A stretch of 64,000 nt of DNA from Mayamaea pseudoterrestris (Eukaryota > Bacillariophyta > Bacillariophyceae > Sellaphorales > Sellaphoraceae), in assembly GCA_027923505.1 (NCBI GenBank), contig BROI01000030.1:239050-303049 (forward strand), written 5' to 3'. The notes below the pieces were generated by a model that was given only the letters and a program-made list of their open reading frames with translations, did no database searches and was not told the DNA's origin. How positions within the stretch are numbered: position 1 is the stretch's first letter; every line of letters starts with the position of its first letter. This document shows positions 1 through 64,000 of this stretch, one piece after another. The position numbers and the translations under genes were made by a program.

Positions 1-3000
1 CACCCAAATCACACCAGAATGATGCCAACATCATTATTCAGGCTGCGCAACAAGATGGTATGCTTGGCTGGTGTCTCAGAAGACTGCAATGATATTGGTG
101 ACAACTTGTCACCAGTCTCAGCCCGCAGATGCCTTGACATTCAAACGCCCCTACAGCAAGCCATGTATACACCCAAATCACACCAGAATGATGCCAACAT
201 CATTATTCAGGCTGCGCTACAAGCTGGTATGCTTGGCTGGTGTCTCAGAAGACTGCAATGATATTGGTGACAACTTGTCACCAGTCTCAGCCTGCAGATG
301 CCTTGACATTCAAACGCCCCTACAGCAAGCCATGTATACACCCAAATCACACCAGAATGATGCCAACATCATTATTCAGGCAGCGCAACAAGATGGTATG
401 CTTGGATGGTGTCTCAGAAGACTGCAATGATATTGGTGACAACTTGTCACCAGTCTCAGCCCGCAGATGCCTTGACATTCAAACGCCCCTACAGCAAGCC
501 ATGTATACACCCAAATCACACCAGAATGATGCCAACATCATTATTCAGGCTGCGCAACAAGATGGTATGCTTGGCTGGTGTCTCAGAAGACTGCAATGAT
601 ATTGGTGACAACTTGTCACCAGTCTCAGCCCGCAGATGCCTTGACATTCAAACGCCCCTACAGCAAGCCATGTATAGACCCAAATCACACCAGAATGATG
701 CCAACATCATTATTCAGGCTGCGCAACAAGATGGTATGCTTGGCTGGTGTCTCAGAAGACTGCAATGATATTGGTGACAACTTGTCACCAGTCTCAGCCT
801 GCAGATGCCTAGACATTCAAACGCCCCTACATCAAGCCATGCATACACCCAAATCACACCAGAATGATGCCAACATCATTATTCAGGCTGCGCTACAAGC
901 TGGTATGCTTGGATGGTGTCTCAGAAGACTGCAATCATATTGGTGACAACTTGTCACCAGTCTCAGCCTGCAGATGCCTTGACATTCAAACGCCCCTACA
1001 GCAAGCCATGTATACACCCAAATCACACCAGAATGATGCCAACATCATTATTCAGGCTGCGCAACAAGATGGTATGCTTGGATAATGTCTCAGTAGACTG
1101 CAATGATATTGGTGACAACTTGTCACCAGTCTCAGCCCGCAGATGCCTTGACATTCAAACGCCCCTACAGCAAGCCATGTATACACCCAAATCACACCAG
1201 AATGATGCCAACATCATTATTCAGGCTGCGCAACAAGATGGTATGCTTGGCTGGGGTCTCAGAAGACTGCAATCATATTGGTGACAACTACACCAGTTCC
1301 CAAATCACAGAATGGTGCCAACATCATTATTCAGGCTGCGCAACAAGATGGTATGCTTGGCTGGGGTCTCAGAAGACTGCAATCATATTGGTGACAACTT
1401 GTCACCAGTCTCAGCCCGCAGATGCCTTGACATTCAAACGCCCCTACAGCAAGCCATGTATACACCCAAATCACACCAGAATGATGACAACATCATTATT
1501 CAGGCTGCGCAACAAGATGGTATGCTTTGGCTGGTCTTCAGTAGACGGCAATGATATTGGTGACAACTTGTCACCAGTCTCAGCCCTGCAGATGCCTTGA
1601 CATTCAAATGCCCTACAGCAAGCGCAAACAACCCAAATCACACCAGAATGATGCCAACATCATTATTCAGGCTGCGCAACAAGGTATGCTTGGGCTGGGA
1701 TCTCAGTAGACTGCAATGATATCGGTGACAACTTGTCAGCCCGCAGTGCCTTGACTTCATAAAGCCCCACAGCATGCCATGCATACCACCAAATCACACC
1801 AAAATTAAGCCAACATCATTATTCAGGCTGCACAAGCTGGTATGCTTTGGTGTTCAAAGATGCAATCATATTGGTGACAACTTGTCCAGTCTCAGCCCGC
1901 AGATGCCTTGACATTCAAACAGCCCACTCGCCATGTATACACCAAATCACACCAGAATGATGCCAAACATCATTCAGGCTGCGATGTATCTTGGTGACTG
2001 GGGTCTCAGTAGATAACTTTGTCACCAGTCTCAGCCCGCAGTGCCGTGACATTCAAACGCCCCTACAGCAAGCCATGTATACACCCAAATCACACCAGAA
2101 TGATGCCAACATCATTATTCAGGCTGCGCAACAAGATGGTATGCTTGGATAATGTCTCAGTAGACTGCAATGATATTGGTGACAACTTGTCACCAGTCTC
2201 AGCCCGCAGATGCCTTGACATTCAAACACCCCTACAGCAAGCCATGTATACACCCAAATCACACCAGAATGATGCCAACATCAATTTTAAGGTTGCGCAA
2301 CAAGATGGTATGTTTGGCCGGGGTCTCAGAAGACGGCAATGATATTGGTGACAACTTGTCACCAGTCTCAGCCCGCAGATGCCTTGACATTCAAACACCC
2401 CTACAGCAAGCCATGTATACACCCAAATCACACCAGAATGATGCCAACATCATTATTCAGGCTGCGCAATAAGATGGTATGCTTGGCTGGGGTCTCAGAA
2501 GACTGCAATCATATTGGTGACAACTTGTCACCAGTCTCAGCCTGCAGATGCCTTGACATTCAAACGCCCCTACAGCAAGCCATGCATACACCCAAATCAC
2601 ACCAGAATGATGCCAACATCATTATTCAGGCAGCGCAACAAGATGGTATGCTTGGATAATGTCTCAGTAGACTGCAATGATATTGGTGACAAGTTGTCAC
2701 CAGTCTCAGCCCGCAGATGCCTTGACATTCAAACACCCCTACAGCAAGCCATGTATACACCCAAATCACACCAGAATGATGCCAACATCATTATTCAGGC
2801 TGCGCAACAAGGTATGCATGGCTGGTGCAGATTCATGACTGGACTGAAACTGTGCACCTTCTCGCTCGCAGTTGCTTGATATCAGGCTCCTACACAGCAA
2901 GCCATGTATACACCTAAATCACACCAGAATGATGCCAACGTCATTATTCAGGCTGCGCAACAAGATGGTAGCCTGTCTGGTGTCTCAGAGACTGGAATGA

Positions 3001-3205
3001 TATTGGCGACAACTTGTCACCCAGTCTCAGCCTGCAGATGCCTGAATTCAAACGCCTTCTTGCCATGCATACACCCAAATCACACCAGAATGATGCCTAC
3101 ATCATTATTCAGGCTGCCTAAGCCTGGTATGCTTGGCTGGTGTCTGAGAAGACTGCAATGATATTGGTGACAACTTGTCACAGGTCTCCAGCTTGCAGGT
3201 GTGCC
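1..3205 (+). repeat. Satellite A array, subfamily A1 (169-bp monomer)
   Basis: About 19 head-to-tail copies of a 169-bp monomer, judged from the regular spacing of repeated words. Each copy contains the dyad GGTGACAACTTGTCACC. Words typical of this subfamily are 'cagaagactgcaatgat' or 'cagtagactgcaatgat' before the dyad, and 'acccaaatcacaccag' later in the unit. Copies are very similar from 1 to about 1600 and from 2040 to 2800. They are visibly decayed at about 1280-1330, 1600-2030 and 2810-3205, with small indels and lost segments. The array continues off the left edge of the window. At the right it fades into non-satellite DNA near 3205. No gene is present: open frames here are satellite read-through. 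Confidence 0.95.
97..113. other. Satellite A 17-bp dyad box (representative copy)
   Basis: GGTGACAA-C-TTGTCACC is a perfect inverted repeat with 8-bp arms and a one-base centre. It occurs once per 169-bp monomer throughout all A arrays. On arrays in the opposite orientation it reads GGTGACAAGTTGTCACC. It is usually intact even in strongly decayed monomers (for example near 7430, 10190, 17275 and 17930), where flanking sequence has lost bases. A dyad of this size could bind a dimeric protein or form a small cruciform. No CENP-B-box consensus is seen in the monomer. The binding role is inference. Confidence 0.85.
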
Positions 3206-5746
3206 GATGCACGGGAGAAAAGCTATGTCGTAATGGTGCGCTTGACTCGTTCAAGTGGCGTGTAGCGAGTGAATCAGGCGCTTGGTAGTCAGGTTCTTGT
3301 GGCATTATGCGTCGTCATTGGCTTGGCGCGATCGTATCAGCCTGATTGCGATCGACATACTGCACACACGTTCCACTGAGTTCATGTTGTTCCGGTAGGT
3401 GGCGTCGCCCGAGGAGTCATCATGCGGCGTCCCGGCCGCGGGGCTTCTTCAGCGTCAGAAAGCGACGATTAAACTCAAGTTGCTTCTTCGTTATTCATTT
3501 GTCAACTCCGCGGATCCCAGGGTGTCCGCAGAGAAAATGACCATCGGATACATTTCCAACTCTGCGTCGACCGGGACGCATATCCACGCTCTGAGGCAAG
3601 CCGTCACGATCGCCAAGGGATGGTCTTGCCACAACTGGTGACAATGGCTTGTGCTCCGATTCTGGGAGGCGGCGGCGTCGTCGATCAGATGGCGAACGAG
3701 AAGCGAAGCTGCGATGGGGGCATGAATGGATTCAGCACCGTGTCGTACAAAGCATACTGGTTGAACTGACCGATAATGGGTCAGTCGGTCTGTCTCTCAA
3801 GCGGCGCGCCAGTTCCGACTTGGAGAAGTCGCGAACGTGTGGTCGCTCAAACCTGTCACGTTGCGTTGGTTGGTGTACTCAAGATTCTCCTGCTCGCTTC
3901 CAGCGAGTCCACCCGTTAACTTTCGCCGTCAATCGCGATCCTTGGCGGGTCTCGTTGCTTTCTGGCTTCGATTCTGATGTAGCGCACGATACATTGCCTT
4001 GGTACCGGCGGCGTAAACTTCCATAACTCTTGCTGTTTTTTCGCGGCTTGAGTGCGAGCTGACATGACGCTTTCGCAAGAGGAAAGATCTAATCATGTCT
4101 GCCTGAGTGGCTGTATGCGTCGGGGCGATGCGAACAGCTATTCTGATACGGATTGTACCAGCAGGCAGCCACTTGTGGCTCTGGTTATTCGCCTTGAGTT
4201 GCCGTTGTTCGCGCGTCTTGTCGTGGCTGGTCTTGGGGCCCGGCTTCGCGCGTTCGAGCCATGAGCTGAGCGTCCTCGTTAGTCGGCCGGGTGGTTGCGT
4301 CGTGCGACCAGGGGTTCTGCAACAACTGTTCAAAGTTCAGATAATCACCAGGGAGTCGCTCCTGTAACGTGCCGGCTGCTGGTGTGGCGCGGAGAAGCCT
4401 CGTCTCCGGACCCGGCTCGCGGCCCGTCGCCCGTCCGTCTCCTGTGTTGTCCGGGTTTTGCGGTTGCTTGTTCGCTTAGCCCGGTCGGCGTTCTTCTTGC
4501 CCTTATTCAACTTGGCGTTCTTGTTGTCGGCGCCCAGAGCCTGTGCGACAACATGTCGAAGAGTATAATCTTCCGTTCGGTCTGGGTCGCCCGCACTGAT
4601 GTGCGTCGTTTTCCCGAATAGGAGTGCTTTGGTCGCGTCATGTGGGGCCGGCGTGCCTTCCGGCGCCAGTAGTACTTTTTCGTCACTCCAGGGGCGGAAC
4701 TCTTCTTCTTCATGAGCTGTTCGGTGTAGTTTAGGAACTTGTAGTGTCCTTTCGTGTCGTGATCTGCGAATGTCGCAAGCTTGCCGTTCGTTCTTACGGT
4801 GGTAGCTACGGAACCAATGGTTCGTCGAAACCGCTCTGAGGCGTCGCTGTCCCTTCTTCTACTGGTGGTGTGTGTCTTCGGTGCGAGACAATGCGAGCGG
4901 TGTAGCCTTCAGCTTTTATTTCTCTTCTTCCGTGACTGGTCGTGCTTGCTGTCGGGCCTACCTGCGTTGCCTTGTGGCCGCTCAACCCCCGTGGGGATGG
5001 GGAGCGTTTTGTAGTCCTTGTAGTCTCTCCACCCGTCTTGGGTTCGTCGCCCTTGCATCTTCTTCCTTTTCGGCCTTCTCAGCCTTGATGGTCTCATTTT
5101 CGTTTGCTTGGCAAGTGCTCGGCTTTCTTCTTCTTGGACTCGGGTCCCGTGGCGTCCTTCTTCACACTTCCGCGTTTCTTGTTCCCCGGTTCTCTTGGTA
5201 TCGCTCGGGCTTGCCCAAATCAAGCACGCCCCTTCCTGGGTTGGGGTCCCGTTCGTGCGTGTTAAACCTCGCGTGCCTCGAGGACAAGTTCACGTAGTTG
5301 CTGTGTTTCCCGTCGTTCGTTCTGGGCCGCTGCTTGTTCCTCGGCCGGTTCTCCGGCTCGTCGCGCGGCATGTCGGTTGCGCGCCTTCTTCTTGCTCGGC
5401 GCCAGCTGGGATGGCGGCTCTGTCGACAGTGGGGGCTTCAAAGTTGCTCCTTGGTCAATCTCAACATCTGGGTAGTGGTGGTTACATTTCCAAAACGAGC
5501 TTCTTGGATGTCTCGTCCGTTCGTGCGGAGAAGCTGCAAAGCTTCCGCGGAATCGCAACCATGTGGTGAATACCTCTCGCTTTACCGCAAGTCCTTTCTC
5601 ACACAACAACCGCTCTCAGTGCTGTCGGCCTTATTCTTCTTCGTGTCAGGGCCCGCAAGGATCTGCTCTTTCTCTCTCTCAATTTCTCGTTCTTTCACTC
5701 TCTCTCTTTCCCGCTCTCTGGTCCAACAAGTGCAAGACTGTTAATC
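3206..5746 (-). pseudogene. Decayed internal region of copia-type element, 5' part (unrecognised coding remnant)
   Basis: Non-satellite DNA lying directly inside the 5' LTR at 5747-6058 when read on the minus strand, so it should hold the leader and the gag/early-pol part of the element. The first ~150 bases after the LTR are purine-rich on the minus strand (GAGAGAGA-type runs), like an untranslated leader. Minus-strand open stretches follow at about 5609-5262, 5223-4909, 4900-4690 and 4750-4330, in shifting frames. They are rich in Lys, Arg, Glu and Asp. The stretch near 4690-4500 looks protein-like (includes EEFRPWSDEK), with a frame break near 4690. I looked for a CCHC zinc knuckle, a protease DSG motif and integrase motifs and found none convincingly. 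It is cut off on the left by satellite A, so most of pol is missing. It could instead be captured host sequence. Confidence 0.5.
5732..5746 (-). other. Candidate primer-binding site next to 5' LTR
   Basis: The 15 bases just inside the LTR, read on the plus strand as gcaagactgttaatc, look like a tRNA anticodon arm. The 7-base loop CTGTTAA would carry anticodon GTT (Asn), flanked by GA/TC stem ends. Several copia-class elements prime from a tRNA half cleaved in the anticodon loop, with the binding site immediately after the LTR, which fits this position. A more conventional TGG-containing site (TGGACCAGAGAGC on the minus strand, about 5712-5724) lies about 22 bases inside the LTR and is an alternative. 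Confidence 0.4.
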
Positions 5747-5769
5747 TGACACGATAATATCAGCGAACC

Positions 5770-5775
5770 TTTATT
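5770..5775 (-). promoter_or_regulatory. Polyadenylation signal AATAAA in LTR copy 1
   Basis: AATAAA on the minus strand, conserved in LTR copy 2 at 26119-26124. It sits near the downstream end of the LTR, where an R/U5 polyadenylation signal would be expected. Confidence 0.5.
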
Positions 5776-5986
5776 CCTTCGACTCAATGGACTCGGAGCG
5801 ATCAACCTCTTCGTCAGCGTAAAGCAAACAAACAAACTCAATTGCTAGAATAGTGCATGTTGCTCGCTACTCTACTCGTGCGCTTCTTTCTCGTTCTCTC
5901 CTGGGTTCACGGTCGAGGTTCACGCCTCGTCGTCAGTTCTCATGTGTGGGAGGATTCGGTCCAAGTGTGACTCAGCCCTGCACAGG

Positions 5987-5994
5987 ATTAAATA
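5987..5994 (-). promoter_or_regulatory. TATA-like box in LTR copy 1
   Basis: TATTTAAT on the minus strand, in the 5' part of the LTR when read in element orientation. In copy 2 the equivalent site (about 26345-26356) is separated by an extra TGCA. Assigned by position and sequence only. Confidence 0.35.
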
Positions 5995-6058
5995 CAAAAC
6001 ACAGGTAGCTAACCGTCTTGTCGCGAGACGCAGGTCCAACTCAACTCAAGTATTGTCA

Positions 6059-9000
6059 TAATTTGTGTTGGCCGGTTTTTGGGCACCTACAGTACTTGCT
6101 GTAGGGGCGTTTGAATATCACGGCATCTGCGGGCTGAGACTGGTGACAAGTTGTCTAAATACGGACACCAGCCAAGCCTCCCAGAATTGTTGGCAATTCT
6201 GGTGTATTTTAGGCTAGGCTTGCTGTAGGAAATTTGTATGTCATGGCATCTGCTGGCTGAGCTTGTCACCAACATTGCCATCCCCTGTACAAGCAAGCCA
6301 GCCATCTTGTTGCCTGATTAAGTGTTGGCACCATTCTGGTGTATTTTGGGAGCCCTACGGGGCTTCTGTGGGGGTGATGTCACGCCTCTCCGGGGCGGGC
6401 CGTCACCACCGTTCCTTTCCCCCCCCCCTGTGCGCACCCTAAGATGTTGGCACCGTTCTGGTGACCCACCTACACTTTCGGGTGGGTGCTAGTGGGCTGA
6501 TGGTGACAAGTTGTCACCAAATACATTGCCATCCCGCGAGACACCAGCCAAGCCTACCATCTTGTAGCGCAGCCTGATTAATGTTTGGCTCCGTTTGGTG
6601 GAGTATGTTGGGCCTCCGGGCCGGAGCTTTGTGTGTGAGATGTTCGTCTCCGCGGCTGGGAACTGAGTGACAAGTTGTCACCACACATTCCCTGTGACCC
6701 AAGCCTGCCATCTATGTTGGCACCATTCTGGTGTAGCCTTACCGGGCTTGCTGTGAGGGGTTGTTGTCACGGCATCTGCGCGGCTGAGACTGGTGACAAG
6801 ATTGTCACAACCGTCATCCCTAGTCCAGCGTGAATAATGATGTTGGCACCATTGTGGTGTATTTTGGGGCACCTACGCGCTGTAGGGGCGTTTGAGTGTC
6901 ACGGCTACTGTGCAGGCTGGCCTTTGGTGACAAGAGATTGTCACCAAATACAGCCCTCCCCTGAGACACCAGCCAAGCCTACCATCTTGTAGCGCAGCGT
7001 GAATAATGATATTGGACACTATTCTGGGTGTATTTTGGGCACCCTAGAGGGCTTGCTGTGGGGGGATTTGAATGTCACGGCATCTGCGGGCTGAGACTGA
7101 GTATTGCAAGTGGTCACCAAATACATTCGTCATCTCCTGAGACACCACCAAGACCACCATCTTGTGGCGCAGCCTGATAATGTGTTGGCACCATTCCCTG
7201 GTGTATTTGTTTTTTGGGGCCCTGGGCTGGCTGTGGGAGCGTTTGAATGTCTCATCTGCTGGTGGCAAGTTGTCACCAAATACATTGCCATCCCCTGAGA
7301 CACCAGCACCCGAGCTTCTTGTTTGTCGCAGCCTCAATCAATGTGTTGGCACCGTTTGGTGTTGGTGTAATTTTGGGCACCTACAGGGCTTGCTTGGGGG
7401 GTTTGAATGTCAGGCATTGCGGGCTGAGACTGGTGACAAGTTGTCACCTCTTTCGAACCCACGCCAAGCTACCATCTTGTAGCGCAGCCTGATTGGCGAT
7501 GTTGGCACCATTTGGTGCTAATTTGGGGCACCCACCCGGGCTTGCTGTAGGTGTGTTTGAATGTCACGGCATCTGCGGGCTGGAGACTGGTGACAAGTTG
7601 TCACCAAATACATTGCCATCCCCTTTGACACCAGCCAGAAGCCAGCCATCTTGTAGCGCAGCACCCTGAAAAATGATGTTGGCACCGTTCTGGTGTATTT
7701 TGGGCACCTAAGGGCTTGCGGTCTTTTTGAAATGTCACGGCATCTGCGGGCTGAGACTGGTGACAAGTTTGTCTCCAAATACATTCCCCTGTCGCCCTGC
7801 TGGTAGCGCAGGCTGATTAATGATGTTAGCACCGTTCTGGTGTATTTTGGGCACCTACAGGGCTTGCTGTGGAGGGACGTTTGAATGTCACCGGCATCTG
7901 CGGGCTGAGACTGGTGACAAGTTGTCACCAATGTACTCCACTGAGACACCAGCCAAGCCTACCATCTTGTAGCGCAGCCTAACAAATGATGTTGGCTCCA
8001 TTTTGGTGTAAAGTTCAGGCATCTACCGGGCCTGCTGTAGCGAGTGTGTTTGAATGTCATAGCATCTGCGGGCGCTGAGACTGGTGACAAGTTGTCACCA
8101 AATACATTGCCATCCCCTCTGTCACCCAGCCAACTTTTTTGTACGCAGCTTCAAAAAGGATGTTGGCACCATTCTGGTTGTATTTTGGGCACCTACAGGG
8201 GCTTGCGGGGGGTTGAATGATCCCGGCATCTGCGGGCGAGACTGGTGACAGAGTTGTCACCAAAATACGATCTGCCATTTCCCCGAGACACAGCCAAGCC
8301 CAACCTTGTCGCGCACCTCCAGGTGGGCGTTCTTGGGGACCCTACAGTCTGTGGGCGTTTGAGAATGTGTTGGCATCGGCACGGCCCGGCTGAGACTGGT
8401 AAGTTGTTGCTGCCATCCCCCCTGGACAAGCCCAAGCCAACCATCTTGTAGCGCATAGCCTGAATGTGGCGGGGTGTATTTTGGGCCTCGGGGCGTTGGG
8501 GTTTGGAGATGTCACAGCACCTGCGCGGCTGGAGACTGGTGACAAGTTGTCACCAAATACATTGCCATCCCCTGAGACACCAGCCAAGCCTACCATCTTG
8601 TAGCGCAGCCTAATGATGTTGGCACCATTCTGGTGTTTTGGGCACCTACAGGGCTTGCTGTAGGGGCTTTTGAGTGTCATGGCATCTGCGGGCTGAGACT
8701 GGTGACAAGTTGTCACCAAATACATTGCCATCTCCCCTGAGACACACCAGCCAAGCTTACCAGCTTGTAAAGCGCACCCAAAATACAGATGTTGGCACCA
8801 TTCTGGTGTATTTTTGGGCACCTACCAGGGCCTGCTGTAGGGGGGTGTGTCTGAGTTCACAGCATCTGCGGGTGACTGGTGACAAGTTGTCACCTTATAC
8901 ATTGCCATCCCCGAGACACCACCAAGCCTACCATCTTGTAGCTGCAGCCTGAATAAGATGTTGGCACCATTCTGGTGTAATTTTGGGCACCTACAGGGCT

Positions 9001-10560
9001 TGCTGTAGTGTGTCTGAATGTCATGGCATCTGCGGGCTGGAGACTGGTGACAAGTTGTCCCAAATACACGTTCATCCTGTTAGACACCAGCCAAGGCCTC
9101 ACCATCTTGTAGCGCATCCTGAAAAATGATGTTGGCACCACTCTGGTGCAATTTTGGGCATCTACGGGCTTGGGCGTTTATGTCCTACGTCTACGCGGAT
9201 CTGGCTGAGACCTGGTGACAAGTTGTCACCAAATACATTCTGCCATCCCCTGAGACACCAGCCAAGCTTACCATCTTGTCACGCAGCCTGACTAATGTGG
9301 CACCATTCTGGTGTAATTTGGGCTCCTACCGGGCCTGCTGTAGTGTGTCTGAATCGGCAGCTCTCGGGCTGAGACTGGTGACACAAACAACACATTCACA
9401 TCCCTGAGCCAAGCCAGCTACCATCTTGTAGCGCAGCCTGAATAATAGATGGTTGGCACCATTCTGGTGTCATTTGGGCACCCCACAGGGCTTTGCTGTA
9501 GGGTGTCTGAATGCAGCATCTGCCGGGTTAGACTGGTGACAAGATGTCACCAAATAAATTTCCATCCCCTGTGACACCAGCCAAGCCTACCATCTTGTAG
9601 CGCAGTCTGAATAATGATGTTGGCACCATTCTGGTGTAATATGGGCACCTACAGGGTTTGCTGTAGGGCGTCTGAATGTTCGGCATCTGCGAGGATGAGA
9701 CTGGTGACAAGTTGTCACCAAGATACATTGCCATCCCCTGGAGACACCAGCCAAGCCTACCATCTTGTAGCGCAGTCTGAATAATGATGTGTGGCACCAT
9801 TCGTGGGGTATTTTGGGCACCTACAGGGCTTGCTGTAGGGGGTTTGAATGTCACGGCATCTGCCGGCTTGAGACTGGTGACAAGTTGTCACCAAACCATA
9901 CATTGCCACTCCTGAGACACCAGCCAAGCTCTACCATCTTGTAGCGCAGCCGGATAATGATGTTGGCACCATTCTGGTGTATTTTTGGGCACCTAAGGGC
10001 TTGCTGTAGGGGCGTTTGAATGTCACGGCATCTGGTGGACGAGACTGGTGACAGAAGTTGTCACCAAATACATTGCCATCCCCTGAGACACAGCCAACGC
10101 CCACCCTGTAGCGCAGCCTGAATAAGATGTTGGCACCATTCTGGTGTATTGACTCTACAGGGGCCTGTAGGTTCTGAATGGGCATGGGACTGGTGACAAG
10201 TTGTCACCAATATCCGGGACCGCCAAGTCACCATCTTGTAGCGCAGCCTGATGTTGGCACCATCTTGATCCTACCGGCCTGCTGTAGGGTCGAGCATCTG
10301 CGGGCTAGGAGACTGGTGACAAGTTGTCACCGCAAATACATTGCCATCCACCTGAGACACCTACCACTTGTAGCGCAGCCTGAATAAATGGTTGGCCCCC
10401 CATATTGGGCACCCTACAGGCTTGCTGTAGGGTGTCTGGTGTGAAAGCAATTCGGCTGAGACTGGTGACAATGTCACCAAACCATTGCCATCCCCTGAGA
10501 CACCAGCCAAGCTTAACATTGTCTTGTAGCGAAGCAGCCTGAAAAATGATGTTGGCACCA
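6059..10560 (-). repeat. Satellite A array, subfamily A2, decayed left flank
   Basis: Continuous with the array to the right but heavily eroded: monomers differ by many 1-5 base indels and missing words, and one at about 6350-6470 carries unusual GC-rich and poly-C sequence. The dyad GGTGACAAGTTGTCACC is still recognisable in most units. The array starts directly at the LTR edge (6058/6059), partway through a monomer at 'taat..tgttggc', with no visible spacer. Confidence 0.9.
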
Positions 10561-13500
10561 TTCTGTGTGATTTGGCACCTACAGGGCCTGCTGTAGGGGC
10601 GTTTGAATGTCATGGCATCTGCGGGCTGAGACTGGTGACAAGTTGTCACCAAATACATTGCCATCCCCTGAGACACCAGCCAAGCTTACCATCTTGTAGC
10701 GCATCCTCAAAAATGATGTTGGCACCGTTCTGGTTTAATTTGGGCACCTACAGGGCTTGCTGTAGGGGCGTTTGAATGTCATGGCATCTGCGGGCTGAGA
10801 CTGGTGACAAGTTGTCACCAAATACATTGCCATCCCCTGAGACAGCAGCCAAGCCTACCATTTTGTATCGCAGCCTGAAAAATGATTTTGGCACCATTCT
10901 GGTGTATGCTGGGCACCTACAGGGCTGCTGAAGGGGCGTTTGAATGTCATGGCATCTGCAGGCTGAGACTGGTGACAAGTTGTCACCAAATACATTGCCA
11001 TCCCCTGAGACACCAGCCAAGCCTACCATCTTGTAGTGCAGCCTGAATAATGATGTTGGCACCATTCTGGTGTATTTTGGGCACCTACTGGGCTTGCTGT
11101 AGGTGTGTCTGAATGTCATAGCATCTGCAGGCTGAGACTGGTGACAAGTTGTCACAAATACATTGCCATCCCCTGAGACACCAGCCAAGCCTACCATCTT
11201 GTAGTGCAGCCTGAATAATGATGTTGGCACCATTCTGGTGTAATTTGGGCTCCTACCGGGCCTGCTGTAGGTGTGTCTGAATATCACGGCATCTGCAGGC
11301 TGAGACTGGTGACAAGTTGTCACCAAATACATTGCCATCCCCTGAGACACCAGCCAAGCCTACCATCTTGTAGCGCAGCCTGAATAATGATGTTGGCACC
11401 ATTCTGGTGTAATTTGGGCACCTACCGGGCTTGCTGTAGGTGTATCTGATAGTCATGGCATCTGCAGGCTGAGACTGGTGACAAGTTGTCACCAAATACA
11501 TTGCCATCCCCTGTGACACCAGCCAAGCTTACCATCTTGTAGCGCATCCTCAAAAATGATGTTGGCACCGTTCTGGTTTAATTTGGGCAACTATCGGGCT
11601 TGCTGTAGGGGCGTTTGAATGTCACTGCATCTGTAGGCTGAGACTGGTGACAAGTTGTCACCAAATACATTGCCATCCCCTGAGACACCAGCCAAACCTA
11701 CCATCTTGTAGTGCAGCCTGAATAATGATGTTGGCACCATTCTGGTGTATTTTGGGCACCTACAGGGCTTGCGAGGGGGCGTTTGAACCACGGCATCTGC
11801 GGGGCTGAGACGGTGACAAGTTGTCACCAAATACATTGCCATCCCTGAGACACCAGCCAAGCCTATAACCAATTAATTTGGCACCTATAGGGCCTTGTAG
11901 TGGGTCGGCATGCGAGCGAGACGGTGACAAGTTGTCACCAAACACATTGCCATCCCCTGAGACACCAGCCAAGCCTACCATCTTGTAGCGCAGCCTGAAT
12001 AATGATGTTGGCACCATTCTGGTGTATTTTGGGCACCTACTGGGCTTGCTGTAGGTGTGTCTGAATGTCATAGCATCTGCAGGCTGAGACTGGTGACAAG
12101 TTGTCACCAAATACATTGCCATCCCCTGTGACACCAGCCAAGCTTACCGACTTGTAGCGCACCCTCAAAAATGATGTTGGCACCGTTCTGGTTTAATTTG
12201 GGCACCTACAGGGCTTGCTGTAGGGGCGTTTGAATGTCACGGCATCTGCGGGCTGAGACTGGTGACAAGTTGTCACCAAATACATTGCCATCCCCTGAGA
12301 CACCAGCCAAGCCTACCATCTTGTAGCGCAGCCTGAATAATGATGTTGGCACCATTCTGGTGTAATTTGGGCACCTACCGGGCTTGCTGTAGGTGTGTCT
12401 GATAGTCATGGCATCTGCAGGCTGAGACTGGTGACAAGTTGTCACCAAATACATTGCCATCCCCTGTGACACCAGCCAAGCTTACCATCTTGTAGCGCAT
12501 CCTGAATAATGATGTTGGCACCATTCTGGTGTAATTTGGGCACCTGCAGGGCCTGCTGTAGGAGGGTTTGAATGTCACGGCATCTGCAGGCTGAGACTGG
12601 TGACAAGTTGTCACCAAATACATTGCCCATCCCCTGAGACACCAGCCATGCCTACCATCTTGTAGCACAGCCCGAATAATGATAATTGGCACCATTCTGG
12701 TGTATTTTGGGCACCTACAGGGCTAGCTGTAGGGGCGTTTGAATGTCTCGGCATCTGCGGGCTGAGACTGGTGACAAGTTGTCACCAAATACATTGCCAT
12801 CCCCTGAGACACCATCCAAGCCTACCATCTTGTAGCGCAGCCTGAAAAATGATGTTGGCACCATTCTGGTGTAATTTGGGCACCTACAGGTCTTGCTGTA
12901 GGTGTGTCTGAATGTCATGGCATCTGCAGGCTGAGACTGGTGACAAGTTGTCACCAAATACATTGCCATCCCCTGAGACACCAGCCAAGCCTACCATCTT
13001 GTAGCGCAGCCTGAATAATGATGTTGGCACCATTCTGGTGTATTTTGGGTACCTACAGGGCATGTTGTAGGGGCTTTTGAATTACACGGCATCTGCGGGC
13101 TGAGACTGGTGACAAGTTGTCACCAAATACATTGCCATCCCCTGAGACACCTGCCAAGCCTACCATCTTGTAGCGCAGCCTGAATAATGATGTTGGCACC
13201 ATTCTGGTGTAAATTGGGCACCTACAGGGCTTGCTGTAGGGGCATTTATATGTCACGGCCTCTGCGGGCTGAGACTGGTGACAAGTTGTCACCAAATACA
13301 TTGCCATCCCCTGAGACACCAGCCAAGCCTACCATCTTGTAGCGCAGCCTGAATAATGATGTTGGCACCATTCTGGTGTATTTTGGGCACCTACAGGGCT
13401 TGCTGTAGGGGCGTTTGAATGTCACGGCATCTGCGGGCTGAGACTGGTGACAAGTTGTCACCAAATACATTGCCATCCCCTGAGACACCAGCCAAGCCTA

Positions 13501-16500
13501 CCATCTTGTAGCGCAGCCTGAATAATGATTTTGGCACCATTCTGGTGTATGTTGGGCACCTACAGGTCTTGCTGTAGGGGCGTTTGAATGTCTCGGCATC
13601 TGCGGGCTGAGACTGGTGACAAGTTGTCACCAAATACATTGCCATCCCCTGAGACACCAGCCAAGCCTACCATCTTGTAGCGCAGCCTGAAAAATGATGT
13701 TGGCACCATTCTGGTGTATGTTGGGTACCTACAGGGCATGTTGTAGGGGCGTTTGAATGTCTCGGCATCTGCGGGCTGAGACTGGTGACAAGTTGTCACC
13801 AAATACATTGCCATCCCCTGAGACACCAGCCAAGCCTACCATCTTGTAGCGCAGCCTGAATTATGATGTTGGCACCTTTCTGGTGTAATTTGGGCACCTA
13901 CAGGGCTTGCTGTAGGGGCGTTTGAATGTCATGGCATCTGCGGGCTGAGACTGGTGACAAGTTGTCACCAAATACATTGCCATCCCCTGAGACACCAGCC
14001 AAGCCTACCATCTCGTAGCGCAGCCTGAATAATGATGTTGGCACCATTCTGGTGTATGTTGGGCACCTACAGGGCTTGCTGTAGGGGCGTTTGAATGTCA
14101 CGGCATCTGCGGGCTGAGACTGGTGACAAGTTGTCACCAAATACATTGCCATCCCCTGAGACAGAAGCCAAGCCTACCATCTTGTAGCGCAGCCTGAATA
14201 ATGATGTTGGCACCATTCTGGTGTATTTTGGGCACCTACAGGGCTTGCTGAAGGGGCATTTGAATGTCACGGCATCTGCGGGCTGAGACTGGTGACAAGT
14301 TGTCACCAAATACATTGCCATCCCCTGAGACAGAATTCAAGCCTACCATGTTGTATCGCAGCCTGAATAATGATGTTGGCACCATTCTGGTGTATTTTGG
14401 GCACCTACAGGGCTTGCTGTAGGGGCGTTTGAATGTCACGGCATCTGCGGGCTGAGACTGGTGACAAGTTGTCACCAAATACATTGACATCCCCTGAGAC
14501 AGAAGCCAAGCCTACCATCTTGTAGTGCAGCCTGAATAATGATGTTGGCACCATTCTGGTGTATTTTGGGCACCTACAGGGCTTGCTGTAGGGGCGTTTG
14601 AATGTCTCGGCATCTGCCGGGAGCTGAGACTGGTGACAAGTTGTCACCAAATACATTGCCATCCCTGAGACACCAGCCAAGCCTACCATCTTGTAGCGCA
14701 GCCTGAATAATGATGTTGGCACCATTCTGGTGTATTTTGGGCACCTACAGGGCTTGCTGTAGGGGCGTTTGAATGTCACGGCATCTGCGGGGCTGAGACT
14801 GGTGACAAGTTGTCACCAAATACATTGCCATCCCCTGAGACACCAGCCAAGCCTGCCATCTTGTAGCGCAGCCTAAATAATGATGTTGGCACCATTCTGG
14901 TGTATTTGGGCACCTACAGGGCTTGCTGTAGGGGCGCTTGAATGTCCCGGCATCTGTGGGCTGAGACTGGTGACAAGTTGTCACCAAATACATTGCCATC
15001 CCCTGAGACACCAGCAATCTCGAGCGCAGCCGAATAATGATGTTGGCACCATTCTTTTTGGGCCCCTAGGGCCCGCTGGGCGTTTGAAGTCAGCATGAGA
15101 GGATAAGTTGTCACCAAATACATTGCCACCCCGAGACACCAGCCAAGACCTCTTGTAGCGCAGCCGAAAATGATGGTGGCACCATTCTGGTGTATTTGGC
15201 ACCTACAGGGCTTGCTGTAGGGGCGTTTGAATGTCACGGCATCTGCGGGCTGAGACTGGTGACAAGTTGTCACCAAACACATTGCCATCCCCTGAGACAC
15301 CAGCCAAGCCTACCATCTTGTAGCGCAGCCTGAATAATGATGTTGGCACCATTCTGGTGTATTTTGGGCACCTACAGGGCTTGCTGTTGGGAGTTTGAAT
15401 GTCACGGCATCAGCAGGCTGAGACTGGTGACAAGTTGTCACCAAATACATTGCCATCCCCTGAGACACCAGCCAAGCCTACCATCTTGTAGCGCAGCCTG
15501 AATAATGATGTTGGCACCATTCTGGTGTATTTTGGGCACCTACAGGGCTTGCTGTAGGGGCGTTTGAATGTCACGGCATCTGCGGGCTGAGACTGGTGAC
15601 AAGTTGTCACCAAATACATTGCCATCCCCTGAGACACCAGCCAAGCTACCATCTTGTAGCGCAGCCTGAATAATGTTGGCACCATTCTGGTGTATTTTGG
15701 GCACCTACAGGGCTTGCTGTAGGGGCGTTTGAATGTCTCGGCATCTGCGGGCTGAGACTGGTGACAAGTTGTCACCAAATACATTGCCATCCCCTGAGAC
15801 AGCAGCCAAGCCTACCATCTTGTAGCGCAGCCTGAAAAAAGATGTTGGCACCATTCTGGTGTATGTTGGGTACCTACAGGGCATGTTGTAGGGGCGTTTG
15901 AATGTCACGCATTGGGCTGAGACTGGTGACAAGTTGTCACCAAATACATTGCCATCCCCTGAGACACCAGCCAAGCCTGCCATCTTGTAGCGCAGCCTGA
16001 ATAATGATGTTGGCACCATTCTGGTGTATTTTGGGCACCTACAGGGCTTGCTGTAGGGGCGTTTGAATGTCACGGCATCTGCGGGCTGAGACTGGTGACA
16101 AGTTGTCACCAAATACATTGCCATCCCCTGAGACACCAGCCAAGCCTACCATCTTGTAGCGCAGCCTGAATAATGATGTTGGCACCATTCTGGTGTATTT
16201 TGGGCACCTACAGGGCTTGCTGTAGGGGCGTTTGAATGTCACGGCATCTGCGGGCTGAGACTGGTGACAAGTTGTCACCAAATACATTGCCATCCCCTGA
16301 GACACCAGCCAAGCCTACCATCTTGTAGCGCAGCCTGAATAATGATGTTGGCACCATTCTGGTGTATTTTGGGCACCTACAGGGCTTGCTGTAGGGGCGT
16401 TTGAATGTCACGGCATCTGCGGGCTGAGACTGGTGACAAGTTGTCACCAAATACATTGCCATCCCCTGAGACACCAGCCAAGCCCTACCATCGCAGCGCA
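10561..16500 (-). repeat. Satellite A array, subfamily A2, homogeneous core
   Basis: About 35 monomers of 169 bp in near-perfect register. On the plus strand the typical words are 'caccaaatacattgcc', 'gagacaccagccaagcc' and 'cacctacagggcttgctgtag'. The inverted pair CTACAG...CTGTAG is intact in most units, as is the CACCA/TGGTG pair around the word 'ccattctgg'. One irregular stretch at 15010-15190 has lost segments. A core that is much more uniform than its flanks is typical of active homogenisation. Confidence 0.95.
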
Positions 16501-19500
16501 GCCTCGAAAAATGATGTTGGCACCATTCTGGTGTATTTGGGGCACCTACAGGGCTTGCTGTAGGGCATTTGAATGTCACGGGCATCTGGGGGCTGAGACT
16601 GGTGACAAGTTGTCACCAAATTCATTGCCATCCCCCGAGACACCAGCCAAGCCTACCATCTTGTAGCGCAGCCTGAACCAATGATGTTGGCACCATTCTG
16701 GTGTATTTTGGGCACCTACAGGGCTTGCTGTAGGGGGCGTTTGAATGTCACGGCATCTGGGGGCTGAGACTGGTGACAAGTTGTCACCAAATACATTGCC
16801 ATCCCCTGAGACACCAGCCAAGCCTACCATCTTGTAGCGCAGCCTGAATAAATGAGTTGGCACCATTCTGGTGTATTTTTGGGCACCTACAGGGCTTGCT
16901 GTAGGGGCGTTTGAATGTCACGGCATCTGCGGGCTGAGACTGGTGACAAGTTGTCACCAAAACACATTGCCATCCCCTGAGACACCAGCCAAGCCTGCCA
17001 TCTTGTAGCGCAGCCTGAATAATGATTTTGGCACCATTCTGGTGTATGTTGGGCACCTACAGGGCTTGCTGTAGGGTCGGTTGAATGTCACGGCATCGCG
17101 GGCTGAGACTGGTGACAAGTTGTCACCAAATACATTGCCCCCCTGAGACACCAGCCAAGCCTACCATCTTGTAGCGCAGCCTGAAAAATGATGTTGGCAC
17201 CATTCTGGTATTTGGGCACCTACAGGGCTTGTTGTAGGGCGTTTGAATGTCTCGGCATTCGTGGGCTGAGACTGGTGACAAGTTGTCACCAAATACATTG
17301 CCATCCCCTGAGACACCAGTCACCAAGCCTACCATCTTGTAGCGCAGCCTGAATAATGATGGGCACCATTCTGGTGTATTTGGGACCGCAGGGCCTGCTG
17401 AGGGCGTTTGAATGTCACGGCATCGGGCTGAGACTGGTGACAAGTTGTCACCAAATACATTGCCATCCCTGAGACACCAGCCGAGCCTACCATCTTTTAG
17501 CGCAGCGGGAATAATGATGTTGGCACCATTCTGGTGTAAATTGGGCACCTACAGGGCCTGATGTAGGCTGTTTAAATGTCATGGCATCTGCAGGCTGAGA
17601 CTGGTGACAAGTTGTCACCAAATACATTGCCATCCCTGAGACACCAGCTAACCTACCATCTTGTGCGCAGCCTGAATAATGATGTTGGCACCATTTTGGT
17701 GTATTTTGGGCACCTACAGGGCTTGCTGTAGGGGCGTTTGAATGTCCCGGCATCTGCGGCTGAGACTGGTGACAAGTTGTCACCAAATACATTGCCATCC
17801 CCTGAGACACCAGCCAAGCCTACCATCTTGTAGCGCAGCCTGAAAAATGATGTTGGCACCATTCTGGTGTATTTTGGGCACCTACAGGGCTCTGTTGGGG
17901 GCGTTGAATGTCACAGCATCGGGGCTGAGACTGGTGACAAGTTGTCACCAAATATCACTCCACCCGAGACACCAGCTCAAGCTACCATCTTGTAGCGCAG
18001 CCTGAATAATGATGTTGGCACCATTCTGGTGTAAATTTGGGCACCTACAGGGCTTGTTGTAGGGCCGTTTGAATGTCACAGCTGCTGAGACTGGTGACAA
18101 GTTGTCACCAAATACATTGCCATCCCCTGAGACACCAGCCAAGCTCTACCATCTTGTAACGCAGCCTGAATAATGATGTTGGCACCATTCTGGTGTATTT
18201 GCACCACAGGGCTTGCTGTAGGGGTGTTTGAAATGTCACGGCATCTGTGGCTGAGACTGGTGACAAGTTGTCACCAAATCATTGCCATCCCCGAGACACC
18301 AGCCAAGCCTACCATCTTGTAGCGCAGCCGGAATAATGATGTTGGCACCATGCTGGTATATTTTGGGCTACCTACAGGGCTTGCAGGAGCGTTTGAATGT
18401 CACGGCATCTGCGGGCTGAGACTGGTGACAAGTTGTCACCAAATACATTGCCATCCCCTAGACACCAGCCAACTACCATCTTGTAGCGCAGCTGAAAAGT
18501 GATGTTGGCACCATTCTGGTGTATTTTGGGCACCTACCAGGATTGCTGAAGGGGCGTTTGAATGTCACGGCATCGGCGGCTGAGACTGGTGACAAGTTGT
18601 CACCAAATACATTACCATCCCCTGAGACACCAGCCAAGCCTGCCATCTTGTAGTGCAGCCTGAATAATGATTTTGGCACCATTCTGGTGTATTTGGGCAC
18701 TACAGGGCTTGTAGGGGCATTTGAATGTCAAGAGCATCTGCGGCTGAGACTGGTGACAAGTTGTCACCAAATACATTGCCATCCCCTGAGACATCAGCAA
18801 AACCATCTTGGCAGCGCAGCCTGAATAAGATGTTGGCACCATTTCGGTAATTTTGGACAGGGCGTTGCTGGGGTTTGTCTGTCCAGGCGCATCTGGGCTG
18901 AGACTGGTGACAAGTGTCGCGAAACCAAATAATTGCTTCGTTGAGACACAGCCCAGATACCATGTAGCGCAGCCTCTGGAAATAATGATGTTGGCACCAT
19001 TCTGGTGTAATTTGGGCACACCTACAGGGCTTGCTGTAGGTTTTATTGTCGCTGGCTGAATGTCAAGACTGGCTGAGACCTGCTCGCTTCGAATGACACC
19101 TTTTGGGCTTGCTGGCAAGGGGCGTTGTCACGCTTGTACCAAATACATTGCCATCCCCTGAGACACCAGCCAGAAGCCTACCATCCTTAGCGCAGCCTGA
19201 ATAATGATTTTGGCACCATTCTGGTGTATTTGGACCCCCTACAGGGCTTGTTGTAGGGCGTTTGAATGTTGCACGTGCGCTGCTGAGACTGGGATGTCTC
19301 ACCAATTGCCATCCCCTGAACACCAGCCAAGCCTGCCATCTTGTAGCCTGTGTTGTATTGGCAATCGCTGAATCGCCGTTGACCATCTCCGGCATAAATC
19401 TTGCAGCTGTATTGTTCTGATTTATCTACAGGGCTTGCTGTAGGGAACTTTGCATCTGCGGGCTGAGACTGGTGACAAGTTGTCACCAAATACATTGCCA

Positions 19501-19850
19501 TCCCCTGAGACACCAGCCAAGCCTACTATCTTTAGCGCAGCTTGAACAATGAGTTGACACCATTTGAGTGTGTAATTTGAGCACCTACAGGGCTGTTGTA
19601 GGTGTGTCTGAGTCATGGCAGCTGCTGGCTGAGACGCGACAAAGATGTTATTGCCATCCCCTGAGACACCAGCCAAGCCTAGATCTTGTAGCAGCTTAAC
19701 ATGATGTTGGTTCTGGTATTTTGGGCAACTCACCGGGCTGCTGTAGGGTTTGAATGTCATGGCATCGGGAGAGGTGACAAGTTGTCACCAGATACATTGC
19801 CATCTCCTGAGACACCAGCCAAGCTACCATCTAGAAGACATCTTCCGGGT
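16501..19850 (-). repeat. Satellite A array, subfamily A2, decayed right flank
   Basis: Progressive loss of uniformity to the right. Units around 18780-19420 are the worst: one near 19050-19130 keeps only scattered words, and 19340-19430 contains about 80 bases with no clear satellite match. No gene was found in these irregular stretches. Confidence 0.88.
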
Positions 19851-20945
19851 TGAGACTGGTGACAGAGTTGTAGCCAAATACAGTACCAGTCTACTGAGAC
19901 ACCAACCAAACGTAATACCATCATGGCGCAGCCTCAATAATGATTTGGCACCATTCTGAATTGTATTTTGGTTGTAGACATGGCTTGCTGTGGGGGCGTT
20001 TGAGACCAAGGCATCGCCGGGCTGAGACTGGTGACAAGTTGTCACCAAATCCATTGCAGTCTACTGTCACCAACAACATCGGGCCATTCAGAATGTGTTG
20101 TCCGACCATGGGGGCAGACCATGGCTGTGCTGTAGGAGCCATTTGAATGTCAAGGCATTTCCCGGAGTTGAGACTAGTGACAGAATTTGTCACCAAATAC
20201 GTACAGTCTACTGAGACATCAACCAAGCATACCATCATGTAGCGCAGCCTCAATAATGATGTTGGCAACATTGTGGTGTATTTTGGGTGTAGACATGGCT
20301 GGCTGTAGGGGTGTTTGAATGTCATGGCATCAGCGGGTTGAGATTGGTGACAAGTTGTCACCAAGTACATATCAGTCTACTGAAACACCAGCCAGGCATA
20401 CGGTTTTGTAGCGCAGCCTTAATAATGATGTTGGCACCATTCTGGTGTAATTTGGATGTAGACATGGCTTGCTGTAGAGCCATTTGAATGTCAAGGCATT
20501 CCTGGGTTGAGACTGGTGACAAGTTGTATAAATGCAATGCAGTCTACTGAGACATAATAAACATACCATCATGTAACGGCTCTCAGTAATGATAGTTGGC
20601 ACCATTCTGGTGTATTTTGGTTGTAGACATGGCTTGCTGTAGGGGCGTTTGAATGTCATGGCATCAGCGGGTTGAGATTGGTGACAAGTTGTCACCAAAT
20701 ACATTGCAGTCTACTGAGACACCAGCCAGGCATATGTTTTTGTAGCGCAGCTTAAACAATGATGTTGGCACCATTCTGTTGTAATTTGGATGTAGGCATG
20801 ACTTGCTGTAGAGCCATTTGAATGTCAAGGCATTCCCAGGTTGAGACTGGTGACAAGTTGTCACCGTACGTACAGTCTACTGAGAGATACCAATCAAACC
20901 AGCGTACCATCGTATGAGCGCAGCCTGGGATGAAGTTGGCACCAT
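19851..20945 (-). repeat. Satellite A1-like block in minus orientation
   Basis: About six monomers that carry 'cagtctactgagacacc' and 'gtgtagacatggcttgc' rather than the A2 words. In reverse complement these match subfamily A1 at 1-3205 (the 'gtagactgcaat' variant). The block therefore seems to be an inverted, diverged relative of the left-edge array. It ends at the head-to-head junction near 20945. Confidence 0.75.
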
Positions 20946-20965
20946 TCCAAATGCCACAGAATATT
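20930..20965. other. Head-to-head inversion junction within satellite A
   Basis: Left of this point A runs in minus orientation; right of it A runs in plus orientation. The junction reads 'gttggcaccattcc' followed by 'aaatgccacagaatattgcc', so both sides meet at nearly the same part of the monomer (the ggcaccattctgg / ccagaatggtgcc region), making a local near-palindrome. Subfamily also changes here, from A1-like to A3. Confidence 0.8.
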
Positions 20966-23900
20966 GCCAACATCATTATTCAAGCTGCCTACAAGATAGT
21001 ATGCCTGGCTAGTGTTTCGGGGACAGCAATGATATTGAGTGACAACTTGTCACCAGTCTCAGCCCGCCCAGATACCGTGACATTCAAGCTAGCAAGCCCT
21101 GTAGGTGCCCAAAATACACCAGAATGGTGCCAGCATCATTATTCAGCTCGCTACAGAGATTGATGGTATTCCTGGCTAGTGTCTCAGGGGGCCGGCAATG
21201 ATATTGGTGACAACTTGCCACCAGTCTCAGCCTGCACATGCAGTGACATTCAAACGCCCCTACAGCAGGCCGTGGTGCCCAAAATACACCAATATTGCCA
21301 ACATCATTATTCAGGCTGCGCTACAGAGATGGTATGCCTGGCTAGTGTCTCAGGGACAGTAATGATATTGGTGACAGCTTGTCACCAGTCTCAGCCTGCA
21401 GATGCCGTGACATTCAAATGCCCTACAGCAGGCCATGTATACACCCAGATGACACCAGAATGGTGCCCAGCATCATTTTCAGGCTGCGCTACGAAGTGGG
21501 TATGCCTGGCTGAGTGTCATCAGGGGACGGCAATGATATTGGTGACAACTTGTCACCGGTCTCCAGCCTGCAGATGCCCCGTGACATTCAAACGCCCCTA
21601 CAGCAGGCCATGTGCTTATGCACCCAAATGACACAGAATGGTGCCAACTCACTATTCAGGCTCGCAGCAAGGTATTACTGGCTAGTGTCTCGGGACTGAG
21701 CAATGATATTGATGACAACTTGTCACCAGTCTGAGACTGCAGATGCGTGACATTCAAGACGCCCTACAACAAGCCATGTTGGTAACCAAAACATACCAGA
21801 ATGGTGCCAACATCATTATATACAGCGCTGCGCTACAAAATGGTATCAACTGGATATTGTCTCAGGAGACAGCAATGCATTGGTGACAACTTGTCACCAA
21901 TCTCAGCCCGCAGATGCCATGACATTCAAACGCCCCTACAACAGGCCATGTATACACCCAAATGACACCAGAGTGGTGCCAACATCATTATTCAGGCTGC
22001 GCAACAAAATGGTTGCCTGGCTGTTGTCTCAGGAGACTGCAATGTATTGGTGACAACCTGTCACCAGTCTCAGCCTGCGGATGCCCTTGAGCCATTCAAA
22101 TGCCCCTACACCAGGCCATGTCCACACCCAAATCACACCAGAATGGTGCCAACATCTTATTCAGGTCTGCGCTACAAATGGTATCACCTGTAGTTGTCTC
22201 AGGGGACTGGCAATGTTATTGGTGACAACTTGTCACCAGTCTCAGCCCGGCAGATGCCGTGACATTCAATCGCCCCGTACAACAGGCCATGTGTACACCC
22301 AAATGACACCCAGAATGGTGCCAACATCATTATTCAGGCTGCGCTACAAGATCGATATGCCTGGCTTGATGTCTCAGGGGACTGGCAATGATATTGGTGA
22401 CAACTTGTCACCAGTCTCAGCCCGCAGATGCTGTGACATTCAAACGCCCCTACAGCAAGCCATGTATACACCCAAATTACACCAGAATGGTGCCAACATC
22501 ATTATTCAGGCTGCGCTACAAGATGGTATGACTGGCTAGTGTCTCAGGGGACGGCAATGATATTGGTGACAACTTGTCACCAGTCTCAGTCTGCAGATGC
22601 CGTGACATTCAAATGCCCCTACAGCAGGCCATGTATACACCCAAATGACACCAGAATGGTGCCAACATCATTATTCAAATTGCGCTACAAGATGGTATGC
22701 CTGGCTATTGTCTCAGGGGACAGCAATGATATTGGTGACAACTTGTCACCAGTCTCAGCCCGCAGATGCCGTGACATTCAAACGCCCCTACAGCAGGCCA
22801 TGTATACACCCAAATAACACCAGAATGGTGCCAACATCATTATTCAGGCTGCGCTACAAAATGGTATGCCTGGATATTGTCTCAGGGGATGGCAATGATA
22901 TTGGTGACAACTTGTCACCAGTCTCAGCCTGCAGATGCTGTGACATTCAAACGCCCCTACAGCAGGCCATGTATACACCCAAATGACACCAGAATTGTGC
23001 CAACATCATTATCCAGGCTGCGCTACAAGATGGTATGCCTGGCTAGTGTCTCAGGGGACGGCAATGATATTGGTGACAACTTGTCACCAGTCTCAGCCCG
23101 CAGATGCTGTGACATTCAAACGCCCCTACAGCAGGCCATGTAGTATACCCAAATTACACCAGAATGGTGCCAACATCATTATTCAGGCTGCGCTACAAGA
23201 TGGTATACCTGGCTAGTGTCTCAGGGGACGGCAATGATATTGGTGACAACTTGTCACCAGTCTCAGCCTGCAGATGCCGTGACATTCAAACGCCCCTACA
23301 GCAGGCCATGTATACACCCAAATGACACCAGAATGGTGCCAACATCATTATTCAAGCTGCGCAACAAGATGGTATGCCTGGCTAGTGTCTCAGGGGACGG
23401 CAATGATATTGGTGACAACTTGTCACCAGTCTCAGCCTGCAGATGCCGTGACATTCAAACGCCCCCACAGCAGGCCATGTATACACCCAAATGACACCAG
23501 AATGGTGCCAACATCATTATTCAGGCTGCGCAACAAGATGGTATGCCTGGCTAGTGTCTCAGGAAACGGCAATGATATTGGTGACAACTTGTCACCAGTC
23601 TCAGCCTGCAGATGCCGTGACATTCAAACGCCCCTACAGCAGGCCGTGTAGGGCCCAAATACACCAGAATGGTGCCAACATCATTATTCAGGCTGCGCTA
23701 CTTTCCGAGGTGAACCGAGCTACACAGAATGTCATCAGGCTGCCTAGGTCAATGCATGATATTGGTGACAACTTGTCACCAGTCTCAGCCCGCAGATGCC
23801 GTGACATTCAAAAGCCCCTACAGCAAGCCCTTAGTGCACCAAAATACACCAGAATGGTGCCAACATCATTATTCAGGCTGCGCTACAAGATGGTATGCCT

Positions 23901-26094
23901 GGCTAGTGTCTCAGGGGATGGCAATGATATTGGTGACAACTTGTCACCAGTCTCAGCCTGCAGATGCCGTGACATTCAAACGCCCCTACAGCAGGCCATG
24001 TATACACCCAAATGACACCAGAATGGTGCCAACATCATTATTCAGGCTGCGCTACAAGATGGTATGCCTGGCTAGTGTCTCAGGGGACGGCAATGATATT
24101 GGTGACAACTTGTCACCAGTCTCAGCCTGCAGATGCCGTGACATTCAAATGCCCCTACAGCAGGCCATGTATACACCCAAATGACACCAGAATGGTGCCA
24201 ACATCATTATTCAGGCTGCGCTACAAGATGGTATGCCTGGCTAGTGTCTCAGGGGATGGCAATGATATTGGTGACAACTTGTCACCAGTCTCAGCCTGCA
24301 GATGCCAAACATTCAAACGCCCCTACCGTACAGCAGGCCATGTATACACCCAAATGACACCAGAATGGTGCCATGATCATTATACAGGCTGCGCCACAAG
24401 ATGGTAAACCTGGCTATTGTCTCAGGGGACAGCAATGATATTGGTGACAACTTGTCACCAGTCTCAGCCTGCAGATGCCGTGACATTCAAACGCCCCTAG
24501 AACAGGCCATGAGTATACCCAAATGACACCAGAATGGTGCCAACATCATTATTCAGGCTGCGCTACAAGATGGTATGCCTGGCTAGTGTCTCAGGGGACG
24601 GCAATGATATTGGTGACAACTTGTCACCAGTCTCAGCCTGCAGATGCCGTGACATTCAAACGCCCCTACAGCAGGCCATGTATACACCCAAATGACACCA
24701 GAATGGCGCCAACATCATTATTCAAGCTGCGCTACAAGATGGTATGCCTGGCTAGTGTCTCAGGGGACGGCAATGATATTGGTGACAACTTGTCACCAGT
24801 CTCAGCCTGCAGATGCCGTGACATTCAAACGCCCCTACAGCAGGCCATGTATACACCCAAATGACACCAGAATGGTGCCAACATCATTATTCAGGCTGCG
24901 CAACAAGATGGTATGCATGGCTAGTGTCTCAGGGGACGGCAATGATATTGGTGACAACTTGTCACCAGTCTCAGCCTGCAGATGCCGTGACATTCAAACG
25001 CCCCTACAGCAGGCCCTGTAGGTGCCCAAAATACACCAGAATGGTGCCAACATCATTATTCAGGCTGCGCTACAAGATTATATGCCTGGCTAGTGTCTCA
25101 GGGGATGGCAATGATATTGGCGACAACTTGTCACCAGTCTCAGCCCGCAGATGCCGTGACATTCAAACGCCCCTACAGCAAGCCCTGTAGGTGCCCAAAA
25201 TAAACCAGAATGGTGCCAACATCATTATTCAGGCTGCGCTACAAGATGGTATGCCTGGCTAGTGTCTCAGGGGACGGCAATGATATTGGTGACAACTTGT
25301 CACCAGTCTCAGCCTGCAGATGCCGTGACATTCAAATGCCCCTACAGCAGGCCATGTATACACCCAAATGACACCAGAATGGTGCCAACATCATTATTCA
25401 GGCTGCGCTACAAGATGGTATGCCTGGCTAGTGTCTCAGGGGATGGCAATGATATTGGTGACAACTTGTCACCAGTCTCAGCCCGCAGATGCCATGACAA
25501 TCAAATGCCCCTACAGCAGGCCATGTATACACCCAAATGACACCAGAATGGTGCCAACATCATTATTCAGGCTGCGCAACAAGATGGTATGCCTGGCTAG
25601 TGTCTCAGGGGACGGCAATGATATTGGTGACAACTTGTCACCAGTCTCAGCCTGCAGATGCCGTGACATTCAAACGCCCCTACAGCAGGCCATGTATACA
25701 CCCAAATGACACCAGAATGGTGCCAACATCATTATTCAGGCTGCGCAACAAGATGGTATGCCTGGCTAGTGTCTCAGGGGACAGCAATGATATTGGTGAC
25801 AACTTGTCACCAGTCTCAGCCCGCAGATGCCGTGACATTCAAACGCCCCTACAGTAAGCCCTGTAGGTGCTCAAAATACACCAGAATGGTGCCAACATCA
25901 TTATTCAGGCTGCGCTACAAGATGGTATACCTGGCTAGTGTCTCAGGGGATGGCAATGATATTGGTGACAACTTGTCACCAGTCTCAGCCTGCAGATGCC
26001 GTGACATTTAAACGCCCCTACAGCAGGCCAGGTATATACCCAAATGTCACCAGAATATTGCCAATATCATTATTCAAGCTGCCCTACAAGATGG
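20946..26094 (+). repeat. Satellite A array, subfamily A3
   Basis: About 30 monomers of 169 bp. Diagnostic words are 'cctggctagtgtctcagg', 'ggcaatgatattggtgac' and 'acccaaatgacaccag'. The first ~1.4 kb (20946-22370) is decayed, and from about 22400 the copies are nearly uniform. Two versions of the unit alternate irregularly: one ends 'caggccatgtatacaccc', the other 'ccctgtaggtgccc' with the CTACAG/CTGTAG hairpin. At 23701-23750 a non-satellite segment replaces part of a unit. The array runs straight into the LTR at 26095. Confidence 0.95.
23701..23750. other. Short non-satellite insert within a monomer
   Basis: About 50 bases ('ctttccgaggtgaaccgag' onward) replace the part of an A3 monomer that normally reads 'caagatggtatgcctgg...ggac'. 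Satellite resumes at 'aatg..atgatattggtgac'. No coding or RNA signature is seen. It may be filler from a break-repair event. Confidence 0.65.
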
Positions 26095-26423
26095 TGACAC
26101 GATAATATCAGACGAACCTTTATTCCAGCGACTACAATGGACTAGGAGCGATCAACCTCTTCGTCCAGCGTAAAGCAAACAAACAAACTCAATTGCTAGA
26201 ATAGTGCATGTTACTCGCTACTCTACTCGTGCGCTTCCTTCTCGTTCTCACTGGGTTCACGGTCGAGGTTCACGCCTCGATCGTCAGCGATTTCACTCAT
26301 GTATGTGAGGATTCGGTCACAAGTGTGACTCAACCCTGCACAGGATTAAATGCATACAAAACACAGGTAGCTAACCGTCTTGTCATGAGACGCAGGTCAA
26401 CTCAACTCAATAATATTGTGTCA
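26095..26423 (-). mobile_element. 3' LTR of copia-type retrotransposon (copy 2)
   Basis: A 329-bp relative of the LTR at 5747-6058, with termini TGACAC...GTGTCA (a 6-bp inverted repeat). It contains the same AATAAA on the minus strand at 26124-26119. It is the downstream LTR of a minus-strand element: pol ends to its right, followed by a polypurine tract that abuts the LTR. Its left edge touches satellite A3 with no spacer. It differs from copy 1 by scattered substitutions and small indels, so the two are not a freshly inserted pair. Confidence 0.88.
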
Positions 26424-26434
26424 TCCCCCTTGAT
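26424..26434 (-). other. Polypurine tract
   Basis: ATCAAGGGGGA on the minus strand, ending exactly at the first base of the LTR (TGACAC). It lies directly after the pol stop codon. This is the expected site and composition of the plus-strand primer in copia-type elements and fixes the element's orientation. Confidence 0.8.
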
Positions 26435-26804
26435 CTAGGCTTGTGACAACGATCGGTTTGCCGTATCACCCTTCCAGAAAAGAATCGGAATGATCAGGGG
26501 TCGGAACGTGGCATGCGGCAAGAACTTGGTAAGAACGTCGGCGACGTTCTGCCGAAGATGTGCTCAAAGTACAGAACATTGCTTGCAATGGCCTCGCGCA
26601 CAGTGGTAGGCGGCGCATTCGCGTCGCTTAGAAAGTGTGGAGTGCGGATCGCTGTTATAATTTTTTCACGAAACCAGGTGGTTCTCCCCAAGTATCGGAA
26701 ATCCAAATGTTCGCGTTGGAAAGATAGAGGGATTCAGGAAGAAAACGCCAGTAGTGTAATCATGGTACAGGTTCTCATAAAGGAAGTTAGTTGCACAGGC
26801 TTGT
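26435..26804 (-). pseudogene. Ty1/copia pol remnant: C-terminal RNase H
   Basis: Minus-strand coding remnant ending in TAG at 26437-26435. In shifting frames it shows the RNase H end of copia polyproteins in the right order: a G(E)N triplet near 26660, PHSTLSKRR near 26620, VREAIASN and LYFEHI near 26575-26610, then NVADVLTKFLP near 26520-26550, and ILFWKGDT just before the end. The VADVLTK and KR..xAYH..REAI signatures are characteristic of this family. At least two frame breaks (near 26555 and 26600) and an in-frame TGA near 26650 make it non-functional as read, or show consensus errors. The rest of pol is missing: satellite B begins at about 26805. The protein would normally degrade RNA in RNA-DNA hybrids during reverse transcription. 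Confidence 0.85.
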
Positions 26805-28200
26805 GTGTTTGGTGTTGGCCACACCAATTTTGCAGATGGGAAGGTGTAGGCCTAGGCAGTCAGTTTTGTGCCATTTCAGCCATCCTCACATGTCAATGGC
26901 ACATCCTGTTCGCCTGACTCATTGGGTTACATTTGGTGAAAGCCAGGGCATAGGGCTTTGTAGTGTTATGATTCCATAATTTGGGGTGTTGGCCCACACC
27001 CATCTTGTAGACCACTCATTCCATGCTGTAGGCCTCCAGGCAGTCCCATTTTGTACCATGTCAGACCATCCCTCATGTCAATGGGACAATTTTCTGGGCA
27101 CATGTTTTGGCATGATCATTGGGGTTTTTGGGTGATCAGGGGCCACGGGGCATTCTTAGTGGTATGATTCCATAATTTGGGGTGTTGGCTTACAACATTT
27201 TGCAGATGGTGTAGGCCTCTAGGCAGTCCGTTTTGCACCATTTCCAGCCCATCCCTCTATGTCAACGGCCCACCCTGGCATCTTTGCTTGTGTTGGGTGG
27301 CCCAAGGGCAATTTAGTGGTATGATTCCATAATTTGGGGTGTTGGCCACACCATCTTGTGGCACCATTCCATGCTGTGGGCCTGAGGCAGTCCGTTTTGT
27401 ACCATGTCAGACCACAATCCCTCATGTCAATGGCAGCACCCTGACTTGTTTTGCATGACTCATTTTGGGTGATCAGGGACGGCGTATGCAGTAGTGATTC
27501 CATAATTTTGAATGTTGGCCACCACACACCTTTTTTGCTGAATGGTAGGTCGCCTCCAGGCAGTCGTCTTTTGCACCATTTCAGCCCATCCTCCTGTCAA
27601 TGGCCCCACCCTGGACATGTTTTGACCTCAATTGGGTTGTTGGGTGGCCAGGGCCCAGGGGCAGCCAGGGCTTGTATATAATTGGGTGTCCAGACCCATC
27701 TTGTAGACCTTCATGCTGTAGGCGCCAGGCAGTCCGTTTTGTACCATGTCAGACCATCCTCATGTCAATGACACACCCTGGACAGTTTGGCATTTTGACC
27801 ATGATTTGGGTTGTTGGGTGATCAGGGGCGGACGGGAATGTGTGCTATTCGTGTTTGGGTGTTGGCCACCCATGGGTGGCCATCTACGGTAGATGGTATG
27901 CGTTTCCAGGCAGTCCGTTTTGCGCCATTTCTTGGCCCCTCCTCATGTCAATGGCACACCATGACATGTTTTGCCTGACTCATTGGGTTGTGGGGTGGCC
28001 GAGGCATGGGGCATTGTAGTGTGTTGATTCCATAATTTGGGTTGTTGGCTACACATCTTGTAGACATTCCCTTAGGCCCTCCAGGCAGTCCGTTTTTGTA
28101 CCATGTCAGACCATCCTCGCATGTCATTGGCACACCCTGGACATGTTTTGCAGACTCATTGGGTTGTTGGGTGATCAGGGACGGGCATTGTAGTGGTATG
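26805..28200 (+). repeat. Satellite B array 1, decayed left flank
   Basis: Monomers recognisable by 'ggtatgattccataattt', 'tgttggccacaccca' and 'cacaccctggacatgtttt', but with many indels and missing words. It starts abruptly at the truncated copia remnant, inside the 'tgttggccacacc' part of the monomer. No gene is seen. (Strand is arbitrary for B; all three arrays share this orientation.). Confidence 0.9.
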
Positions 28201-31200
28201 ATTCCATAATTTGGGGTGTTGGCCACACCCATTTTTGCAGATGGTGTAGGCCTCCAGGCAGTCCGTTTTGCACCATTTCAGCCCATCCTCATGTCAATGG
28301 CACACCCTGGACATGTTTTGCCTGACTCATTGGTTTGTTGGGTGCCAGGCATGGGGCATTGTAGTGGTATGATTCCATAGTTTGGGGTGTTGGCCACACC
28401 CATCTTGTAGACCATTCCATGCTGTAGGCCTCCAGGCAGTCCGTTTTGTACCATGTCAGACCATCCTCATGTCAATGGCACACCCTGGACATGTTTTGCG
28501 TGACTCAATGGGTTGTTGGGTGTAGATGTCGGTGGGCATTGTAGTGGTATGATTCCATAATTTGGGGTGTTGGCCACACCCATTTTGCAGATGGTGTAGG
28601 CCTCCAGGCAGTCCGTTTTGCACCATTTCAGCCCATCCTCATGTCAATGGCACACCCTGGACATGTTTTGCCTGACTCATTGGGTTGTTGGGTGGCCAGG
28701 GCATGGGGCATTGTAGTGGTATGATTCCATAATTTGGGGTGTTGGCCACACCCATCTTGTAGACCATTCCATGCTGTAGGCCTCCAGGCAGTCCGTTTTG
28801 TACCATGTCAGACCATCCTCATGTCAATGGCACACCCTGGACATGTTTTGCATGACTCATTGGGTTGTCGGGTCGTCAGGATCTGGGGCATTGTAGTGGT
28901 ATGATTCCATAATTTGGGGTGTTGGCCACACCCATTTTGCAGATGGTGTAGGCCTCCAGGCAGTCCGTTTTGCACCATTTCAGCCCATCCTCATGTCAAT
29001 GGCACACCCTGGACATGTTTTGCCTGACTCATTGGGTTGTTGGGTGGCCAGGGCATGGGGCATTGTAGTGGTATGATTCCATAATTTGGGGTGTTGGCCA
29101 CACCCATCTTGTAGACCATTCCATGCTGTAGGCCTCCAGGCAGTCCGTTTTGTACCATGTCAGACCATCCTCATGTCAATGGCACACCCTGGACATGTTT
29201 TGCATGACTCATTGGGTTGTTGGGTGAGCAGGGACGGGGCATTGTAGTGGTATGATTCCATAATTTGGGGTGTTGGCCACACCCATTTTGCAGATGGTGT
29301 AGGCCTCCAGGCAGTCCGTTTTGCACCATTTCAGCCCATCCTCATGTCAATGGCACACCCTGGACATGTTTTGCCTGACTCATTGGGTTGTTGGGTGGCC
29401 AGGGCATGGGGCATTGTAGTGGTATGATTCCATAATTTGGGGTGTTGGCCACACCCATCTTGTAGACCATTCCATGCTGTAGGCCTCCAGGCAGTCCGTT
29501 TTGTACCATGTCAGACCATCCTCATGTCAATGGCACACCCTGGACATGTTTTGCATGACTCATTGGGTTGTTGGGTGATCAGGGACGGGGCATTGTAGTG
29601 GTATGATTCCATAATTTGGGGTGTTGGCCACACCCATTTTGCAGATGGTGTAGGCCTCCAGGCAGTCCGTTTTGCACCATTTCAGCCCATCCTCATGTCA
29701 ATGGCACACCCTGGACATGTTTTGCCTGACTCATTGGGTTGTTGGGTGGCCAGGGCATGGGGCATTGTAGTGGTATGATTCCATAATTTGGGGTGTTGGC
29801 CACACCCATCTTGTAGACCATTCCATGCTGTAGGCCTCCAGGCAGTCCGTTTTGTACCATGTCAGACCATCCTCATGTCAATGGCACACCCTGGACATGT
29901 TTTGCATGACTCATTGGGTTGTTGGGTGATCAGGGGACGGGGCATTGTAGTGGTATGATTCCATAATTTGGGGTGTTGGCCACACCCATTTTGCAGATGG
30001 TGTAGGCCTCCAGGCAGTCCGTTTTGCACCATTTCAGCCCATCCTCATGTCAATGGCACACCCTGGACATGTTTTGCCTGACTCATTGGGTTGTTGGGTG
30101 GCGGGGCATGGGGCATTGTAGTGGTATGATTCCATAATTTGGGGTGTTGGCCACACCCATCTTGTAGACCATTCCATGCTGTAGGCCTCCAGGCAGTCCA
30201 TTTTGTACCATGTCAGACCATCCTCATGTCAATGGCACACCCTGGACATGTTTTGCATGACTCATTGGGTTGTTGGGTGATCAGGGCACGGGGCATTGTA
30301 GTGGTATGATTCCATAATTTGGGGTGTTGGCCACACCCATTTTGCAGATGGTGTAGGCCTCCAGGCAGTCCGTTTTGCACCATTTCAGCCCATCCTCATG
30401 TCAATGGCACACCCTGGACATGTTTTGCCTGACTCATTGGGTTGTTGGGTGGCCAGGGCATGGGGCATTGTAGTGGTATGATTCCATAATTTGGGGTGTT
30501 GGCCACACCCATCTTGTAGACCATTCCATGCTGTAGGCCTCCAGGCAGTCCGTTTTGTACCATGTCAGACCATCCTCATGTCAATGGCACACCCTGGACA
30601 TGTTTTGCATGACTCATTGGGTTGTTGGGTGATCAGGCGACGGGGCATTGTAGTGGTATGATTCCATAATTTGGGGTGTTGGCCACACCCATTTTGCAGA
30701 TGGTGTAGGCCTCCAGGCAGTCCGTTTTGCACCATTTCAGCCCATCCTCATGTCAATGGCACACCCTGGACATGTTTTGCCTGACTCATTGGGTTGTTGG
30801 GTGGCCAGGGCATGGGGCATTGTAGTGGTATGATTCCATAATTTGGGGTGTTGGCCACACCCATCTTGTAGACCATTCCATGCTGTAGGCCTCCAGGCAG
30901 TCCGTTTTGTACCATGTCAGACCATCCTCATGTCAATGGCACACCCTGGACATGTTTTGCATGACTCATTGGGTTGTTGGGTGATCAGGGGACGGGGGGT
31001 TGTAGTGGTATGATTCCATAATTTGGGGTGTTGGCCACACCCATTTTGCAGATGGTGTAGGCCTCCAGGCAGTCCGTTTTGCACCATTTCAGCCCATCCT
31101 CATGTCAATGGCACACCCTGGACATGTTTTGCCTGACTCATTGGGTTGTTGGGTGGCCAGGGCATGGGGCATTGTAGTGGTATGATTCCATAATTTGGGG

Positions 31201-32542
31201 TGTTGGCCACACCCATCTTGTAGACCATTCCATGCTGTAGGCCTCCAGGCAGTCCGTTTTGTACCATGTCAGACCATCCTCATGTCAATGGCACACCCTG
31301 GACATGTTTTGCATGACTCATTGGGTTGTTGGGTGATCAGGGACGGGGCATTGTAGTGGTATGATTCCATAATTTGGGGTGTTGGCCACACCCATTTTGC
31401 AGATGGTGTAGGCCTCCAGGCAGTCCGTTTTGCACCATTTCAGCCCATCCTCATGTCAATGGCACACCCTGGACATGTTTTGCCTGACTCATTGGGTTGT
31501 TGGGTGGCCAGGGCATGGGGCATTGTAGTGGTATGATTCCATAATTTGGGGTGTTGGCCACACCCATCTTGTAGACCATTCCATGCTGTAGGCCTCCAGG
31601 CAGTCCGTTTTGTACCATGTCAGACCATCCTCATGTCAATGGCACACCCTGGACATGTTTTGCATGACTCATTGGGTTGTTGGGTGATCAGGGGACGGGG
31701 CATTGTAGTGGTATGATTCCATAATTTGCGGTGTTGGCCACACCCATTTTGCAGATGGTGTAGGCCTCCAGGCAGTCCGTTTTGCACCATTTCAGCCCAT
31801 CCTCATGTCAATGGCACACCCTGGACATGTTTTGCCTGACTCATTGGGTTGTTGGGTGGCCAGGGCATGGGGCATTGTAGTGGTATGATTCCATAATTTG
31901 GGGTGTTGGCCACACCCATCTTGTAGACCATTCCATGCTGTAGGCCTCCAGGCAGTCCGTTTTGTACCATGTCAGACCATCCTCATGTCAATGGCACACC
32001 CTGGACATGTTTTGCATGACTCATTGGGTTGTTGGGTGATCAGGGGACGGGGCATTGTAGTGGTATGATTCCATAATTTGGGGTGTTGGCCACACCCATT
32101 TTGCAGATGGTGTAGGCCTCCAGGCAGTCCGTTTTGCACCATTTCAGCCCATCCTCATGTCAATGGCACACCCTGGACATGTTTTTCATGACTCATTGGG
32201 TTGTTGGGTGGCCAGGGCATGGGGCATTGTAGTGGTATGATTCCATAATTTGGGGTGTTGGCCACACCCATCTTGTAGACCATTCCATGCTGTAGGCCTC
32301 CAGGCAGTCCGTTTTGTACCATGTCAGACCATCCTCATGTCAATGGCACACCCTGGACATGTTTTGCATGACTCATTGGGTTATTGGGTGATCAGGGACC
32401 GGGGGCATTGTAGTGGTATGATTCCATAATTTGCGGTGTTGGCCACACCCATTACCGCAAATGACGTGGGCCTCCCAGTCCGTTTGCACATGTCACCCAT
32501 CCTCATGTTTGCACACGGCATGTTTTCTGACCAGGGTACCAG
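28201..32542 (+). repeat. Satellite B array 1, homogeneous dimeric core
   Basis: About twelve copies of a dimer of about 351 bp. Monomer 1 has 'ggtggccagggcatgggg', then 'catcttgtagaccattcc' and 'gtaccatgtcagacc'. Monomer 2 has 'gatcagggacgggg', then 'cattttgcagatggtg' and 'gcaccatttcagccc'. Successive 'ccataa' landmarks are alternately about 172 and 179-180 bp apart. Copies from 28560 to 32400 are almost identical. The last unit (32440-32542) is eroded before satellite A starts. Confidence 0.95.
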
Positions 32543-34095
32543 GTCACCAATATCATTGCCATCCCCTGAGACACTAGCCAGGTATACCATCTTGTTGCGC
32601 AGCCTGAATAATGATGTTGGCACCATTCTGGTGTCATTTGGGTGTATACATGGCCTGCTTTAGGGCCATTTGAATGTCACGGCATCTGCAGGCTGAGACT
32701 GGTGACAAGTTGTCACCAATATCACAACCGACCCCTGAGACACTAGCCAGGCATACCATCTTGTAGCGCAGCCTGAATAATGATGTTGGCACCATTCTGG
32801 TGTCATTTGGGTGTATACATGGCCTGCTGTAGGGGCATTTGAATGTCACGGCATCTGCAGGCTGAGACTGGTGACAAGTTGTCACCAATATCATTACCGT
32901 CCCCTGAGACACTAGCCAGGCATACCATCTTGTAGCGCAGCCTGAATAAAAAAATGATGTTGGCACCATTCTGGTGTATTTTGGGCACCTACAGGGCTTG
33001 CTGTAGGGGCGTTTGAATGTCACGGCATCTGCAGGCTGAGACTGGTGACAAGTTGTCACCAATATCATTGCCATCCCCTGAGACACTAGCCAGGCATATC
33101 ATCTTGTAGCGCAGCCTGAATAATGATGTTGGCACCATTCTGGTGTATTTTGGGCACCTACAGGGCCTGCTGTAGGGGCGTTTGAATGTCACGGCATCTG
33201 CAGGCTGAGACTGGTGACAAGTTGTCACCAATATCATTGCCGTCCCCTGAGACACTAGCCAGGCATACCATCTTGTAGCGCAGCCTGAATAATGATGTTG
33301 GCACCATTCTGGTGTCATTTGGGTGTATACATGGCCTGCTGTAGGGGCGTTTGAATGTCACGGCATCTGCAGGCTGAGACTGGTGACAAGTTGTCACCAA
33401 TCACAATGCCATCCCCTGAGACACTAGCCAGGCATACCATCTTGTAGCGCAGCCTGAATAATGATGTTGGCACCATTCTGGTGTCATTTGGGTGTATACA
33501 TGGCCTGCTGTAGGGGCATTTGAATGCCACGGCATCTGCAGGCTGAGACTGGTGACAAGTTGTCACCAATATCATTGCCATCCCCTGAGACACTAGCCAG
33601 GCATACCATCTTGTAGCGCAGCCTGAATAATGATGTTGGCACCATTCTGGTGTCATTTGGGTGTATACATGGCCTGCTGTAGGAGTGTTTGAATGTCACG
33701 GCATCTGCAGGCTGAGACTGGTGACAAGTTGTCACCAATATCATTGCCGTCCCCTGAGACACTAGCCAGGCATACCATCTTGTAGCGCAGCCTGAATAAT
33801 GATGTTGGCACCATTCTGGTGTATTTTGGGCACCTACAGGGCCTGCTGTAGGGGCATTTGAATGTCACGGCATCTGCAGGCTGAGACTGGTGACAAGTTG
33901 TCACCAATATCATTGCCGTCCCCTGAGACACTAGCCAGGCATACCATCTTGTAGCGCAGCCTGAATAAAAAAATGATGTTGGCACCATTCTGGTGTCATT
34001 TTGGGTACCTACAGGCTTGCTGTAGGGGCGTTTGAATGTCACGGCATCTGCGGGCTGAGACTGGTGACAAGTTGTCACCAATATCATTGCCGTCT
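32543..34095 (-). repeat. Satellite A3 array, left part of the 32.5-44.4 kb block
   Basis: About nine uniform 169-bp monomers in minus orientation, starting directly at the B boundary within 'caccaatatcattgcc'. Two monomers carry an extended A-run, 'ctgaataaaaaaatgatg', at about 32944 and 33964. Confidence 0.95.
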
Positions 34096-37020
34096 CCTGA
34101 GACACTAGCCAGGCATACCATCTTGTAGCGCAGCCTGAATAATGATGTTGGCACCATTCTGGTGTAATTTGGGTGCCTACAGGGCCTGCTGTAGGGGCGT
34201 TTGAATGTCACGGCATCTGCAGGCTGAGACTGGTGACAAGTTGTCACCAATATCATTGCCATCCCCTGAGACACTAGCCAGGCATACCATCTTGTTGCGC
34301 AGCCTGAATAATGATGTTGGCACCATTCTGGTGTCATTTGGGTGTATACATGGCCTGCTGTAGGGGCGTTTGAATGTCACGGCATCTGCAGGCTGAGACT
34401 GGTGACAAGTTGTCACCAATATCTTTGCCATCCCCTGAGACACTAGCCAGGCATACCATCTTGTAGCGCAGCCTGAATAATGATGTTGGCACCATTCTGG
34501 TGTCATTTGGGTGTATACATGGCCTGCTGTAGGGGCGTTTGAATGTCACGGCATCTGCAGGCTGAGACTGGTGACAAGTTGTCACCAATATCATTGCCGT
34601 CCCCTGAGACACTAGCCAGGCATACCATCTTGTAGCGCAGCCTGAATAATGATGTTGGCACCATTCTGGTGTCATTTTGTGTACCTACATGGCCTGCTGT
34701 AAGGGCGTTTGAATGTCACGGCATCTGCAGGCTGAGACTGGTGACAAGTTGTCACCAATATCATTGCTGTCCCCTGAGACACTAGCCAGGCATACCATCT
34801 TGTTGCGCAGCCTGAATAATGATGTTGGCACCATTCTGGTGTCATTTGGGTGTATACATGGCCTGCTGTAGGGGCGTTTGAATGTCACGGCATCTGCAGG
34901 CTGAGACTGGTGACAAGTTGTCACCAATATCATTGCCGTCCCCTGAGACACTAGCCAGGCATACCATCTTGTAGCGCAGCCTGAATAATGATGTTGGCAC
35001 CATTCTGGTGTCATTTGGGTGTATACATGGCCTGCTGTAGGGGCATTTGAATGTCACGGCATCTGCAGGCTGAGACTGGTGACAAGTTGTCACCAATATC
35101 ATTGCCGTCCCCTGAGACACTAGCCAGGCATACCATCTTGTAGCGCAGCCTGAATAATGATGTTGGCACCATTCTGGTGTCATTTGGGTGTATACATGGC
35201 CTGCTGTAGGGGCGTTTGAATGTCACGGCATCTGCAGGCTGAGACTGGTGACAAGTTGTCACCAATATCATTGCCGTCCCCTGAGACACTAGCCAGGCAT
35301 ATCATCTTGTAGCGCAGCCTGAATAATGATGTTGGCACCATTCTGGTGTATTTTGGGCACCTACAGGGCTTGCTGTAGGGGCGTTTGAATGTCACGGCAT
35401 CTGCAGGCTGAGACTGGTGACAAGTTGTCACCAATATCATTGCCATCCCCTGAGACACTAGCCAGGCATATCATCTTGTAGCGCAGCCTGAATAATGATG
35501 TTGGCACCATTCTGGTGTATTTTGGGCACCTACAGGGCCTGCTGTAGGGGCGTTTGAATGTCACGGCATCTGCAGGCTCAGACTGGTGACAAGTTGTCAT
35601 CAATATCATTGCCGTCCCCTGAGACACTAGCCAGGCATACCATCTTGTTGCGCAGCCTGAATAATGATGTTGGCACCATTCTGGTGTCATTTGGGTGTAT
35701 ACATGGCCTGCTGTAGGGGCGTTTGAATGTCACGGCATCTGCAGGCTGAGACTGGTGACAAGTTGTCACCAATATCATTGCGGTCCCCTGAGACACTAGC
35801 CAGGCATACCATCTTGTTGCGCAGCCTGAATAAGGATGTTGGCACCATTCTGGTGTCATTTGGGTGTATACATGGCCTGCTGTAGAGGCGTTTGAATGTC
35901 ACGGCATCTGCAGGCTGAGACTGGTGACAAGTTGTCACCAATATCATTGCCGTCCCCTGAGACACTAGCCAGGCATACCATCTTGTAGCGCAGCCTGAAT
36001 AATGATGTTGGCACCATTCTGGTGTCATCTGGGTGTATACATGGCCTGCTGTAGGGCACGGCATCTGCAGGCTGAGACTGGTGACAAGTTGTCACCAATA
36101 TCATTACTGCCCCCTGAGACACTAGCCAGGCATACCTTCTTGTAGCGCAGCCTGAATAATGATGTTGGCACCATTCTGGTGTATTTGGTTGCACCTACAG
36201 GGCCTGCTGTAGGGGCGTTTGAATGTCACGGCATCTGCAGGCTGAGACTGGTGACAAGTTGTCACCAATATCATTGCCGTCCCCTGAGACACTAGCCAGG
36301 CATACCATCTTGTTGCGCAGCCTGAATAATGATGTTGGCACCATTCTGTGTCATTTGGGTGTATCTTACATGGCCTGCTGTAGGGGCGTTTGAATGTCAC
36401 GGCATCTGCAGGCTGAGACTGGTGACAAGTTGTCACCAATATCATTGCCGTCCCCTGAGACACAAGCCAGGCATATCATCTTGTAGCGCAGCCTGAATAA
36501 TGATGTTGGCACCATTCTGGTGTCATCTGGGTGTATACATGGCCTGCTGTAGGGGCATTTGAATGTCAGGGCATCTGCAGGCTGAGACTGGTGACAAGTT
36601 GTCACCAATATCATTGCCGTCCCCTGAGACACTAGCCAGGCATACCATCTTGTAGCGCAGCCTGAATTATGATGTTGGCACCATTCTGGTGTCATTTGGG
36701 TGTATACATGGCCTGCTGTAGGGGCGGTTGAATGTCACGGCATCTGCAGGCTGAGACTGGTGACAAGTTGTCACCAATATCATTGCCGTCCCCTGAGACA
36801 CTGAGCAGCATACCATCTTGTAGCGCAGCCTGAATAATGATGTTGGCACCATTCTGGTTGTCATTTGGGTACTCACATGGCCTGCTGTAGGGGGGGCGTT
36901 TGAATGTCACGGCATCTGCGGGCTGGAGACTGGTGACAAGTTGTCACCAATATCATTGCCATCCCCTGAGACACTAGCCAGGTATATACCATCTTGTTGC
37001 GCAGCCTGAATAATGATGTT
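34096..37020 (-). repeat. 2,925-bp segment of satellite A3, duplication copy 1
   Basis: About 17.3 monomers forming the first of two adjacent copies. Shared rare variants include a shortened unit near 36050 ('gctgtagggcacggc'), 'gtatcttacatgg' near 36361 and a run of seven G near 36890. All recur exactly 2,925 bp to the right. It ends at 'ctgaataatgatgtt', where it is joined out of register to 'cctgagacactagcc'. Confidence 0.92.
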
Positions 37021-39945
37021 CCTGAGACACTAGCCAGGCATACCATCTTGTAGCGCAGCCTGAATAATGATGTTGGCACCATTCTGGTGTAATTTGGGTG
37101 CCTACAGGGCCTGCTGTAGGGGCGTTTGAATGTCACGGCATCTGCAGGCTGAGACTGGTGACAAGTTGTCACCAATATCATTGCCATCCCCTGAGACACT
37201 AGCCAGGCATACCATCTTGTTGCGCAGCCTGAATAATGATGTTGGCACCATTCTGGTGTCATTTGGGTGTATACATGGCCTGCTGTAGGGGCGTTTGAAT
37301 GTCACGGCATCTGCAGGCTGAGACTGGTGACAAGTTGTCACCAATATCTTTGCCATCCCCTGAGACACTAGCCAGGCATACCATCTTGTAGCGCAGCCTG
37401 AATAATGATGTTGGCACCATTCTGGTGTCATTTGGGTGTATACATGGCCTGCTGTAGGGGCGTTTGAATGTCACGGCATCTGCAGGCTGAGACTGGTGAC
37501 AAGTTGTCACCAATATCATTGCCGTCCCCTGAGACACTAGCCAGGCATACCATCTTGTAGCGCAGCCTGAATAATGATGTTGGCACCATTCTGGTGTCAT
37601 TTTGTGTACCTACATGGCCTGCTGTAAGGGCGTTTGAATGTCACGGCATCTGCAGGCTGAGACTGGTGACAAGTTGTCACCAATATCATTGCTGTCCCCT
37701 GAGACACTAGCCAGGCATACCATCTTGTTGCGCAGCCTGAATAATGATGTTGGCACCATTCTGGTGTCATTTGGGTGTATACATGGCCTGCTGTAGGGGC
37801 GTTTGAATGTCACGGCATCTGCAGGCTGAGACTGGTGACAAGTTGTCACCAATATCATTGCCGTCCCCTGAGACACTAGCCAGGCATACCATCTTGTAGC
37901 GCAGCCTGAATAATGATGTTGGCACCATTCTGGTGTCATTTGGGTGTATACATGGCCTGCTGTAGGGGCATTTGAATGTCACGGCATCTGCAGGCTGAGA
38001 CTGGTGACAAGTTGTCACCAATATCATTGCCGTCCCCTGAGACACTAGCCAGGCATACCATCTTGTAGCGCAGCCTGAATAATGATGTTGGCACCATTCT
38101 GGTGTCATTTGGGTGTATACATGGCCTGCTGTAGGGGCGTTTGAATGTCACGGCATCTGCAGGCTGAGACTGGTGACAAGTTGTCACCAATATCATTGCC
38201 GTCCCCTGAGACACTAGCCAGGCATATCATCTTGTAGCGCAGCCTGAATAATGATGTTGGCACCATTCTGGTGTATTTTGGGCACCTACAGGGCTTGCTG
38301 TAGGGGCGTTTGAATGTCACGGCATCTGCAGGCTGAGACTGGTGACAAGTTGTCACCAATATCATTGCCATCCCCTGAGACACTAGCCAGGCATATCATC
38401 TTGTAGCGCAGCCTGAATAATGATGTTGGCACCATTCTGGTGTATTTTGGGCACCTACAGGGCCTGCTGTAGGGGCGTTTGAATGTCACGGCATCTGCAG
38501 GCTCAGACTGGTGACAAGTTGTCATCAATATCATTGCCGTCCCCTGAGACACTAGCCAGGCATACCATCTTGTTGCGCAGCCTGAATAATGATGTTGGCA
38601 CCATTCTGGTGTCATTTGGGTGTATACATGGCCTGCTGTAGGGGCGTTTGAATGTCACGGCATCTGCAGGCTGAGACTGGTGACAAGTTGTCACCAATAT
38701 CATTGCGGTCCCCTGAGACACTAGCCAGGCATACCATCTTGTTGCGCAGCCTGAATAAGGATGTTGGCACCATTCTGGTGTCATTTGGGTGTATACATGG
38801 CCTGCTGTAGAGGCGTTTGAATGTCACGGCATCTGCAGGCTGAGACTGGTGACAAGTTGTCACCAATATCATTGCCGTCCCCTGAGACACTAGCCAGGCA
38901 TACCATCTTGTAGCGCAGCCTGAATAATGATGTTGGCACCATTCTGGTGTCATCTGGGTGTATACATGGCCTGCTGTAGGGCACGGCATCTGCAGGCTGA
39001 GACTGGTGACAAGTTGTCACCAATATCATTACTGCCCCCTGAGACACTAGCCAGGCATACCTTCTTGTAGCGCAGCCTGAATAATGATGTTGGCACCATT
39101 CTGGTGTATTTGGTTGCACCTACAGGGCCTGCTGTAGGGGCGTTTGAATGTCACGGCATCTGCAGGCTGAGACTGGTGACAAGTTGTCACCAATATCATT
39201 GCCGTCCCCTGAGACACTAGCCAGGCATACCATCTTGTTGCGCAGCCTGAATAATGATGTTGGCACCATTCTGTGTCATTTGGGTGTATCTTACATGGCC
39301 TGCTGTAGGGGCGTTTGAATGTCACGGCATCTGCAGGCTGAGACTGGTGACAAGTTGTCACCAATATCATTGCCGTCCCCTGAGACACAAGCCAGGCATA
39401 TCATCTTGTAGCGCAGCCTGAATAATGATGTTGGCACCATTCTGGTGTCATCTGGGTGTATACATGGCCTGCTGTAGGGGCATTTGAATGCCAGGGCATC
39501 TGCAGGCTGAGACTGGTGACAAGTTGTCACCAATATCATTGCCGTCCCCTGAGACACTAGCCAGGCATACCATCTTGTAGCGCAGCCTGAATTATGATGT
39601 TGGCACCATTCTGGTGTCATTTGGGTGTATACATGGCCTGCTGTAGGGGCGGTTGAATGTCACGGCATCTGCAGGCTGAGACTGGTGACAAGTTGTCACC
39701 AATATCATTGCCGTCCCCTGAGACACTGAGCAGCATACCATCTTGTAGCGCAGCCTGAATAATGATGTTGGCACCATTCTGGTTGTCATTTGGGTACTCA
39801 CATGGCCTGCTGTAGGGGGGGCGTTTGAATGTCACGGCATCTGCGGGCTGGAGACTGGTGACAAGTTGTCACCAATATCATTGCCATCCCCTGAGACACT
39901 AGCCAGGTATATACCATCTTGTTGCGCAGCCTGAATAATGATGTT
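37021..39945 (-). repeat. 2,925-bp segment of satellite A3, duplication copy 2
   Basis: Second copy of 34096-37020, starting at the same base and ending at the same base. The only difference I noticed is T at 36566 versus C at 39491. After 39945 the sequence turns abruptly into decayed units ('aaggcacactgtgtc'). Confidence 0.92.
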
Positions 39946-42900
39946 AAGGCACACTGTGTCAGTGGTCTAGGCCTAGCTTGAATGTCATGGCATCTGCAGG
40001 CTGAGGACTGGTGACAAGTTGTCACCAATTCGTTCCCTCTGAGACACTAGCCACGCATACCATCTTGTAGCGCAGCCTGAATAATGATGTTGAGCACCAT
40101 TCTGGTGTCTTTTGGGTACTACATGGCCTGCTGTAGGGGCGCGTTTGAATGTCCACGGCATCTGAGGGCTGAGACTGTGTGTTGTCACCAATATCATTGC
40201 TGTCCCCTGAGACACTAGCCAGGCATACCATCTTGTAGCGCACTTTTTAATAATGATGTTGGCAGTTTTTCTGGTGCACGCGGGTGTATACACATGCTGC
40301 TGTAGGGAATAGCCACGGCATCTGCAGGCTGAGACTGGTGACAAGTTGTCACCAATATCATTGCCATCCCCTGAGACACTCAGCCAGGTATACCATCTTG
40401 TTGCGCAGCCCTGAATAATGATGTTGGCACCATTCTGGTGTATTTGGGGGTACTACATGGCCTGCTGTAGGGGCGTTTGAATGTCATGGCATCTGCAGGC
40501 TGAGACTGGTGACAAGTTGTCACCACATTCGTCGTCCCCTTAGTAGACACCCAGCCAGGCATACCAGCCCCAGCAGCAGCCTGAATAATGATGTTGTGCT
40601 GATTCTGGTGTCATTTGGGATTCAATGGCCTGCTGTAGGGGCGTTTGAATGTCACGGCATCTGAAGAGCTGAGACTGGTGACAAGTTGTCACGCAGTATC
40701 ATTGCTATCCCCTGAGACACTAGCCAGGCATACCATCTTGCCAGCAGCCCTGAATAATGATGTTGGCACCATTCTGGTGTCATTTGGTGCTTACATGGGC
40801 CTGGCTGTAGGGGCGTTTGAATGTCACGGCATCTGCAGGCTCAGACTGGTGACAAGTTGTCATCAATATCATTGCCGTCCCCTGAGACACTAGCCAGGCA
40901 CTTTACCATCTTGTACTCAACCTGAATAATGATGTTGCCACCATTCTGGTGTCATTTGGGTGTATACATGGCCTGCTGTAGGGCGTTTGAATGTCACGCC
41001 GGCATCTGCAGGCTAAGACTGGTGACAAGTTGTCACCAATCAGTACCAAGTCCCCTTGAGACACTAGCCAGGCATACCAACTTGTAGCGCAGCCTGAATA
41101 ATGATGTTGTCACCATTCTGGTCAGTTCATTTTGGTCATGGCCTTCTGTAGGGGCGTTTGAATGTCATTGCATCTGCGGGCTGAGGACTAGTGACAAGTT
41201 GTCACCCAATAGCCATTCCCGTCCCCTGAGACACTAGGCCAGGCATACCCATCTTGTGGCACAGCCTGAATAATGATGTTGGCACTATTCTGGTGTCATT
41301 TTGGTGCACCTACAGGGCCTGTACTGTAGGGCGTTTGAATGTCTCGGCATCCGCAGGCTGAGACTGGTGACAAGTTGTCACCAATATCATTGCCCGTCCC
41401 CTGAGACACTATCCAGGCATACCATCTTGTTGCTCAGCCTGAATAATGATGTTGGCACCATTCTGGTGTCTTTTGGTTGTGTATACATGGCCTGCTGTAG
41501 GGGCGTTTGAATGTCACGGCATCTGCAGGCTGAGACTGGTGACAAGTTGTCACCAATATCCTTGCCGTCCCCTGAGACACTAGCCCAGGCATACCATCTT
41601 GTTGCGCAACCTGAAAAAAAATGTTGGCACCATTCTGGTGTCATTTGGGTGTATACATGGCCTGCTGTAGGGCGTTGAATGTCACACCGGCATCTGCGAG
41701 GCTGGGAGACTGGTGACAAGTTGTCACCAATATCATTGCCCCCCTGAGACACTAGCCAGGCATACCATCTTGTAGCGCAGCCGAAATAATGATGTTGGCA
41801 CCATTCTGGTGTATTTTGGTGTACCCACATGGCCTGCTGTAGGGGCGTTTGAATGTCCACGGCATCTGCAGGCTGAGAACTTGCGATGTTGTCACCAATA
41901 TCATTACCATCCCCTGAGACACTGACAGGCATGCTCATTCTTTAGCGAGCCTGAATAATGATGTTGGCACCATTCTGGTGTCATTTGGGTATCATACTGG
42001 CCTGCTGTAGGGGCGTTTGGAATGTCACCGGCATCTGTGAGGCTGAGACTGGTGACAAGTTGTCACCAATATCATGCCATCCCCTGAGACACTAGCCAGG
42101 CATACCATCTTGTACCGCAGCCGAATAATGATGTTGGCACCATTCTGGTGTCATTTGGGGTGTATACCATGGCCTGCTGTAGGGGCGTTTGCAATGTCCA
42201 CCGCATCTGCAGGCTGAGACTGGTGACAAGTTGTCACCACTCATCATTGCCGTCCCCTGAGACACTAGCCAGGCATACCATCTTGTAGCGCAACCTGAAT
42301 AATGATGTTGGCACCGACTCTGGTGTATTTGGGGCACCTACAGGGCTTGCTGTAGAGGTGGTTTTGAATAGTCACGGCATCTGCAGGCTGAGACTGGTGA
42401 CAAGTTGTCACCAATATCATTGCTATCCCCTGAGACACTAGCCAGGCATAACATCTTGTAGCGCAGCTTTAATAATGATGTTGGCAATATTCTGGTGCGT
42501 CATTTGGGGTATACCATGGCCTGCTCTGTAGGGGGCGTTTGAATGTCACGGCATCTGCGGGGCTGAGACTGGCTGATCAAGTTGTCACCAATATCATTGC
42601 CGTCCCCTGAGACACTAGCCAGGTTTACCATCTTGTGGCGCAGCCTGCATAATGATGTTGGCACCATTCTGGTGTCATTTGGGTGACCTACAGGCTTGCT
42701 ACGGTAGGGGCATTTGAATGTCACGGCATCTGCAGGCTCAGACTGGTGACAAGTTGTCACCAATCTCATAACTGTCCCCTGAGACACTAGCCAGGCATAC
42801 CATCTTGTAGCGCAGCTTGAATAATGCATGTTAAGCACCCATTTTCTGGTGTCATTTGGGTGTATACACATGGCCTGCTGTAGGGGCGTTTGAATGTCAT

Positions 42901-44378
42901 GGCATCTGCGGGCTGAGACTGGTGACAAGTTGCCAATATCATTGCCTCCCCTGAGACACTAGCCAGGTATACCATCTTGTAGGAATAAAATAGCGCAGCC
43001 TGAATAATGATGTTGGCACAATTCTGGTGTCATTTGGTGTATACATGGCCTGCTGTAGGGGCGTTTGAATGTCATGGCATCTGCAGGCTGAGACTGGTGA
43101 CAAGTTGTCACCAATATCATTGCCGTCCCCTTAGACACTAGCCACGCATACCATCTTGTTGAGCAGCCTGAATAATGATGTTGACACCATTCTGGTGTCA
43201 TTTGGGTGTATTCATGGCCTGTTTTAAGGGGCGTTTGAATGTCCACGGCATCTGCAGGCTGAGACTGGTGACAAGTTGTCACTAATATCATTGCTATCCC
43301 CTGAGACACTAGCCCAGGCATATCATCTTGTTGCGCAGCCTGCATAATGATGTTAGCACCATTCTGGTGTCATTTGAGTGTCTAATGGCCTGCTGTAAGG
43401 GCGTTTGAATGTCACGGCATCTCAAGGGCTGAGACTGGTGACAAGTTGTCGCCAATATCATTGCCGTCCCCTGAGACACTGTTGCAGGACCATCTTGTTT
43501 GCAACCTGAATAATGATGTTGGCACCATTCTGGTGTCATTTAAGTACATGGCCTGCTGTAGGGGCATTTGAACAATGTCCGACAGCATCTGCACTGAGAC
43601 TGGTGACAAGTTGTCACCAATATCATTACCGTCCCCTGAGACACTAATGCCAGGCATACCAATCTTGTAGCGCAGCCTGAATAATGATGTTGGCAATATT
43701 CTGGTGTATTTTGGGCACCTACAGGGCCTGCTGTAAGGGCGTTTGAATGTCACGGCATCTGCAGGCTGAGACTGGTGACAAGTTGTCACCAATATCATTG
43801 CCGTCCCCTGAGACACTAGCCAGGCATACCATCTTGTTGCGCAGCCTGAATAATGATATTGGCACCATTCTGGTTCATTTGGGGTTTATAACATGGCCTG
43901 CTGTGGGGCGTTTGAATGTCACGGCATCTGCAGGCTGAGACTGCACGTTAAAGTTGTCACCAATATCATTGCTATCCACCTGAGACACTAGCCAGGCATA
44001 CCATCTGTAGGTAGCCTGAATAATGATGTTGGCACCATTCTGGTATCTTTGGTTGTATGCCACCTGCTGTAGGGGTGCACGGCGTTTTGAATGGACCGTC
44101 TATACGGCGAGGGTAACAAGTTGTCACCAAAAATATTGTCGTAGACACAGCATACCCGACCTCAGGCGCAGCCGACAAAATAATGATGTTGGCACCATTC
44201 CGGTGTATTTGGGACCACACACAGGGCTTCTGGCTGTAGCGGCGTTTGAATGTCACGGCATCTGCAGGCTGAGACTGGTGACAAGTTGTCACCAAATATT
44301 GCCATGCCCAGACACCAGCCAGGCCTACCATCTGTAGCTGCAGCCGATAATGTGGTGTCTTGGGTTACATGGCCTGTT
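39946..44378 (-). repeat. Satellite A3 array, decayed right flank
   Basis: About 26 eroded monomers with frequent small indels. Some carry short inserts, such as 'aggaataaaat' near 42980. Units around 43900-44340 are the most degraded. The dyad is still present in most units. The array ends at 'ttacatggcct', followed by satellite B. Confidence 0.9.
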
Positions 44379-47300
44379 TTGGTGTGGGTTGTTGGGTGAT
44401 CAGGGGATGGGGCATTGTAGTGGTGATTCCATAATTTTAAGGGTGTTGGCCACACATTTTGCAGATAATTGTAGGCCTCCCAGGCAGTCGTTTGCACCCT
44501 TTCAGCCCATCCTCATGTCAATGGCACACCTGGACATGTTTGCCTGACTCATTGGGTTGTTAGGTGGCCATGGCATGGGTCAGCCCATCCTCATGTCCAA
44601 TGGCACACTGGACTTGTGTTTCTGACTCATTGGGTTGTTGGGTGTAGGGCATGGGGCATTGCAGTGTTATGATTCCATAATTTGGGAGTGTTGGCCACAC
44701 CCATCTTGTAGACCATTCCCATGCTGTAGGCCTAGGCGATCCGTTTTGTACCATGTTAGACCATCCTCATGTCAATGGCACACCCTGGACATGTTTTGCA
44801 TGACTCATTGGGTTGTTGGGTGATCAGGGACGAGGAGCATTGTAGTGGTATGATTCCATAATTTGCGGTGTTGGCCACACCCATTTTGCAGACGGTTTAG
44901 GCCTGCAGGCAGTCAGTTTTGCACCATTTCAGCCCATCCTCATGTCAATGGCACCCTGGACATGTTTTGCCTGACTCATTGGGTTTGTTTGGGTGGCCAG
45001 GGCATGGGGGCATTGTAGTGGTATGATTCCATAATTTGGGGTGTTTTACATACATCTTGTAGACCATTCCATGCTGTAGGCCTCCAGGCAGTCCGTTTTG
45101 TACCATGTCAGACCATCCTCATGTCAATAGCACACCCTGGACATGTTTTGCATAACTCATTGGGTATTTGGGTGATCAGGGGACGGGGCATTGTAGTGGT
45201 ATGATTCCCTGAATTTCTTGATTGTTGGCCACACCATTTTGCAGATCGGTGTAGGCCTCCAGGCAGTCCGTTTCTCATTTCAGCCCATCCTCATGTCAAT
45301 GGCACACACCGATATTTTGCCTGCTCATTGGGTTGTTGGGTGTGGGGCATGTAGGGCATTGTAGTGGTATGATTCCATAATTTGGGGTGTTGGCCACACC
45401 CATCTTGTAGACCATTCCATGCTGTAGGCCTCCAGGCAGTCCGTTTGTACCATGTCAGACCATCCTCGCCACAATGGCACACCCTGGACATGGTTTGCAT
45501 GACTCATTGGGTTGGTGGGTGATCGGGGGCGGGGGCATTGTAGTGGTATGATTCCATAATTTGAGGTGTTAGCCACACCATGGTGTAGGCGCCCGGGCGG
45601 TCCGTTTTGCACCATTTGGCCATCCTCATGTCAATGGCACACCCTGGACATGTTTTGCCTGACTCATTGGGTTGTTGGGTGGCCAGGGCATGGGAGCATG
45701 ATGATTATAATTTAGGGTGTTAGCCATACCATTCCCTTAGCCTAGGCAGTCCGTTTTGTACCATGTCAGACCATCCTCATGTCAATGGCACACCCTGGAC
45801 ATAGTTTGCATGACTCATTGGGTTGTTGGGTGATCGGGGGCCCAGGGCATTGTAGTGGTATGATTCCATAATTTAACGGTGTTGGCCACCCATTTTGCAG
45901 ATGGTGTAGGCCTCCAGGCGATCCGTTTGCACCATTTCTGACCATCCTCATGTCAATGGCACACCCTGGACATGTTTGCCCTGACTTCATTGGGTTGTTG
46001 TGGCCAGGGAACGCCAGGGCATTGTAGTGGTATGATTCCATAATTTGGGGTGTTAGCCACACTTACATCTTGTAGACCATTCCATGCTGTAGGCCTAGGC
46101 AGTCCGTTTTGTACCATGTCAGACCATCCTCATGTCAATGGCCCCCTGGACATGTTTTGCATGACTCATTGGGTTGTTGGGTGATCAGGGACGGGAGCAT
46201 TGTAGTGGTATGATTCCATAATTTGCGGTGTTGGCCACACCCATTTGCAGATGGTGCAAACTAGGCAATCCATTTTTTCAGCCCATCCTCATGTCAATGG
46301 CACACCCTGGACATGTTTGCCTGTTGGGTTGTTGTGGCCAGGGCATACAGGGCATTGTAGTGGTATGATTCCATAATTTGAGGTGTGGCCACACCCATCT
46401 TGCCATTCCATACTAGCAAGGCACCCAGGCAGTCCGTTTGTAATGTCAGACCATCCTCATGTCAATGGCACACCCTGGACATGTTTTGCATGACTCTATT
46501 TGGGTTGTTGGGTGATCAGGGACGGGGCATTGTAGTGGTATGATTCCAGGAATGGTCTTTTATGGTGTGAGCCTCCAAACAGTCCGTTTTTGTTCAGCCC
46601 ATCCTCATGTCAATGGCACACCCTGGACATGTTTGCTAACTCAGGTTGTTGTGCTGGGGCATGGGAACGCATTATGGTAGAGTATGATTATAATTTGGGT
46701 GTTGGCCACACCCATCTTGTAGATATTTCCATAGGCCTAGGCAGTCCGTTTTTTGTACCATGTCAGACCATCCTCATGTCAATAGCACCCTGGACATGTT
46801 TTTGTATGACTCATTGGGTTGTTGGGTGATCAGGAATGGGGCATTGTAGTGGTATGATTCCATAATTTGCGGTGTTGGCCCACACCCACGATGGTTGGCC
46901 TCCCGGGCGATCCGTTTGCACCATTTCAGTCATGCTCTGGCACACCCTGGACATGTTTTGCTCTGTGGGGCAAGGGCATAAGGGCATTGTAGTGGTATGA
47001 TTCCATAATTTGTGTTGGCCACAATCTTGTAGGCTCCATTCCCATGCTGGCTTAAGGCCCTCAGAGGCAGTCCGTTTTGTACCATGCACTCATGTCAATG
47101 GCACACCCTGGACATGTTTGCATGACTCATTGGGTTGTTGGGTGATCAGGGGACGGGGCATTGTATTGATATGATTCCTGCATTGGGTGTTGGCCCACAC
47201 ACCCATTTTGCAGAATGGTAGCAGGCCTCCAGGCAGTCCGTTGCACCATTTCAGCATCCTCATATAGACACACCAGGTGTGTTTGCTGACTTCAGCTGGG

Positions 47301-50300
47301 TTTTTGGGTGGCCAGGGCATGGGCATTGTAGTGATATGATTCCATAATTTGGGGTGTTGGCCACACCCATCTTGTAGACACCATTCCATGCTGTAGGCCT
47401 CCCAGGCAGTCAACGTTTTTTGTACCATGTAGACCACTCTCTCATGTCAATGGCACACCACAATTGTATTTTGCGTGACTCATTGGGTTGTTGGTGATCA
47501 GGGGCGAGGGCATTGTGGTGGTTCCCATGAAATTTGGGGTGTTGGCCACACCAATTTGCAGAAAGATAATTGTGGCCTCCACAGGCAGTCCGTTTGTACC
47601 ATTTCAGCCCATCCTCATGTCAATAGCACATCCTGGACATGTTTAGCTATTCATTGGGTTGTTGGGTGGCCAGGGCATGGGAGCTTTGTAGTGGTAGCTG
47701 ATTCCATAATTTGGTTGGCCACACCCATCTTGTAGACCATTCCATGCTGCTGAGGCCTCAGGCAGTCCGTTTTGTACCATGTCAGACCATCCTCATGTCA
47801 ATCAATGGCACACCCCTGAACATGTTTTGCATGACTCATTGGAGTATTTGGGTGATCAGCGGCATTGTAATGAGTATGATTATAATTTGGGGTGTTGGCC
47901 AATCAGATGGTGTAGGCCTCTAGGCAGTCCGTTTGCAACATTTCAGCCCATCACTCATGTCAGCAGCACACCCCTGGAAATGTTTGCCCTGACTCATTGG
48001 GTTGTTGGGTGGCCAGGGCATAGGGCATTGGTAGTATGATTCCATAATTTGGGGTGGCCACACCCATCTTGCCAGAAAATTCAGTACTGTGAAGCGCATA
48101 GGCAGTCCGTTTGTACCATGTCAGACCATCCTCATCAATGGCACACCCTGGACATGTTTTGCATGACTCATTGGGTTGTTGGGTGATCAGGGGCCAGGCA
48201 TTGTAGTGGTATGAATCCATAATTTGTGAGGTGTTAGCCACACATTTGCAGATAGTGTAGGCCTCCACGACAGTCCGTTTGCACCATTCGGCCATCCTCA
48301 TGTCAGTAACACACCCTGGACATATTTTACGCTTCATGGACAGAATTTGCGGTGTGGCCAGGGTATGGGAGGCATTACCGTGATATAGTTTAGTGGTGGG
48401 ACACCATATAGTCATTCCCATACTGCCCGAGCCTATCCCACCTCGTTTTTTTTCACTCCAGGCCCATGTGCACTCACTTTTTGTCAGCTGGCACACCCTG
48501 GACATGTTTTGCATGACTCATTGGGTTGTTGGGTGATCAGGGACGGGGCATTGTAGTGGTATGATTCCATAATTTGGGGTGTTGGCCCCCCTGAATTGTG
48601 AGCCTCCAGGCAGTCAAGGACTTTTTCTTTTTTCATTTTCAGCCCATCCTCATGGCATCCAATGGCACACCTGGACACATGTTTGCCTGGCTCATTGGGT
48701 TGTTGGGTGGCCAGGGCATGGGGCATTGTAGTGGTATGATTCCATAATTTGGGGTGTTTGTATCCACACCCATCTTGTAGACCATTCATGCTCGCCAGGC
48801 CTCCAGGGCGTCTACCGTTTTGTACCATGTCAGACCATCCTCAAAGCTATCCAATGGCACACCCTGGACATGTTTTGCATGACTCATTAAGGTTGTTAGG
48901 GTGATCAGGGGCGGGGCATTATTTGTAGTATGATTCCACTTAATTTGGGGTGTTGGCCACACCCATTTTGCTAGACATTCAGGCCTCCGTGTCCATCCTC
49001 TCAATGTCAACTGGCACACCCTGGACATGTTTTGCCTCTCTTTATTGGGTTGTTGGTGGCGAGGGCATGGGGCATTGTAGTGGTATGGAGTCCATAGAGC
49101 GAAGAAGAGTGTTGGGGTGTTGGCCACCACGTTTTTGTATTTCATGCTGTAGGCCAGGCGTCGTCATTTGTACCATAGTCAGACCATCCTCATGTCAGTG
49201 GCACACCCACACGGACATGTGTTGCATGAAACTCATTGGGTTGTTGGGTGATCCCGGGACGGGGCATTGGTGTGGTTGTTCCATAATTTGGGGTGTTGTT
49301 CACACCTTTTGCAGATGGTGTAGGCCTCCGGGCAGATCGTTTGCACCTCAGCCCATCCTCCATGTCACCGGCACACCCTGGACATGTTTGGCCCGCAGCT
49401 CATTGGGTTGTTGGGGCCCAGGGCGCGGGGCATTGCTGGTGGTATGATTCCACAATTGTTGGGGGTGTTGGCCACCCCATCTTGTACGGCGACCATTCCA
49501 TGCTGGCGCTCCAGGCGGTCCTGTTTCTGTCTGTCCAGAACTAGCCCTCGTCAATGTTTCACCCTGGACATGTTTTGCAGTGACTCATTGGGTTGTTGGG
49601 TGATCAGGGGACGGGGCATTTGCTGGTGGTATGATTCCACTGAACAGGTGTTGAGAAGCCACACCCCCATTTTGGGTAAGGGTAAGCCTCCAGGCAGTCG
49701 TTTTGCCCTGCCCATCCCTGCTTCGTGACCCCGGACATGTTTTGCCTTTCCGCTCATTGGGTTGTTGGGGGCGCGGGGCATGGGGCATGTCGGTTGTTCC
49801 TATTTGGGGTGTCCACACCCATCTGTGAACCATTCCATGCTGTAGGCCTCAGGCGGTCGTTTTGCCTCCAGCTGTCAGCCATCCTCCCCTGGGCCTGGAC
49901 ATTTTGCATGACTCATTGGGGTTTGGGAGGGCATTGTGGTGGTATGATTCCATAATTTGGGTGTTGCATTTAGCCCTTTGCATGCTTGTGTCCGGGCTCA
50001 GATGATCAGTTTTGCACCAGTTCAGCCCTCTCTGGGCACACCCTGGACTATTTTGCCTGACTCCGTGGGTTGTTGGGTGTCAGGGCCGAGCGGGTCATTT
50101 GGTGTGTTCCATAATTTGGGGGTGTTGGCCACCATGCGCCGGCGATGGTCCTTTGCTTTTCAGCAGTCCGTTTTGCACCATTCACCCATCTCTCCTTGTC
50201 GTCCCCTGTTCTTTTTGGGTTTGGGTGGCCGGTGAGGCATTGTGTGGTATGATTCAATGGTTGGGGTGTTGGCCCACCCATCTTGTAAGGCTCCAGGCAG

Positions 50301-52020
50301 TCGTTCACCATTTCAGCCCATCCTCGTCTGGCCACCCTGGACATGTTTTGCCTGACTCATTGGTTGTTGGGTGGCGGGGGCGGGGGCAGTGTGTGGTATG
50401 ATTCCGCCAATTTGGCGTGTTGGCACCCCATTTTGCGCCTTGTGTAGGCCTCCAGGCGGTCCCGTTTTTGCACCATGTCGGCCCATCTCATGTCATGGCA
50501 CACCCTGGACCTGTTTTGCCTGACTCATTGGGTTGTTGGGTGTCAGGGGACGGGGCATTGTGATGTTATGATTTCCATATTGGGGGCCCTGCCACTCATT
50601 GGGTTAGGTGATCAGGGGCGGGGCATTATGGTGGTATGATTCCGCAATTTGCGGTGTTGGCCCGGCCTCCAGGCGATCCGTTTTGCACCATTTCCCATCC
50701 TCATGTCAATGGCACACCCTGGACATGTTTTGCCTGACTCATTGGGTTGTTGGGTGGCCAGAGGCATGGGGCATTGTGTGGTATGATTCCATAATTTGGG
50801 GTGGTTGCCACACCCGTTTTGTGGCTTCATGCTGTAAGGCTCCAGGCAGTCCGTTTTTGCACCATGTCAGCCCATCCTCATGTCATATGGCACCCTGGAC
50901 ATGTTTTGCGACTCATTGGGTTGTTGGGTGATCAGGCGGGGCGATTGTGTGGTATGATTCCATAATTTGGGGTGTTGGCCCCACCCATTTTACGAATGGT
51001 GTAGGCCTCGCAGGCGATCCGTTTTGCACCATTCTCATCCTCATGTCATGGCACACCCTGGACGTGTTTTCCTGACTCATTGGGTTGTTGGGTGGCCAGG
51101 GCATGGGGCATTAGTGAGTATGATTCCATAATTGGGGTGTTGGCCACACCCATCTTGTAGACTCCATTCCATGCTGTAGGCCTCCAGGTAGTCCGTTTTG
51201 CCATGTCAGACCATCCTCATGTGTGCACCCTGGACATGTTTTGCCTTGACTCATTGGGTTGTTGGGTGATCCAGGGGATGGGGGCATTTGTAGTGGTATG
51301 ATTCCATAATTTGCGGTCTTGGCCGCACCCATTTTGCAATGGTGGTGTAGGCCTCCAGTCGAGTCCCGTTTTGCCCATTCAAGCCCATCCTCATGTCAAT
51401 GGCACACCCTGGACATGTTTTGCCTGACTCATTGGGTTGTTGGGTGGCCAGGGCAGAGCATTGTGTGGTATGATTATAATTTGGGAGTGTTAGCCACACC
51501 CATCTTGTAGACCATTCCATGCTGTAGCCTTTAGGCAGTCCGTTTTGTACCATGTCAGACCATCCTCATCCCAATGGCACACCCTGGACATGTTTGACTC
51601 ATTGGGTTGTTGGGTGATCAGGGGGCGGGGTATTGTAGTGGTATGATTCCATAATTTGGGGTGGTGGCCACACCCATTTTGCAGATAGTGAGGCCTCAAT
51701 CAGTCGTTTTTGCACCATTTCAGCCCATCCTCATGTCAATGGCACACCCTGGACATGTTTTGCCTGACTCATTGGAGTTGTTGGGGCCAGGGCATGGGGG
51801 CATTGTAGTGGTATGATTCCATAATTTAGGGTGTTGTGGTATACCCATCTTGTAGACCCTTCCATGCTGTAGACTAGGTTTTGTACCATGTCAGCCATCC
51901 TCATGTCAATGGCACACACTGGACATATATATTGCATGACTCATTGGAGTTGTTGGGTGATCAGGGGCGGGGCATTGTAGTGGTATGATTCCATAATTTG
52001 GGGTGTTGGCCACACCCATT
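44379..52020 (+). repeat. Satellite B array 2, heavily decayed
   Basis: About 21-22 dimer lengths of B, same orientation as array 1. Erosion is strong throughout, worst at 46240-46700, 48300-48480 and 49200-50600. In that last stretch units also gain G/C and lose length. The region 48310-48480 has almost no satellite words and no recognisable gene. From about 50650 the copies are clearer again. The array ends at 'cacaccca..ttt' (about 52020), where satellite A starts. Confidence 0.9.
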
Positions 52021-55000
52021 TAGGAGACTGGTGACAAGTTGTCACCAATATCCCGTCCTTAAACACTAGCCGCATACCAGCTTGTAGCGCAGCCTGAATA
52101 ATGATGTTGGCACCAATCTGGTGTCATTTGGGATATTCATGGCCTGTGTAAAGGCGTTTGAATGTCACGCGGCATCTGAAGGTGATGATTGGTGACAAGT
52201 TGTCACCATGTCATTGCTGTCCCCTGAGACATTAGCCAGGCATACCATCTTGTAGCGCAGCCTGAATAATGATGTTGGCACCATTCTGGTGTTTTGCGCC
52301 TACAGGGCCTGATGTTGGGTGATCACGGCATCTGCGGGCTGAGACTGGTGACAAGTTGTCATCAATATCATTGCCGTCCCCTGAGACACGAGCCAGGCAT
52401 ACCAGCTTGTAGCGCAGCCTGAATAATGATGTTGGCACCATTCTGGTGTCATTTGGGTATATTCATGGCCTGCTGTAAAGGCGTTTGAATGTCACGGCAT
52501 CTGAAGGCTGAGACTGGTGACAAGTTGTCACCAATGTCATTGCTGTCCCCTGAGACACTAGCCAGGCATACCATCTTGTAGCGCAGCTTGAATAATGATG
52601 TTGGCAATTTTCTGGTGACATTTGGGTATACACATGGCCTGCTGTAGGGGCGTTTGAATGCCACGGCATCTGCAGGCTGAGACTGGTGACAAGTTGTCAC
52701 CAATATCATTGCCATCCCCTGGGACACTAGCCAGGTATACCATCTTGTTGCGCAGCCTGGATAATGATGTTGGCACAATTCTGGTGTCATTTGGGTGTAT
52801 ACATGGCCTGCTGTAGGGGTGTTTGAATGTCATGGCATCTGCAGGCTGAGACTGGTGACAAGTTGTCACCAATATCATTGCCGTCCCCTGAGACACAAGC
52901 CAGGCATACCATCTTGTTGCTCAGCCTGAATAATGATGTTGGCACCATTCTGGTGTCATTTGGGTGTATACATGGCCTGCTGTAAGGGCGTTTGAATGTC
53001 ACGGCATCTGCAGGCTGAGACTGGTGACAAGTTGTCACCAATATCATTGCCGTCCCCTGAGACACTAGCCAGGCATACCATCTTGTAGCGCAGCCTGAAT
53101 AATGATGTTGGCACCATTCTGGTGTCATTTGGGTATATTCATGGCCTGCTGTAAAGGCGTTTGAATGTCACGGCATCTGAAGGCTGAGACTGGTGACAAG
53201 TTGTCACCAATGTCATTGCTGTCCCCTGAGACACTAGCCAGGCATACCATCTTGTAGCGCAGCCTGAATAATGATGATGGCACCAATCTGGTGTCATTTG
53301 GGTATATTCATGGCCTGCTGTAGGGGCGTTTGAATGTCACAGCGCATCCCGGGCTGAGACTGGTGACAAGTTGTCACCAATATCATTGCTGTCCCCTGAG
53401 ACAATAGCTAGGCATACCATCTTGTAGCGCAGCCTGAATAATGATGTTGCCACCATTCCAGTGTCAATTGGGTGTATACATAGCCTGCTGTAGGGGCATT
53501 TGAATGTCACGGCATCTGCAGGCTGAGACTGGTGACAAGTTGTCACCAATATCATTACCGTCCCCTGAGACACTAGCCAGGCATACCATCTTGTTGTGCA
53601 GCCTGAATAATGATGTTGGCAATATTCTGGTGTATTTTGGGCACCTACAGGGCCTGCTGTAGGGGCGTTTGAATGTCACGGCATCTGCAGGCTGAGACTG
53701 GTGACAAGTTGTCACCAATATCATTGCCGTCCCCTGAGACACTAGCCAGGCATACCATCTTGTTGCTCAGCCTGAATAATGATGTTGGCACCATTCTGGT
53801 GTCATTTGGGTGTATACATGGCCTGCTGTAGGGGCGTTTGAATGTCACGGCTTTTGCAGGCTGAGACTGGTGACAAGTTGTCACCAATATCATTGCCATC
53901 CCCTGAGACACTAGCCAGGTTAACCATCTTGTTGCGCAGCCTGAATAATGATGTTGGCACCATTCTGGTGTCATTTGGGTGTATACATGGCCTGTTGTAG
54001 GGGCGTTTGAATGTCATGGCATCTGCGGGCTGAGATTGGTGACAAGTTGTCACCAATATCATTGCCATCCCCTGAGACACTAACCAGGCATACCATCTTG
54101 TAGCGCAGCCTGAGTAATGATGTTGGCACCATTCTGGTGTCATTTGGTTGTACATGGCCTGCTGTAGGGGCGTTTTGAATGTCACGGCATCTGCAGGCTG
54201 AGACTGGTGACAAGTTGTCACCAATATCATTACCGTCCCCTGAGACACTAGCCAGGCATACCATCTTGTAGCGCAGCCTGAATACTGATGTTGGCAATAT
54301 TCTGGTGTATTTTGGGCACCTACAGGGCCTGCTGTAGGGGCGTTTGAATGTCACGGCATCTGCAGGCTGAGACTGGTGACAAGTTGTCACCAATATCATT
54401 GCCGTCCCCTGAGACACTAGCCAGGCATACCATCGTGTTGCTCAGCCTGAATAATGACGTTGGCACCATTCTGGTGTCATTTTGGGTGTATACATGCCTG
54501 CTGTAAGGCGTTTGAATGTCATGGCATCTGTAGGCTGACACTGGTGACAAGTTGTCACCAATATTATTACCGTCCCCTGAGACACTAGCCAGGCATACCA
54601 TCTTGTTGAGCAGCCTGAATAATGATGTTGGCACCATTCTGATGTCATTTGGGTGTATTAAATGCCTGCTGTAGGGGCGTTTGAATGTCACGGCATCTGC
54701 AGGCTGAGACTGGTGACAAGTTGTCACCAATATCATTGCCGTCTCCTGAGACACCAGCCAAGCCTACCATCTTGTAGCGCAGCTTGTTAATAATGTTGGA
54801 CACCAGTCTGGTGTGATTTGGGCACCCTACAGGGCTTGCTGTAGGTGCGTTTAATGTCCGCATCTGCGGGCTGAGACTGGTGACAAGTTGTCACCAAATA
54901 CATTGCCATGCCCTGAGACACCAGTCACCAAACCAACTTGTAGCGCAGCCACAATAATAATGGTGGCACCATTGCGGGTATTTTTGGGCACCTACAGGGT

Positions 55001-55160
55001 CCTGTGGGCTTGAATGTCAGTCATCTGCGGGCGGCGACGGTGACAAGTTGTCACCAATATCATTGCCATGCCCTGAGACACCAGCCAAGCCTACCATCTT
55101 GTAGCGCAGCCTGAATAATGATGTTAGCACCATTCTGGTGTCATTTGGGTATATACATGG
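52021..55160 (-). repeat. Satellite A3 block, left arm of a large inverted repeat
   Basis: About 18-19 monomers in minus orientation. The order of rare variants is the mirror image of the A block at about 60330-63470: positions p and 115492-p correspond. Examples are 'gcaccaatctggtg' near 53281 with 'cagattggtgcc' near 62201, 'atactgatgttggc' near 54283 with 'gccaacatcagtat' near 61197, and the 'gctgtaaaggcg' with 'cgcctttacagc' variants. The most B-proximal ~350 bases are more eroded than their partner. Confidence 0.92.
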
Positions 55161-55184
55161 CCTAGTTAGGGTTAGGTTGGGTTG
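55161..55184. other. A/B junction with telomere-like filler
   Basis: Between the last A word ('catggcct') and the first B word ('gggttgttgggtgatcag') lies 'agttagggttaggtt', which contains TTAGGGTTAGG, just under two telomere-type repeats. It may be chance or end-joining filler. Confidence 0.6.
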
Positions 55185-58100
55185 TTGGGTGATCAGGGGA
55201 CGGGACATTGTAGTGGTATGATTCCTTAATTTGGGGTGTTGGCCACACCCGTTTTGCAGATGGTGTAGGCCTTGCAGGCAGTCCGTTTTGCACCATTTCA
55301 GCCCATCCTCATGTCAATGGCACACCCTGGACATGTTTTGCCTGACTCATTGGGTTGTTGGGTGGCCAGGGCATGGGGCATTGTAGTGGTATGATTCCAT
55401 AATTTGGGGTGTTGGCCATACCCATCTTGTAGACCATTCCATGCTGTAGGCCTCCAGGCAGTCCGTTTTGCACCATTTCTGCCCATCCTCATGTCAATGG
55501 CACACCCTGGACATGTTTTGCCTGACTCATTGGGTTGTTGGGTGGCCAGAGCATGGGGCATTGTAGTGGTATGATTCCATAATTTGGGGTGTTGGCCACA
55601 CCCATCTTGTAGACCATTCCATGCTGTAGGCCACCAGGCAGTCCGTTTTGTACCATGTCAGACCATCCTCGTGTCAGTGGCACACCCTGGACATGTTTTG
55701 CATGACTCATTGGGTTGTTGGGTGATCAGGGAACGGGGCATTGTAGTGGTATGATTCCATAATTTGGGGTGTTGGCCACACCCGTTTTGCAGATGGTGTA
55801 GGCCTTCCAGTCCGTTTTGCACCATTTCAGCCCATCCTCCTGTCAGTGGCACACCCTGGACATGTTTTGCCTGACTCATTGGGTTGTTGGGTGGCCAGGG
55901 CATGGGGCATTGTAGTGGTATGATTCCATAATTTGGGGTGTTGGCCACACCCATCTTGTGGACCATTCCATGCTGTAGGCCTCCAGGCAGTCCGTTTGCA
56001 CCATGTCAGACCATCCTCATGTCATTGGCACACCCTGGACATGTTTTGCATGACTCGTTGGGTTGTTGGGTGATCAGGGATGGGGCATTGTAGTGGTATG
56101 ATTCCATAATTTGGGGTGTTGGCCACACCCATTTTGCATGGAATGGTGTAGGCCTCCAGGCAGTCCGTTTTGCACCATTTCAGCCCATCCTCATGTCAAC
56201 GGCACACCCTGGACATGTTTTGCTGCTCATTGGGTTGTTGGGTGGCCAGGGATGGGGCATTGTAGTGGTATGATTCCATAATTTGCGGTGTTGGCCACAC
56301 CCATTTTGCAGATGGTGTAGGCATCCAGGCAGTCCATTTTGCACCATTTCAGCCCATCCTCATGTCAATGGCACACCCTGGACATGTTTTGCATGACTCA
56401 TTGGGTTGTTGGGTGGCCAGGGCATGGGGCATTGTAGTGGTATGATTCCATAATTTGGGGTGTTGGCCACACCCATCTTGTAGAAAAATTCCATGCTGTA
56501 AGCGTCTAGGCCGTCACGTTTGTACCATGTCAGACCATCCTCATGTCAATGGCACACCCTGGACATGTTTTGCATGACTCATTGGGTTGTTGGGTGATCA
56601 GGGGATGGGGCATTGTAGTGGTATGATTCCATATTTTGGGGTGTTGGCCACACCCATCTTGTAGACCATTCCATGCTGTAGGCCTCCAGGCAGTCCGTTT
56701 TGTACCATGTCAGACCATCCTCATGTCAATGGCACACCCTGGACATGTTTTGCATGACTCATTGGGTTGTTGGGTGATCAGGGGACGGGGCATTGTAGTG
56801 GTATGATTCCATAATTTGCGGTGTTGGCCACACCCATCTTGTAGACCATTCCATGCTGTAGGTCTCCAGGCAGTCCGTTTTGTACCATGTCAGACCATCC
56901 TCATGTCCATGGCACACCCTGGACATGTTTTGCCTGACTCATTGGGTTGTTGGGTGGCCAGGGCATGGGGCATTGTAGTGGTATGAGTCCATAATTTGGG
57001 GTGTTGGCCACACCCATTTTGCAGATGGTGTAGGCCTCCAGGCAGTCCGTTTTGCACCATGTCAGCCCATCCTCATGTCCATGGCACACCCTGGACATGT
57101 TTTGCCTGACTCATTGGGTTGTTGGGTGGCCAGGGCATGGGGCATTGTAGTGGTATGATTCCATAATTTGGGGTGTTGGCCACACCCATCTTGTAGACCA
57201 TTCCATGCTGTAGGCCTCCAGGCAGTCCGTTTTGTACCATGTCAGACCATCCATCCTCATGTCAATGGCACACCCTGGACATGTTTTGCATGACTCATTG
57301 GGTTGTTGGGTGATCAGGGGACGGGGCATTGTAGTGGTATGATTCCATAATTTGCGGTGTTGGCCACACCCATTTTGCAGATGGTGTAGGCCTCCAGGCA
57401 GTCCGTTTTGCACCATTTCAGCCCATTCTCATGTCAATGGCACACCCTGGACATGTTTTGCCTGACTCATTGGGTTGTTGGGTGGCCAGGGCATGGGGCA
57501 TTGTAGTGGTATGATTCCATAATTTGGGGTGTTGGCCACACCCATGTTGTAGACCATTCCATGCTGTAGGCCTCCAGGCAGTCCGTGTTGTACCATGTCA
57601 GACCATCCTCATGTCAATGGCACACCCTGGACATGTTTTGCATGACTCATTGGGTTGTTGGGTGATCAGGGGACGGGGCATTGTAGTGGTATGATTCCAT
57701 AATTTGCGGTGTTGGCCACACCAATTTTGCAGATGGTGTAGGCCTCCAGGCAGTCCGTTTTGCACCATTTCAGCCCATCCTCATGTCAATGGCACACCCT
57801 GGACATGTTTTGCCTGACTCATTGGGTTGTTGGGTGGCTAGGGCATGGGGCATTGTAGTGGTATGATTCCATAATTTGGGGTGGCTACACCAATCTTGTA
57901 GACCATTCCATGCTGTAGGCCTCCAGGCAGTCCGTTTTGTACCATGCCAGACCATCCTCATGTCAATGGCACACCCTGGACATGTTTTGCATGACTCATT
58001 GGGTTGTTGGGTGATCAAAGGACGGGCATTGTAGTGGTATGATTCCATAATTTGGGGTGTTGGCCACACCCATTTGCAGATGGTGTAGGCCTCCAGGCAG

Positions 58101-60195
58101 TCCGTTTTGCACCATTTCAGCCCATCCTCATGTCAATGGCACACCCTGGACATGTTTTGCCTGACTCATTGGGTTGTTGGGTGGCCAGGGCATGGGGCAT
58201 TGTAGTGGTATGATTCCATAATTTTGGGGTGTTGGCCACACCCATCTTGTAGACCATTCCATGCTGTAGGCCTCCAGGCAGTCCGTTTTGTACCATGTCA
58301 GACCATCCTCATGTCAATGGCACACCTGGACATGTTTTGCATGACTCATTGGGTTGTTGGGTGATCAGGGGACGGGGCATTGTAGTGGTATGATTCCATA
58401 ATTTGCGGTGTTGGCCACACCCATTTTGCAGATGGTGTAGGCCTCCAGGCAGTCCGTTTTTGCACCATTTCAGCCCATCCTCATGTCAATGGCACACCCT
58501 GGACATGTTTTGCCTGACTCATTGGGTTGTTGGGTGGCCAGGGCATGGGGCATTGTAGTGGTATGATTCCATAATTTGGGGTGTTGGCCACACCCATCTT
58601 GTAGACCATTCCATGCTGTAGGCCTCCAGGCAGTCCGTTTTGTACCATGTCAGACCATCCTCATGTCAATGGCACACCCTGGACATGTTTTGCATGACTC
58701 ATTGGGTTGTTGGGTGATCAGGGGACGGGGCATTGTAGTGGTATGATTCCATAATTTGCGGTGTTGGCCACACCCATTTTGCAGATGGTGTAGGCCTCCA
58801 GGCAGTCCGTTTTTGCACCATTTCAGCCCATCCTCATGTCAATGGCACACCCTGGACATGTTTTGCCTGACTCATTGGGTTGTTGGGTGGCCAGGGCATG
58901 GGGCATTGTAGTGGTATGATTCCATAATTTGGGGTGTTGGCCACACCCATCTTGTAGACCATTCCATGCTGTAGGCCTCCAGGCAGTCCGTTTTGTACCA
59001 TGTCAGACCATCCTCATGTCAATGGCACACCCTGGACATGTTTTGCATGACTCATTGGGTTGTTGGGTGATCACGGGACGGGGCATTGTAGTGGTATGAT
59101 TCCATAATTTGCGGTGTTGGCCACACCCATTTTCCAGATGGTGTAGGCCTCCAGGCAGTCCGTTTTGCACCATGTCAGACCATCCTCATGTCAATGGCAC
59201 ACCCTGGACATGTTTTGCCTGACTCATTGGGTTGTTGGGTGGCCAGGGCATGGGGCATTGTAGTGGTATGATTCCATAATTTGGGGTGTTGGCCACACCC
59301 ATCTTGTAGACCATTCCATGCTGTAGGCCTCCAGGCAGTCCGTTTTGTACCATGTCAGACCATCCTCATGTCAATGTCACACCCTGGACATGTTTTGCAT
59401 GACTCATTGGGTTGTTGGGTGATCAGGGGACGGGGCATTGTAGTGGTATGATTCCATAATTTGTGGTGTTGGCCACACCCATTTTGCAGATGGTGTAGGC
59501 CTCCAGGCAGTCCGTTTTGCACCATTTCAGCCCATCCTCATGTCAATGGCACACCCTGGACATGTTTTGCCTGACTCATTGGGTTGTTGGGTGGCCAGGG
59601 CATGGGCATTGTAGTGGTATGATTCCATAATTTGGGGTGTTGGCCACACCCATCTTGTAGACCATTCCATGCTGTAGGCCTCCAGTTAGTCCGTTTTGTA
59701 CCATGTCAGACCATCCTCATGTCAATGGCACACCCTGGACATGTTTTGCATGACTCATTGGGTTGTTGGGTGATCAGGGGACGGGGCATTGTAGTGGTAT
59801 GATTCCATAATTTGTGGTGTTGGCCACACCCATTTTGCAGATGGTGTAGGCCTCCAGGCAGTCCGTTTTGCACCATTTCATGCCATCCTCATGTCAATGG
59901 CACACCCTGGACATGTTTTGCCTGACTCATTGGGTTGTTGGGTGGCCAGGGCATGGGGCATTGTAGTGGTATGATTCCATAATTTGGGGTGTTGGCCACA
60001 CCCATCTTGTAGACCATTCCATGCTGTAGGCCTCCAGGCAGGCCGTTTTGTACCATGTCAGACCATCCTCATGTCAATGGCACACCCTGGACATGTTTGC
60101 ATGACTCATTGGGTTGTTGGGTGATCAGGGGACGGGGCATTGTAGTGGTATGATTCCATAATTTGCGGTGTTGGCCCCCACCCTTTTCGATGGTG
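55180..60195 (+). repeat. Satellite B array 3
   Basis: About 14 dimer lengths of B, mostly uniform. The dimer alternation is broken in places. Near 55470 a monomer has a type-1 head and type-2 tail. Near 56290 a type-1 head joins a type-2 middle. At 56600-56900 type-1 middles follow type-2 heads, with three type-1 middles in succession. From about 57000 regular alternation returns. It is the spacer between the two inverted A arms. Its right end fuses with satellite A through the shared word 'gatggtg' near 60190. Confidence 0.94.
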
Positions 60196-63100
60196 CCAAT
60201 AAGAATTCACATCATTATTCAGGCTGCGCTACAAGATGGTATGCCTGGCTAGTCTCAGGGCCATTGGTGACAACTTGTCTCTCTTCCGCAGATGCCGTGA
60301 CATTCAAACGCCCCTACAGCAGGCCATGTATACACCCAAATGACACCAGAATGGTGCTAACATCATTATTCAGGCTGCGCTACAAGATGGTAGGCTAGGC
60401 TGGTGTCTCAGGGCATGGCAATGTATTTGGTGACAACTTGTCACCAGTCTCAGCCCGCAGATGACGTGACATTCAAACGCCCCTACAGGAAGCCCTGTAG
60501 GTGCCCAAAATACACCCGAATGGTGCCACCATTATTGTGGCTGCGCTACAAGTTGGTTTGCTTGACTGGTGTCTCAGGGCATGGCAATGTATTTGGTGAC
60601 AACTTGTCACCAGTCTCAGCCCGCAGATGTCGTGACATTAAACGCACCTACAGCAAGCCCTGTAGGTGCCCAAATTACACCAGACTGGTGCCAACATTAT
60701 TATTCAAGCTGCGCTACAAGATGGTAGGCTTGGCTGGTGTCTCAGGAGACGGCAATGATATTGGTGACAACTTGTCACCAGTCTCAGCCTGCAGATGCCG
60801 TGACATTCAAACGCCCCTACAGCAGGCATTTAATACACCCAAATGACATCAGAATGGTGCCAACATCATTATTCAGGCTGCTCAACAAGATGGTATGCCT
60901 GGCTAGTGTCTCAGGGGACGGTAATAATATTGGTGACAACTTGTCACCAGTGTCAGCCTACAGATGCCATGACATTCAAACGCCCTTACAGCAGGCCATG
61001 TATACACCCAAATGACACCAGAATGGTGCCAACATCATTATTCAGGCTGAGCAACACGATGGTATGCCTGGCTAGTGTCTCAGGGGACGGCAATGATATT
61101 GGTGACAACTTGTCACCAGTCTCAGCCTGCAGATGCCGTGACATTCAAACGCCCCTACAGCAGGCCCTGTAGGTGCCCAAAATACACCAGAATATTGCCA
61201 ACATCAGTATTCAGGCTGCGCTACAAGATGGTATGCCTGGCTAGTGTCTCAGGGGACGGTAATGATATTGGTGACAACTTGTCACCAGTCTCAGCCTGCA
61301 GATGCCGTGACATACAAACGCCCCTACAGCAGGCCATGTATACAACCAAATGACACCAGAATGGTGCCAACATCATTACTCAGGCTGCACAACAAGATGG
61401 TATGCCTGGCTAGTGTCTCAGGGGACGGCAATGATATTGGTGACAACTTGTCACCAGTCTCAGTCTGCAGATGCCATGACATTCAAACGCCCCTACATCA
61501 GGCCATGTATACACCCAAATGACACCAGAATGGTGCCAACATCATTATTCAGGCTGCGCAACAAGATGGTATGCCTGGCTAGTGTCTCAGGGGACGGCAA
61601 TGATATTGGTGACAACTTGTCACCAGTCTCAGCCTGCAAATGCCGTGACATTCAAACGCCCTTACAGCAGGCCATGTATACACCCAAATGACACCAGAAT
61701 GGTGCCAACATCATTATTCAGGCTGAGCAACAAGATGGTATGCCTGGCTAGTGTCTCAGGGGACGGCAATGATATTGGTGACAACTTGTCACCAGTCTCA
61801 GCCTGCAGATGCCGTGACATTCAAACGCCCCTACAGCAGGCCCTGTAGGTGCCCAAAATACACCAGAATATTGCCAACATCATTATTCAGGCTGCGCTAC
61901 AAGATGGTATGCCTGGCTAGTGTCTCAGGGGACGGTAATGATATTGGTGACAACTTGTCACCAGTCTCAGCCTGCAGATGCCGTGACATTCAAATGCCCC
62001 TACAGCAGGCTATGTATACACCCAAATGACACTGGAATGGTGGCAACATCATTATTCAGGCTGCGCTACAAGATGGTATGCCTAGCTATTGTCTCAGGGG
62101 ACAGCAATGATATTGGTGACAACTTGTCACCAGTCTCAGCCCGCGGATGCTGTGACATTCAAACGCCCCTACAGCAGGCCATGAATATACCCAAATGACA
62201 CCAGATTGGTGCCATCATCATTATTCAGGCTGCGCTACAAGATGGTATGCCTGGCTAGTGTCTCAGGGGACAGCAATGACATTGGTGACAACTTGTCACC
62301 AGTCTCAGCCTTCAGATGCCGTGACATTCAAACGCCTTTACAGCAGGCCATGAATATACCCAAATGACACCAGAATGGTGCCAACATCATTATTCAGGCT
62401 GCGCTACAAGATGGTATACCTGGCTAGTGTCTCAGGGGACGGCAATGATATTGGTGACAACTTGTCACCAGTCTCAGCCTGCAGATGCCGTGACATTCAA
62501 ACGCCCCTACAGCAGGCCATGTATACACCCAAATGACACCAGAATGGTGCCAACATCATTATTCAGGCTGCGCAACAAGATGGTATGCCTGGCTAGTGTC
62601 TCAGGGGACAGCAATGATATTGGTGACAACTTGTCACCAGTCTCAGCCTGCAGATGCCGTGACATTCAAACGCCCCTACAGCAGGCCATGTATACACCCA
62701 AATGACACCAGAATGGTGCCAACATCATTATCCAGGCTGCGCAACAAGATGGTATGCCTGGCTAGTGTCTCAGGGGATGGCAATGATATTGGTGACAACT
62801 TGTCACCAGTCTCAGCCTGCAGATGCCGTGACATTCAAACGCCCCTACAGCAGGCCATGTGTATACCCAAATGTCACCAGAATGGTGCCAACATCATTAT
62901 TCAAGCTGCGCTACAAGATGGTATGCCTGGCTAGTGTCTCAGGGGACAGCAATGACATTGGTGACAACTTGTCACCAGTCTCAGCCTTCAGATGCCGTGA
63001 CATTCAAACGCCTTTACAGCAGGCCATGAATATACCCAAATGACACCAGAATGGTGCCAACATCATTATTCAGGCTGCGCTACAAGCTGGTATGCCTGGC

Positions 63101-64000
63101 TAGTGTCTCAGGGGACGGCAATGATATTGGTGACAACTTGTCACCAGTCTCAGCCTGCAGATGCCGTGACATTCAAACGCCCTTACAGCAGGCTCTGTAT
63201 ACACCCAAATGACACCAGATTGGTGCCATCATCATTATTCAGGCTGCGCTACAAGATGGTATGCCTGGCTAGTGTCTCAGGGGACAGCAATGACATTGGT
63301 GACAACTTGTCACCAGTCTCAGCCTGCAGATGCCGTGACATTCAAACGCCTTTACAGCAGGCCATGAATATACCCAAATGACACCAGAATGGTGCCAACA
63401 TCATTATTCAGGCTGCGCTACAAGATGGTATGCGTGGCTAGTGTCTCAGGGGACAGCAATGACATTGGTGACAACTTGTCACCAGTCTCAGCCCGCTGGG
63501 ATGCCGTTTTGACATTCAAACGCCCCTACAGCAGGCCATGTATAACCCAAATGCACCAGAATGTTGCCACACCATTAGGCTGCGCTACAAGTTGGTATGC
63601 GTGGCTAGTGTCTCAGGGATGGCAATGATATTGGTGACAACTTGTCACCAGTCTCAGCCGAATGTCGTGACAAAGCCCTACAGCAGGCCCTGGTACACCA
63701 AGAGTGCCACATCATTATTCAGGCGCGCTACAAGCCATGCTACGCCGGCAGGTCACAGGGGTCGGCAAGATATTGGTGACAACTTGTCACCAGGTGTCAG
63801 CCTGCGAGATGAGTGACATTCAAATGCCAATACAGCGAGGCCTACATCTCAAAATGGGCGACACCAGAATGGTGACATCATTATCCAGGCCGCGCTACAA
63901 GATGATGCCTGGCTAGGTGTCGGGGAGGAGTGGTGACAACTTGTCACCAGTCTCAGCCTGCAGATGCCGTGGGCATTCAAACGCCCCTACAGCAGGCCAT
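60196..64000 (+). repeat. Satellite A3 block, right arm of the inverted repeat and beyond
   Basis: About 22 monomers in plus orientation. The stretch from about 60330 to 63470 mirrors 52021-55160. The first unit (60196-60300) is incomplete, with a damaged dyad ('ggtgacaacttgtctc'). Units from 60700 to 63450 are uniform. From 63480 to the window edge they decay again. It continues off the right edge. Confidence 0.93.

Follow-up and report, generated by a model that had tools for sequence, protein, structure and literature searches.

Inverted satellite arms at a contig end of the diatom Mayamaea pseudoterrestris: a probable duplication among copied, telomere-linked satellite modules

Introduction

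Near the end of a contig of the diatom Mayamaea pseudoterrestris, two blocks of one tandem repeat (satellite A) face each other in opposite orientation across about 5 kb of another (satellite B). A layout of this kind raises the question of whether the locus has been shaped by a function or left behind by copying. In Candida tropicalis, inverted repeats enclose a non-repetitive centre, bound by kinetochore proteins, at each of the seven centromeres (PMC4741521), and an initial annotation of the diatom locus proposed either a functional core resembling the regional centromeres of some fungi or a fold-back replication event. The centromeres of the diatom Phaeodactylum tricornutum have been characterized as short, simple and rich in AT (PMC7082073) and were located through their low GC content (PMC9266582). 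Here, we ask whether the two arms are copies of a single block, how the block came to be inverted, and whether a function is needed to account for it.

Results

The window, by which we mean the whole 64,000-nucleotide stretch analysed, spans positions 239050-303049 of contig BROI01000030.1 (hereafter C30) in a genome of 30,627,229 bases and 41 contigs. Because C30 is 303,049 bp long, the end of the window is also the end of the contig. Coordinates are those of the window unless preceded by a contig name.

Satellite A has a unit of 169 bp, and satellite B one of 352 bp, made up of two halves of 172 and 180 bp. Exact words of A occur 6561 times in the genome (3189 forward, 3372 reverse), which at 169 bp each corresponds to at least 1.1 Mb of satellite A, while B has 1022 such words (634 and 388). 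The A words listed first all lie on contig C1, at several separate sites, and other searches located further A and B sites on the same contig. Both repeats are thus arranged as satellite DNA is, with similar units following one another head to tail in long arrays at several loci. A search of the literature, which was text-based and could not be queried by sequence, listed no title or abstract opening that described these satellites in a diatom, and the main text of a diatom re-sequencing paper, as available to us, contains neither 'satellite' nor 'tandem repeat' (PMC8147415). In keeping with a diatom, the chlorophyll-binding family PF00504 has 53 matches in the genome, and one of these proteins has fucoxanthin chlorophyll proteins as its best PDB match (E 3.3e-84); neither of the two light-harvesting proteins compared with the PDB had an identical entry among the alignments listed. 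Other frames, judged by eye, resemble a zeaxanthin epoxidase with a plastid presequence and parts of retroelements. A different repeat occupies C30:228478-237631, where identical frames begin 820 bp apart, at 234920 and 235740. No match to an RNA family was found in the window at the gathering threshold.

The left arm (52024-55163, forward strand) is a block of satellite A decayed at both edges, and the right arm (60321-63489, reverse strand) is an A block whose inner end carries no telomere repeat; beyond it, the right A array continues in a more divergent form to the contig end (63490-64000, reverse strand). The spacer between them (55178-60189, forward strand, 29 monomer hits) is a satellite B array running in one direction throughout, as first described. 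When exact 25-mers of the window are matched to their reverse complements, the most frequent coordinate sum is 115492 (929 matches; 115493 has 511), which bears out the initial claim that the two A blocks correspond at a constant sum. Aligned globally, 52021-55160 and the reverse-complemented 60330-63471 agree at 3040 of 3105 aligned columns, with 94-100% identity per 100 columns in the middle and poorer agreement over the outer 300-400 columns at each end; the local alignment of the arms reached 96.2% over 3182 columns. Long inverted repeats of this similarity around a 5-kb core have the geometry of an inverted-repeat regional centromere. The inverted pair is a real pattern in the sequence.

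The arms could nevertheless have been no closer to each other than to any other A block, which would have spoken against their being copies of one. Among 1034 alignments of at least 900 bp (self-matches included) over 283.5 kb of compared sequence, the top non-self match of the left arm was the right arm, at 96.2% versus 94.9% for C30:205384-208558 and 93.1% for C30:209104-212278, the remaining matches among those listed lying at about 92.4%. When the initial 1001 bases of the left arm were searched against the whole genome, the right arm again came first after the self-match, at 94% with the next place at 93%, among the 10 that were scored of 504 candidates.

The second-ranking match, at C30:205387-208558, represents the same A block a third time. 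To score derived sites, we aligned the two arms with two stretches from the C30:205k array and a single stretch from each of C8 and C39, and polarized those sites at which C8, C39 and the second C30 stretch concur. Thirty-nine derived sites are common to both arms and the third copy; a further 17 are shared by the arms alone, compared with seven shared by the right arm and the third copy and three by the left arm and the third copy. Rare variants in the same order, which had been noted by inspection, are thus present in both arms. Private sites number 59 in the left arm, 25 in the third copy and six in the right arm. Over the central 2350 columns, identity is 98.4% between the arms, 96.6% between the left arm and the third copy, and 97.9% between the right arm and the third copy. 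Over the full length, the right arm is closer to the third copy (97.7% over 3169 columns, with 3 gap columns) than to the left arm (96.9%, with 49 gap columns), because the edges of the left arm have decayed. As 14 of the 17 arm-only sites fall within columns 404-917, the arms are clearly sisters over that stretch and less clearly so outside it. Match rank and shared derived sites make each arm the best or near-best relative of the other and support the initial annotation in holding them to be inverted copies of one A block. An origin as a fold-back read lacking a spacer was rejected, the arms being 5 kb apart and differing by 37 substitutions in the 2339 central columns compared (98.42%).

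At its inner edge, the left arm is separated from satellite B by an 11-bp telomere repeat, TTAGGGTTAGG (55166-55176, forward strand). TTAGGG caps contig C11, so that the telomere repeat of the organism here lies inside a contig, as an interstitial telomeric sequence. The joint that contains it, CATGGCCTAGTTAGGGTTAGG (55156-55176, forward strand), was searched for in the genome with one mismatch allowed and returned five matches, all exact: the window, C10:502253, C30:205373 (on the other strand), C10:82055 and C30:53404. Its surroundings were read at the first three of these, and the last two were located only. The first 2 kb of the B spacer (55178-57171, forward strand) match C30:203374-205368, in inverted orientation, at 98.8% over 1999 columns, and the next-best place at 94.5%. 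Since a single inverted copy at C30:203374-208558 covers all three elements, the left arm, the telomere repeat and the start of B form one module, whose inverted copy lies about 88 kb from that of the window, centre to centre, on the same contig. Another type of joint, from B into forward-oriented A, occurs exactly six times in the genome; the recurrence of exact joints at five and six loci indicates that joints were copied together with their surroundings.

The other end of the spacer is different. There, the A sequence of the right arm runs one decayed monomer further inwards and meets B at the six bases ATGGTG (60190-60195), with a short insertion beyond them, so that the B-to-A joint as a whole occupies 60190-60320 (reverse strand). 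The same six bases occur in B, in A and at the joint; a match this short can stem from chance or from a chimeric read.

Further satellite blocks lie to the left of the arms. At 20947-44382, a second forward-oriented B block (26810-32526) has inverted A flanks (20947-26096 on the reverse strand and 32543-44382 on the forward strand), and just outside the left arm, a decayed B array (44385-52044, forward strand; best matches about 82%) has forward-oriented A on both sides. At position 20947, a forward A array (6008-20947) and a reverse one (20947-26096) meet head-on without a spacer. A strong higher-order periodicity of 2925 bp marks the forward A array within 33000-42000, and the window contains 2877 exact 25-mers repeated at that lag. 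An exact run of four TTAGGG units is found at two places only in the genome. One is the start of C11, where the telomere (11-166) has satellite B directly beneath it (170-2219), no other contig end having as many as four exact telomere repeats; C9 and C30 likewise start in B. The other is C30:219806-219829, where the four units lie between a short reverse A piece and decayed forward B, an arrangement that differs from the copied joint.

The consensus of satellite A contains a perfect 19-bp palindrome with 9-bp arms, TGGTGACAAGTTGTCACCA, which occurs in the A arrays throughout the window and first appears in the left arm at 52029-52047. Of 891 monomers at least 110 bp long, 788 carry its inner 17 bases unchanged. 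In the set of 105 full-length monomers with less than 93% identity, 77-82% keep the best 17-bp windows, which begin at positions 15 to 27, without any change, as against 11% for the median window. When each of 15 blocks was compared with its own majority sequence, the change rate was 0.0139 at positions 20-42 and 0.0450 elsewhere; the box changed more slowly in 15 of 15 blocks, and in 13 of them its rate was one of the ten smallest across 147 windows. No part of satellite A changes more slowly than the palindrome except the very ends of the monomer, where we attribute the low rates to the way in which hits were cut. In this respect, satellite A resembles a satellite with a CENP-B-like box, whose short motif is likewise better conserved than the remainder of the unit. 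In satellite B (415 monomers), the change rate drops to 0.017 in the best 17-bp stretch, compared with 0.086 over the full monomer, and the hairpin of B has arms of only 6 bp; several edges of B arrays, as noticed post hoc, lie near this hairpin.

Discussion

We consider the structure to be, on balance, a non-coding inverted duplication among telomere-linked satellites, set in a large and dispersed satellite landscape. According to this scenario, a break in an A array would have been capped or filled with two to three TTAGGG units and joined to B, an event of which the present joint would be the trace. The resulting A-telomere-B module then spread to several sites across two contigs, with one inverted copy lying some 88 kb from that of the window; the five exact joints and the identity of the B stretch show this copying, the direction of which we infer. 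Finally, an inverted copy of that A block may have become attached to the B array of the window copy at the six bases common to both, giving rise to the inverted arms that are now observed; template switching or end joining could have produced this joint. Later, the arrays would have decayed and homogenized, as is usual for satellites. The fold-back or duplication type of origin that was initially offered as one of two possibilities is thus favoured by the rank of the best match, the shared derived sites and the six-base joint, and a function is unnecessary to explain the structure.

Two rivals concern the joining of the right arm to the rest. The right arm may be genuinely genomic and yet have been connected to B by a chimeric read or a wrong assembly path near the contig end. 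It makes up the final 3.8 kb of C30, the terminal 0.5 kb of which is more divergent, and the joint from B into reverse A was found at one place, while the usual B-to-A joint elsewhere enters forward A. Yet the right arm differs from every A block compared, and does so by substitutions rather than by the indels expected of unpolished copies; since its differences from the third copy are substitutions too, it is a separate sequence and no re-reading of that copy. We also dismissed nanopore homopolymer noise as the source of the decay, because single-base deletions in decayed monomers (80-90% identity) fall in homopolymers of at least three bases in 14 of 201 cases, against 10% of consensus bases, and so show no excess, an argument that bears on homopolymer errors alone. 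Taken together, these points make an assembly artefact unlikely, and the inverted pair is probably, not certainly, a real chromosome structure. Still less probable is an inversion of an interval of the contig by recombination between oppositely oriented A blocks, which would have set the arms against each other. Inverted blocks of the same A family do lie about 88 kb apart on C30, and A words are nearly equal in the two orientations genome-wide, but an exchange between A blocks would yield A-A crossovers and preserve the A-B joints, whereas the joint observed is a new one, of B with A.

The remaining alternatives assign the locus a role. As a regional centromere of the Candida tropicalis type, it would consist of inverted repeats around a B core bound by CENP-A. 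The inverted arms of about 3.2 kb around a 5-kb core, the recurrence of inverted A flanks at the second B block and the conserved palindrome of satellite A are in keeping with this, and only the geometry, present twice in the window, and the palindrome speak for any role. Against it, the core is not unique sequence but a tandem B array, the first 2 kb of which duplicate C30:203374-205368 as part of the copied module. Moreover, five of the 11 B blocks listed in the 283.5 kb compared have A within 1.5 kb on both sides, and the flanks of three of these (C30:203k, C30:283k and C10:502k) run in the same direction, with C30:266-272k and the block studied here being inverted; in the part of the genome's arrays that was read, with two inverted blocks of five and several A and B sites on the single contig C1, the arrangement does not recur about once per chromosome. 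Satellite B also lies beneath a telomere on C11, and GC content between 52021 and 63471 is not low, its minimum being 48% per 500 bp and 43% per 100 bp, which is unlike the low-GC centromeres of the P. tricornutum type. The functional B core put forward in the initial annotation is thus unsupported, though not disproved, and we regard a regional centromere as very improbable. Rather less remote, yet still doubtful, is the idea that satellite A serves as the platform of a chromosome-wide chromatin system, with arrays along the chromosomes in both orientations and TGGTGACAAGTTGTCACCA as a selected protein-binding box. Conservation of the palindrome may have a mutational cause, and its reading as a binding box is a guess from sequence conservation. 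If that reading were true, it would reveal a box-dependent system of satellite heterochromatin or centromeres where the papers cited here describe only short AT-rich centromeres.

Returning to the duplication that we favour, it illustrates how the copying of modules, marked here by a telomere scar, can passively leave behind an inverted satellite arrangement that looks striking in raw sequence. The palindrome is the more valuable lead, as it would make the satellite-chromatin organization of a diatom approachable through one short oligonucleotide.

The CENP-B box of primate alpha satellite is a motif on the 17-bp scale within a unit of about 170 bp. The diatom palindrome is likewise a short motif kept within a satellite unit of about 170 bp, but it is a different sequence, is perfectly palindromic and is known from sequence alone. 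Compared with other described systems, the locus shares with the centromeres of C. tropicalis inverted repeats and a core of a few kb each, the repeats of that yeast being similar within and between chromosomes (PMC4741521); unlike them, it has a tandem satellite for a core and belongs to a set of blocks of which three in five are not inverted, all of this read from DNA sequence. P. tricornutum belongs to the same algal group, and its centromeres (PMC7082073, PMC9266582) differ from the present structure, in which GC content is at least 48% in every 500-bp stretch. The short TTAGGG run within a contig, at a breakpoint joint, is like the interstitial telomeric sequences described in PMC6410037, from which it differs in lying between two satellites and in having been copied to five loci. 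Finally, PpSat1 and PpSat2 of Phytophthora parasitica (PMC7290008) are, going by their description, also two satellite families of a stramenopile that differ from each other in arrangement.
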